A DNA stretch of 64,000 bases from contig OX344750.2 of assembly GCA_947034885.2 (NCBI GenBank), positions 1,984,001-2,048,000 of the forward strand, read 5' to 3'. Made by a program: the position numbers and the translations under genes. The notes under the pieces are model-generated. The model made no database searches and was not told the origin of the DNA. It saw only the letters and a program-made list of their open reading frames with translations. This document shows positions 1 to 64,000 of the stretch, piece by piece (the first letter of the stretch is position 1; every line of letters starts with the position of its first letter). This stretch comes from Thuidium tamariscinum. Its lineage: Eukaryota; Streptophyta; Bryopsida; Hypnales; Thuidiaceae.

Positions 1-27
1 GCATGGTTTTTGTAAGGCCTATAGGTC

Positions 28-335
28 ACATAAGAGGATTCCTAGCCCTTCTATAAGACACTAAGTTTCCAAATGCTGGGAATGTAGTGGGAACTCTGGG
101 AACCCCATGTTGATGTGGTCGAGCGACTACCACGTCAAATAATATTAATTATTTAATTATTTAAATTAATTATTAAATATATATTTTTTATATTTTTATA
201 TTTTTTTAAATCATTTTTTTTCTTTCTGATACATTCTGTAAATTTTTTTTTCGAAATTCAAAAATTCAGACTAGCAGGGATTGGTTTGCAACAGTAGGAA
301 CAATTTTAGAGAACAACGCCCAGAAATCCTCATAT
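28..335. repeat. Diverged copy of a foldback-like repeat (family shared with 11.0-11.3 kb)
   Basis: The left part carries AAGAGGATT followed by GTGGTCGAGCGACTACCACG (117-136). The far end carries a related inverted sequence (AAATCCTCAT, about 325-335). A second copy at 11018-11318 shares the same GTGGTCGAGCGACT-CCACGTC block and the same AGGATTTGAGGGCT-type arms in inverted orientation. The middle is T-rich and poorly conserved. It is probably a nonautonomous element. No coding capacity and no clear target duplication were seen. Confidence 0.4.
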
Positions 336-1189
336 GGGAATAGGTACCTACCTAGAATTCTTTGAAAATTCATTGATAATTCATAAATGCTCCAAAAAAT
401 ATGATACAACTTGAGTTAGATTCCTCATCAATTCCTCTTCAAGTAAAAAAGAAGTGAAAACAAATTCAAGCATCTGAAACAGATCAAAAAGGCCAATAGC
501 CCTTAAAGGGTCACTTTTTGAGCCAGCTACTTTACATCTAATAGTACTCCATTTTAGGCCTAAATCCTACTTGCTATGCTCTGTAGGATTTAGATACTAC
601 AACTTAAATAAAAAAATTCTTATTTCAAAGAAAACCTTGAGGTGGGTGGATTTGAATATGAGACATCCACCTAATGAGCAAAAAGGGCAACTAGGCTGAA
701 TCCCAAATCTTGTTGGAACATAAGGCCGTAGAGAGGTGACCCCACTTTTGTTTAGATCAATGCCTGAGCATTTTAGCATCAAGAAGCCTAAAAACACCAA
801 AAAAAATTGGGGATATAGGAGGAGGCTTGAAAATCATTTGGTCATTAAACCTTAAAAGATGGACCTATAATCATTGATTTCAAGCTTGGTTACTTGTCAC
901 TTAGTTTGTTGCCATTTTTGAACTAGATGTGTATGAAAATTTTAAAATTTAGGTGGAAAAGGCTTTTCCTTAAAGTTTGATGAAATCACCTAAAGTTGAG
1001 AAGTTGAACCATTTTTCAACCTCTATTTTTTATTTTTTTAAATTTAATTTCCCAATTCACTCAAACTCGGCTTCTTAAGAGACCATGGGTAGGGGTGCAT
1101 TTCTACCTAGCTTGCAAACTAGATGACTTTACATTTTGCCAACCTCATCACCACTACGTTTTGTTAGATGGGTGGTGATGCTCTTATGG
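336..1189. other. AT-rich intergenic stretch, nothing recognised
   Basis: Short frames here have no recognisable motif and look like chance. Low GC and homopolymer runs match other gene-free parts of the window. Confidence 0.5.
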
Positions 1190-1377
1190 GATTAACCCAT
1201 GAAGGACGTTGTGAACAGGTAGTATCCAATGGATGACAAAAAATCTTTTTTTTGTAGGTTAAAATTACAACTATTCATCTTCAATATTAGGGAAGATCTT
1301 CTACTATAGAATATAATACTTAAACTTCCAATGAGTATATTTGGCTTATTCAAATCAAAATGCATGGTTTCCACGGC
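1190..1377. repeat. Solo arm of the foldback element at 6.1-6.5 kb
   Basis: This stretch matches the left arm of the inverted repeat at 6107-6300: the same order of CTATTCATCTTCAA, then CTTCCAATGAGTATATTTGG, CTTATTCAAA and CAAAATGCATGGTTTCCA. It is diverged by scattered substitutions and small indels. No right arm follows, so it is a half copy. Reading frames across both copies encode the same short peptide by chance, which is why small ORFs appear in both. Confidence 0.65.
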
Positions 1378-1399
1378 CACCAGTCCGTCCTTGAACTAA

Positions 1400-2501
1400 A
1401 CAACAAATTCGGGCTCCGGGTCATGTGTGCGGGTTGCGGGTGCGGGTGTGTTGCGTGTAGAAATTTTGGGGTGGTTAGAGTTTTCACCGTCGTTTCTCTT
1501 CGAAATGCAGACTCGATAATCGAGGCCAGCGATGGCGATGGAGGAAAAGGAAAAACCCAGAACGCGGAATGGGTGAAGTAGCGTTAGGTATTGGGAAGGA
1601 CATTCTTGGCATTCAAGTCGCCATTGCTGTGGCTTGCTACGATGTGTCGCAGACTTATGGTTCCTAGCACCTACCGCATGTAAAAGTCTCACCTGTTTGT
1701 ACCGATTGCATTCTAATTAAGCTTGATACGTACTTATGACTATCAGTGTGAGATTTCAAGTGTGGTGATTTGAACTTGGCTGTTCTTAGGGTTTGCGGAG
1801 CCAGGTTTAGGAACAGTACTCGCCGTGGTTCCTCACGCAAGTGATGGACTCACGCCGTCAAAAAGTGCGATTATCGACTTAAGATGTTACTTTTGAGGTT
1901 ATTGTTGAGAAGGGATTATCGACTTATCGTGGTGTTGTAGCCTGTGATTTAAGCAAATCTCTTTCGAGATCAAATGAGAGACGGTCAGATTTTCAACTGG
2001 TGAACACTTGCCCTTTTTCTAGCCTCTTTGTAAGAAATCATGAAGTGCTGCAGTACATTGGTCAAGCTGGAACATAGCCTTGAGCTTCATCTTAGCTGGA
2101 TTTTGAATCTTGTGCTACATTGTTGAGAAGGGAGGTCTCACATTCAATTGAATTCGTGTGGCTAGAGGTGGCGGCGTACAGCCCAGTGCTACACTCCTTC
2201 TTTCTGAGCTTAAAAATTGCGACATACATGTGCACAATGCTCTTTAAACTAGGACCGGTATAGATGTGAGGTTCGAGATGGGTCTGAAAGAGCGACAATT
2301 TCTTGAAGTTTTGCCACCGACAAGAATGTGGTATTTCTGTCTTGTACAGTTCAATCTAACCGGGATGTAACTGATGGTTTGAAATCGGATTCCAGAGCCT
2401 TTTGAGTATCTCATGTGACACAAGGCCAGAATTGGGAGAGGGTTACTGTAAACGCCAGCAGCGGGGACATCAATTAGTGCTTGGAGCCTGTTGCCTTCTA
2501 G
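1400..2501 (+). other. Leader region of the kinase gene; upstream exons unresolved
   Basis: GC rises here relative to flanking DNA. A good 3' splice site (pyrimidine-rich TTGCCTTCTAG, ending at 2501) lies just before the kinase frame, which has an in-frame stop exactly at that splice site. The long open frame is therefore probably not the first exon. One candidate first coding exon is the ATG near 1531 (MAMEEKEKPRTRNG, then GTGAAG), but I could not join it in phase with confidence. Confidence 0.35.
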
Positions 2502-2519
2502 CTCATTCAACAACACACC

Positions 2520-4212
2520 ATGAAGGTGCACTGGGAGCTTGCGAAGGACTTGAGGAGACATCTCTTTGAGTCTGAGTACGGTCGCATTGCTTGTGTTGAA
2601 GGCATACCGAATTCTCATACCGAATGTTCAGCTGTTGCAGAACGACGTCATACTGAATTGGATCGATCCGAGTGCTTTATTAGGTCGTCATGTGAATCCT
2701 TGCTTGACCTTGAACAACCACAGTTGCTAGTCCTGAGCAAACTGTGCCATACTGCTCATCGCTCGGAGGAGTTTTTCTTCTTTACTAACGCCACAGACCA
2801 ATGGTTAAGAACTGCCATCGGGCATAAGAACAAGGATCCGCAAATATGGATCGGAGCCACGGAAGTCATCCCTGACATCATTTTTCAAAGTAACGTTCTA
2901 CCTTACTACCCATATTGGTCAAAGCCTCGGGTCACAGAAAATGAAGCAAATATGACAGTACATTTTCCTTCACGTATGCTCGAGGAGGCATTGAAGGACG
3001 GGAAAACGTTGAAAAAGGCGTTGCAGGAATGGAGGAATACCGGGAAAGAACTCTGTGACATCGGCAGTTATGAAGCAGGACGATGTGAGTACCCGAGCCC
3101 GACCTCAGAGTTGTTTAGCGAGATACAGGCTACTGATGTGCAATTCGTGAGGGTGCTTTCTGCGTATGGTGATAGTGGCACAGGTATACGGTTGATAACA
3201 TGGAGAGGTGGCCAGTTTATTCAAAAGACTTTCGAGAATTCTCCCAAAGTTTCTCAAAGTTTTGACATGGAGCTTGAAGTTTTGGAAAGGTTTTCTCACC
3301 CACATCTGATCTATAGCTTCGGCAAGCTGGATGGTAAACATGAGCGCTCTTATTTCATGGAATACATGTCGAATGATCTTCGCAAGTTAATCTTGGAAAT
3401 GAATCGTGTCCATGATGATGACAAGCAGCCACCGTTTGAGGCGGATGCCACAGTCGACATATTATTGCAAGTTGCAAAAGCAATGCGACACATGCACCAA
3501 AAGAATGTGAATGTGGTACATTGCGACTTGAAGTCTCAAAACATCCTTATCAGCGAGATTGCGAAAGCGGATGCTGTGAAGCATTATCTTGTTAAAGTTG
3601 CGGATTTTGGTAGTGCTCGGCTTGGAAGTTCTAGGTCTGGGCCCGCAGGTAATTTCATTCCAGGAAATGGAACCACTGCATACTCTGCACCGGAAGTTTT
3701 ACGGCAGCTCGAAGACAGGACCTATCGATTACCGATCGATTATCCTCACAAAATTGATGTCTACAGCTTTGGCATTGTGGCATCCGAGGTTCTTACAGGG
3801 ATTCCCAATGATCTCGTCTACCAGGGTTCTCGTAAAAAGTTTAAGGAGGGCGTGATTAAGGGCACCCAGAGACCACCTCTTCGTGCTGAGAGCAAAAAGC
3901 ACGAGTTATTCATACAGGATGAAATGTTACTATCGCTCATTGAGAGATGTTGGCATGAGAAGCCCTCAGAGAGACCGGATTTTGTCGAGATATGCGAGGA
4001 ACTCGGCAAAGTGAGGGCACAAATATCGGTAATATACTAATCGCATAGTTCCTATCAGATCGATTACCGAAATTGCGTAATTGAATATGATGCGTTTCTT
4101 GCAGAGTGCGCATGATTATCATGCAGCTCCGGGACTTATCGATATTTTTTGCCCATCGTATGACGGTGAAAGAGTTGCTGTTCTCTTCTTCCTCACTGTC
4201 AGGAAATACTAG
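2520..4212 (+). CDS. TKL-like non-RD protein kinase
   Basis: A cytosolic-type Ser/Thr (or dual) kinase judged from its catalytic domain, at about residues 205-495 counted from the ATG at 2520. Visible landmarks are the ATP-binding Lys236 (IQK), the catalytic loop HCDLKSQN (334-341) with Cys in place of Arg so non-RD, DFG at 362-364, APE at 390-392, DVYSFG, and the terminal RCW...RPDF motif. The Gly-rich loop is weak (GDSGTG). The first 200 residues form a mostly helical region that I do not recognise. The uninterrupted frame stops at 4040, but a GTAATATAC donor at 4029 and a TTTCTTGCAG acceptor ending at 4104 define a 76-bp intron in phase 0. The second exon, 4105-4212, then adds 35 residues ending VRKY. 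The start is uncertain because a splice acceptor abuts the frame at 2501 and the first exons may lie upstream. Kinases of this style are numerous in mosses. Substrate unknown. Confidence 0.75.
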
Positions 4213-6106
4213 ATGCAGCTGACGATCGTTTATGTGTCCGATCTCGCTAATTCATCGGACGTCCATTTTTACAGGAACGCGAATTGCAAACTGACCTTCC
4301 ACGTCGACAAAATCCAATCATGACAAGTCTCCAGCAAGGTAATCAAAGTGACAGTCTCCAGCATTAGTTATAAGCTCAAGGTAGTTATAAATTGGTACTC
4401 ATATCAGTGCCTAGAGAGAGTCTGGCCGTCCGGTTAAAGAGAATTTGTCTGGATTTAATTTTACTTACCACACAGAGAGAGGAAACTGTAACTTTAGTTT
4501 AACCCCTATGGGACTGAGATTTCGTGGTTTTAAAACGACCAAATTGATTGATCTTATTGTGAAAACAACAGAATTCGGATGGGCCAAATTTTATGTCACC
4601 AGAATCAGTGAAGAACATTGCAAGTGTTGCTGTAAACCAAATTAATACTGACTGAGAAAAAACCCCATATCACCCTCTCAAAAGTGCTAAAAAACATGAA
4701 ACTTTTTGGGCTCGATGTCCTCGAGGGGATTGTATTGGGAGACAGATTGGGCAAGCTAGTTTTCTTCCCAAAGCTTCTCCAGTCGTGAGGCTATTTGGTG
4801 AATCGCTTGCGATTGAAAATGCGCTGAATGCATCCTCAGAAGTATGAAAGTACCCTTCTATAGTTCTTGTGTCATGTCTAGGATTTAGTCTCTTTCAATC
4901 TGAGATTCTGCTCATCTTCGGTAATGATGAAAGTTGTTTTTCTTTTCTTCTTTGACACAAATGAAGAATCGTTTCGTTGCAAGAGAAGAGAAGTGAGCAG
5001 GGCTGAAAGTAGATATGATCTTCAGCTAGCACAATGTGTTATTACTCGTGATGATGATGTATCTTTCACCTGTCCAAAATAATTTACTATCCAGTCTGGC
5101 ATGCTTCTTTTCGAAAGAGGAAGAAGTGGTTCTTTGTCCATGATATGCAACCATTGATGTATCGTTTTTGAGCGTTTTGCAGGGCTCAGTTACCTCGGAC
5201 TAAATCAGCGATAAGAGGCAAGGACGGATCAAACAGAAGGTGGTGAAGGGAGCAAATTTCTTTTTTCTTTTTTCAGTTAGCCACATCCTCAGGAAAGAGA
5301 CTGTATTAGCCTCCACACAACACTTCCCAAGTGATCAAGGAGAATTTAAGCCTCATCACTAGATTTTCTACTCAACTAAATAGAGAATCTGGAATACATG
5401 CTGTAGCGCCCTGAACTCTGAGAGGTCTTTCAAAGTTACACTTGTAGATATAGTTGGGGTTTGTAAAGGAAAATGTATGGAGACAACAAGTTCAAGAACC
5501 CGTTTGTTTACACATTTGCACAATCATTCAAAAATAATAGAGCCATTCGAGTGGAGTATTTGATCAAACTGTTGATAACACTACTGAAGCTTCTTTCAAG
5601 CTGTAATTTCTCTTCATTCTAAGTATTATAGATGTTGTTCTTGTTTTTTAAATGGGTCTCTTTTTCTAAGTAATGTAAATATGATTTGGGTCATATTTTG
5701 GGTCATTTTGTATATTCTGTTGCTCAAGAAAAATTTGTTCACAACCTCTATGTTCATTCTAGAATTAAAGATTACTATGTTATCGTTGAAGGATGCACCT
5801 GCTTGACCAAGGTAGTTACCAAGATGCTCCAATTATTGGATCAATAGATGTATTCTTTGTTTTTGTAGTTAAACAAGGTAGTTACCAAAATGCTCCAATT
5901 ATTGGATCAATAGATGTATTCTTTGTTTTTGTAGTTAACAATGAAGTCATCTATTGGACAATGGGTCTTTAGAAGGGTTAATGTCCTTGTAGATCTACAA
6001 TTCTCCCATTCCTCCATATTGGCCCCTTCAATGTTGTCATTGTACATGTACCAAGATGTCACTAGCATAAGCTTATGCAAAAGATGACACTAGAATACAA
6101 GTAAGC
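4213..6106. other. Intergenic; no gene recognised
   Basis: The first few hundred bases are probably kinase 3' UTR. The only frames are short and motif-free. A 66-bp tandem duplication is listed separately. Confidence 0.5.
5808..5939. repeat. 66-bp tandem duplication
   Basis: Two adjacent, nearly identical 66-bp units (5808-5873 and 5874-5939), each starting CAAGGTAGTTACCAA and ending TTTTGTAGTTAA. They differ at one or two bases, so the event is recent. Confidence 0.85.
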
Positions 6107-6495
6107 TTAACCCTTAAATGTTGCAGTGGACATTTTGCATCCAATGAATGACAATAGAAGTGCAACTATTCATCTTCAACATTAGAGGTGGAAAGGGGAG
6201 ATGTTCTACAAAATTTTGACTTCCAATGAGTATATTTGGCTTATTCAAAGCCAACAATGTCACACAATATCAAAATGCATGGTTTCCAGAGCTACTATAT
6301 CGTTCAAGGATTAACCTTGGAAATCATGCATTGACACTATGTGACATCATTTGCTTTGAATAAGCCAAATATACTCATTGGAAGTCAAAATTTTGTAGAA
6401 CATCTCCCCTTTCTACCTACACTTCTATCCTACAAGGGAAGACTCTTTGACATTCATCAGATGCAAAACGTCTACCTTGATGTTCAAGGGTTAAA
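6107..6495. mobile_element. Foldback / inverted-repeat element with 61-bp perfect arms
   Basis: Bases 6191-6251 and 6353-6413 are exact reverse complements over 61 bp (GAAAGGGGAGATGTTC ... TTATTCAAAGC). Weaker pairing continues outward to about 6107 and 6495 and inward toward a centre near 6302. The whole unit is therefore one long imperfect palindrome of about 390 bp. A half copy lies at 1190-1377. No transposase is encoded. A transcript across it would fold into a long hairpin. Confidence 0.8.
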
Positions 6496-6499
6496 TAGT

Positions 6500-7812
6500 T
6501 TGTTTGTTTTGTTTGTAACCACACTAGAAATCTATTGTAGAGCAAAGATTTATGCAGGAAAACTGTAAGAAAACTCATAAGAATTGTGCATCTTGGTCAT
6601 TTCACATGATTTTAAACTACGTGGCAAAAACTTCTGAATCTGAAGGGCTTTTCTAATAAGCGAAAAAAGATGGGATTGAACATGGATTTTGCATACCTTG
6701 TGAAAATGTCACATGCCGTGCTACTATCCACCTAGAATTGGCCCTTCCCTCCAGCCAACCATGGATTAATTAAGCTTTGTTCCTGTATGCAGATTTTGCT
6801 AAAGGGTATGTGGTGTGCACAAGGAGCCTGTACCCAACAGATTCGTAAGTCCAGTTGGCCTTGAAGCGCATTTGCTCTACTTACATGCAATTATTTTGCA
6901 GAATCAAATCCTATGGAACTCATTTTCCTTCATGGTTTGATTCACCTGTGGAGCCTTCCTCAAAATAATGTGCCACCCACCTTCAGGCCCAGCAAGCAGG
7001 CTCAGGGCAGTGGGCATTGGTCTCGGGATCTAAACAGACACCGGCTTCAAAAAGAAACTGGGGTGAACCTTCTTTATTATATGCAAAGCCAAAAGAAAAA
7101 CTTCGTTACCTTTTGTGCGTGCAAGCCGAAGGAAAGCAATATAATCAAACCTACTCTCGTTTTCACAGTACCCAAGTCCCACGATTGCAGCACATAAGAC
7201 AGTTAGATCAAGAATAAGAGCAAATCAAAAAGTATCTCTTATCAATTTTATAACGGTGCATAAGTTAAGATCTCCGATTCAAGTTAACATGTCGGAAGGG
7301 AAGATCTACACAGCGCATGCAATTGGGGTAGTAGCCCACTTTAATCCTCTGTAAGATGCGCGGCTAATGTATACTAAAAAAGCTAAACCCTAAATGAGAT
7401 ACCATAATACATTGTCTGCTTGAACTATACGGGAGCATGCGTCACAGGTCGAGGAAGAAGAGGGAAAAACGAACCAGAGGGGCATTGGCACAGTTTGTAC
7501 AATAAAGCAGAAATCTGACCTCTCTTCTTCAAAAGTGTACCTCTAAAAACGGATGGTCGATATTACATTCTTGAGCTGTATGTGTTACAATGGCTGGAAA
7601 CTGCCGTGTAAAGATCACCAAACAGTTTGACGATGATAAAGGGATGCCACATAAATAGATTCACGATTTCAATCGATTCTTTCCAAATTCATCCCCTCAT
7701 GATTCTTAAGCTACAGAATCCCGTCTCAATATACTAGGCCTCGCAGATGTTTCAAATCGTAGAGCCCAAATCTTCTCCATTATTAGAGCACAAGTATTGA
7801 ACGCTGACACCC
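6500..7812. other. Intergenic and 3' region of the minus-strand gene
   Basis: No convincing coding exon. A 94-codon plus-strand frame at 6913-7197 has no family motif and ordinary intergenic composition. The part nearest 7812 is probably the 3' UTR of the minus-strand gene. Confidence 0.4.
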
Positions 7813-9277
7813 TTAATTAGTTTGCTTCCTGAGGATGACTTTTGGAACAGGGTCCCTTTCACGAACATTCGGAAAAAACTCGGAGCAACCAACTTTTGCT
7901 CGACGTCCACCTAAAACCCAAGTGATAAAACCTAAGGTTGCCCACATTGAGAACCGGAAGAGAATCCCTGTGCGTCCCACTCCTCGAGTTACGTCTTCTT
8001 GTTCTACTAATTCGTATTTCTCCTCGTCAGGAGTCTTCGCATCCGGTGGCCCAAAGAGGACCTTCATTACTTCCTCTTGTACCTGCATCCACAAGCGGAA
8101 AGCATTGAGTTCACTCGGTAGAACAATCAGATCTCGGGGCAGTATAAAAGAATTGCTAACGTCATTTGCAACCCTGGCCGCCGAACATTAATCGGTCGCT
8201 GTGATCTGAATACTGATAACCACAATTGCCTTGGGCGAAGCGCATCGTTCATAGCTTTCCGACAAGCTATCGTGTACGTGATATGACCGAACAATGAGCA
8301 GGAAAATTCAAAATAACGAACTGCTGGTTGGATCTGTGCACTCTGCAGCCATGTTCGCCACACAATGACAGGGTCAAGTTAAGAGGCGGGTTCTAGCAAG
8401 ATATCACTCAAACAATTTGGAGAATTGCGCACAAATTCTCAATTTGAGTGGAACTATTGATATTAAATTATCTCTGATAACCAGAACCTCTTATACCCAG
8501 AGTTCCGCTTCCATACTTCAAATGATCTGTCAATTCGCAAAACTCACACGACTGATATTCTGAAAGAGTAATCCACAAATGCAACCCTAAAATGATGCGC
8601 ACCTAAATGCTTGGAATATACAACAGTGACCCTTACCCTAACCTAAGTCAAAGACAGCGGTCACATAGCACTTATATACACGAACAAATCGAAAGAATGA
8701 AACGCTTTACACAACGAATATTCCGAAAGAGGGATCCACGAGCGTAAACCTAAAATGAGACACACTTGCCTCAAGGAACGCTGGACAAACATAACAGAAA
8801 CCCTAATTCAAAGACAATGATCTAATTACACTTCTGAACTTGGACTATGAAGGAACTGAGAATAAGTAAAATTGATACCTTAGACCTCATTGAATGAGAT
8901 TTTTTGTCTTTCTTCCGATGAACTGCAGCAGTGTCCATGCTCAGGCGCTTCAAAGCGTCACTGCTACGAGGCGGAGCTCGAAGCTCGTAACCGCAAATGT
9001 CAAACCCATCCCCCGTTTGAGTACGTTTCACTTCCGAATCAGCAACGGTGGTCTTATCCGTCTTTGCATTCTCAATCTGCCTCCGATCGTTGTCAATCCG
9101 CCGAAACCTTCTGACGGTCGGTGTTCTTTGCACTTCACCTTTCCCTTTCAAATCCCCGCTTAATGTCCCCTCCTTATTTGGCCCTAATTGGTACTCGAGC
9201 TCTTCCGACGAACTTCCGCTCCTGTCCGTCACACAATCGAAGTAATCGCTTCCACTTTCACTAAAATTGCTCTCCAT
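7813..9277 (-). CDS. Unrecognised protein with one C-terminal membrane segment
   Basis: Two exons on the minus strand. Exon 1 runs from the ATG at 9277 to 8886. I preferred this ATG because its context GAGCCATGGAG is strong and it starts an acidic Ser-rich segment (MESNFSESGSDYF). The GTCTAAG donor is the one that keeps phase. Exon 2 ends at the stop at 7813. Two acceptors, with exon 2 starting at 8173 or 8155, both keep frame and give about 250 or 244 residues. The N-terminal half is charged and disordered-looking. The C-terminal half contains ELNAFRLWMQVQEEV, then an acidic stretch, then a hydrophobic segment (FSMWATLGFITWVLGG) followed by a basic tail. This suggests a single-pass membrane or plastid-membrane protein. 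I do not recognise the family and assign no function. Confidence 0.6.
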
Positions 9278-9561
9278 GGCTCCAGCTATGCAAGCCCTCC
9301 AATTCTCACATTGCAAGCTGAGGAAAATGGACTACCCTGGAGAATTACAATCCCAAAGTCCCTGTTTGCAAGCCAAACGAAAACCTTCGCAAACCAGAGT
9401 CACGATCAGAGTCACTCTTGCTTCAATTCCGAAGAATTACTACAATCCCAAAGAACCCTAATTTGAACCTCTGCTGTCAGTAATACAAATCTGATTTGGT
9501 GATTGATTCCGGGAGTTGATTTGGTGAGTTTCTCACCCACTTATCATCCACCCAGTAAGTG

Positions 9562-9925
9562 AAGGTAGAACCACCTATTCTCGACCAAGGACCCATACCC
9601 AAGTTGTAGGATGCCTCTATTCCCAACCAAGGGTAGAAGAGATTTTCAATCAAAGCCTGGAATGTATTTTTTCCTCATTTTCAAGGTTGGGATTAATGAG
9701 ATCATGACACATGTCTCAAAGTGTCATAAAGTGTATCAGAAGTACCACTCAAGAAAGTAGTCTCTTGAATGATCTAAATTATAAGAGTTTACACATTGGC
9801 TAAGGATTCAAAGCACTTTTTGGCTTTCAAAAATCATAGTAATTTCAGTTCTGGGAATAAAATTATGAAAAATTTGCAATCCCCATATTTTCTATCTTGC
9901 TACACCAGAAAAATTTGTATAGCCT
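9562..9925. mobile_element. Truncated inverted copy of the 425-bp TIR element at 20.6 kb
   Basis: Starting at AAGGTAGAACCACCTATTC (9562), the sequence is the reverse complement of the element at 20604-21028 with about 80% similarity by eye. Shared blocks include GGACCCAT, TTTTTCCTCATTTTCAAGG, GACACATGTCTCAAAGTGTCA and the segment TGCAATCCCCAT. The distal inverted terminus is missing. Confidence 0.7.
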
Positions 9926-9929
9926 CATA

Positions 9930-11017
9930 CTCTTTATGATGTGTTCCAAAATTACTTAACCCTTGAACGGCCCTCGGGCTCTTCTCCTACGAGACCGTAT
10001 CCAGACCATACGGTGAGGGCTGAATTTCTTGGAGAGCTGGGTGGACTTGAATTCGGACCAGGAGCCGTTCCGATTGCCTTTCTGCGTCCTAGAGGTCACA
10101 CAGAAATTTTGACGAGGGCCCTGGCTGTCGCAATGCTTAGAATTTTAGGGAAATGCTGCGCCCGCAACAATGCAGTGTCTTGTGTGGGGTGTTTTTATTT
10201 TCTAGTAAAATTAGATGTGCAGCGCTGCGAGATCGCAACGGTGGGTTGCTTGACAATACTGCGCCGAGTGCGTCCAAAAAAATTCAACGCAAATTTTGAA
10301 GAATCGCGTCAGTTCGGGCTCTCTAATCACCGTCTGAAGTCATGGCCGGGTCACCCTTGAATACGACGGGCAGATTCTCAATACGAGCTGCAGTGGCATC
10401 CCCGTTGGCTTCGACTTGTTGTACGAGTTTCCTTGGAGAGGACATGTGGGCGACAAGTGTGGTGATTGTCATGGCGGGAAGATAAAAGAGAAGTAACAAA
10501 ACCACTGAGAGCCTGCTGATATGCACTCCACGAGCAAATCACGAACTGCATGAGGCAGGATCCGAAACCGTCGAAGCTAACTCCTCTTCTACTTCCAGCA
10601 GCCCTGCTTCCTACCACAATGCACAAGTGAAAGAGCACTATGCCAAGCTACACTATGCAGAATCCAAAGTTGTTGTCGCTCCCGCCTTAAGCTTGCTCTC
10701 CCGCCTTCTCTTGCCAACGGAACCAGACACGTTCACATAGGACAACCCACAGAAGCACCGGGTCTCTCTAACTACGTGGTGGGCTCCGTATCGTATGTCA
10801 TTTTGAGTATTTTTGGGTCCAGCAGTCGTTCTACGTTGTTTCTCGCTTCCGGGGACGAAGCACTCGATGCGCATTTGCACCTGCTACAACTTTTGCCATA
10901 CTTCGAAACCCGAAGCTGCCACCACGTTGCCAGAATACGTGAAAAATAGTGACATACGGCCAGAAAGGGCCTTCAGGCTGTTCAGGGGTTAAGTGATCGG
11001 GTATGGGTGGTTGTACC
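9930..11017. other. Moderate-GC region, no gene supported
   Basis: Several overlapping frames on both strands reach 60-140 codons because GC is higher here. None has a motif, convincing splice context or consistent coding bias. It may be a decayed captured fragment. Confidence 0.4.
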
Positions 11018-11318
11018 ATCCACATTAGGAAGGATTTGAGGGCTCTGGGAGCCTGTGAGTTCCCACAGCCTGAAATCGCGAAAACAGCCGCGAGAACACA
11101 GTTCTGCAGGAATCCGACGTGGTCGAGCGACTGCCACGTCATCAACTCTTTTTTTTTCGAAAAATAAAAATAAAAATTTTGGACTTTTTTTCATATTTCA
11201 GGACCCCCCAATTTTTTTTAATTTTTTTGAAAATGCTGACCAGTGGCCAACCGTTCCCAAACCTGTTTCGGGAATAGTCCCAAAACGGCCCTTTGCAGCC
11301 CTCAAATCCTCTTAATGT
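11018..11318. repeat. Foldback-like repeat, second copy
   Basis: The arms are GGATTTGAGGGCTCTGGG near 11033 and its inverted partner (CCCTCAAATCCTCTTAATG) ending near 11318. The block GTGGTCGAGCGACTGCCACG (11119-11138) is shared with the copy at 28-335. Noncoding. Confidence 0.5.
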
Positions 11319-13050
11319 TTGCCTCGACTCTTTATAAGTAGATTGGGGCAGAGCAAGGGGGTCAATTCACCCAAGTCACAAAGTCAGACTAGTGGGCTAG
11401 ATTTACCCCAAGGATAAACTTTGAATTTTCTTTTTTTTAAAATTTTTTTACAAATTTTGAATTCATATTTGCAATCATGGCCCCCCATTGAGCAAAGAAA
11501 GGTCAAGAACATACTCAAAAACATGGCACAAAATAGGGGACTTTTTTACCTTTGTCCCTATCTAACTCAAGTTTTATCCTACTAGCCCTACTTCGTGGGA
11601 TGGATTTAATGTCTTGTATTACTGACCACATCTGGTCAACCTTGGAAGAAACTACAAGAATTTTTTCACTTACACTAGGTGAAAAAATTTGAAAATTTGA
11701 ATTGAATGGCATAAGGTGTAAAGCTACATCCAAAATTGCACTTTGCCAGAAGCTATCATCATTCTAAGTACATCTCCAAAATCAATATCTATGTATATTG
11801 AAGAAAATTTTTTAGAATATTAACTAAACTTTGACTTGTCATAAAGTTTGATTTGCATACAATATCTAAATGTTATATTCTTTGGTGTCAATTAGAATTT
11901 CCTTTCACTAAAAAATATTCAACAAGAAAGTTTGAAATATTATTAGACTAGTATAATAATAATGATTAGTTAAATTAAACAAAAAATAGTAGTTTGGGGG
12001 ATATACACTTTATTTGGTACAAGGGATCCAATTTTTGTTTATAAGGTGGCAACATACAAAGTTTATTGCTTCACTTTACAGAGGCCAAATTTCCATATTT
12101 ATTTGGCTAATAAGAATTTTAGAGTTTTCACACCTCGAATTGGTTACCACATGCCTAAATTTGATCTAGCCTTGGATCCATTTACTATTGTTATTGTATC
12201 TTTAGAAAAATGATCAAAAAACAAAATCAATTGATTCTTGGTAGGATTTCAAAGTTCACATGTCCATTTCAGAGCCCCTATTAGATGGTTGAAATTTGGT
12301 TTTAGAGCCCTCTCCTATATAGTGGAAACACCCAAAAACGTCCAAATAAGGAATTCAGCATAGTTTGAGGTAGCGTTTTCTAAAACTGATATTTTTCTAG
12401 TATTAGCAAGTGAAAATCATGAATATTAAAAAAAAATTAAAATTTTCAGAATTAGTGTGTAATTTCTATAAATTTCCAAAGTGTTGGCTCCCTAGACCAC
12501 TAGAACCGTTCTATAGGTGTACCTTTAACTGAACACTTGCTAAAATCAGTTGTCAGTGAATGAAAACTGTACATGTGTCTTACAACTGCGTCAGCAAATT
12601 AGAATTAAACATTTGTCAGACGCTTTAATGAATGCTTATGGACAGATTTAGTGGTACTCTAAAGTCCAAGAATAGGTACAAGGACGGAAATGAATGTTTC
12701 TCCCTTACCAGCCATGCAGTACTGTAGCGCACATGATGGAAGGAAACAGTACCTTCAATTTTGCCTGAATACCTCGAGCCGCCCAGCAGTCCAGCTGCAA
12801 AGGGAGATCAATGGTGCAAAACGTTTACAGTGTTGTTTCACAGTGCAGCTGTGGGCCTGCTCTAATGGAAGTTGGCCCAATGTCGGTGGTTGTGTCATTA
12901 CAATAAGGCCAGGGCGGGACTGCCTCTCGTACGAATGCAGCAACCAACCCACGTTCTCCATATGGGTGCAGACGACGGCAATGCTTTCGCTGCGACACTC
13001 CCGCCGCTGCCGCCCGTCTGCGGCAAGCGTCCGCCCCTCCCGCGCCCCTC
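11319..13050. other. AT-rich intergenic, then rising-GC upstream region of the hydrolase gene
   Basis: Bases 11836-11890 (GCATACAATATCTAAATG and ATTCTTTGGTG) look like a fragment of the MITE family at 24066-24342. From about 12.9 kb GC climbs sharply, as expected for promoter and leader of the gene at 13410. Long frames on both strands between 12690 and 13184 follow from this GC and are not accepted as genes. Confidence 0.45.
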
Positions 13051-13056
13051 CACGTG
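13051..13056. promoter_or_regulatory. G-box (CACGTG) upstream of the alpha/beta hydrolase gene
   Basis: A perfect CACGTG lies in a C-rich stretch 354 bp before the hydrolase ATG. In plants this core is bound by bHLH and bZIP factors. Whether it is in the promoter or the 5' UTR cannot be decided here. Confidence 0.35.
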
Positions 13057-13409
13057 GAGCCCCGTTACCGAGCCTTTCCAAATTTCCCTGCCTGTCCCGC
13101 TGCACGGCTGCTGTTTCACGTTTCCAATTGCGCTCCTCCGTCCCTCTCCTCAGTTCTTCAATTCCTGTTCCACTCATAACTTAGCTGCTGTGAGTATCTT
13201 CCTTTCTATCTGAACGCTTCCGTCCCCGCGCACATTGGATTGCAAGTTATTTCGTGTTCTGCAGCGACTGAGCAACATTGATTGCGGAGGATTTCCAAAT
13301 TTGCCTGGCTTGGTAGCGTGTACGGTGTCCTTGCGAGGATTGAGCGGAGGCAGGGGTTTCGGGTCGGAGCTCGGTTCTTGAATGCGGGTATGGTGGATTG
13401 AAGGCAGTG

Positions 13410-16400
13410 ATGCAGAGTCTCGCGGACAACGTCTTAGGCAACGCGAAAGAGTGAGTGCTGTGATGGATTATTTGCTCTTACGAATTGGCGTTTCTTGATG
13501 GCTTTATGGCATTGGGAGGGATAATGGTAGGACTCTGTTACAGGTAAATAGAATGTTCGCGTTCTTCGAGTTTCTGATTCTGCAACGGTTCGAACTACTT
13601 GCTTAGTGTTTTTCTATCTTTCTGTGTGTACGTACAGCTTGAAGAGCATAGCTTTATTAAACTTAATCGGTAATAACTTAATCCTGTAAGGGCGGTACAG
13701 TCAAAAAGTGGCCGACGGATGACTCTCCAGGTTATTATAGATATGAAGAATGCACCTATTGTTTTAAAAAATCAGATCATTTTTGGCAAAGGACCTTTGT
13801 GATAGGTCGTCGTTCTTGCCAAAGCTAAATGCTGTGTGAGGCAATGGAAATTGCATTTGAATAATTGTGACGGGATTACTCTGTTTTTCAATAACTGACG
13901 TTCAGGATCGATGGATTGACGAGGGATAGCCTATATGGCACGGGATTTTCTCAGGTTTAGGTGTCATTTTTCAACTCCTTAATTTGAGATTTTTGATAAA
14001 TTTTCTTTTCGTATACTATACCGTAATAGACGCTAAAACGTTGGTAGATTTGAAGCCTTTGTCTCTCGAAATTGGGTTATCTATGAATGTTTTTTCTATT
14101 AATATTTTGTTTTTCCTGAATTTGATTACAATGCCTGCCTTAAATATGCACTTGACATACTTCGCATTTTGAAAATTTTGAGAGGACAAAAACTCATGCA
14201 TTTTTGGACGGTCAACATCTGTTGACTTTTCGAAAATGCTCATTTCTCACTTCATTATTGATATTTTTGAAGTCATCTGCAGTGGATGGATCGGAGATGT
14301 TGGGTGTGGTCTCAGTTCAAAAATCGGTCAAAGTTTGGTTAGATTCGTCATAGCACACTAAATAATCTAGTATTATGAAATGAAATGCCCAGAAAGGGTT
14401 TATCGGGTGATTAAAGGATTAATTCGGTGATCACAGTCGAGGGCATGCTGTCCAGAAGGAGCAATGATGCGCTATCCCTGTTGTTATAGGCTGAAATGTG
14501 TGAATGAAATGCATGTTGTGCGGGCAAGTGATATGCAATTTGGAACGTTACCGAGGGACCCTGTGTGGCTGTGAGTTTGACAATTATAAGTACCGTATTC
14601 TGCAAGTTCTTACAGCACAGCGGCCAAAGCTCTGTTCAGTTCCGTCGTAAAATGTTCTGTTCTACAGCACTGCGCCAACCAGGGCTGATCTAAAAAAAGT
14701 ACATAGTATAGAATAAATTCCCAGTTATATATGAAGATGTTAGATTTATTTTCCTACTTATTTTTTATTGTTGGAATTGAGCACTGGGTTGTGGGTTTCT
14801 TTTATTTATAAAATGTTGACGAGAGGACGTTTGAAGGTCTCGATTGATGTTGATCGCTAGAGTATGTGTAGCAGGAGTTGATCTTGGTGCTCTTGATGTT
14901 GCAGATCAATAAAGACATTCACACAAGAGTCGTTCCAGAACGCCGTTAGGGTGATAAATGGATTTTCAGCGTTGGTACTTACTTTCTTGCCTGGGAAAGG
15001 GCCGACGTCGCATAGAATCGCGTCGAATTCTACATTTCGTGCCCCTCGGATGCCACATTGGATGGAAGAGTAAGTTTTCTGAAGCCCTAATTCTCCTTTG
15101 CAAATCATGAGCTGCTGCATGGCATTTTATTTGTGTTTTCACCAATATTGAAGAATGGAAAGTGCTTTGCAGGGGGGCGTCTTCATTCAACACATTCTTA
15201 GCCGAGTATGACACCGACAGTGAATCAGATAGTGAATCTGAATCTGAATCTGAATCTGGTACTGAAGAAAATGACGGCATGGCTCTACCTTCACCCTCCT
15301 CAGAATGTTCCCACTTGTCACGAGCTGGTAGTTCTGGACGGGGCTCTGGAAGACGCCACCGGCGAAGTAAGACGCTGTTACAGCGGCTACTTCTATGTAT
15401 TCTGTGGCCGCTACGCCTTCTTGTACATGTGTTCCGGCTTTGGTATGTTATATCTTTGCGTTGTTACATATTCCTTTGGAGTTTTTCAGTTGAAGATACT
15501 TGATTCAGTTGGCAGCACGATAGGCTTAATTCAACTAGTGCAAGAGGTTGAAGAATGTGAGACCCGAACAGCTATCCGGTGCTGACTGCCAGGGTGTAAC
15601 TGCATGGCAGTGCATAGATGGGTTTGCGAATTGTTTATGTCTATTTTATTTGTTCATTAGAATATGGTTTCTTGTCTAATTGAGCTTAACATTTTCTGCA
15701 GAGAGGGCCTAAAGTCCTTGTAGATTTCTATCCACAATTTCTATTTGTTCATGGCTTCGCCACTGGTTATAGCGTAACTATGTATATATTGTGTGGTTTA
15801 GCAGGAGGCCAGGGAATCAAGGATCGAGGCGACTCCAGGATATTCCAGAGAACCACCGGTCAAGTTCGGGAAGGTTCAGGAACTTGACCGGTCGCCGAAG
15901 TGGCAGCTCTGATTTAAGTGGAAGTAGAGAATTTGCAGTGCCAAAGTCTGTAGCCGATCGCAGACGTGGTATCATAGAGGTACGGTCTCGAAGTCACTAT
16001 CGAATCCACGTTAGTAAATGCGTTTTAAGTGCTGTAATGATTTTGGGCTTTCTCTGAGCTTTGAGAGGTCATATTGTTTTCGCTTTTGAGTTTTAGTATT
16101 CTCACTCATTTTGCATACATTCTCTTGTCGCAGGACTTGCAACTTGTGATGGAGCTTATGATAGAGCGGGTGTTTGAGGTAGTGCGTTATATAGTACATC
16201 ATATTCTGTCACCATTCAAAACACTTAGAGAATTTATCCACTGGGCCTTCTTTCGTGATACAAGTTACAATGATGACACAGACATCGCAGACATGGCCAC
16301 TCTAGGTGACTCGGATCCTGTTCCTCAAAAGCAGAAGCAAGTTCCTCAGCAACCTCTGAATACAGATAATCGCACATGTCAGGATATCATCACAAGTTTG

Positions 16401-19013
16401 GGGTTTGTTCCTACTTCCTGGTCATTATTTTTTGTGTTGGTGCAGCTTATGTCTATTACTAGGGCATTACCTTTTTCTTCACAATACGTTTGTCAGTACT
16501 TATAGTTGGAGGTCGTATGTTACTTTACTTTGTTATAAATCAAATGGACTTCTGTTTGGCATCCTTGCAGATATCCATATGAAGCATATCGTGTAACAAC
16601 AACAGATGGGCATGTCCTCCTGCTTGAAAGGATACCGAGGTAGATCCATTTTATTGAAGATAGATTGGGTTAGGTGTTCAGTTATATCTGGAGTATCTTG
16701 GTGTTATATATCTATCGATTTATCTTACATGTCTTGGAAAGTCGCTGTCATCATCTGTGTCACTGACATTAAACTGATTTTCATTCTGGTTTCAGCATAT
16801 GTAATAAATGTATAATGAATTTTGCACCTCGATCCAAATCTAGTCTTGTACCGACTTGCAACACAGTATCTGACTTGTATCATTAGTTCTTAGGGGAAGC
16901 GATGAACGTGCTACGAAAGGTCTCTCATGATATCTTTTTGTTACTTGTAGGCGGGAATCACGCAAGGTCGTCTTTTTACAGCACGGAGTTCTCGATTCTT
17001 CAATTAGGTGAGCTGCATCCTGTTACTATCATCATATCGCATTGTTTTCTACTGATAAATGTCCTCGATTATTTTAGAATATTTTGCCGTGTGCATATTA
17101 GATAGGATTGATGGTCTGTTGCAATCTGATCGTATGCCACTAAAATCTGTTGAGAAATTCTATTTATTTAGCCTTCGAAGATTTTCTACGAATGACTGAT
17201 GAAAATCTGAAATATTGTCCTCGTCATGCTCACCATACCTTGTCGTGATACAGCTGGGTCTCTAACGGAGTAGTCGGGTCTCAAGCCTTCGCTGCTTTCG
17301 ATCAAGGTAATAGTTCAAGTTATTTACTTTTGTGGGACATTTTCTGGAGATTTGTCTTAGACTATCTTCAGCCCTCTGGATGTCGATAACCCTAATATAA
17401 AATTACTTGGAACGCTAATTTGCTTTAGAATTCCAACAGCCATTGTGGTAATGGTTGCAGTTTCAGTTGTTTGCTGGAGGGAAGATATTATGGAAGTGTA
17501 TTTTGTGCAGGTCAACTTGGCGTTCTTCCCATTCCATGCTAGTATCCTTAAAGCTGACATTGTCAAGCTGGTCTGTCATCTATTTGTAGGTTATGATGTA
17601 TTCCTGGGAAATCTAAGGGGCTTGGCATCAAGAGAACATGTGGACAAGCATATTTCATCTCAGAGGTAAGGTTTTGTTCATCCTGCTGGATCTTGTATGT
17701 TTACTTATTGCATTGGCGAAGAACCTTGTGCTAAGTTATCGATGGCTATGAGTCCTCGAGACATTTCGTGTTATGAGTCTGTACATTCTCCCAGATTTGA
17801 GTGTATGGGGACGCTCGAGTAAAATCATTTCCCTTGTGTTGTTTGTAGTGTGTTGTTTTTAAGCGTTGTGAAAGAATTGCGCAGGTACTGGAATTTCTCA
17901 GTAAACGAGCATGGCACACAAGACATTCCAGCTATGATGACCAAGATACATGAACTCAAAATGCTGGAGTTACCAGGTCCATCACATCCAGAGTTGGAGG
18001 ATCGTGGTGAGATTTCCAAGCCGATGGTGGAATATAACCCCTCTGAAAGGCTTCCTTACACACTGTGCGGGGTAGCACATAGCTTGGGGGGTGCTGCGAT
18101 TTTGATATACCTGGTGACACAGTGCCTGGCAAAAAGACCTCACTACCTTTCGAGGGTGATACTACTTTCTCCGGCTGGATTTCATGAAGATGCTCCCTTC
18201 TCGGTGCAAGTGTGCAAGTATGTGGTTCCATTTTCAGCTTCATTTCTCAGTATTTTCATGCCTGGTATTTACATACCCACGAGGTTTTTCCGAGCTCTAT
18301 TCAACAAGTTATCTCGAGATTTTCAGAATTATCCGGCTTTGGGAGGCCTAGTGCAAGCGCTCTTGAGCTATCTTATAGGTGGAGACAGCTCCAATTGGGT
18401 AGGAGCCATCGGGGTATCACACTACAACATGAACAACATGCCAGGGGTGGCTGTTCGTGTGGCTGTCCATCTGGCCCAGATGGCGCGAGCCAAGCGCTTC
18501 ATTATGTACGATTTTGGGAGCGAAGAGTTGAACCTCCAAGCTTATGGCACTCCCTCTCCGCTGGACATAGGGGCAAATTATGGCGTGATCGATATTCCTG
18601 TGGATGTGGTGGGCGGGCGAAGGGACAGGCTCATTCCCCCGAGCATGGTGCGGAAACATTTCGATGCTTTGAAATCTGCGGGCTGCCAAGCGTCGTATTC
18701 GGAGTTCGAGTTCGCTCACCTGGACTTCACTTTCGCCAACCGGGAGGAGCTCATGGCATACGTGGCGTCTCGACTGTCCCTCGTGGCACCGAGTAGTGCG
18801 AGAACTATCATTCAGCCTCTGGAAGAAACGCAGAGTTCTCGGATTCTGAGCGGGGCGATTTCCAGCAAGTCCTTCCGATCGAGGCGTGGACTTGGCCAAT
18901 CTTTGAAGCATCGGAATGGGGAATTACAGAATAATATTCCTGAAAAGTTGCTGGAAACACCATCAGACAAGCGGAACGGTACATCAGGTACCGCTCGTTC
19001 ACCGATTGCGTAA
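13410..19013 (+). CDS. Lipase-like alpha/beta hydrolase (plant gastric-lipase-like family)
   Basis: Ten exons join in phase to give 767 residues: 13410-13450, 14905-15069, 15173-15442, 15805-15979, 16134-16402, 16571-16639, 16951-17007, 17254-17306, 17590-17665 and 17885-19013. The order and wording of blocks match the Arabidopsis At1g73920/At1g18460 type of lipase, recalled from memory. These are ESIKTFTQESF near the N terminus, an acidic (Ser-Glu) run, a basic and hydrophobic segment that may anchor a membrane, TDRRRG-like VADRRRG, NTDNRTCQDIIT, then the lipase core. The catalytic Ser lies in AHSLGGA, with likely Asp in GGRRDRLIP and His in FAHLDF. FLQHGVLDSS is the oxyanion-side motif. The likely role is neutral lipid or steryl ester hydrolysis. 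Substrate not determined. The Ser-Glu run is encoded by a GAATCT-type hexamer repeat. The tail after residue about 700 is variable and basic. Confidence 0.92.
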
Positions 19014-20603
19014 CATGGTTAGGTTCCGTGTCTCTTCCATGGGACGACAGTCATCAACTATGGTCCCGAGGAGGTCCTTGTATGAGTAGCCGGTTTTCTA
19101 TGCGTTTACAATCATAAGTTATGATTTTATTCGATTTTTTAAAATTAGTCCGAGGATCATTCACTTGGCGAATACTCAGAGTCGGAGCTGAGCGACAGCG
19201 CGCAATTCCTATCCATTGTAGCGTCAGAGTTCCCCGTTATATTGGCTCGGGACAGGAGAGGAGGATTTGCATGGACAAAAGCTCCATCAACAATGAATGT
19301 GAGGTAGTTTGAGTACAGTGCTTCGAAAAGGTGGCCAATGCTAACTTTGTGGCAATGTGCTACAATTTGCAGCCTCTACAGTAGTAGCGTGACCTTTTTA
19401 CGCATGGAGGAAATATTATCGAGTTAGTTATTGGGCACTGTCCCTTTGATAAACTTCGGCTCTAGTGATTTCATTTTTCAATTTCTTCTCATTTTCATTC
19501 ATTTTATTATCCATTTATGAATTTTTATTGCATTTCTGAAACTCCATTGACAATTTTGATCCGTGAAATTTCATCTCATTTCTGTTTTCATTTATAAAGA
19601 GTTCATTTCTTTTCTTTTTTTCCTGATATTTCATTTTGCATTCATGTAGTATGTTTACCGCAGCTTCTTATTTTAAAATTTTTTTGTGGCACAACGGCAT
19701 TTGGCTGCAGTGTTAAGGTAAACCAGCCCATGACAGGCCAACCACATAATACAGACATCTATCAAATGACCAATTAGAGCATTTGCAATGCAGCACTGGC
19801 CCAGTATTGGTAATACTAACTTTTGAACAGTAAACATATAGAACTTGAACAATAAACATTTAGAACTTCAAAATTGTCTTGTTGGAAGTGCATCAGAAAG
19901 AACTTGGTGAAGGTAAAAAAGATTTTGAAATTAGACATTGAGCTAGTACTTCAAAAGCAAGATAAAAGTCTGTAATTTTACTGTTCACAATTACCAAAGC
20001 AATATTTAGCAAGGCCATTGACCCTCCAAAAGGGGCCCTTTTTTCATGTATTTTTTTAGATGGGAATATTTTTGCCTCATTTTTCAGTCAAAGAGAAATA
20101 GATGAAGAATCTTACACAAGTCGTTTCATAATTTTCAGAGCATTTTTGAATTACTTATGAATTTTCAAACAAAATCTGACATAGGGCCCTATTTGTGATT
20201 AGGAGGCCTTGAAAACCGTCTTAGTGGTTTGGAAAAGAATATGGCTTTGTTCAAAAACTGGCATTGCAACATGTGAAAAGTAATTGAGATGGTTTCAAAA
20301 TGTGACCCTTTCTAAATCTGAAATGAATGCTTGAATCAATCATTATTTCAGATTTTTAAAAATTTGTAAGTAGTCTAACTACTAATTCCTATTTTGAATA
20401 AAATTAGTAAACACCTATCCACTCAGTTAGGAATGAACCCCTTTTAAATCTTAAACCACCTCTTATCATGCTATGATGTTATTAAGAGTCCATTTTCCCA
20501 CAATCTGGTATCCATTTCACAACCTGGATAGTTCAAAAAACATAAGTCTTATATGATCAATGCCAAAAACATACAACTTCTCATATGCTATCCATAGGGG
20601 TAC
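19014..20603. other. Hydrolase 3' region and AT-rich intergenic
   Basis: No coding signal after the hydrolase stop. Composition falls to intergenic values by 19.4 kb. Small frames at 19121 and nearby have no motif. Confidence 0.5.
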
Positions 20604-21028
20604 TAAGGTAGAACCACCTATACCCGATCACTTAAGCAATTCTGGAACAAATCATGAGGAATATGAACGTATGCAAATTTTTCTCATGTAGCAAGATAAG
20701 AAAGATGGGGATTGCAAATTTTTCACAATTTTATTCCCAAAACTAAAATTATTATGATTTTTGGAAGCCAATAAGTGCTTTGAATCCATAGCCAATGTTT
20801 ACAATCTTCTAATTCAGATCATAGTTGAAACTACTTTCCTAATCGGTACTTCCTTCACACTTTGACACTTTGGGACATGTGTCATGACCCTATTAGTCCC
20901 AACCTTGAAAATGGGGAAAAAGTACATTCCAAGCTTTGATTGTAAATCTCTTTTAGCCTTGGTTGAAAATAGCCACATCCTACAGGTTGGAAATGGGTCC
21001 CTGGTCGGGAATAGGTGGTTCTACCTTA
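20604..21028. mobile_element. 425-bp TIR element (MITE-like)
   Basis: The left terminus TAAGGTAGAACCACCTATAC pairs with the right terminus ATAGGTGGTTCTACCTTA, giving a terminal inverted repeat of about 25 bp. The flanks are consistent with a TA or short target site. A truncated reverse-orientation copy lies at 9562-9925. The AAGGTAG start resembles that of the MITE at 24066, so they may belong to one superfamily. The frame of 78 codons inside it is not credible coding sequence. Confidence 0.7.
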
Positions 21029-21799
21029 ATCTCGTTCATTTCTATTCAAATGTATTTGACATTAACTCCCACACGATTGCAATTGTATTCGATAACGTCC
21101 TAAAAATGACTGACATCTGAGAAATCACAAGCTCTGATGGCCCCTGGAGCAAGTGGAAGAGGGGAGGCATTTGGTGGGCAAGCAGGAGGGAGAGGAGGCA
21201 GAATGTGAGGTTTTAGTTTGAAAAATAGAGGTGGTAAACTTGAGCCCGAGAGTTCTAAGTTAAAGTTGATGCAGGGGCGGGCAAGAATTCTGAAATCGAG
21301 ATTTTGAGCTCAGTATCACACGGAAAAATTTGGAAAGAAACAGTGAAATTCTGCAGAGGAAAATGTTACATTTACAATGCTGAAGAGATTACATGATACA
21401 AAGATTATGTCTCCTAAACCTAATTTTGCATTGACAGCATCGTTACGTTGCGGTAGCACAACCCTGAACTCGACAATCCTGCACTCGCCAATTGAACCTT
21501 GTCAAAAACACAAGAAATAGATTCATGCTCTGTACATGCATGACACCCAACATAACGATGCCAAAGACCGACAAATCGCACTGATCGATCGATCAAGCTC
21601 TCACTTACAGTAAGTCTGTGCAAATAGTGGCCGATCCCGTCACTACATGCTATAGATTGCATTTGCAACGTTGAATGGATTATATGATACGAAGATAACG
21701 TTTCACAAACCTATTTCGGCCTTGACAGCATCCCCATGTTGCAGTAGAACAACCCTAAACTCAACAATTCTGCAAGCACCAATTGAATCAAGTTAGAAC

Positions 21800-21825
21800 A
21801 AACAAACAAACAAACAAACAAAATC
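21800..21825. repeat. (CAAA)n microsatellite
   Basis: Run of about five to six CAAA units in the 3' flank of the minus-strand NHL-type gene. Confidence 0.7.
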
Positions 21826-21927
21826 ATTAATTGGAAAAAACCACCGTCTACTTCCAAATATTCGTGTTTTGTACATAAAACACTCCAATACAACCATGCC
21901 AGAGACGATTCGCACCTTTTCGATCGT

Positions 21928-23662
21928 TCACACTCTCTTTCGGCGGTACTGCTCATAAAAGTGACCCATCTGGAATCTCCAGAGAGATACCACCACCACC
22001 ACCACCACGATGAGAACGATCAGCCACACTGGATCGCCTTGAGCAAGCTCCGCTGGAAACTCGATCTCCAGAATCTCAAATTCTTTCCTCGACTGTTGTG
22101 CAAGCATGTCAAGAAGATGGGAATGGATAATAAAGGTTGAGCCTTTCTTCGTAGTGGCTGCTGTTGTCGCATCCGAATAATTAAGAGGAACAGTGTCAAC
22201 CACATTGGCAGCAATCCAATTGCTGGCACTTCCTACTAGCCAGACTTGCGCAGCGGAGACAACCACAAGAGTGCCATCTTCACGAAGGACCAGGCCATCC
22301 GCCAGTGGAAGATTCTCCTTCATGATCACCTTGTGAACACTCTGATCCTCCACGCCAACTCGGAACAGCGCTCCTGAATTCGTTTGGATGGCGAGGAGGT
22401 ATTTCCTTGGTTCATAGACTATGCCATTTAAACCAACATGCTGGAAACTGTCCACAATTATTGGTTGCGTGAAGTTCTCGTTCTTTACGAACACAGACGG
22501 TGTCCCGTCCTTTGTCACCTTCCACAGAAAATTGCCCAAGGAATTCGTCACATAGATGTCCCCCGTCTTGAAATCCACAGCTATGTCGTTGGGAGAGAAC
22601 TTCTCTCCTGCAATGTCCGTTGCCACTCAGCACACATGACCTCATTTTCAATAGCAGATGACAAGAGAAACGATCATACATAAATTCCGACAAATATTAT
22701 CAGATATTATCGACAACAATCGATGATACTGGTACTGAAAATAAATTAAGGTAGGGGCTCTTAAGAAATAACAGTCCCTATAAAAAGGAGTACAATAGTT
22801 ATAATAAGATGAATGGTCCTGTCATCATGAGGAGAAACATTCAAACATGGTGCAAAATAAGAACATGCGCATACAGGGAATTGATTTATGAATATGCCCC
22901 TGTAAAACGGGCAGGGAGAATACGAAGTTGATAAGCATAAGGAATCCGACACTGATTTAAGAATTCCAGAGAGGTTTGGTTCTAGAAAGTGTAAGAAACG
23001 AATGTATCTAAACGCATTCTTCATGATAATTCCATAATTGTCATTGCACGAAAATTTCACTCCAAAATCTAAATTGTAATTTTTGGTAAACGTGACGGTT
23101 AATGCACCCTCTATCTTACTGCTTTAAGTTATTAACTGAGCACGTTGATGATCGTTCGTTCAGGGCAACAATTTTACAACAAGGTAAACTAATGAAGAGC
23201 TCTAACTCGAAGAATTCTGCAAAAGAAAAAACTCAATCGAAAAGAGGAGGAAGACTTGGAACCTTCGCCAACGCCAACGCCGTCCAAGCGAGTGAAGTAC
23301 ACCCGTTCCTTGGTATCCAAATCGTACGCTGCGACGCCACCATAATCCCGGGCCGCAATCTCCGCCACCGCGACGATGACTCGATTGCGCCGGCTATCCA
23401 CTTTCACTCCCGAAACGCCGGCCTTGCCAGCATACTCCTCGTCGCGCACAAACTCCGTGAACGAGCCATTGAAAGCAAGCTCCGAAATCGTGCCGTGAAA
23501 CAAAGATCCGACCAGAAACCGATCGTGGACGCGATCCCAGGCGAAACTCTCCGGGAAAAGATCCGGCGCTTGAAACTGGAAACTGCGCAGCGATTGAACC
23601 CCCACCAAGCTTTGCGAAAGCAGCAACACGCAGCACAGCAGCGACCACTCAATTGGCTTCAT
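21928..23662 (-). CDS. NHL/SMP-30-type beta-propeller protein with signal peptide and C-terminal anchor
   Basis: Two exons, 23662-23263 and 22625-21928, join in phase to 365 residues. The start at 23662 is preferred over an in-frame ATG at 23710 because it begins a clean signal peptide (MKPIEWSLLCCVLLLSQSL). The body has beta-propeller repeats typical of the gluconolactonase/NHL class: FPESFAWDRVHDRFLVGSL, GVKVDSRRNRVIVAV, NDIAVDFKTGDIYVTNS, GLNGIVYEP and LADGLVLREDG. A hydrophobic segment rich in Val (IVLIVVVVVVVSLW) near the C terminus is followed by a basic tail, so it is probably a type I membrane protein of the secretory system. It resembles Arabidopsis At2g01410-type proteins (recalled, not searched). 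The ligand or reaction is unknown. Intron acceptor GTGCTGAG and donor GTTCCAAG are acceptable but weak. Confidence 0.85.
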
Positions 23663-23719
23663 CCTCACCCCCGCTAAAGGCTTGTCGAATGCTTCACTCA
23701 CCAACAACAATATGGTGAA

Positions 23720-24065
23720 ATTGACGAGTTCCGTTACTCAACTGTAATAAGCCCAAATCTAGGATTTGGAGCGCAATTAGAATCCTGCACTCTTCACTCT
23801 ACCAGCACACTGAGCATCTCGAGTTCAATCCTTAGTCTTCTGCAACAACTGATGCTTGAAGGAACTTGTAATGTCCCAAACGTAGGAACAAACATAGTCA
23901 CACAACCAACCCTAATATTGGAGTGCCACAATGGTTTGAACAAGAAGAGGAATTGTCATTGTAGTTTAGGAATTCCCTTCTAATTGAAATACTTTGTATA
24001 CTTAGATTTCTTCAAAATTCTATAGCTAAGCTTTTTTGTTCAACCTTTTCAAAAATAATAAAGCT
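23720..24065. other. Upstream flank of the NHL-type gene
   Basis: Probable promoter and leader on the minus strand, then AT-rich DNA. No motif worth naming. Confidence 0.35.
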
Positions 24066-24342
24066 TAAGGTAGGTACACCCAAAAGCGCCCTGTTCCTAA
24101 ACGCGCCATCTACAGTGCACATACATTTTCGAAATCAGTCATGTTCACATACTGTAGATGGCGCTTTCAGAAACAGACTTTGACTGTTAATAACTTTTGC
24201 ATACGGTATCCAAATCCTACATTCTTTGGTGCGTTGGAACATGCTTTCACTTGCCAACAAGAGTACATCAAAATTTGAACTAATTAATAGCAGGAACTAG
24301 GCTCAGTATGAATAAGTGGCGCTTTTGGGTGTACCTACCTTA
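24066..24342. mobile_element. 277-bp MITE with nested inverted repeat
   Basis: The termini TAAGGTAGGTACACCC and GGGTGTACCTACCTTA extend to a perfect 25-bp inverted repeat that includes AAAAGCGCC. Just inside the left end is GCGCCATCTACAGT, and its inverse ACTGTAGATGGCGC follows about 50 bp later, giving a second nested palindrome. The flanks suggest a TA or TTAA target. Related partial copies lie at 31836-32003 and 11836-11890. Confidence 0.85.
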
Positions 24343-24794
24343 TATAAAATGTATTTGAATATCATGTTACCAAAGATGTAGACCATAGGTGAGTATTTCA
24401 GTAAATAACCCCACTAAGAAAAGTCTAGGATTAAAAGTATTGAATGAAGGACTTTTGTACATATTAGAATCAATGGTAAAGTGTGTGCAATGATGGACCA
24501 AGGGCCAAAGTTTGAAGGAAAAAAATGAAAATTTTTAACCCCTAAATGTCCAAGGCACCAGAATATGATGTTTACAAAACTTTGAAGTTAAAAAAAACCT
24601 AACCAAGTTACTATTTTTAATAGTTTATATGTATGAGAAGTTCTTTTAGAAGTCTAGTTTCAATGTCAAAAATTTGATCTGAAAAATGAATGATGGTGAT
24701 TTTTCTATTCAAGATTTTGTGCAAGGGTATCCACTGCAATCTTGACTTTTTATAGTATTGACAGCTCTTGAAAATGAACCTCAAATACACAGTT

Positions 24795-25018
24795 GCTAGT
24801 ATGTGAGTATAGAAAGTGTGAGCCTATGAGCCTAGAATTCTATACATCTATAATATATGTGTCTATATTATAGACACTTCAATGGTTATAGTGTATCTAT
24901 GTTCTAAACATCTATATTATAGGTGTTTATGTTATAAACACTGTCAATGAGTGTAGGATACTTACTTGTACTTAGGCTCAAGGTTCAGAACCTTACGCTT
25001 CTATACTCACATACTAGC
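24795..25018. mobile_element. 224-bp MITE
   Basis: The termini GCTAGTATGTGAGTATAGAA and TTCTATACTCACATACTAGC are exact inverted repeats of 20 bp, with pairing continuing less perfectly (GAGCCTA / TAGGCTC). The centre has several AT-rich palindromes around TCTATATTATAG. No clear target duplication. Confidence 0.8.
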
Positions 25019-25636
25019 GTCATTGCCTTAAATACACTAGATCTTGAAAAAAAAATCATAGTCAAAACTAATTTACAAAAATTGTAGAGTAGATTTTGAG
25101 AAGCCAAAAATTGATTGGAGTTATGCATATTAGGTCCTTTCACCTCATATTTTTTTGGTCACCAACTTTTCAGTTTTGACTTGTAAAAAGTGGATAGAAA
25201 AACTTCACATTACTTTTATAGTTTTAACACCCTCATGGACAAACATTATAATCTTTCACTCTATAAGTGATATTGTTGTGTTTTCTTTTCTTATGCAATT
25301 TCTAACAAGTCTGGTTTGAATTTGTACAATTAAAATTTATGCACAAAAAGGGCATATTGTGCATCACTATATAAGATAATTAAGTGAAAATTGTATACAA
25401 CTTATCAAAATGTTGGTATTTTGTTCAACTTAGAGCAAATTCCAAAAAGCTCAAAACAAGCCTTAGGGCATTCATGGGTTAAAAAATACACAAGCTTAAG
25501 TTGTATAGAATTTAGTGTTGTGATTTTTTTGATGTACTACTCTTAATTAAACCTTCTACAAATTAAGGTTTTACTTTACATTTTATACTTTTACTATAGA
25601 AATAAAGAATATTCCTATTTATCTTCTAATCTATTA

Positions 25637-26978
25637 CTCCCTCCGTCCCAAAATGATCTTCTTGTTTAAGTAAATCTTCTAGATTAAGGTCAAAAATTGA
25701 TTTTTTAAAATTTTGTTTTGAGGTACAAATAAAGATTAATGCTCTTCTATCATCCTCTGATTTTGAGCTTCCAATTTGTTTTCAAATTAAAGCTATAGAG
25801 CTTTAAAATTTGGATTTTGGAGCCTTCAGGGAGGAACACCGCTAGCCAATGAATTGAACATTTTTTATTTTTTTATTTTTTGAACAAATGGCAAATGCTA
25901 GAGCAATAAAGAGAAAAGAGAACAACCACCAAGTCCAAAGACTAGACACTCACAAACCGAGCCAAAAAAAAAGATGAATTGAACATTTTGTATGCTTTCA
26001 AATGTGATTTTTTCCTTCTTGCTATATGACTTGTACTATCCATGTTGATGTTGTGCAATAGGGATAGTCACGGCTACTTCTAGCACCCAAATTTTGCAAG
26101 AGAATGAAGGAAAACAGGGTTCAATTGGGAGTCGATTAGCATAAAGGAGCTGTGACACCACTTTCAAGTGTATGGTGAGTGTGTATAACCAGAATCATGC
26201 AAATGCGTTTCCAGCTTTCACTTCATCGATGAGATCGACAACTCTAATAGTGAGATTGGTAGCTTCTGGTAACAACTTTGCTCGCTAAGGATTTTTCACA
26301 CCGCTTATTCACCTCTAGAGTAGAATAAGCGATGCAGCAAAGTCTTCACCGTTGAAGAATATTCTGGCACCAACTGAGGTGCGAAAACCAACCTTAAGCC
26401 ACCATAAGATTATTTGGTGGAGAAGTTTGACTCCATGGAAGAACCATGACTACCCTTAATGGATACTTTGTGATTGCTGTAGCATGGGCGAAAATAATTT
26501 GTGTGCATTGATTACAAAATTCACTCACCAAAATCAAGAAGCCCCATAAATACATAAGCTATTGAGCATTGGACCACATTGCCAAATTTACAAGCCTAGA
26601 AATGATTTAAAAGCTCAATTTAGAGGATGATACAGAGAAGAGCTACTAAAAACAACATACTAGCAAACAAGGAAACTACACGATAAGTATTCTTGCTTTC
26701 TTGGAAATAATATCAAGAATCCAAACCCATGAATTTTGAAGCCATCAGGCCATCACCTCCCAATAGCCATTGGAAGTTGTCATGAAGCTTGTCCACATTA
26801 ACTTGTAAATTGATTTTGTGGCTCCATATCACAATGGGCAACTCTGTGACATTGTCCACCCAATTTTCCATTATATAGGGACTTCATTTAGCAAGCTTTT
26901 TTTCCTAGTCACACCATGAAAATCATTTTGGGATAAGAAAATAAGGCCAACCAGAAGATCATTTTGGAACAAAGAGAG
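25637..26978. mobile_element. Stowaway/mariner-like nonautonomous element, about 1.34 kb
   Basis: The left end CTCCCTCCGTCCCAAAATGA is the classic Stowaway/Tc1-mariner terminus of plants. The right end (CATTTTGGAACAAAGAGAG) is its inverse with a few mismatches, and both ends are flanked by TA. No transposase frame is visible inside. It is larger than a typical Stowaway MITE, so it may be an internally deleted or filled derivative. Confidence 0.75.
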
Positions 26979-27470
26979 TATCTTTTTGTTGACAACCTTG
27001 GTGATAGGGCTCCATATTTTCATAGTTAAAGAATTTTTTTATACAATCATTTGAATTTAGGCTGCACATTTAAGTTTCAAAATTGCTTCTTAAAACACAG
27101 ATTTTTAGTAAAGGTGACTCGTAAATATTATAGAAGGGCACGTGTCCGTTTTCTTGAGTCACAGAAAGCGTGCCGAGAAAAACATGTGAGCCCATTTGTC
27201 GGGGAATGTATGAAACTAAAGTGTGCTGCGTGGACAGGCTTCCTCCATACCCCTCACGTTCCCAGTGTAGGGAACAAGGGGAACTTCGTCTCTCCCCTGG
27301 TCTTGGGGATAGAGTGATCTCATCCAAAGTCGAGAAAAGCTTACCTTCGCTGATACCGTACACTCGCGCTCGTCTTCTTTTTTCTTCGAAAACAAGCACA
27401 TCCCCTGCCTTCCAACCGAAGCTTCCTACTTCAATTGTGCAGCCTCGATTTCAGTTTTGGGGAAGAAATC

Positions 27471-30400
27471 ATGGCATTGAATGTGGCGACTAGTGTGGGT
27501 GCAGTGGGTGCATTCTCGGCATCCAAGGCGTCGGTGTCGCAGCTGTATCAAGTCCAGCCTGGGGTGCATTTTCGGAAGAGGGATGGAGCTTGCGTTTGTG
27601 AGGCCTCGGAGTCTAAAGAAGGGGACGCAACAGGTGTGGAAAAATTATGTAATCTTGTATTTGATTTGGAACGTCTGGTGTCTTGTGAGAGGGTCACGGT
27701 CGATTCGTTAAAATGGTGAAACTGTACGAGAATTAGCAGATTTAAGGCACGCGTTTGGAAGCTCAAATCTATAATTGACCTAGTGTTTTGATGTCCGAGC
27801 ATTGAATGTTACGATTTCGGTGCTCTCAAACGCGCCAATTTATCAAATTCGACGCTGTTGAATTGAGTTCCGGCAACATTCCCTGAAAAATGTGCTGACG
27901 TTTTTACAATTGCTGATCTCAACATTGTATAGCATCACGAATTTGGGTCATTTTCGTCCTGTACAATGATCTGGATATGCTTCCTTGCTGTGCCTGGGGC
28001 CTCAAACTTTTTGGAAAGATTGAGAGCAAAGCATTACTAATGAACCAACATACATGCTTTGGAGGCAGAGTAATGTCAAAGTTGTGGTGTGAGAGATTGA
28101 CGACTCAGAATTTAGATTCTAGGACGAGGGAAAAATGAACTCCTGCAACATTGGTACGCTATATAATGTTATGTTGAGATGTAATTCTTGATCAATTTGA
28201 AATTGACGAATTCAGATTGAGCTCCTTGTTGTGTGGCCATGGCCATTAGGTATTTCTTCTTAATGTGAAGTACTGAAAATAATATGGTGTAATCTTTAGG
28301 TGGAAGGCATGAGAAATTTGAGCTTAGTCTCGCTGTTCTGCAATTTTTGGAGCTTTATTGAATTACTTATGAATTGTAGAGTCATTCCCAAAATTAAGCA
28401 CTAAATTAGTTATGAATTGTAGAGTCATTATGGTTAGAACGTTCTTCTTTCACTCCTCAAATTGTTGCATGAGAAGTCTGTAACCAAATATGAAAATGTT
28501 ACAACCAAATCTTAGCATGTTGCTATGAAGATAGTGTACAGTCTCGACTACGATAATTATTGTAGACCTCGCTTTATGGAGCCAAACTGATTTGGGGCAT
28601 CGACCTTTAACCTCACCCATGCGAACTGATTTTAGGGTTATGTCTGAAGCGTTTTGAGTGCAATGAATTGCAGAGAAGCGCGTGGGGCTGCGTCAGGCTA
28701 TGGCTGCAGCTCTTGCAGCTGCTGTACTAGGAACTAGCATGGATGCCTTGGCCGACCTGAATTCTTTTGAGGCCAACACTCGAGGAGAATTTGGCATTGG
28801 CTCAGCAGTTCAGTTCGGATCGGCAGATCTCAAGTACGTGAAATCGCAATTCATGTGTAATTGCAGTTGTTTGCGTTCACTGTAATTCTCATTTGTCAAC
28901 CTTCACAAAATTCTTCTTCTTCTTTGCTCATTATAACACAGTGATCTTCATATGTTTGGTAGTTTGGACATTTGGGATGGCGCATTTTTGTGATCTCTCA
29001 TGCCATTTCTCTAATTCGAAACCCACCTTCTCCTGTTCGTTGCTTAACATTCTAGAGAATCTTTGGTTTGAATTGGCACGAATAGAAATCCTTGACACCT
29101 TGTTTTGCAAACTTGAGCCCAATTTTAGCAAGTGAAAGCTCCTCATATATCAATGAACCAGTATTATCACATACGAGAGCATGTCAGAGCTCTAATTTTT
29201 CTTTTGGCTGTCTTTTGGCATCGTTTTGCTAACACCTGACCCTAAATAACTTCAATTTTGTTATATTGGACGACTAGATTGCCAAATTGTGTCCCTCGAT
29301 TGCACAAAGCTCTGAACACTAGGATTGGGAAAGGCTTAGGTCAACAGGGGTCTGCCTTACTTAAACTTCCTTTGTCATTAAATTAAGGTTTTTTCTCCGT
29401 TCACTCTTTTTCCAAATGGTGCCGTACCATTTCTACTGAAGAATTTGATGTGCTTACTCCCTGTAGGAAGACCATGCATGCCAATGAGAATTTCCGACGA
29501 GGAAACTTCACATCTGCCGACATGAAAGAAGCTGACTTCAGTGGGAGCACTTTCAATGGAGGCTATTTGGAGAAAGCTGTAGCATACAAGACCAACTTCA
29601 CAGGTATCTCAGACTAATCTCTTAACCCTTTAAGGACAAAGGATGTGTGGCTTTGAAATGATCTTTTTGATTGAACAATTTGTGGAAAGTACAATTTAAA
29701 TGCAGGAAAAAATCTATATCATGAGATTGAGTGAAAAACATTGTATGTGTTAAGAAAAATATTTTTTTGAACAAATGAGTGTCCTGAGAAAAAACTCTTC
29801 AAAAGTGGTAAAAAAAACATGAGGCCAAAATATGGTCTCCCTCGTCCAAAAGGGCCGGCTAAGTGCATAATGGCACAACCCTCTGTCATATTCTCATCTA
29901 GTTGAATGGCCACAGTTTCATCCTCACAAGCTCGCACCCAAATTTTGGAAGTACTACTGAGTTTAAAATCCAATTCTAACAAACTAAAGAAAATTTATAT
30001 TTTCAATGGGGCTATTTGGAGAAGGCTATAATAGTATACAAGACCAACTTCACAGGTATCACATATTAATCTATCTATTATCTCAAGTGCACAATGTCAC
30101 GACTCTCTGTCACGTTATCATCCAGACAGATGGTTACATTATCATCCTTACAAACTTTCACCCAAATTTTGGAAGTACAATTGAGTTTAGGGTTTAGTAT
30201 TTTCCAGGAGTGAACAGATATCTTGTTCATATTCATCATCTTCTCGGTGACTGATGTACAAACTCCGTAGTATTTCAATAGCTACGCACAGCTGCTTCTG
30301 TCCATCTAGTCCGAGTATCCGAATCGGATTTCAAGGAGAAGTGTGACGAGAACTGCAATCTCACTTCTAGTGGGCCTGTGCCTGCAGGTGCCGACCTGAG

Positions 30401-31196
30401 TGACACACTGATGGATCGCATGGTGAGTGACGTTGACCACTTCATGTGGCCGAAATGTTTGTTACCACAAAAAACTTGTTGATCATTCTGTGTTATTAGA
30501 GTTCGAGGATGTGTAACTTATTATTATCCGCAGATTGAGCTCTATTAACATGGAGTACAATGCGGTGACTGCAGGTTCTGAACGAGGCAAATCTGACGAA
30601 CGCCCTGCTGGTGAGAGCGGTGTTGACACGAAGTGATTTGGGATCGGCCATCATCGAAGGTGCAGATTTCAGTGACGCTGTGTTGGACTTCCCACAGAAA
30701 CAGGCAAGTGACGTCCACCTCAACATGCCCCAGTTATCTTTTCCATGTGACTCTGGGAAATCTATGTAGGCATGAATTTATTCTGAACCTTGCAGACTAG
30801 TCGTGAAGCACCAAGTGACCGCGCGAATTTCGTCGTTGAAAAATAGTCAAAAATTTCTTATCCAACATACTTGGCTGTCCTTCATGAATTTGTTGCAGCT
30901 CCACCAGTAAGCTTAGAACCCACATAGTGGATGCCGGCTCTCTTAAGGTTAAGCTTACTCGATGACACAATTTTGACAACGGTGACTTGTTTCAGGCCTT
31001 GTGCAAGTACGCCAGTGGAACCAACCCAGTGACAGGAATGAGCACAAGGAAGAGTTTGGGTTGTGGCAATGCCAGGCGCAATGCGTATGGCACTCCCTCA
31101 GCCCCGGAGCTCAGTGCACCGCCTCCAATCTTGCTGGACAAGAACGGCTTCTGCGACAAGGCAACAGGGCAGTGTGATCAGGCTGGGGTGTCGTAA
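27471..31196 (+). CDS. Thylakoid lumenal pentapeptide-repeat protein (TL17-like, 17.4 kDa lumen protein family)
   Basis: Six exons join in phase to 274 residues: 27471-27633, 28674-28833, 29467-29603, 30388-30422, 30575-30703 and 30996-31196. The mature part matches the conserved plant lumen protein TL17 (At5g53490 type, recalled): NSFEANTRGEFGIGSAVQFG, NENFRRGNFTSADMKEADFS, GADLSDTLMDRMVLNEANL, ALCKYASGTNPVTGM and SLGCGNARRNAYG. A(D/N)LXX pentapeptide repeats form a right-handed beta-helix. The N terminus is a two-part transit peptide: a Ser/Ala-rich stroma-targeting region, then a hydrophobic Ala-rich lumen signal ending ALA before DLNSFEA. The molecular role of TL17 is not firmly established. 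The fifth intron begins with GC instead of GT. The third intron contains a broken duplicate of exon 3 (listed separately). Confidence 0.95.
30003..30059 (+). pseudogene. Relic duplicate of TL17 exon 3 inside intron 3
   Basis: Bases 30003-30059 repeat the end of exon 3 and its donor (GGCTATTTGGAGAA, then TACAAGACCAACTTCACAGG, then TATC). A base is lost near GGGGC and extra bases follow, so the frame is broken. The following intron sequence is duplicated too: 29855-29975 matches 30085-30200. The event was therefore a segmental tandem duplication of exon end plus intron. Splicing probably skips it. Confidence 0.8.
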
Positions 31197-31835
31197 TTTT
31201 CACCCAGACTCGATCACCGAATTTAATGTGTGGAGCTAGTGTGGGTCATGGATTAAATCGTGTTTTTTTTTGTAACCTTAGTGTACGGGTTTTCGTAGAC
31301 TTGATTTTGAGACCTGTATAAATTTTCTTGAGGAAATCTATCGTGTGTAACGTGGAGGTGAAGAGGTTGTGAGGATTGACTGAGTTGTCTTAATGGCGTT
31401 ACAGTAGGCTAAATTGAGTTCCTTAGCACGTATGCTTGTCATGTGTATGATATTTTCTTCAATCGCTAATGAGTTTATAAGTGATCTAATGCTCGAGATT
31501 GGAGTGTTGTAGTCTCTATTCATGCAATTAGTCTCGCTGGGTACTTCGATGCTTCGGTTTGTGCACTTCACATAAGGCTTCAGTGTGTATTGTGCATTAC
31601 CGACATCTGGATGCACTTGAACCCTGAAAGGACGGAGCCTGCCATGTGACCAATCTCAATATCTTTTGGTTTGTGTAATTCTATTTTGTCATTAAATATG
31701 GGTGGGGATTTTCTATTTTATTTTTTGAAAGATGTCTTTTATAATTCGTAAAGCAAATTGGATTTTCTTGAAGGAACTTATTATCACATACAATATATGT
31801 TCAAAACTTATTGTATGACAAATTCAGCACTCAAG
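31197..31835. other. TL17 3' region and intergenic
   Basis: Likely 3' UTR for the first 100-200 bases, then AT-rich DNA. No gene seen. Confidence 0.4.
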
Positions 31836-32003
31836 TATTGGCAAGTGAAGGGAGGTTCTAAGGCATAGAAGAATGTAACATTTGGATATTGTATGCAAAA
31901 GTTATGAAGGAACAAAGTTTGATTCTAAAAATGTTTCTTCCACAGAAGTACACAACTAATTTTGGAAATGATTGTAGATGGCACTTTTTGGGTGCCTATC
32001 TTA
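31836..32003. mobile_element. Partial, reverse-orientation copy of the 24.1-kb MITE
   Basis: It matches the reverse complement of 24066-24300 in order: TTGGCAAGTGAA, AGAATGTAACATTTGGATA, TATGCAAAAGTTAT, GTAGATGGCACTTTTTGGGT and GCCTATCTTA. The inner palindrome is decayed and the far terminus is missing. Confidence 0.65.
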
Positions 32004-32649
32004 TTGTATACTACACTTTGAAACATCATAGTTTAGAACAATTTTTCATACCATCATAGAATTAAAAAAACAAATAGATTGTGGATAAATCCAAAATTCA
32101 AATTGCTATAAATAGTTTAATTGTAGGAGATTGTTCAAATTTGCAAAGTAGATTACAAAGTTGACTTCATTGACTTCATTTCACTAATTGAACTCAAATT
32201 CAAAAAAGAACATTTGGCAAAGTTTGAAAGAAAGTTATGCCCTCCTAGCACAAAATACTCTTTGAGCTTATTTAGCAAAAGAAAACCTATAGCTTCAAAT
32301 TCCTACACACAAAAATCAACAATTGAATTGCATGGAAGAGACTTTAAGATTTTAAAATTTTTTGTTTTTTGGGGGGATTTAGAATTATAATAAAAGTAAA
32401 ACAAAATAGTCATTATGAAATCATAATGATAGAAGTAGTCACCATTTATTGAAATAAAAAAAGATTAGCATGTTCTTAGTGTTAGTGTGAAGAAAATTCT
32501 AATTATTTAATACATCAAAATGGTTATTTAGTAGGGTGGATAATTGCCAACATGAGAATTAAGAAGTTCAATTTAACAATACCACCATTGCATACTAACT
32601 ATAAACAATTTATCACAACAACTACAATTGAAGTTGATAATATGTCCTT

Positions 32650-32962
32650 ATGGCAAATTTTGTTAAAATGGTGATATTCCATTAGTTTGACACTTTTATA
32701 GTTCAAATCGCGCAATCTGAAATCTAAACCAATGATAGATTTTTAAAATCTATATGTGTTGTAGATGTCTAAAATCTATACTAATCCAAGATTTTTCAAA
32801 CCGTGTGGTTTGAAATCTATATGTGTCATAGATTTTGGAAATCTACATGTATCCTAGATGTTTGAAAATTTGTACCAATCCTAAATTTCAATCTCTAGTT
32901 CATACCATGGGGTCTAAAAAATGGTATATAGAATATCACCATTTTAATGAAATTCGCCATCC
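32650..32962. mobile_element. About 310-bp TIR element
   Basis: The left end ATGGCAAATTTTGTTAAAATGG continues with TGATATTCC. The right end (GAATATCACCATTTTAATG, then AAATTCGCCAT) is its inverse with three or four mismatches over 32 bp. The centre contains repeated AATCTATATGTGT and ATCCTAGATG blocks. Noncoding. Confidence 0.65.
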
Positions 32963-32969
32963 TCATGAT

Positions 32970-35900
32970 AAATAGTTTAGACTATACTAATTAAACATTG
33001 TCATGTACCTTAAAACCAATAATGCACTTCCTCTCTCTCTCAAGCATTTGGTGATTGAAGGCCTTTTCCAATTGTATTGTATACTACAAAATTTATAACA
33101 TTTAGATGGACCTAATTTTGGTCCTTGTATTTCATTTCTTGACCCCAAAGTGCTTCATTCACCATATTATGGTCACATGCTAACTTTGAGGAGCATTTTT
33201 GGATAGAAAAAACTCTCTTACAAACTTTTTTTTTCTTAATACAAACTAGATTGGGTTGTTTTTCATTTTTTGTGTCTAAAACTAGATGGCTATGGTCAAA
33301 CAAAAATTATAAGGGAAATAGCGCAAAGTGTATAGAATTTGCCACTTGACGGATTCCATTAAATCATGCCAATTGATTTGAAAATGTTATAAGTTTTTAC
33401 TTTAGATGAAGATTTTCCAAAAGCACAAACATCTATATTATTTTAAGAAGACATCTCTATTTACATAATAGTAAAAAAAAATAATCATCAATTCATCAAG
33501 AGTAAAATTTTTAAAATCTATAAAGTAATTAGTGTGGTTTATCCTAAATTTTTTTATTAGTATAATGAACAAGAAATTAGAATTAAGAAAATATCATTTT
33601 AATACTAATAATGCATTAAAATTTAACCTTTAATCAATCCAATTTTTTTTATGAAACTAGATGGATTAATATATAGTGGTTTGACTTTGTAACCTAAATG
33701 CAGTGTTTGGCAAGTTCTATTTATTCTAGAATTAGATTTAATAGGTTGGAAAATTTTAGGAAAATGCAAAAAATATTTTTTGTCAACCATTCTTCCACAA
33801 TAGAATCCAAGACCCATTGGCTTTGGCTTGCTGCTTACAAATTAATGTCAAAACAATAAAGAACATATCAAGGTTTTGTATTTATGGATGCACCATTGTA
33901 AAGTGATGTAGTCACTACTAGATTTTCAATTTTTATCTATTTGTTGTTGCTAGTGTAAATAGGGGATAGCAATTAGACCAATTTCCATTTATATGATAAA
34001 TTGGAAGATAAACCACTTGAAAAAGACAATTTAGAGATTAGATATCAAGTAGTCTAAATCAAAAGATATGAAGTAGGACAAATAGATAGGAAGGAGTTTC
34101 AAATAAACAATCATGTCTCTCTTGGATTTCCACTTGGCTTAAAGTCTAGTAGACTACTCATTTTCTCTCTCTCTCTCTCTCTCTTACACTTGCAGCTTAT
34201 AGAATTTGTTGAAGCACTCAAATCAACTAGTTGTAAAAACACATTATCAATATTAATAAATATAATATTACAAATTGTGGTGTGTCCGCACAGTTGGTAC
34301 GTAGTAGTAGAGCCAGGGTGGGTTTGCACGCTTGCAGGTGCTAAGCAATCGTGCAAATTGCCCGAGTTTGTTTATGCACAGGTGGTGCATTTGGTCTAGT
34401 TGTTGCAGCTTGCAGGTGGCAAGTCATAGTGTCAATAAGGCGAGTGATTGGCTTTAGACTTCATCAATTCGTTAGTAATAGCCAACGATTGTCTTTAAGA
34501 ATAATAATTTATTCATTCTTATTCCTAATCCAATACAAAATTCCCTGCAAACGAACCTCTACTCCTATACTATGATAAAAATTACAATTCTAACAGGGAT
34601 GTTAATTTTTGATTCGACAAGTGAAAGAAACAAAAATTCAACCCCTAAAGTCCTATTATCTCTTACTATAGGGGACAAAACAGATTTTGGGTAGGTTCCT
34701 ACAAGGTCAATTTTGGTGCTCAAAACTTTTTGAAACTTTCTCATAAGATAAAACATCTTATTAGCTTTCTAGTAATATTTAATTCTTTTATTTCAATAAG
34801 TTCTTGAAAACAAAAACTATGCCACAATAACCTCAAAAAAAAATTTAAAAAAATTTAACAATTTTTTCTAATAGATTTTTTTGTCTAAATGGAAATCTTT
34901 GATTCATTCCATTTGGATTAATGAATAGATATAAAAATTACAGAGCTTCTTATTTTTCAATCAATTAGAGCATCTTTGTAAAAAAAATCAATTTCTCCTA
35001 CTTTGAATGCTAATATCTTTCAATTCCTACATCCAAATATCATGAAATTTTTACCACACAATTTAAGACAAGTGTAGTACAAGATCATATAGTTAGATTT
35101 TTTTGAAGTATTTTTTTCAAAAAGTGAAATTTTTGAGTGTTTTTGATTAAAAAATGGCCATTTAACACTTCATTGCTCAAGGGGCTCAAAAGTAGCCTCA
35201 CATAGTTTGAAAGTTCAATTCAAAGTGCTATAACTTTTGCATCCAATGTTTGAATTCAATAAAACTTATTAATATAGTTGCACATTCTTATTTAGTTTGT
35301 GTAGTAAAATTTCTAGGTCAATCCAAGATGAATAAATTTTTTGGATGCCAATCAAAGTTCACAAGTTCAACATGAGTTCACCAAACTGTTATTGATGGTT
35401 GCAACTCAGGGGCTTATATCTCCTTCACCCAATGCTTGTTTTCAACCAAAAAAATATGAGTTAATATGTTCTTTTAGAAATCTTGTAATTGTGTTCAAAT
35501 TTTCATGGCAATCTAAGTTGTTTTGAATGTTTGAGAGCAATTCAAAGTTCAAAAATTAGACATTTTTGGATTACTATGATCTTTGGCTACTTGTTTCTTC
35601 TTCATACTATATTCATTTCTATTAATTTTTTTAGAAAAATTGTGCATTCTAGTCTAATTTGTGTGGCTATAATTTCATATCAATTCAAGAAGTTATGAGT
35701 AAACGAGAAGCATTTTTGTAGGAGTTCTAGTCATGGAATGATGTATTTTTTGCACCTTTTTTTGCTATTTTTTTTAACATTTCAAAGTCATTTTTGCAAA
35801 CAAAATGAGTGGATTGAATGGCATTTTTTTCACCCATATGTTTATATGTTAATTCCAAAGCACCTTTTAATTTGAAGTTTTTTCATTTGAGTAGGTGTAG

Positions 35901-38222
35901 AAATCAAGTTTCACCTCCACATGTATTTTTAGGAAAATTTCAGCATCTTTTTTCAACACTAAAACATTATAATCTTACAATTTGCGTAGCCAATTGACTC
36001 CAAATTTGATCCATGTCATCTACAACATGCACACCACAAGATTATATGGTTGAGATTTTCATACCTTGGTGACATGTAAACTTATAAGACTTGAAAAGCA
36101 AGAATGTTTTTAAATCCAAAAAGGCGTTGGCTCTTGATGAGTTAAAATGCATTTTTGATCTCCATGTCACTAGTTGAATTTTTTTAAATTTTAGTTCTAT
36201 TATTTGCCAAATACAACTTCAAATTATTAAAGCTAACACAAAGGAATATCTGTATAAAAACCTTAAAGTATAAATTGAAAATGATAGCAAAAACATTTAT
36301 TTGAAATTTTGGAGAAATTTTTTTTTCATTACCTTGCATATACATAGGTCACCTTTGAAATACTCTTTGAAATTTTTTCTAGAAAAAAAAAATGTGTCAC
36401 ACATCTTCTTAAAGTTGACAAATTGATTTGAAATTCACTTGAAACTTCATAAAAACCTGAAATTCCTGTAAAAGAAACTCAAGTGTAAGAAGTTCTTTTT
36501 GGAATTGCTAATTTACCAATGTTATAATCAAAAGATTAAATTAAAAATAATTTTGTAACCACTAATATAAATTCAATGAAATTTTCTATTTATTGAAGAT
36601 TGACAAACTTTGTGTGTGTCTATCATTGATTTGTAAAATTTCAACTATTTGATCAAAAAATTGCAATTGCAATTACTTATTTACAACTTATTTAAACCTC
36701 CAAAACACCCTTCAATCACTAAGGGGTTAAATTAAGGAGAATTGAACTATAGAATTAACCACCTAAATTATACCTATTTGGCCAATATGAGTGGGTTTGT
36801 ATTTCAAATCTTTCATAAGAGCAAAATTAGGTTATTTGTCTAAAATCAAATTAACTACAATAGTTAAAATAAATATAAATTCATTGCAAGTTATTTAAAG
36901 GAAGATACTACCTATGTGACACATAATATTTTTGAATGAAAAAATTTTGGGAGGTCCTTCAACAAACAATATTGCTATAACAAGTACATGTGTATTACAC
37001 ATAACATTTAGTTTGGCATTTTATAGCACACATTGTTACCACAGACTTTGGCTTTATAGTAGGTGGTATGAAACATTCTACATCCAATAAATAGCCAAGT
37101 GGGTAGGTGAAGGTTGAATGTGATGTGTAAAATGCATGAATGTTATGAATTACTTGTAATTTGTGAACAAGATTGTATATTTAATGTAATTTATATGTTA
37201 TAATATTAAAAATATATAATTATGTATTTAAAATATTTACACTAATAAATCTAAAATTTGAAAATGTCACAATTTTGGTATACTAAAATTTGAAATAATG
37301 ACAAATATGTTAAGAGGTGGAATTTTAGGAAGTTCAATAATGTTTTACTTTTGTGTAGTGTTTAATCCCTATCAGTACGTAACTCCCAAAGATCCATCAC
37401 ATGTAATTCAAAATTGTCTATGTTACGAACCTCGCCCAATATACTTTATCTAAAGCTCAACCACCCGACCATAGAGGAGAACCTAACAAGCAAGTTCCTT
37501 TTCCTCACCCCCGAGCTTTACATCTTATAGTCTCTAGGACTGAGTTCCAACAAGATGAACTCTAGTGGAACCCAGTCACTCTTTTACTTTATTCCTTCTA
37601 ATCTTAACTATGCATAGATAGTCTCTAGAAGCTTCCATCCTTATCTATAAGGCCTTATTCATTAAAACAAGACAAATCGTAGTCTCATTTTAATGATCAT
37701 CTATTTTAGGACAAAAGAAGCTTTCATTAAATTGAGACTTTTCATTAAATTGAGACTTGAAAATGCTTAGAATTATACTTTATTATTATTTTTTTACTTC
37801 TACAAGTGGAAAATATCTACAATTAACATCCACATTCTTTTTTTGAGTTATTTTATAAGTAAATGAAGTACCTCAAAACATTTTAAGTTACATATTTTTT
37901 TAAATGGAGATTTCTACTTCTTACAATACACTGATAAAGTTTTATGATATCACACTTTAACTTCACAAACTTGTCACCAACTTCTTTATGCAAGAAAATA
38001 TTTTCTACACACAATCTTAAGATACAATTATAGAATATATATATATACTATTAATAGAAATCAATATCAGGTACATAGTCACCATACGATGATTCATGAT
38101 ATATAGGCAAATGTACTATATATATGAACAAATATCATTCAGATTAAGTATAATTGCAATAAGAAAAACATCTAGTACTTGAAATATAACAACAAAAATC
38201 TACTACTACAACTATAAAATAT
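32970..38222. other. 5-kb AT-rich gene desert
   Basis: Very AT-rich throughout, with no frame over about 80 codons. A (CT)n run is listed separately. A higher-GC patch near 37420-37640 has a different texture and could be an LTR or other retroelement fragment, but I found no matching partner in the window. Confidence 0.5.
34164..34185. repeat. (CT)n microsatellite
   Basis: Uninterrupted CT run of about ten units. Confidence 0.85.
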
Positions 38223-41079
38223 TCATTCTTCTTCCATAGGCTCATCCTCTTCAACATTGCGTTCATCCATTGCAAAGGCTGCCACTGATGCCTTAATGAT
38301 GCCAATTTGTAAGTTTGGAATTGACACTTTCGGTTTTCTTGTGTTTTCTTGAAAACGAGGCTTCCAAGCTGTTAGAATACAACCCGTACTTGACCATGTC
38401 GGCTTGATCACGGTGTCTTCCCGCCACACATTCCCTTGCTTCGTGTCCCATCCCTCATATGTATCCATATTAATGTGTCGATTTGAGGTAGGCGTCCAAT
38501 ATTGAATCTTGATCATATGCATATGCCCAGGATCTGGACTTGGAGCTGTAATGGCCCTAGTAAGCCAAAATGGTTTAGGGTCATCATTAGCGGGGCGTAC
38601 TGCAATAAAAGAACCTTCGTGTGTATCAGCATTAACACGAAATGAGGGACGCGGACGATCACGTCTTCGTCCAACAAACGGCACATCTTCAGCATCCTCC
38701 TCATGCAATGTGCCATCTCTTTGCATTCGATCTGTTTCGTCAGGGGCAATCCTGGAAGTCGGCCAAAATCCATCAAGTAATGCTTCACGGACTTGAAGAG
38801 GTGCATCCAGAGCCACTCGAACGCCTTTCCAATAATCTTCCAAGCCGCCATTCTTCCGCCTAAACTCTCCTGTGTAGTCATCATTTGTCATTTTCTTCCA
38901 ATATTCAACGAAACCGCTCAAACCCTTCTTTACGTCTAGAAGAGCCTTCATCGGTTCAGGAACTAGAGGTGGAGGACTACCAGTTGGCACTTTAGGAAGT
39001 CCATCTACAGTCTCAGACCACAATCTTATCCCCTTGCCACCCTCAGGCAACCACTTATCATCTGTAACCAAATGTTTATATTCCATCAAAGGCCATCCAT
39101 TAGAATCCTTGAAAAACTTGAATTGTTGGGATCTAGAATGACCCTCTAAAAAGTCTCCACCAGTGCCAAGGTATCCTTGCACAAATGCCTTAAAGTCAGG
39201 AACTTCTTCAATGAGATGAGGAATCACAGGGTGCTCTTCAATATCCATGAAAGACTTCATAAGCCTCGGAAGTGTGGGATAGTTATTTGTCTTCAATCGG
39301 GTGCTCCATCGACCAAAAAGAGCATCAATGTCTTCATGAGTGTGTCCCACAATGAGGAAATTGATGTACACTTCACGAAAAATGCCTTTGCATACTAGCA
39401 TGGAGCAAAAACCAAAAACATAACGGTTCTTGTTGTCACCTGAACAATTGTCAAGCTGCAATATTAGTACTGGAGGAAGAGGTTTAGCTGGAAGTGGTTC
39501 ATCCAAAGGTAGAAGGAGGGAGTCCAAACATGTTTCTGCTCCATTTAAAAGCGCCTTCGTCAAGGTAGATTGGTTATCTTCAATTGAAAATAACATGCGC
39601 GACGAATTCTTTGGCACTCCTTCTAAATCACGCAACAACCTTGCAATTGACCCAATGGTATGATTTGAATCTGTTGGATAAATGCCTAAACCATAGTGTG
39701 CATATCGTACATCACCATGCCCATGAGCAATCATACCTGTAACAGCTATAGGCATTTTCATGAAAGACTCCGTCACTTTGGTCTTATGGGAAAAGTGTGG
39801 TGAAGCGGTCTTCGAGTGATCCATCTTGTCATGAATGATGCACAACATGTTATCCGGCCTTCTTATAGATTCGTCCCGATTTCCATAGTAGTATTATCTA
39901 TGAGCCAATTGCCCTTGGTTATGTATTTCCTTCAGTTTTTCCCACTTAGATTTTGCCTCCTCCCCTACACAAGCGCTTTTCAATTGGTTGTATTTGTCAC
40001 ACAACCCACATCTAGCAAATGAATCTCCACGAGCCTTTGCAGCAAATTGAGGAAAAGAATCACGACGAATATTGCTCAAACCACTAGAAGAAATAGGTGG
40101 CAAATTGAAACTAGCATTGGTTTCATTGATTGTTTTCAATTGATCACTCCAACGAAACGAAGATGGAAGAACCATGGCAGTGACCTTTTCCCCAGACTCA
40201 AGTGTCCTTGTCTTGTGCGGCATCTTATCAGCATCCGACTCAATTAACTTCCGAAGTGTAGCAGTAGCTTGAAGAGTTTGAATACGAGGCTTCTTGCTTC
40301 CCAAATTCCCATGCACATCCGCTTGCTTCCCAGTTTTGGCTTTCTCTTTGTACCTATAGTACGTACATTTTGCAATCCCATGAATGATCCACCACGCAGT
40401 AGGACACACTTCTTTCTCTTTCAAGGTGATCCATTCTTTCCCACTAGCATCCTTGTGGATTTGCCTATGTACCTCCAGAAGTGTCTTGTTCCGAGCCTTA
40501 TAGTCATTCCCTCCATACAAATCAACTCGTATTGCTTGAAATTGTGCACGTGGAAAATGTTGTACACAACTCTTTTCACAACAATTGTTTGTAGAGACTG
40601 CTGTGACTGACTCCATAGTTAGAAGAAGTTCTTTCTTAGGAGGGACCTCAGAGTCAACTCTTACACGAGTTGTTTCATACGATCTAACCCCCTTTCGAAT
40701 TCTCTTGGGGGTCATAGCCGCATTGTACTTATATGTTTCATCATGGTCATACAAAGAAGCACCGTCGTGAAGGAACACTCTCCTAATGGGCCATGAACGT
40801 AGTGACCACATGTTTGCAGAGGAGAACAAATCTTCGTTCAAAGATTCCGCAATATGAATGGCAACTTGTTCATCACCAAGTGACTTCCCATTCTGGTCAA
40901 TGACCAACTCAGGGTCAATGTTTTGAATGACTCCCCTCGCAACATCCACCCCGTTTTCATTTTCGAGACGAACAGATTGCGTGACCTACTTTGCACGAGG
41001 GGTTCCCTCGCACAAACGAACATCCAGTGGAAGTACCGGGACTGGATTCACGAAGTCTTCTAGTCCATGATAATCCATT
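38223..41079 (-). pseudogene. DUF7869-like, probable RNase H-fold transposase; two in-frame stops
   Basis: One minus-strand exon starts one base before the ATG at 41078, directly after a TTGCAG acceptor. It stays open for 952 codons except for TAG at codon 31 (40986-40988) and TAA at 39894-39896. Across both breaks the protein reads on smoothly (CEGTPRAK-stop-VTQSVRLENE; QLAHR-stop-YYYGNRDE). The core has IIHDKMDHSKTASPH, LQLDNCSGDNKNRYVFGF and FLIVGHTHEDIDALFGRWS, an Asp/Asp/acidic pattern I associate with DUF7869-type proteins and suggest is a DDE-like transposase fold. Cys pairs (CCEKSCVQHF; RCGLCDKY) may bind zinc. The C terminus is acidic. The single 5' leader intron (41080-42254) holds eight copies of the 19-bp palindrome shared with the ParB-like locus. 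The function assignment is inference. The stops may be real decay or assembly errors. Confidence 0.7.
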
Positions 41080-41110
41080 CTGCAACTAACACGCCACCAA
41101 TCAAAAAGTG

Positions 41111-42065
41111 TATCATCGAGTCAATGATAACAAATAAAAATATAAATCCCGTTCATTGTAAAACCATATAATGATGTTTAAGGAATCCAGAACTGAATAC
41201 AGATATCCGTTTCCCAGTGAAGTACGGACCATTGACAGGATGATATCTATTCATACTTTCAGGGCTGAACAGAGCCAAGAACCAACAAAAATTTATATAT
41301 ATACATCTAGGACAGTTATCCTCGAATCGATGATAACCTTGACAGCGTAGGTCTTCTGTAATATGAGAGAAGGAAACTACAACTGATAGTGATCCTGATG
41401 ATGATCATGGACAAGTTCCCATTCTACAGAACAAACACGCATGTATATTCAGTTAGATATTGACATTACCCTCAAATTGAGGGTAATCGTTAAGTTCGTA
41501 CAATGTAGGAGTTAGTCAAGGTTTACGATCACTTCTTTATGAAAGAATTATCAGAGTAAATAATGGCAACAGGAATTACAACTTCAACAGTTGTCTTTGA
41601 GTCGACGATAACTCATACAAATAGAGAACAAACCCCAGCTGAACCGCAAGCCCAACTCCATGTCACATTCTTCAAACAAAATTGTCCATTACCATTGCAC
41701 ACCCCCTATATCAATAAGTTACTCCATAGAAGACATATCCTCGACTCGAGGATAACTGCTACATAAATTCAGGAAAGGAATTACAAATGTTAGATCTATC
41801 CATCCCCCAAAATTGTCCATTACCATTGTACACACCCTATATCAATAAGTTACTCCATAGAAGACATATCCTCGACTCGAGGATAACTGCTACATAAATT
41901 CAGGAAAGGCATTACAAATGTTAAATCTATCCATTCCCATCTTCACCTTCAGGATTCTATTATAAGTCCTGGATATTCTAGAACAAGACATTGAATTACT
42001 TATATTAATCTTCCATTATCATCGAGTCGACGATATCGATGACTGTTATCATCGACTCGATGATA
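41111..42065. repeat. Cluster of eight 19-bp palindromes in the leader intron of the DUF7869-like gene
   Basis: Copies lie at 41111-41129, 41317-41335, 41467-41485 (diverged: TACCCTCAAATTGAGGGTA, still palindromic), 41592-41610, 41736-41754, 41867-41885 (both TATCCTCGACTCGAGGATA), 42017-42035 and 42047-42065 (TATCATCGACTCGATGATA). Half-site consensus is TATCNTCGA, with one spacer base. The same motif clusters at 48.6-56.8 kb and was not seen elsewhere in the window. Confidence 0.92.
41681..41938. repeat. 131-bp tandem duplication, one palindrome per unit
   Basis: Unit 1 starts at 41681 and unit 2 at 41812 (ATTGTCCATTACCATTG...). They are nearly identical, and each contains one perfect TATCCTCGACTCGAGGATA. 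Palindrome number in the intron was therefore raised by segmental duplication. Confidence 0.9.
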
Positions 42066-42254
42066 ATGATATATGACATATCCCGCAATTTCCGGCGAAT
42101 AATTCGGATGCTCCCCGAGACGACAACTCCATCAACAGCTCCATCGAAGTAACAAACAATAGCAAAACACAACATCTGAATGAATACATATTCTTTGAAA
42201 ACAATGATGTGCACAGAATAATGAGTCAAAGAAGAGATTCATACATAACATTAC

Positions 42255-42480
42255 CTGCTAAGCAGAATGGTGATGTTCGAAATGATGCACAGAAATACCA
42301 ATTGACGACAATGTACTTGGTAGAACACCTCCAATAAGTCCAAATAAGATGCAGAAGCGAATGCTAGACTAAGAGGAGGAAACGATGTGCGTAAGCAATA
42401 CAAGAGCACACACTGAATTGTTTGCGGTACACAAAATGAGTGAGAAGAGAAGAGAACGGAGCTTCAAGATAGGGAAGGCG
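42255..42480 (-). other. Putative noncoding first exon of the DUF7869-like gene
   Basis: A GCAG/GTAATG donor at 42254 on the minus strand pairs with the acceptor before the ATG at 41078. This predicts a leader exon upstream, ending at 42255. Its 5' limit is a guess based on the E2F-like sites and GC-rich patch at 42478-42540. Confidence 0.35.
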
Positions 42481-42495
42481 GGAAAAATTGGCGCG
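42478..42495 (-). promoter_or_regulatory. E2F-like sites in the putative promoter of the DUF7869-like gene
   Basis: Read on the minus strand, 42485-42478 is TTTCCCGC, an exact match to the E2F consensus TTTSSCGC. The plus strand at 42487-42495 is ATTGGCGCG, one mismatch from the same consensus. E2F sites in plants drive G1/S genes. The match is by eye only. Confidence 0.4.
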
Positions 42496-42599
42496 TATAG
42501 GGCGATATTCAAATGTGACCAAATACGCGCCCTTGACCAGAAGTGTCTAGGCAAGTGCCACAGAAATTTAGGCGATGCTTCTTGACAACTTTTGTACAC

Positions 42600-44150
42600 C
42601 AAAAACTGGTATAAAGTTAACTAATACTGCAATTCATTGTTTCCAAAGCCCAAGTTTCCGGCATCACTTTCTCGGCTCACTATTTTATGACCTATCACTA
42701 TTGTCCAATGTAAAATGAATCGGTTGACTTTTGGCCTCTTCCCACTGGATTTTAGAATTTCCAAGTCAGCCATAAATACGCACTGTCCAAGCCTATTAGG
42801 GGATTACAGTAGTGCTGGCTTACTCTCACACGTGCGCTTTTTTTATAGTTCAGGCTCTGCCTTCCCGCTATAGGGTTCCGCTTCCACCGTTAAGGTTTCA
42901 GCTCCAGTTTTAGAGTTTAGGCTTCTAATTCTGGATTTCAAGCTTTACATTTCCGAGGATGGTTAAATTCCAAGGTTTGGAATACAGAAATTCACCAAAG
43001 ATGTGCCTAAACCCTAAAAATTTAAGATAAATTCTTTGCAACTAAAATAATCATTTTATTTATGGTATTCAAATTCAGTAGTCCATTCAAACTTCTATAA
43101 GTAACTTCTTTCATTGTCCATCTTAGGCATACAAATCTTACTGTTTTAAAATATTGAATTGCGATATTGATCTTAAGAATGTAGAATGTTAAATTCTTTC
43201 ACAATATTTACTTCCTCTAGTATTGAGTGGTTCAATTTAATACGCTTCAGATAATTTGAAATCCTATAGAAATCTAGATTGTACAAGTTCATATAGAAAA
43301 AATGTAGGTATGTATTTCATTCTCAAAATCCATCTTCGTATTTGCATATGGCACATCAAATGCAACTTCCTCTTTCAAGTAGTTACTAGTAAAACTATAA
43401 CTAAAAACAGAAAATCTATTTTTTTTCTATAAAGACTTCTACACACTTACCAATTCATAGAATCAGTGGTGCCCTCAAGCATCCCGTACTTTATCCTACA
43501 ACCATCATCGAATTTACTTTTTGTACTCAGTAAATGAGTAAAAATGTGTTAATATTATTACACAATATTGCACTTGATGTCTTCATAGTATTTGTAAAAA
43601 AACTATAATAACCTCGAACTCATAACTTCTTCTTTGTTATTGAATTAAAAATAAAGTAAATAATGGTCTCTTTCATTTTCATCCATGAACAGAGATACAG
43701 GAAGCGCCATCTTGAAAAAAAATTTACATCACAAAAAACTTGTAACTTTTCTTCGAAGAAAATAGATTTCGCATCCCTAGGTATGCAACTCCCATATTAT
43801 AAGGCCTTGATTATATTCATCACATTTAATGCATTTTAATCTATTATCAAAGTATATAATTTGTCTTAATGTAGGAAATTCTTCTAACCCTTTTAACAAG
43901 GAATCCAAAATTGAAATTATATAGGTAAAATAAATATTTTTGAAGGCAATAATAGCATTAAAAACCAAATTATATGAGTTTTGTTAATACATGTATCATA
44001 GACCGAGCTACTCAACTTTTGGGCTTTTTAATAAAAATTTAATTTTAATTGGAGAAAACTTTTGGTATGGACTTTTAAAAACCATGCATAGGTGTTCTAA
44101 TTCCTCATATATATTGTGAATTTTTTTTTCTATCCTCCTATGAAGATAAG
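42600..44150. other. AT-rich intergenic, nothing recognised
   Basis: No gene. Near 42840-42980 a loose series of AGGNTTC / GGCTTC-like phrases gives the look of a decayed short-unit repeat. Confidence 0.4.
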
Positions 44151-44189
44151 CTGTTTGTTTGTTTGTTTGTTTGGATGTTTGTTTGTTAC

Positions 44190-44640
44190 GTTGAGATCTC
44201 ACGGACCGTGGGTCCCCCGGGTGTGTGTTTGGTACCGTTGGAAAGCCCTCGGCGAGGAGGGGTGCACGGGCTTTGATTCATGGTGTTCCAACCTACGGCA
44301 TGAAAGTTATTGAATTTTGAAGTTTCTATATGTTACATTGAGATCTACCGGACCGTGAGTCCCCCGGGTGCATGTTTGGTATCATCGGAAAGCCCTCGGC
44401 GAGGAGGGGTGCACGGGCTTTGATTCATGGTGTTCCAACCTACGGCATGGAAGTTATTGAATTTTGAAGTTTCTATACATTAAAAAAATTTAGGTCTCTC
44501 GGACCGTGAGTCCCCCGGGTGCGTGTTTGGTACCGTCGGAAAGCCCTTGGTGAGGAGGGGTGCACAAGCTTTAATTGATGGTGTTCCAACCTACGACATG
44601 AAAGTTGTTGAATTTTGAAGTTTCTATACATTAAAAAAAT
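44190..44640. repeat. Three tandem copies of a 147-151-bp unit
   Basis: The phrase GGACCGTG-GTCCCCCGGGTG recurs at 44203, 44350 and 44501. It is followed each time by GGAAAGCCC, GGCGAGGAGGGGTGCACG (or a close variant), ATGGTGTTCCAACCTACG and GAATTTTGAAGTTTCTATA. The units are far more GC-rich than their surroundings. A (GTTT)n run (44153-44186) precedes them. Confidence 0.9.
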
Positions 44641-44671
44641 TAGAAAATTATTTCTTTTCTTTTCTTTTAGA

Positions 44672-44698
44672 CCGTGGCAACGGCACGGGCCACCCTAG
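44672..44698 (+). mobile_element. Possible Helitron 3' terminus
   Basis: CCGTGGCAACGGCACGG can form a short GC-rich hairpin (CCGTG/CACGG). It is followed six bases later by CTAG and then T, the pattern of a Helitron 3' end (hairpin, CTRR, insertion before T). The tandem array just upstream would be internal to it. No 5' TC end or Rep/helicase coding sequence was identified, so this is tentative. Confidence 0.35.
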
Positions 44699-44926
44699 TA
44701 ATGTATCTAATGGAACTTTTTCTACATATAATTTTCTTTTAATTTGGCCTTCACCTAAATTTTTGGTTATTTTAATTTCATATAATTTTAACAAAAGCCA
44801 TGCTCTAAGCCATTTTCATGTCGATGAACCCTGTATATAATACAAGAGTTGCGTACCCAGATTCACATCTACCAAACTATAAAATAGAAATGGATATACA
44901 AAATTAAAAGTGAAAACCTAAAAAAA

Positions 44927-45375
44927 CTTGTGCATGTTTTTTTTGGTCTTTCTTTCACATGAAATTGGAGACATTGCACGCTTTTTTGAATTTGTACAAA
45001 ATGGTAGGGTTGGGCCTTTTTTTTTAAGTGCACACGGAATTGGACACCAATCCCGTTGCAAATCACAAATTCCTCATGGATTCTCATAGAGTGGGCCCAT
45101 TCCAACTTGTGCATGCTTTTTTTGGTCTTTCCTTCACGTGAAATTGGAGACATTACACGCTTGTTTCAATTTGTACAAAATGGCAGGGTTGGGCCTTTTT
45201 TTGAAGTGCACACGGAATTGGACACGAATTCCGTTGCAAATCACAAATTCCTCATGGATTCTCATAGAGTGGGCCCATTCCAACTTCTGCATATTTTTTT
45301 GGTCTTTCCTTCATGTCAAATTGGAGACATTGCACGCTTGTTTCAATTTGTACAAAATGGCAGGGCAAGACTTTC
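44927..45375. repeat. 2.5 tandem copies of a 178-179-bp unit
   Basis: Units start at 44927, 45106 and 45284, with shared blocks TTTTTTTGGTCTTTC, GAAATTGGAGACATT, TTTGTACAAAATGG and CACAAATTCCTCATGG. Long frames on both strands across it have no stops because the unit is repeated. They are not accepted as genes. Confidence 0.9.
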
Positions 45376-45593
45376 TTTGCTGAATATATTAGAGTTGTAT
45401 ACTATTTTTTAAGAGATATGAGTGTACATTTGTTTAGGATTAATTTGGAAATGGAATGATCTTCGGAAATCTACATTTTAGGCACAAGATTTTTGTACCG
45501 TGCATTTGTGATTGGATGTGTTTTGTGAGCTATTCTGAAGTATAAATTTTAAGAGAGTTTTTTATGAATATGTGATCATTGTACACTTCTGAT

Positions 45594-45966
45594 CAGGGTT
45601 GTTTTGTCGAACATATTTTTGGGTTTGGGTGTCGTGTACGATGTCCAATGTCGAGTGTCACGGTGACAACTTGTTACGAAGGGCGTCCCACCTCGTCGCG
45701 AAAGTCCATTTTCAGCAGCTCAAAAAAATGAAAATCTTACTATTACTATGAACCTAAATGAAGAATGTAATATGTATTCATAAAATTGAAACACTTAATT
45801 GAAACACTTAATTGAAACCCAACTTATATATGTCAAAATTTTTAATTTCTAATGATTTATTTTAAGTCAACTTGATTTTTAGTCAATGAGACGTCACAAG
45901 GGCTCTACTAGACGTTGCGTGACGTCTGTCTGTCGCGATGTCCCAATGTCTGGCAGAACAACCCTG
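45594..45966. mobile_element. hAT-type MITE with perfect 8-bp target duplication
   Basis: The termini CAGGGTTGTTTTGTCGAACA and its inverse (TGTCTGGCAGAACAACCCTG) pair over about 20 bp, with 10 perfect at the tip. The element is flanked by identical CTTCTGAT at 45586-45593 and 45967-45974. The CAGGG start and 8-bp duplication are diagnostic of hAT elements. At 373 bp it is nonautonomous. GTCG/CGAC-rich subterminal repeats are visible inside. Confidence 0.93.
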
Positions 45967-46275
45967 CTTCTGATCTAGTAGTAAACAACGTTTAAAGTAA
46001 ATAATAGAAAGAAAAGTTACATTGAAGTTCCTCAAAAAATACATTCAAGGTGATCTATATAGAGATAATAGATATACTACAATGTTACTTGTAATGGATA
46101 ATTATACTTTTATAGCCTTTAAACCTTTAATCATGAGACAAATTGTAATCCATGATTTTCAAAATCAAAGTTAAATTTGTAAGGGAAACTTTAAGAATAT
46201 TAATTATTTATGCCCGTAAATTTGAAGAGCTACAATTTAGATTCGAAGCTCTAAAATGACAACATTCAAGTACTT

Positions 46276-46545
46276 TATGGATTAAACTAATATTTATTCA
46301 TAGGTCATAGAAGATCTTCTTTTAGACTTTGATTATTTAATAAATGTTAATTTTTCCTATTTGTAGCAATACCTACTAAGTAACTTTGATTAACATCAAA
46401 GGAAGTACCCTATGGATTAAACTAATATTTATTCATAGGTCATAGAAGATCTTCTTTTAGACTTTGATTATTTAATAAATGTTAATTTTTCCTATTTGTA
46501 GCAATACCTACTAAGTAACTTTGATTAACATAAAAGAAAGTACCC
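46276..46545. repeat. 135-bp tandem duplication
   Basis: Two nearly identical units start at 46276 and 46411 (TATGGATTAAACTAATATTT ...), ending in GATTAACAT-AAAG-AAGTACCC. Noncoding. Confidence 0.92.
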
Positions 46546-47031
46546 TAAACCCTAGAAATTTTTGTACTTGTATAGGTTAGATGCTTCAGAGGACTGTAAG
46601 ATTAGTCCATCACATTTTTACAAATTTTGATTGAAATTTTGGCAACAACATCCGCATTATAGAAGCAAATAGGAATTTCTTAGCTGTCCATACAATATTA
46701 CTTTTCAAATGCAAGAGAAAAGGCATTTCATTTCAAACGATACATTTTTACTTTAAGGTGCCGTAAAAAGAGAGATTGGGTATAAGTTAATAAGAATCGT
46801 GGTTAAAAATATCTAATTCTTTTCTTATTTGGTGGAGATAGCTGAAATGTTTAGATGAATTACACTTTTTGAAATTTACATACTTTCTTGGGTACTAGTT
46901 TCCAATGTAAAGCCAACTTCAAAATTTTGGCTATGTCATTGCAACATTTCAAAACACTTCAACATCCGCCTTTTGCCTCGAAAGAGTGTATTTCTTTTGT
47001 CCCAAATATTGTAGTTGTTCTTCAAATAATG

Positions 47032-47316
47032 CAGTTGGCGCTCTATATTGTGCTATGTATTTCCACTTTGGATTAGAAAAAATTATTTTTCTAAAGAAGA
47101 CAATAAAGTAGTCTGAGAATTTTGATTATAACAATAGACAATTTTGAAATGATGTAAAATATTAGGTGAATTAGACTATTTCAGTTGGCTCTCTGTTTTT
47201 TGCTATGTGTTTCCAGTTTGGATTAGAAAAAATGATTTGTCTAAGGAAGAGATTAAAAGTAGTTTGAGAATTTTGCTTTTACCAGTAGATAATTTTGAAA
47301 TGATGTAAAGTATAGC
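47032..47316. repeat. 150-bp tandem duplication, diverged
   Basis: Units start at 47032 and 47182 (CAGTTGGC-CTCT). Shared blocks are GCTATGT-TTTCCA-TTTGG, TTAGAAAAAAT and AATTTTGAAATGATGTAAA. They are about 85-90% similar by eye. Confidence 0.85.
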
Positions 47317-47390
47317 CTATTTTGGATGAAAAAGACACTATACATCCATGCTTTGGTGCATGAAGCAGGTTCGGCAGGGTAGTAGGTTCG

Positions 47391-47969
47391 GTGATCCACA
47401 ACCCCGGACCTCTGCTTCGGCTTGGTGTTTGGCGGCTCGGGGGAGGTCTGCTGGCAGCTCGGGGGAGGTTTGGTGCATCTTCTTCCTCCGACGAATGCAC
47501 GCGCACAGTGTGTGCATTTTTTTTTGAACTTGCTGCAGGTTTAGGGTGCTTTCGTGTCTTTGCGTGTTCCGCGAGTTTTGTTGTGGTTCTTCTCGTGAGG
47601 TGGGGCGCCCGGGAGTATTGGTTTGAAGCGCCACTATTGAGATCGTCTCTGTCTCGCGAGGTGGGCAGTTTAAACTGCTATTTAGGCCCGAGCTCTCATC
47701 CAGGGAGCTCACTTGTCTTCATTCATGGAGCTTCTAGTTTGCGCTCGCAGTGCGTCTTGGAGCTTGGGGAGGGCGCTTCGCACCCGCACGTAGGGTGTTG
47801 GTGTTTTGTTGGAGGGGTCGAATTGAGATTGAGGAATTGCAATTGCAGCTTGGAGTGCATTGCGGAGCTCCTAGGGTTTTGGAGCGGCTTCTGTTTCTGT
47901 GACGCGAGCGGGTGACTTTGGCTTCGAGCTGGTTTCTTTCTTGCGCCCGAGAAAGGGTTTTCTGTACAG
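47391..47969 (+). promoter_or_regulatory. GC-rich promoter and probable noncoding first exon of the ParB-like gene
   Basis: GC jumps at about 47.35 kb. A TGTACAG/GTGATT donor at 47969 pairs well with the CTTGCAG acceptor directly before the ATG at 49753, giving a 1.78-kb leader intron. The frame of 174 codons on the plus strand (47391-47915) has no motif and is explained by GC. TAGGGTTTAGGGTTTA (telo-box-like, 48241-48256) lies just inside the intron. Confidence 0.4.
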
Positions 47970-48583
47970 GTGATTTCTTCGTGCTTTGTGTTTCGAATTT
48001 CATTGTTGTTTCACATTCTGTATTGCTTGACTGAGTTGACTCGGCAGCCTTGCAGCCATTGTTGAAGTCGAAATGTTGTGTGTCCGTTGCGATGGGATTC
48101 GTTCCAATTCTGGAATTCCTGCCCTGCCTCATTGCGTGGGAATTATTGCAACATTTGGTTGCAACATGTGTTGCTGGTCAAGGGTAGCAGTCTAGTCCTT
48201 GCTTTTAGAGGTTATTGCGTAATTCTGGAGGAATTCTGTGTAGGGTTTAGGGTTTAGCGGAACTTCAAGAAATTGAATCCACTGACTAATCCTTTGAGCT
48301 TTTCAGGTTTTCTGCGGTGTAGTCGACACTTGTGCGTGCACCTGCTTTTGAATTTGAGAAGGATTTTGCAGCAATTTTCACTCTAAGTAACGTATTCCAA
48401 AACGTTTCACTGACTCTATATATTAGGGATTTAGGATTTAGGTCTGATTTTTTGTCTTTGTTTCTACTACAAATTAGGGTTTAGGCACGGGTTTCCCAGA
48501 CTATTCTATTCTATGAAGGAACAAAACTGCATAATTTTCATGCGATTAGGGTTCACAATACGGAATCCCAGTTATTATCAATC

Positions 48584-48897
48584 AAATGATAATATTAGAG
48601 GGAGCTAAATTATAAAAATAGGTGATAGAGGAAGTTATCCTCGACCCGACGATACAAGCAGAGCTAAATACCATGGAAATGCATCATACAAAGTAGTTAT
48701 CGTCGAGTCAAGGATACTATCATAACGCAGTGATCAGTAAAATGATAATATTAGAGGGAGCTAAATTATATAAATAGGTGATAGAGGAAGTTATCCTCGA
48801 CCCGACGATACAAGCAGAGCTAAAATACCACGGAAATGCATCATACAAAGTAGTTATCGTCGGGTCGAGGATACTATCCAAACGCAGTGATCAGTAA
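48584..48897. repeat. 156-bp tandem duplication, two palindromes per unit
   Basis: Units start at 48584 and 48740 (AAATGATAATATTAGAGGG). Each holds TATCCTCGACCCGACGATA and, about 62 bp later, a second palindrome. In unit 2 that second copy is TATCGTCGGGTCGAGGATA, the exact reverse complement of the first. In unit 1 it has changed to TATCGTCGAGTCAAGGATA. Confidence 0.92.
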
Positions 48898-49704
48898 ACC
48901 TGCGGACTAAAACAATTAAGGAATTCATTGTCATGAAATAGTTGTAGGCCCCAACTTACTGAATTTACACTTATCATAGACTCGAGGATACAATCTCTCA
49001 TCCATTCTACATGAAGAGGATAGATTCTCAAGGCCTCACAGTGAAAGCAGATAGATTAGGATAGCTTAATCTTATCCTCGACACGACGATACAAAGACAA
49101 ATCTTTTAACAGTAGATCTCTAGAAAATTTGTAGATCTCCGTTAAAAAGAAAACCACTCTTGAGAAAGCTGGTTTAACCTTTTTAAATTGTAAAAAGAGA
49201 GAAGGTGAATGCTACAGACGTGAAAACCATGATATAGTAATTGTATAATGACCTCGGTATTCTACTGGCTATCCTCGATACGATGATAAAAGTGTACATT
49301 TAGCAATCCTAGTTCAATACTCTGAACGAAAATATCATATCATAGCCGACCAAATAAAAATGACATACGTCGCTTTAGGAATGAGTCAAGAAGAATTAAA
49401 AATCAATAGGAATTTTAGTTACTCTCTAAGATTAATAGAACCTCAACACTATTCTATAGATATACAGAAAGGTTAATGTTATCCGCGACACAACGATAAC
49501 TCTTCCGTATTTGTAAACAAATTACATTCATTAGGTGGACACATTTAAACACTGAAAAATCTTGCAGTCATCGAGATACAAGGACTAACTTAACTCCGAG
49601 ACCAATTCCATGGGTGAACCGGTCTATCTTCCCTTCACTTGTAATAGTTTATGAGCGTTGATAGAATCATTCATTAATGCAATCTTATCCTCGATACGAC
49701 GATG
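48636..49704. repeat. Cluster of nine 19-bp palindromes in the leader intron of the ParB-like gene
   Basis: Positions are 48636, 48698, 48792, 48855, 48972, 49073, 49270, 49480 and 49686 (each 19 bp). Most are variants such as TATCCTCGACACGACGATA and TATCCTCGATACGATGATA. The half-site TATCNTCGA is the best-kept part. Spacing is irregular (62 to 210 bp), so this is not a CRISPR-type array. Confidence 0.9.
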
Positions 49705-51174
49705 GCTTTATTGTGAAATAATTTTTTCGATCTGGATGATCCAGACTTGCAGATGGAGATAGTCGACGACTACGACTACTCCCTTACAAGGGACCACCTC
49801 CAGCCATTCAAGAATCCTTTAAAGGACGAGCCCTTCATTTCAGAAATGGAAGAGACATACGGAACCTTATGGGAGTTCAAGAGTTACATTATGACATGGT
49901 GTTTTGGTGTGAACCGATTTAAGAAGTATGTGTACCTGCGTTATCGTGTTCAAGGAACAAATGTCTATATGCCCTGGAATACAAAAGAAAAGGTCACTCT
50001 CATTGAAGAACATCACAAGGACTATGTCGTGATCGTGCTTCAAGAAGTAGACGATGTTGGGAATGTCAAGGAGCACAGTCACTCCATCGTACTGAACGTG
50101 AATTCCTATCACGGAAAGTTTGATATTGATAATCTGATAACATTTCTAGAAGGCTCGGCGATGGAGTCTTTAAACGCGCAGTTCTTAAAAGCTGGCTATG
50201 TTCCTTGGAAGAACAGCACTGGGAAGTTGAATACCACTCGACTGCGCCTTATTTTCCAGACATTGGACCGCTACGCCATGGAACATGTCGAGAAGGAACC
50301 AGCTATGGGACGACCCTCTGAGCAGAGGCAGCGTCCAAGAAACAGTGATCCAAGCAAAACGTCTTCGGCTGGTGCAGGCTCAGGGAGCAAAGTATCTAAA
50401 CCTGGTCAGTCAAGATCTGAGCCGAAGAAAAGAGACCCTCCGCAACAAGGAGAATCCAGTCGAAAGAGAAAGAAAAGTCTTTCGGCCGCACCAGTCGGCG
50501 GTGGAAGTTCCATTTTGGCTCTTACTACTGTGTCAGCTGCTACAGCAAAATATGAACCTAAGGTTCTTGACTTCAAGAAGTTTGACGAGATTCAGAGGAA
50601 ATTCTGGGCTGAGCACAGGAAGTGTTTCCTGTTTAATGAGGAGACATTCAAAATTGACATTAAACAATGCGATGAGGCAAATCCAGAGTACGTTATTCGT
50701 ACTCTTCAGAGGGACATCGTGGAGGCCGTCAAGAAAGAGCTCATTCAACTCATTGACGTCAAGCAACGGCAAAAAGTTTGCCTTACCCCCATTGGTTTGG
50801 ATAAAAAAACTCTTGCCTTCTAAACCAAAGAAGTGGGATGAAATAAAGAATGGCCACTTCATGATTATTAACGGTCAGCACAGCATCAAAGCTTCTCAGG
50901 AGCTTCAACTAAGCGGTTGTGGGGAAGCTCAAAAGGTTGAATTGAAAACGTGGGATGCTTACATCGTCTGGTCTCTGGACGACAACCAGCTGAGGAACAT
51001 CTCAAAGTTCTACAACTACACCAATCACTTGAACCATGCTCAACCAACGTGGGGCAACCAGATTATTAGCTGCAGGAGGATTTGGGTTGCATACAAGCGT
51101 CCAAGCGACACGCTATTTAAGGACGAGATCCGAAAGAACGGAGCAGAGTGTGACCTTAAACAGTATAAGGTGAG

Positions 51175-51306
51175 TATCGTCGAGTCGATGATAACTTCAG
51201 TCAAGGCTAAACGTACATGCTTTGAGTTTCATTGGTCGTGAGTCGTAATTCACTTTACATTCCTACATGTGTTCAACAGTTGTTCCCTATCGTCGAGTCG
51301 ACGATA
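51175..51306. repeat. Two 19-bp palindromes in intron 51170-51360
   Basis: TATCGTCGAGTCGATGATA at 51175-51193, starting five bases after the splice donor, and TATCGTCGAGTCGACGATA at 51288-51306. The intron is only 191 bp. Confidence 0.95.
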
Positions 51307-52713
51307 TAGGGACATTGTTTAGCACTGCTTTACTAATGGTTCCGTTAATTTGTATTGCAGAATTTCACAGATGCTGTCATAGAGCGGTTCCAGAATATAA
51401 ACCTAGAGCGAGATGGGGCATCAATATCTGGAACTTCGGATCTCAAAAATGAGATCCAGATTATTACCTTGCCCGACGACTTATGGGCATTTTGGGAGAG
51501 CTTTCTGACGAAGCACGCTGATGGTGATCTCATTGACCCTGTGATGATGGAACCATACAAAGCGAACAAGCTCTTCAAAGCGAAGAGCATGTCACTCAAG
51601 AAGGAGTTCTTCAAGCACTGCGGGCACTTCACAGACACGGACTTTGGTGTTAGTGCGCAGCACCTCCTCGGGTTGACACCAGGACGCCTTGCGAAGTATC
51701 CCAAAGTTTCCGTCTCTTCGACTAGGGTTTTAATTCCTGACAACATGACCCACAAGGAGTGGGTGGAGCGAAGGAAGCGGAAGAAGGTTGTGCTGCAGGA
51801 CCTGATGTCCATTAACCCGGACTTGAAGTTCGTTACAGCTGGTGGTGAGGTGTTGAACGAGACTTGGAAGTCATGGAAGGCTCGTCATCAGTTTACCTCT
51901 GCTTCATGGGATTTTCTGTTAACGCATCCAAGTGCCGATTACTTCAAAAGACGTTTGAGGAACGACGCATGGCTAAAGTGTGCGAAGGACCTGGAGAAAG
52001 ATTTTCCTCAGGTGCTACACATGTTTGCGCGGTTCATGAAGTTGAAGTACCAGCTTCCTACACCGTCTGGAGGTGTGCAAATCAGAGGCATCGACTACAA
52101 CGCGATGGCACTGGTGACTAGCTCGAGTTACCGGTATCACAGCCGAGAAGTTAACTTCGCCTTGGTCGATTTGAGGGTGGCTCCAAGAGAAAAGCCCACA
52201 GCTACAAGTAGCGCCATCGACCGTTTTCTGAACTTCTTACTGGTGAATCTGTCACCAAAGATGACCGAGCCAAACGTCTGGCTCTTCATTTTGAAGGGGT
52301 CAGATGACATCGACGCCGCAAAGGCCTTTGCCCTTGTTAATCTGGAAGACTACAAGTTCTGCCTGTCCACGTATCATCCAACAAGAGCTGAACTCTTGGA
52401 TAATGTGACTAGTCGATCGACGGCTCCCAACGTGCCTCTCTTCTTCCTCTTCAAGAAGAATAACGAGTTCGCAACGTCTAGTCGGGCGCTCTTACAATCC
52501 CAATATTTCACTCTTCAATCCAATACGTACTACTGGGAGTGGGGAAAGAACACAGAATCCAAGTGGAGGATTAATCCAAGTGAACTCCGTATGGAGTTTT
52601 ATTTGGACATGCTTCAAGCTTTTGGCAAGCCGGAGGAGAACGTCCTCGGAATTTACGCGGGGGCAAAGTTTATGCTCGCTACGAAGGTATGTATTCCGGA
52701 CCCTCTTGGATGT

Positions 52714-52814
52714 TATCCTCGACTCGAGGATATCTTGTCTGAGTATTTCAATCTCTCAGAGTTAGGAAGTTGGTGATTGTTTTAGGGTGGTCAGTTATCC
52801 TCGACTCGAGGATA
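52714..52814. repeat. Two identical 19-bp palindromes in intron 52687-52870
   Basis: TATCCTCGACTCGAGGATA occurs at 52714-52732 and 52796-52814 inside a 184-bp intron. The same sequence occurs twice in the DUF7869-like leader intron, 11 kb away. Confidence 0.95.
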
Positions 52815-53992
52815 ACCATCGCAGCGACCTTAACTTGTCCTGAATAACTGAATAACATATTGTTTTACAGATGTTCGGGGCGTTCTACTACGGATTCGTC
52901 GATAGGGGTGAGGTGAAATCGTACAGGACAATATCTTATCTAGCGGATAAGATGGACAAGAACGACTTCATGATGGCGAATTCGCCATACTCTTTGGACT
53001 ACGTGAAACCTCAACCACGTGGTCCAATTGTACTTCACTCGAATTCGCCGGCGTCGCCACCCGTGAGCTTCGTTTCTCTGGTTTCGCAGACTCCAGCTTC
53101 AACTCAGGTTGGAGATAATGTCCGCCCGCCCGCAACATCACAGTCGGGTTTGGAGGGCATTGATGAATATGGAACCAACACATTCCAAATTTATCTTTGG
53201 ATGTCTACCCCAGGTGGTCAGGACAAGGCTGCAAAACCCGCACAGCCGGAACCGATTGACCTGCAAGACATGCAGATTGTGGAGGTACAACCTTCTCCAC
53301 AAGCAGCCTCAGACTATATTCCTCCAGAGGAATTCGACGTCGAGGTTGATGAGGGTATGGAGACGGACTCCGAGTTCGAGCGACAACAGGCGGAACGGAG
53401 AACGAAGTGTCGAGAGGAAGACGACTCCCTGGGATTCGGAGGCGAGGACGACTCGTTCCTGAATTCCCCTGTAAAGGAAGGGGACAAAGGATCCGATGAT
53501 GAGGATGTGGTCATGCAAGAGAGGAGGCTTCCCATCGGTGAGGTGGATGCAGAAGGGAGGCCTCTCTTCTATGATTTTGGGGATGATGACGACCCCATGG
53601 ACCATCCCCACGAATCGGATCACGACGACGACGACCACGATGCTCCTCCGAAGCAGAAGGAACTGAAACCCTTAGTCCTCCCCGATGGCAAAACGATCAA
53701 AGTCGAGAAGGACTACTGGGCAGAGTAGGAGGAGGTCAGAAGAAAGCGGATCGAGAGGACAGAGGCGTCGAAAGCGAAGGACAGGCTATTGGAGGAAACG
53801 AACGCCAAACTCATCGCTGTCACGCAGGAGTCCGCGCAGAAGATGTCTGCGATGGAGCTCAAGTTGCAAAGGCTCTCTGAACTGGTAGAGAGTCAGTTTG
53901 GTTCCACGGCTACCCAGTCGCAGCTTCCGTCGCCCGCCCCACCTGCCGTCCCAGTTCCTCCTCCAGTGCAGCATATGGTGTCGGAGACTCCG

Positions 53993-54179
53993 TATCCTCG
54001 AGTCAAGGATACTTCCCGAATCGTGTCTTTGGTAGACACGGATGTTGTGGAGTGCACACCGGCCTCCCAACTCAGACAGAGTGCGACATCACCTGAGGTG
54101 GCTGCATTTGCGGTTGCCGTACCTCAACCACGAGGGCCCGATGAAGACCAGGCTCGGGATTATCGTCGAGTCGACGATA
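53993..54179. repeat. Two 19-bp palindromes inside coding exon 3 of the ParB-like gene
   Basis: TATCCTCGAGTCAAGGATA at 53993-54011 is read as YPRVKD. TATCGTCGAGTCGACGATA at 54161-54179 is read as YRRVDD. Both fall in the low-complexity C-terminal part, in the same reading phase. Confidence 0.93.
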
Positions 54180-54430
54180 TCGCTGAAGACGCAACGAAGA
54201 AGCCATCCAGTGCAATATTGACACCTGCACCTGACACGTCTGAACAGGTGCATGAGCCTTTACATGTGGAAGACGAGGAGATGTTGGACTATGGGGAGAA
54301 CGACCTCGACGACAATGTCCACGAGGAAGCGGAAGTCCAAGTCCCTGCTCTAGATATTGAAGAGCAAGGATCTCAGAATCCGACTGAATCCGCGCAGGTA
54401 CATTCCATTGGTCCTTACGCCTTCGATTGA

Positions 54431-54931
54431 AAATGAAAAATATGGAATAAGGTGTTTGATCCTGTAGGAAGGAGATGTTCTTCGGAGAATTGTAATTCTT
54501 ATAATGATTTGTCATGTCTCACAAAAGGGAGTCGCCACTCCTTCACATCCTGGCGCTGACAGAGAACCCGTTTGTGGCGGACGAAAATGTAGTATAATGT
54601 AGAGTAGTTCTAGAGTGTACAGCCTTGACGGCTTTAAAATTTTGAAATGTATTTTATACACCGTGTAAATAAAAATCTCGGAATTTACAATCTACACAAG
54701 TGTGTCTAATTGAATTCCCTTGTCAATGTTTTTGGTTCAGCTCAAGGTTAGTGTAAGCTTGCATCACCCGCTACCCATGAAGCCAATTCCTAAAGAAAGG
54801 GCGCAGTCCAGTAGCGAGTTGCAATGCGTCACTCCGCATTTTGGCTTTACCAATCCTGCAATTATTCAGGTAACTCCAATTCTTTATTGTTTTGGTTTGA
54901 TCAGGTAGGGTCGGAGGAGGGAGGGGAGGTC
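54431..54931. other. Spacer between the ParB-like and FCP1-like genes
   Basis: It contains the 3' end of the upstream gene (AATAAA-like GTAAATAAAAATC near 54665) and a possible upstream exon of the next gene (54749-54869, before GTAACT). I could not join that exon because the following gap is too short for an intron. Confidence 0.35.
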
Positions 54932-55743
54932 ATGCGGACGATTGAGCGTCCAATCATGCCTCCGCCGAGGAGGAAGTGGCTGAACATTGTCTTCGACCTC
55001 AACGGTGTGCTCTGTCATTCCTCGTCGGCAAAATTCGGGAAAGACTTCAAGCACTACAAGGTCGAAGACAATGTTCTCAGCCATCTGTACCCGACCATCA
55101 TCGGATCCAAGGCTGTATTCGCTAGGCAGGACGTCGGCGAATTTCTGAAACAGGTGTCTGAAATCGCGAATAAGGTCGTGGTCTGGTCCTCAATGTACAA
55201 GTATAACGCGGAGGCCATCGCGGGACACTTGTTCTCGAGGTGTAGACCTCCCTACAAAGTCCTAGGACAGGAAAACTGTACCAAGATAGAGTACAGTCCC
55301 GGGAAGTTCTTCCACGTGGTCCGAAAGAATTGAACATGAAAGTGCTGAAGCATGGTCTGTTTGACACTATCGGAAATGCGGGCTCCGCGTTTTCGACGGA
55401 GGACACCCTGCTCATTGACGACTCTCCCGAAAAGAGTGTTTGCAATGAGACCGGGAACTCCATCTTCTTGGAGACCTGGAGCTACCTTCATCGGAGGGAT
55501 GATGTCCTCATGGGACAGCTGCTCCCGTAGCTCCGACGGCTGCATGTGGGGTGCAACCCCCACGGGGGGTTGCTGCGATACGTAGACGAGAATAGGATAG
55601 GCAATAACCCCCTCTCCCGCGACCATTTTCATCTCACTGAGATCCTTGAGGTCATGAGGGAGTCGGCGGATTGCATGAACACTCGTTTCGAAGTGCCCAT
55701 GGCAGGTCTCACCATCGAGAGACGCCGTCGCTGTAGAAAATAG
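54932..55743 (+). pseudogene. FCP1/NIF-type (HAD) phosphatase-like, frameshifted and with an in-frame stop
   Basis: From ATG 54932 the protein starts MRTIERPIMPPPRRKWLNI and then has the HAD nucleophile motif FDLNGVLC (Asp-x-Asn in place of Asp-x-Asp), VVVWSSMYKYNAEAI and LLIDDSPEKSVCNETGN. This is the order of FCP1-homology (CTD-phosphatase-like) domains. DLN/DVNG variants are common in plant members. The frame shifts by one base near 55320-55331 (phase change at FFHVV / ELNMKVLK). A TAG at 55528-55530 interrupts GQLLP-stop-LRRLHVGCNP. Reading then continues to the stop at 55743 with VDENRIGNNPLSRDH. It probably belongs to the same element as its neighbours. Loss of the second Asp plus the breaks make activity doubtful. 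Confidence 0.7.
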
Positions 55744-55975
55744 ATTTTTTTTATTGTAGAACTAGGCATCGAGGGAGTCCAGGCAAAATGATAACTAATT
55801 TTTTTATGTACGTAACTTTTTTTGTAAAATAAATATAATGTTTTTCCATGGCATTCTACGTTCATCTTGAAAATCTTGTGTTTCATCGATCTTGATGGAT
55901 AGCAAGTTCCACATGTATCCGTGTACTCATAGCAAGGATCATCTTCGGATTTGCATCGTTACTGTTTTATTGCAG

Positions 55976-56881
55976 TTTGGAGCTTTGCGTTCTATTCCAA
56001 CGCCAAGAAAAGAGAAGCTCACCAGGAGCCTCCTCTCGGGATCAGAGATTTTGCCCTCCACCGAATCTGATTTTGGCGGTGGGAGCTGCGAATCGATTCC
56101 AATATCCAAGCCCTACATGTTGCGTTCAACCGCTGATGCGGCATCGGCCGCCATTGACTTTTCCAAGGGGAACATTGAAGATGGCATCGTCGACAGCCCG
56201 CCGAGTCGCACTACGGGCAGGACTCCCATCTGCTCGCCGTCGCCGTTGAGACGGACATCCTCGAGCCGAGGAAGGTCCTGGTCGCCGACTCCGCAAAAGG
56301 ATGGAGCGACCAGTCGAAAGCTCGAACTCCTTGTCGAAGATGCTCTGGGGCATCCCCGCCTCGAGGATAATGTCCCGCCTTTGAATCTGTTGTCTGGTAA
56401 CCGTACCATGGCTGTGGGTTCCCAACTTGAACCCACAGATGCTTTTGATGACGTTCGCTTACCTCGACTCCGGGACAATCCAACCCGTTCCTCCAATTCG
56501 ACAGGGGGAAGGCGCCTGCCTTCCACGGACAGTCTTTTTCGTCAAAGATTTTTTAGAGAACATCGACGCTCTCTGGACACCGTGTCTACCGGAACTACTC
56601 TTCCCTTATCAAACAATGAGAAGGGCCCTCTGCCTAAACCGCCCCCACGGAATTCTAAATCGATTTCCACTTCTGCCGTTCCTCCAAGTACGCGATCATC
56701 GAAACGGAAAGCCAACGAATCTCATAGTCTGAGTGAGACTGGAACTCCGTACAATGGAAGTGGGTCACATTATTCTTCTCGACGCGAGGATATCTTAAGA
56801 GGTCTTGCAAAGCTCAAAGCCGAAAAGGCAGGGAAGGCTGTATATGTTGCTAAACTCTGCGACACTGATAAAAGAGATTAA
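55976..56881 (+). CDS. Ser/Pro/Arg-rich unrecognised exon with diverged palindromes
   Basis: An open exon of 302 codons (stop at 56879-56881) starts after a TTTTATTGCAG acceptor at 55975. The protein is disordered and rich in Ser, Pro, Arg and Thr (SPSPLRRTSSSRGRSWSPTP), ending with a short helical basic stretch (LAKLKAEKAGKAVYVAKL). I recognise no domain. Three diverged copies of the 19-bp palindrome lie in frame at 56256-56274, 56351-56369 and 56774-56792. Their right half (TCGAGGATA or GCGAGGATA) is the better kept. This ties the exon to the element upstream. Its first exon is unknown. It could be a 3' exon of the FCP1-like gene or a separate gene. Confidence 0.5.
   Translation, partial: FGALRSIPTPRKEKLTRSLLSGSEILPSTESDFGGGSCESIPISKPYMLRSTADAASAAIDFSKGNIEDGIVDSPPSRTTGRTPICSPSPLRRTSSSRGRSWSPTPQKDGATSRKLELLVEDALGHPRLEDNVPPLNLLSGNRTMAVGSQLEPTDAFDDVRLPRLRDNPTRSSNSTGGRRLPSTDSLFRQRFFREHRRSLDTVSTGTTLPLSNNEKGPLPKPPPRNSKSISTSAVPPSTRSSKRKANESHSLSETGTPYNGSGSHYSSRREDILRGLAKLKAEKAGKAVYVAKLCDTDKRD
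56256..56792. repeat. Three diverged 19-bp palindromes in coding sequence
   Basis: CATCCTCGAGCCGAGGAAG (56256), CATCCCCGCCTCGAGGATA (56351) and TCTTCTCGACGCGAGGATA (56774). Each keeps 9-1-9 geometry with two to four mismatches to the consensus. Confidence 0.6.
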
Positions 56882-57363
56882 AGTTGGTAACGCTAGTTAC
56901 TATAAATAGAATGTTACATAACCGTACATTCAATTCAAAAGGTCCACGCTTTGCATACAGCGCACTCTGTAAATGGATATAGAAAAATAGGTTAAAAAGC
57001 TGAAGAATGTTAGCCAGGGCTATACATTGAGTGTGTAAATTTTTTTGGTCGACATTAAATCAATGGTAGAATTTGACCATTCGCTCACTTCAGTGGAAAT
57101 TGTTGTGCAAACTTGCATGCTTTGAAATTGCACATCATCGTGATTCATCATTTCAATGACCATCTTTTATACGAATGCCTCCTATGAAATGTAAAAGGGT
57201 ATTCTTTGATTGCCTTCATTTATCGTTGGATTCAACAACTTTTACTTCAATGATTACAACGTACTCATTTCTGACAGTCTCAAAATCACCATTTTGTCTC
57301 AATTTAATGAATAAGGCCTTCTATGGACAACACAACTCTTAGTATAGTCCACTTCTCCATATC
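56882..57363. other. 3' flank of the accessory region
   Basis: No palindrome, gene or terminal inverted repeat matching the 38-kb side was seen, so the right border of the element is not defined. Confidence 0.35.
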
Positions 57364-57595
57364 TAGTGCTCCCTTGGACTCATCCGAACCACTGGTCCAC
57401 CCCAGTGCTTCCTTGAATTATCCAAGCCATCGGTTTACTTCAGTGCTCCTTTGAACTCATCCAAGCCACCGATCCACTCAGTGCTCCCTTGAATCATTCA
57501 AGCCACGAATTCACCCTAGTGCTCCTTTAGACTCATCCAAGCTACCAATCCATCCTAGTGCTCCTTTGGATTATCTAAGCCACCAATTCACTCCA
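57364..57595. repeat. 38-40-bp minisatellite, six copies
   Basis: AGTGCTCC(C/T)TTG recurs at 57364, 57404, 57442, 57480, 57518 and 57557, each followed by a variant of ACTCATCCAAGCCACC and ATCCACCC. Strong C-rich strand bias. Noncoding. Confidence 0.9.
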
Positions 57596-57599
57596 ATTG

Positions 57600-58850
57600 G
57601 AGTTGTTCTACTCCATTGTACACGTGCTTACACACTAGCCATACAAAATATGGTTAGTACCTTCATCCAACATCCATCCACATACCCTTCAAGGTACCTT
57701 ATAGTCTAAAATTTTCATTTTTAGAAGTTGAAAAATATATTCTTTTTATAATTTAATAGTGCAGAAAATTGTATTTTGTACTTTGTATAGTTTACAATAG
57801 AAATTTCTATAATTTTTTTCTAAAATCTTTTGCCACATAAATTGTAAGATTACAACATTTAGGGCTTAGTAGGTTTTGAATTTGTCTCTTGAATTCTACT
57901 GCTTGTCCATTTAAGATTCTACAATAAATGAAAATATTTCATCGTTTGTTCACCATTCATTGTAGAGTCTACAATGAATGGACATAAAATTTGTATTCTA
58001 AACTTTATCAATCAATTTAAACCCCTAGATGCCAAAGGCTTTTCTTTGAACTTCTAGGAATTTGCTTGAAATTGAACAAAAAACCAACATTTTGATAATT
58101 TCTCTCCAGGTTTTTAAAAATGTAACCATACAAATTCAAACTAGACATGTTAGAAAGTGCATAGGAACAAAAACACAAAATATAACTTATAGATTGGAAG
58201 ATTATAATGTTTGATCACAAGGGGATAAAAATTGCAAGAGTAGTTTGAAGTCTTCTAATCATTGTTCCACATGTCAATGTAAAAAGTTGGTCATCAAAAA
58301 AATATGAGGTAAAAGGGAATAACTTGCATAATCCCAATCAACTTATGGCAATGAAGATTTGATTGAAAAATTATAATTGTTATCATTTATGTTTCAAAAA
58401 TTATAAATAAATAAATAAAAATAACAAAAATTCATTTTTCAAAAAACAATTAGAATTTTTTATGGTAATATATAATTCATAATTTCAAATAATAAAAAAT
58501 AAAAGATTGATATTTGAATATAATCTAATAGACTAAATCTAGCTCATATTCATATATATATGAATATATATATGATGTTTGACCAATTGACTATTATCTT
58601 GTCTATAAGGGTTTAAACCTATATAAGGTCCAAAAGTACCCTCAACTCCATAATTCTCTCTCCCTCATGTCTTTCCAATTTCACTTCAATTTGAGTTCAG
58701 TAATCTCCAAGTCCCGGGCAATAATTCCAATACCACGGTTATAGGGTCCGGATCCACCCATAAAGGACTGCGGCAATAGGCCCCTCATGGTCACATCCAC
58801 CCACCCAATGATCCAATTAGGGTCTCTCAGGCTCCCTTACAGAATTTGAA
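57600..58850. other. AT-rich intergenic
   Basis: No gene. A perfect short palindrome CATATATATGAATATATATATG-like stretch near 58550 is simple AT repeat. Confidence 0.45.
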
Positions 58851-59509
58851 TTTGCGTGTTCCCTCGCACTGGGGAACGTCCATCCTCAGCCGCACCCTCG
58901 GCGCCGCCACGGGCGCGGGCCGAGCATCTCATGCGATGCCCATTGCCCAACATCCTACCCCCGCGCCCGAGCCCGCCCTCCCCCTCTCCTCCGAGTCCTG
59001 ACCCCCTCCCCAAGTTCCTCGTTCGGCTATGGCGTTCGGCGCTCGTTGCCTTTCCCGGTTTCCTGTTTTCTCTGCCCGTTTTATCCCTGCGACGGTCTTC
59101 TCACCTTCGACCGATTGCTTCGAATAGTTTTTAATCCGCTAGTACGCTTTTCCCGGCTCATCTTGGCTGTGTGTCGTGAATTTTAGGGTGTCTTGTTGCA
59201 GCGCAGCTTATCTGTAGTTAGTTGGTGGGAAAATTAGGGTGACGTTAGGGTGCGGGTTCTTCATCTTAGGTTTTTAGTTTTCTTCATTTCTTCGTGTTTT
59301 TCCAGATAGCTGGTGATTTGATTAGAGTTTGGTTGGCCTCGGTTGGGGGTGCTGTTAGGGGTACGGGCTGCATTGTCGGGGCTAGTGGATTGGTACGAAA
59401 AGAGCGAGGAGTGTGTGATTGAAACCTAATCAGGGGAAAGGGGAACGAGAGAGGGGGCGCTGGTTTCGTGCGGCCCCCGGTGACCTCTCAGACCACAAAG
59501 CGTGTCGAG
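58851..59509 (+). promoter_or_regulatory. GC-rich promoter and leader of the RRP1-like gene
   Basis: C-rich block at 58850-59010, then T/G-rich DNA with repeated TTAGGGTG (59186-59250), ending at the ATG at 59510. The leader contains pyrimidine-rich stretches typical of plant 5' UTRs. No TATA box is obvious. Confidence 0.4.
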
Positions 59510-62500
59510 ATGGAAGAAGCCGGTGGAGCCATTGTGGAGAAGAACAACTTCGCTCGGAAGTTAGGATCTACAGACAAGAAGACGCGCGAGAAGGGGCTGT
59601 CCTTGTTAGTTCTCTGGCTTTCGTGTCAACAGGTAAGCATACCTTTCTTTCCGCATTGGTTTTCGTAGGAATGCTTTCTCCACTACGAGTACTCCCTAAT
59701 TTAAGGGCTGCTGATTGATATTGAGATTTAAGTGGATTTTATGAAGTCAGTTTTACTCTGCAAGAAACGGTAGTCTAGGACGGAGCTACATTCTGACACA
59801 AGTGTAGGGGTTTTGTGAAGTCCAGTATCTTCAGGGTGGCCGGAGTCTGTACTTGCCCTAGCTATCACTGTCAATGAAACCAAAGTTTAAAGGTTTTCCG
59901 CATTCTTTCACATGGATGCTTACTCTACCACGAAACTAAGTCTGTTGATTGAATTGAATCTGTATGGCCTCTTGGGTTAGTTTGGGAGTGCTCGCCTTGA
60001 AATTATCAGCTTTTATTGTGATCCAATGACGGGATGGAGATTTCGTGGATTTTTGAAATCGCCGATATTCTAAATGCAAACGTAAATCTTATTATTAGAG
60101 GATGGATTTTCTTAGAGTGAGAGTTCGTTAACGAGAAACTATTTTGTGAGGTCCAATTTCTTCAGGATGGCCAGGGTCTGTACTGCCTCAGTTGCCACTG
60201 TCGATGAAAACCTATTGTTCAAGGCTCTCGTAGGCTATGGTGCTCCGCAGCAGAGTTGAAAGTTATCAGTTAGGGGAAGCCGACTTTATCTATTTTAGGT
60301 AGAGCTCTTTGTTTGCCTATTTACAAGAGTGATGATGGTGGAGAGGGTTGTCGAATGGGAGTCATTGTAATCAAGATGAGAGACTCTTCTGTCCACACAT
60401 GGGAAGCGTGGAGCACTAGTATGCTCTCTGACATGGCATTCTGGGGTTTGAAGTCGTATGATGGTTTCTGGCGTTGTCTACAGATAGTACAGGCGAAGTA
60501 TCTTCCTTCTTGAAGGGTACTGTGATCCTTTTCAAGTCAAGACGCTTCTGCCTTTGCAGCTGAAGTTTGCTATATAACTTTGTTCATATCATGTGCTACC
60601 CTGTCGGGGGTTTTCTAATCGTTGTTCCTCTGCTATGTTACCTGCTATTATACTAAGTCTAGTTCGGTATTGTATGTGATCTTATGCGTAGTCTTATGCG
60701 TAAATGGATTTAATTTTTTGTAGTAACTTCAGTAAGTGCTTGGGATTGCACGGAGATCTGCTGGCGGTGACCAAGGGTTTTAGGATTAGGATTTTTGCGC
60801 TTCAAGGCCCGAGGTTGCCAATCTGGTCATCGGATGCATGGAATTTCGATTGTTTGATCCTTCAATATGGCTGTAACCGGTTTAATTCACTTTGAATTGG
60901 GAAATTTGGTATGTCTCATACACGCATTGTATTGATATTTTTTCGATCCCTCGGTGTAGGATGTTGGGGAGGACGAGCTGAAAAAAATATGGAAAGGATT
61001 GTTCTATTGCTTGTGGCACTCCGACAAGGCGCACGTACAAGGGGATCTTATCAACAAGTTAGCCGGCATTATGGAGAGCCTGGACGCGGATACTTCCTTG
61101 GCTTTCTTCGAAGTTTTTCTCACCACTATGAGACGAGAGTGGGATGGTATCGACAGGCTAAGACTGGACAAATTCTACCGCCTCTTGAGGCAATTCCTGG
61201 TAAGAGTGTTCACGCTTCTGCAAAAGAGCAAGTGGGATGAGGAAACGATTGCGAAATATATGGATGCGTTGGTTGAAAGGTCTTTGCTCGCTAAAGATCA
61301 GCATCCAGCCTTGGGTGTGAACCTGCACTTCGTGGACATTTTCCTTGGGGAGCTGCGGAAGTTTCAGCCGTTATCTGCTGGTACTCTAAGACTGATGCTG
61401 CAGCCCTGTTTCTCTACCCTTGCCGGTGCCGCTGACAAAACCTTGTTAAAAAGAGTCAAAGAGAATGTGTTTATGCCTCTCTTGGAAGAAGCTCGGACCT
61501 TTGTGAATAGTTTGCAAGCTGGTATTGAAGTTGATGAGAATAGCTTCGGGGCCCATGTCGTATCGCTGCCATTGGGTGCCCGGCTTTTTGAACTGGCTTC
61601 ATCGGAGGCCACTCCTCAGGCGAACCGGAAGGTTTTGTATGAAATTCATGCCGAATATTCCAAGTTGGACAAGCTGGTTGCTGCTGCAGGTATTGACTTG
61701 AGTACCATAAGGATTGGGAGTGGAAATAATAATGACATCGAGATGGCTGAAGTTCCGGCTAACGGTCCAACTAGGCAATCAGCAAGGCAGGCTAGAAAAA
61801 GGGCTTCAATGGATGCAGTGGACGTAGTGGAAGCAGAGATTACTGTTCCGAAGAAAAAGAAAATGAAGCAGATTTTGGATGTTCCAACTCCAAACGAGAA
61901 CCCTACGGGCTCACCGAAATTGAATTTGGCGGAGTCAGCGGTCTCAGATATTTCGAGTGTCAAAGCCAAGAAAGGCACAAAGAGTAACGCGGCGAAACAG
62001 TTGAAGTCGAAGAAGCATGAATTCTTGCAAGAGAGCGACGTAAATAAAACAAGGGAAGGAACTGGAGCTGAGAAGGTTGATTTTGAGAAGAATGGTGACC
62101 AGACTGAGAAAGTTGTTACGGAGAGAAGAAAGAAAGCCAAGAAGAAAGCCCTTACCGAGACTGCCGAAGTCCCAGCCGCCGTGATCAAGAGTAAGAGCAA
62201 GAAAAAAGGGTCGAAGGGTGTGGGTGAGGGGAAGGGTAGTTCTGTGCCAGCAGGTACGCATAGATCTCAGGCATAGGTTTAGGGCACACTGTCCTTTCTG
62301 AGTTACTGGTCCGTCGAAGCTTTGGCATGCCCTTTTTTTACGAGTGGGAGCTAAGTATCCAGTGCTCTCAGGGTTAGCCGTTTAATCAAGGCTATAGTGA
62401 AGTATTATCGGTTCAAGATAGGAAGGTCTTGAGACAGACATTGGGTTGCGAACATGGAGATTTATGTCAAAAGGAAGCTTCTAAATTTTGAATTCAAGCT

Positions 62501-63351
62501 CTACGTCTGCAACTATGTTGGCATGGTTGTTGTTCGTTTTCATCCCTATGCTCTGTAGTCAGAGCTGAGGCAAAGTTTTACACTGGATATGAGATCTACT
62601 GGACTAATTCCCAATTTTCTATGAAGCAGTCGAAACAGGAGGCACAGTGGAGATCCCCAAGCAGAGTTTAGCCGTCCCGAATGGTGAAGCGCTGTCGGGA
62701 GGTGCCAAGAGCGCAGCTGGAGCTTTACCGGGATTTATAAGGGATGCAGACGCAGTGATGAACGTGAGTGTGGATGATTCTGTGATTTCCAATCTGGAGG
62801 TAAAGTTCGCTTCCATTGCGGCTGAGACAGATCAAGAGGCTCGTAGGTCCAATGGTTCACCTGGAGAGGCTTCTCCTACGGAAGCTTCCTCTGGCAAGAA
62901 GAAGCGGAAGAGAGGAATCAAGTCTGCCTTGGAAGTCACTGAACCCTCGAGCTCAGGCTCATTGACACCGACACCCCTTGCGAAGTCGAATGGACTCACG
63001 GATCAGACCACGCCAGGATCCACCTCCACGAAGAAGAAGAAGGTCAAATTCGTGCTGAAAAACAACATTGTGTGGAAGCCAAACAACCCTCTTCCCCCTC
63101 AGTCCATGCGAACGCCTCCATCGGCTACACCTCGAGGCAGCGCTTTGAAGAAGGGCGTGCCTGCAGGCCCCATTCGTGTGACTCCCGTGCGCAAGGTCGG
63201 TACCTCGGGTTCCAAACGCCGGTCCCCAAGCACTACTCAAATTTTGTCCATTACCAAACAGAAGCCAACTGCCAGGTCCCCCAAGAGCCTGTCCAAAGGT
63301 GGCCCAAGGTTTGCACGGCGGGTTCGTAAGTCACCTGGACCTCCATTGTAG
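59510..63351 (+). CDS. RRP1: RRP1/NOP52-like ribosomal RNA processing protein
   Basis: Three exons (59510-59632, 60960-62253, 62630-63351) join in phase to 712 residues. The N-terminal 270 residues are the NOP52/RRP1 domain: FARKLGSTDKKTREKGLSLL, IWKGLFYCLWHSDKAHVQ, TMRREWDGIDRLRLDKFY, and LALGVNLHFVDIF-like PALGVNLHFVDIFLGEL. The remainder is a Lys/Ser-rich disordered tail with several nuclear-localisation-like clusters (PKKKKMK, KSKKKG, KKKRKRG) and a late conserved-looking motif VKFVLKNNIVWKP, also seen at the ends of other RRP1 proteins. The role is nucleolar 27S pre-rRNA processing toward 5.8S and 28S rRNA in the 60S pathway, from family knowledge. A long first intron (1.3 kb) follows a short 41-codon exon. 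Confidence 0.92.
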
Positions 63352-64000
63352 AAGTATGTCGTGTAGTGCATCAGCGGTAAACATTAATTCTTTAGTGTCA
63401 GGGTGGGAGTTCTTTTCGTGGAGTGAGAATTGTAAGCCTCGGTCTTTATTTCCTCCAGTCCTCAGGAAACCTCGGTCTTTAACTTTCTTGCTCCCTGCCT
63501 CCGACCCCAGCTGATATTCAGCCTCCAGTCGTACTGCATGCATGCATTGCTAGTGTGGTGAAATCATTTCTGAATTCCCAGCGAGTGCGAGAATGACTTG
63601 GTCGTTGATGTCGTCGTCCCCAGCTAGATTTCTTGAACCTTTCGATTGGTTCCGAGTTACCTAAGCAAAGGTTAGCGTGAGGTCGGTGTGCACTGAGCCT
63701 GCAAATACTTCGGTGGCTTCAGCCGGATCATTCCCGTGCGGACATGTATCCATAGCCTGCCTGCATCTAAGGTCTTCAGGAAATTTTTCCAACTTCGGTT
63801 TCTCCTGTACTTAAACGACATTTGAAATGGGTCTAGTGACCCTGAACTTGCGAAATCCTCAACATTCTTTGAGGTTGCGAATTGCTCTTCAGGTGACAAA
63901 GCAAGCATTATAAATCAATCAATGGGACGTACACTCTTACACTCAAGTGCTGGCCGAACTTGTAGATAATTTGCAAATGTCTTTAAAGCCTATATGTAGG
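63352..64000. other. 3' region of the RRP1-like gene
   Basis: Probable 3' UTR followed by moderate-GC flank to the window end. No further gene supported. Short frames on both strands lack motifs. Confidence 0.4.

Follow-up and report, generated by a model that had tools for sequence, protein, structure and literature searches.

What is a 19-bp palindrome doing in some two dozen copies within a single region of a moss genome, and what would read it? The question is raised by a 64,000-nucleotide stretch of Thuidium tamariscinum DNA (the window), for which a preliminary description had reported about 26 copies of a palindrome with constant 9-1-9 geometry, restricted to one 16-kb region and suggestive of binding sites for a dimeric protein of a mobile or selfish element. 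Our scan of the window recovered 24 sites with 3 or fewer mismatches to TATCNTCGANTCGANGATA, all of them within 41111-56792 and none elsewhere in the window beyond the element at 37649-57320 (see below), whereas 100 dinucleotide shuffles of the window gave a mean of 0.30 sites and at most 3, so that the density is not one expected by chance. Five more places show 4 mismatches (33992, 41054, 41467, 52671 and 56256), and two of these, near-palindromes at 41467 and 56256, lie where copies had been described and raise the count from 24 to 26. Of these, the stretch at 41.1-42.1 kb contains eight and that at 48.6-49.7 kb nine; two introns share four, exon 3 has two, and three diverged ones occur at 56.26-56.79 kb, in the phosphatase gene region (56256, 56351 and 56774). 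The four exact copies of TATCCTCGACTCGAGGATA were likewise found, at 41736, 41867, 52714 and 52796. The accompanying statement that the flanks differ holds in places but fails for a 131-bp tandem duplication at 41677-41938 (96% matches) and for a second duplication, spotted by eye, that holds the sites at 48636-48873; given these two duplications, the array has partly grown by duplication. A satellite or a CRISPR array was rejected, in agreement with the same description, given that the spacing is irregular and the clusters are dispersed genome-wide, with head-to-tail arrangement seen only in the two local duplications.

The palindrome region is, with practical certainty, one multi-copy DNA transposon with DUF7869, ParB-like and NIF/FCP1-like phosphatase genes (Table 1), and the suggestion of a mobile element is thus borne out by its terminal repeats, its target-site duplications and its many copies with fixed gene order. 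An 18-base pattern from the terminal inverted repeats has 362+346 genomic matches with 2 or fewer mismatches, as against 5+6 for the control, and 4-bp target duplications, the length known from Sola1 elements, flank all three copies checked (CTAT, ATAA and ATAT). The element measures about 19.7-23 kb across copies. Genome-wide, 61 of the 78 scored DUF7869 matches form complete triads of fixed order and orientation, and a ParB-like partner is present for 66 of the 78, on the opposite strand at a distance of 8.4-27 kb, whereas random placement yields a mean of 1.26 and at most 4 such partners; NIF/FCP1-like genes number 388 candidates genome-wide, of which 150 were scored. The three gene types named in the preliminary description are the same as those of the element, the labels ParB and methyltransferase being the weak ones among them. 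The DUF7869 protein is presumed to be the element's transposase, the evidence being PF25273, a domain of unknown function; a literature search found nothing naming DUF7869. In the window copy its gene is interrupted by an in-frame stop codon (39894-39896), and other copies have open frames of about 957-974 aa. Among stop codons, 30 of 34 are TAG, and 24 of those 30 go back to a CAG or TGG codon, the outcome expected of CHG methylation, which points to host silencing of the element.

Table 1. The transposon copy in the window, its genes and its palindrome clusters (window coordinates)
Feature	Coordinates	Strand	Remarks
Left target-site duplication CTAT	37645..37648	.	
Whole transposon copy, 19,672 bp	37649..57320	.	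inverted terminal repeats, target-site duplication; terminal repeat pairs also bound C7 and C10 copies
Left terminal inverted repeat, AAGGCCTTATTCATTAAA...GACAAA	37649..37676	+	
Subterminal repeat TCATTAAATTGAGAC, two copies	37724..37756	+	differs from palindrome
DUF7869 gene, presumed transposase	38223..40985	-	Pfam PF25273, E=7.3e-46; open reading frames
Palindrome cluster A	41111..42065	.	5' region of DUF7869 gene; 7 sites with 3 or fewer mismatches, 1 with 4 (41467)
Palindrome cluster B	48636..49704	.	upstream of ParB-like gene; 9 sites
ParB-like gene, exon 1	49753..51169	+	frameshift near 50.8 kb in window copy
Intron 1	51170..51360	+	inferred from splice signals and homology; exact palindromes 51175-51193, 51288-51306
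ParB-like gene, exon 2	51361..52686	+	suspected degenerate methyltransferase region, without [DNS]PP[YFWH] motif
Intron 2	52687..52870	+	inferred from splice signals and frame; exact palindromes 52714-52732, 52796-52814
ParB-like gene, exon 3	52871..54430	+	in-frame TAG 53726-53728 in window copy; coding palindromes 53993-54011, 54161-54179
NIF/FCP1-like phosphatase gene region	54815..56881	+	domain in 54815-55330, Pfam PF03031, E=8e-07
Right terminal inverted repeat	57293..57320	-	
Subterminal repeat TCATTAAATTGAGAC, right end	57296..57310	-	
Right target-site duplication CTAT	57321..57324	.	

The motif is not peculiar to this locus, as might have been supposed: the genome holds 4,027 places within 2 mismatches (115 for a reversed-pattern control) and 1,225 exact palindromes (none for the control). 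A spacer of 2 bp gave 3 matches as against 3 in the control, which is background. The hits are not uniformly distributed, and among the matches listed the exact sites lie clustered within complete elements, spanning 10-14 kb. The best 30 of 113 ParB-like loci contain 293 sites, with 2-12 per locus, as against 1 after shuffling. Of 50 exact sites on the first 23 Mb of C1, 35 have a scored element gene within 15 kb (mean of 0.6 for random placement), and the other 15 have no scored element gene within that distance.

Within the element, most of the sites fall in introns and promoter regions of the genes that it carries. Nine subfamily promoters each keep 4-9 sites, and in 7 of the 9 subfamilies a site is found 64-77 bp ahead of the start codon of the ParB-like gene. 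When the sites are masked, 31 of 36 promoter pairs reach alignment scores of no more than 20, as against means of 11-13 and maxima of 13-17 for shuffles, with 19 of the 36 above the best of 20 shuffles, mostly by little. In young clades, change amounts to 4.1% at sites as against 5.6% in the flanks, and specified and free site positions show no difference in change (p=0.53). CpG decay is 6.1% at sites and 9.0% in the background, a marginal difference (p=0.052), and a claim of protection from such decay was dropped. Very probably, the palindromes are under selection as cis-elements of the transposon.

We favor the explanation that they are self-recognition sites of the ParB-like protein and serve an anti-silencing function like that of VANC, and give this explanation as a whole a probability of about 0.5. 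That the element's own ParB-like protein reads the sites is probable on the co-variation described below; that their purpose is anti-silencing or self-activation is, by analogy, an even bet. In such a mechanism, a ParB-like dimer of two-fold symmetry would bind one half-site with each subunit, the spacer being fixed at 1 bp, and sites spread across promoters and introns would allow 'self' DNA to be recognized from how densely they occur, not from any one of them. The protein would then hold open or reopen promoter and intron regions against host silencing, and these open regions would permit expression of the transposase and accessory genes. As subfamilies diverge, protein and site would shift in step, and subfamilies of A/C/G type, T type and, it seems, C/T type would result.

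The closest precedent for the proposed function is VANC of the Arabidopsis VANDAL elements, in which an element protein confers sequence-specific anti-silencing (PMC5735166, PMC10398659). As far as the relevant passages of these papers go, the two systems share a short motif repeated in the element's own upstream regions and introns, with subtypes by subfamily, tandem growth and a fast-evolving partner protein; here too the noncoding arrays lie in their own element and differ by subfamily, with segregation that is not absolute. VANDALs differ in being Mutator-like and in having VANC proteins and a motif of 9 bases, whereas here the motif is a palindrome of 19 bp and its proposed partner an unrelated, putatively anti-silencing protein; no Pfam match to VANC domains (DUF1985) was obtained for the ParB-like protein. 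If true, our reading would provide a second, independent plant case of sequence-specific anti-silencing. In architecture, the nearest relative is the brown-algal Sola1-1_Ec32, a giant DNA transposon of similar size (21.5 kb), in which a ParB-methyltransferase gene lies opposite the transposase strand and its product is thought able to bind and modify the element's own DNA (PMC12477816). ParB-methyltransferase genes in Sola1-type giant algal transposons are thus already published, green- and red-algal cases being cited in the same paper; the moss case differs in its plant host, in a transposase assigned only as DUF7869, in the absence of the methyltransferase motif, in a NIF phosphatase as third gene and in a candidate site, none being given in the passages of that source concerned with the element. 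A literature search found nothing joining ParB, DNA transposon, transposase and moss. What is new is a candidate binding site, its co-variation with the ParB-like protein and an element of this kind in a plant.

A plainer view takes the palindromes as activator sites, through which an element protein or an RNA polymerase II phosphatase would turn on the promoters with no counter-silencing. It accommodates the sites at promoters and introns, above all the one close to the ParB-like start codon, and the FCP1/NIF-like phosphatase that accompanies the element. We regard it as rather unlikely, given that both introns contain two sites apiece and exon 3 contains further ones, more than promoters need, and that the spread of the sites resembles that of VANC targets. 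This view and the anti-silencing reading overlap and are hard to tell apart; for VANC, a return to low methylation in the absence of transcription is reported.

Variation within the half-sites bears on which protein would be the reader. At one defined position per half-site, the two halves mostly agree in having T or in having one of A/C/G, mixed sites numbering 130 as against 436 expected; homotypic A/A, C/C and G/G sites are rarer than expected, a deficit that we do not interpret, the sites being related copies. From this joint choice and the 9-1-9 geometry we infer a two-fold symmetric reader, in keeping with the dimeric protein suggested in the preliminary description. On C1-C3, exact T/T sites occur within 15 kb of all 4 elements with a ParB-like protein 54-58% identical to that of the window, near none of the 16 whose protein is at least 61% identical and not near the single one at 51%; for 22 of the 49 T/T sites, no scored ParB-like match belonging to the 54-58% group lies nearby. 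A 100/100 branch splits the T-type proteins from 30 others in a ParB-like tree that included just two of the former and left out the 51% clade. The split between T and not-T is incomplete: C/C sites close to the phosphatase gene occur in some T-bearing elements, and some combine T and C. The T variant appears to be associated with one ParB-like branch, and this gene is, judged from its sequence, rapidly diverging, its synonymous change having reached saturation in 31 of 40 pairs between subfamilies. Given that natural subfamilies of this dense, variable candidate site differ at one position per half-site, it would be directly testable whether a transposon tells self from non-self.

The site types also group on the DUF7869 tree (3 changes, as against a shuffled mean of 10; one change is also possible), which could suggest that the symmetric, dense and element-clustered palindromes are DUF7869 transposase sites for excision. 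The subterminal repeats of En/Spm and Ac are such sites, and in the TnpA arrays of En/Spm, too, a plant DNA transposon carries numerous short sites to which a protein of the element binds; those arrays are subterminal, whereas the palindromes here are internal. DUF7869 remains 88-92% identical between subfamilies in which the site variant switches, and with ParB-like synonymous change mostly saturated, the transposase is the poorer match for these variants. Furthermore, the window copy has no site with 3 or fewer mismatches within 3.4 kb of its left end and only diverged ones, in coding sequence, near the right, and on the first 23 Mb of C1, 2 of 5 DUF7869-family matches lack an exact site within 15 kb. 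We consider excision sites improbable, and a subterminal role was rejected, the nearest left site lying 3.46 kb inside and the ends carrying their own repeat, TCATTAAATTGAGAC.

Recruitment of host transcription factors is common in transposons, and a host factor exploited by the element could explain the 15 of 50 exact sites on that part of C1 that have no scored element gene nearby. The concentration of the other 35 around element genes argues against it, as do site variants that track element subfamilies within one host, which would not be expected of a single host factor; there is little probability in this option.

The ParB assignment itself is weak. Against PHROG ParB (phrog_723) the best match has E=0.0096, with 3 of 8 members at E<=5, and the protein has no Pfam or NCBIfam match, the NCBIfam hits being weak, below cut-off and to unrelated families. 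Its profile drew only chance-level matches among PDB chains, the fold models of exon 1 (pLDDT 36.6) and of its N-terminal 185 residues (pLDDT 62.3) were poor, the second having no PDB or BFVD match at E<=0.001, and the viral contigs scanned held no relative. ParB proteins typically bear an arginine-containing, GERR-like nucleotide box; it is absent from 8 aligned ParB-like rows, which read INGQHS/N or INDQHS. A ParB relative acting as anti-silencer is known in VirB of Shigella (PMC10770331), which, together with the parS/ParB pair, resembles our case in a ParB-type protein with specific sites upstream of genes and in counter-silencing, here a proposed function, and differs in being a bacterial CTP clamp; homology to it is weak. 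A stronger version of our reading, in which a ParB-derived anti-silencer would load at parS-like sites, spread and exclude silencing chromatin, with co-evolving, mutually blind subfamilies convergent with VANC and VirB, is doubtful.

The prediction for the brown-algal relative, that its ParB-methyltransferase may modify its own DNA (PMC12477816, in the passages concerned), would suggest an active N6A/N4C methyltransferase marking the palindromes, which contain TCGA. No methyltransferase profile matched, and the [DNS]PP[YFWH] motif was found in none of 17 exon-2 rows (the window copy in full, the other 16 in part), so that such enzymatic marking is very unlikely. That the palindromes are neutral remnants copied along with the element, as partial tandem duplication and the near-neutral decay of young copies might suggest, is hardly credible, given that the sites are retained across subfamilies whose promoters are otherwise no more alike, or hardly more, than shuffled sequence, and that their fixed spacing is maintained genome-wide.

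The preliminary description had counted about 26 palindromes of 19 bp, dense and restricted to a single region of the window, and both points are borne out: with up to three mismatches there are 24, as against a mean of 0.30 in shuffled sequence, and two of five further places at four mismatches raise the total to 26. None with three or fewer mismatches lies in the left 3.4 kb of the transposable element delimited in the table or in the window outside that element. The genome searched comprises 363 Mb in 19 contigs, of which eleven of 17.5–54 Mb (C1–C11) make up nearly all; it holds 4,027 places with at most two mismatches and 1,225 exact palindromes, whereas a reversed-pattern control gave 115 and none. 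It belongs to a green plant, with 49 matches to light-harvesting proteins, of which the one tested resembles chlorophyll a/b-binding chains; plant chains probably outrank green-algal ones in that comparison, and the host may be a moss. When the 1-bp spacer between the half-sites was replaced by one of 2 bp and one mismatch was tolerated, there were 3 matches, as there were in the control. The best 30 of 113 ParB-like loci all carry palindromes, 2–12 apiece and 293 in total (1 in shuffled sequence).

Features of the element and its surroundings in the window
Feature	Place	Coordinates	Number or detail
Inverted repeat pair	encloses the palindrome region	37649-57320	begins 37649, ends 57320
Palindromes	DUF7869 5' region		7 (8 including a weak one)
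Palindromes	upstream of ParB-like gene		9
Palindromes	ParB-like introns (two)		2 per intron
Palindromes	ParB-like exon 3		2
Palindromes	phosphatase gene		2-3, diverged
Three tandem arrays	mid-element, between the divergent genes	44184-46547	periods about 147, 178 and 135
38/77-bp tandem array	about 45 bp beyond the right end of the element	57365-57595

The terminal repeat, AAGGCCTTATTCATTAAA, has 362 + 346 matches in the genome at up to two mismatches (control 5 + 6), and it also encloses the two copies closest to this one, which lie on C7 and C10. Each of the three copies examined has a perfect 4-bp target duplication (CTAT, ATAA and ATAT). Given these repeats and duplications, the palindrome region is a single copy of a DNA transposon, 19.7 kb in length; the copies on C10 and C7 measure about 20.1 kb and 22.9 kb. 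The element encodes DUF7869 (the presumed transposase), a ParB-like protein in divergent orientation to it, and a NIF/FCP1-like phosphatase. Both partner genes are present in the expected order and strand at 61 of the 78 scored DUF7869 matches, the remainder having the ParB-like gene only (5), the phosphatase only (4) or neither (8). A ParB-like partner thus accompanies 66 matches, while random placement of the ParB-like genes gives 1.26 and at most 4. All copy numbers are lower bounds, as 78 of 802 DUF7869, 113 of 404 ParB-like and 150 of 388 phosphatase candidates were scored. The window copy looks dead: an in-frame stop interrupts DUF7869, and the ParB-like gene has suffered both a frameshift and a stop; elsewhere in the genome there are copies whose matched part has no such stops.

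For nine subfamilies, the 1.45 kb upstream were compared in 36 pairs after masking the palindromes. Scores of 20 or less were obtained for 31 pairs and of 23 or more for 5, where shuffles average 11–13 with maxima of 13–17; 17 pairs score no higher than the largest of 20 shuffles and 19 exceed it. Similarity therefore remains between the masked promoters, though little. Each of the nine promoters retains 4–9 palindromes, and seven keep one 64–77 bp before the start codon. In 187 distinct contexts, selected at one mismatch or fewer, the specified positions hold high information, in part owing to that selection; the flanks hold less than 0.1 bit, save for the outer neighbour at 0.3 bit (mostly T or A), and positions 5 and 10 hold less than 0.2 bit. 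Within young clades the specified positions changed in 4.1% of cases versus 5.6% in the flanks (p=0.001), and free positions, at 4.6%, did not differ from the specified ones (p=0.53); an effect this small within clades would be predicted were the majority of copies dead.

At the variable position 5 of the half-site, 876 exact sites genome-wide have A, C or G in both halves and 219 have T in both (T/T), with 130 mixed sites against 436 predicted under independence. The same segregation is seen in 322 sites from 62 loci: T/T was counted 26 times against an expectation of 2.4, and T paired with a different base 4 times against about 51. Each of the six mixed sites listed for C1 pairs T with C, suggesting a third type that tolerates C or T. 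The T/T sites listed for C1–C3 were then set against the scored ParB-like matches with a reach of 15 kb. They lie near all four elements whose ParB-like protein is 54–58% identical to that of the window copy, and near none of the 16 at 61% or above or the single one at 51%; 27 of the 49 sites stand beside the 54–58% group and 22 beside no scored member. Among the 32 ParB-like proteins placed in a tree, a single 100/100 branch sets off the two of T type. The T/not-T labels are also clustered on the DUF7869 tree, with 3 changes (1 compatible) against a shuffled mean of 10. Counting against a clean T/not-T split, the T-bearing clusters at C1:9.73 Mb and 27.95 Mb contain two C/C-type sites, 180 bp apart, near the phosphatase end. 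Sequence comparison nonetheless indicates that palindrome type and ParB-like protein vary jointly. At the 62 loci, A/A, C/C and G/G fall below expectation among A/C/G-type sites and unmatched halves above it; perfect palindromes seem to be avoided among these sites, which are related copies.

Between subfamilies, DUF7869 proteins of paired elements are 88–92% identical (dS about 0.3–0.76, omega 0.07–0.15), and the ParB-like proteins of the same pairs fall to 51–81%; for the ParB-like gene, synonymous sites are saturated in 31 of the 40 pairs drawn from different subfamilies. With DUF7869 conserved and the ParB-like gene saturated, the two genes seem to have had separate histories. The gap in synonymous divergence within the same elements (dS about 0.6 for DUF7869, saturation for the ParB-like gene) suggests module exchange among subfamilies. 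The site variants seem to match the fast ParB-like protein better than DUF7869. That protein is tentatively assigned to ParB from an INGQH box and a weak match to a phage profile. A methyltransferase reading would rest on PEENVLGIYAGAKFM, which we take to resemble methyltransferase motif I, and on an algal relative; the catalytic methyltransferase motif is absent from 17 of 17 exon-2 rows of the ParB-like gene, 16 of these rows being partial, and fold prediction was of no help with identity.

The 4-bp target duplication is a feature of Sola elements, which the present element shares; should DUF7869 prove to be a transposase of Sola1 type, the element would belong to a known kind. One account (PMC12477816) describes a giant Sola1 element of Ectocarpus in which a ParB-methyltransferase gene runs opposite to the transposase; it cites parallels in green and red algae, and its authors propose that proteins of this sort bind the transposon that encodes them and modify it. 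As far as searches of open-access literature show, what is new is the symmetric site, together with the fact that it is conserved and co-varies with the ParB-like protein.

ParB-like exon 1 (loci L005-L034, L065 and L070) contains 34 in-frame stops, 30 of them TAG, of which 16 come from CAG and 8 from TGG. Loss of methylated CHG cytosines gives such changes, and the TAG excess would be CHG-methylation decay, suggesting that the element bears marks of silencing. The palindromes are candidate self-recognition sites that the ParB-like protein would recognise, and such recognition would serve counter-silencing or self-activation of the element; we infer both binding and effect from the likeness to VANDAL/VANC and from the links of the ParB family to anti-silencers and mobile elements. 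The VANDAL/VANC reports (PMC5735166; PMC10398659) describe C- and T-type motifs sited in introns and upstream regions, and tandem-repeat growth. The two systems are alike in pairing a fast-evolving element protein with a matching site dispersed through the element's own noncoding DNA. Two further reports describe VirB, a ParB relative, as an anti-silencer (PMC10770331) and ParB relatives as frequently tied to mobile elements (PMC12704722).

Three further observations concern the distribution of copies. The DUF7869 matches at C1:14626365 and C1:20556909 span positions 6-192 or 6-190 of the profile, which sets them apart from most matches belonging to this element, and have no exact palindromes within 15 kb; they are perhaps a second DUF7869 lineage without palindromes. 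Two elements of T type face opposite ways at C2:19296811-19348187; their DUF7869 genes are separated by about 20 kb and show no differences over the compared part, which reflects either inverted duplication in the recent past or an effect of the assembly. C11, at 17.5 Mb the shortest of the eleven major contigs, carries 3.2 scored ParB-like copies per Mb, and C1–C10 carry 0.09–0.23; C11 is a strong sink for the element and perhaps a sex chromosome.
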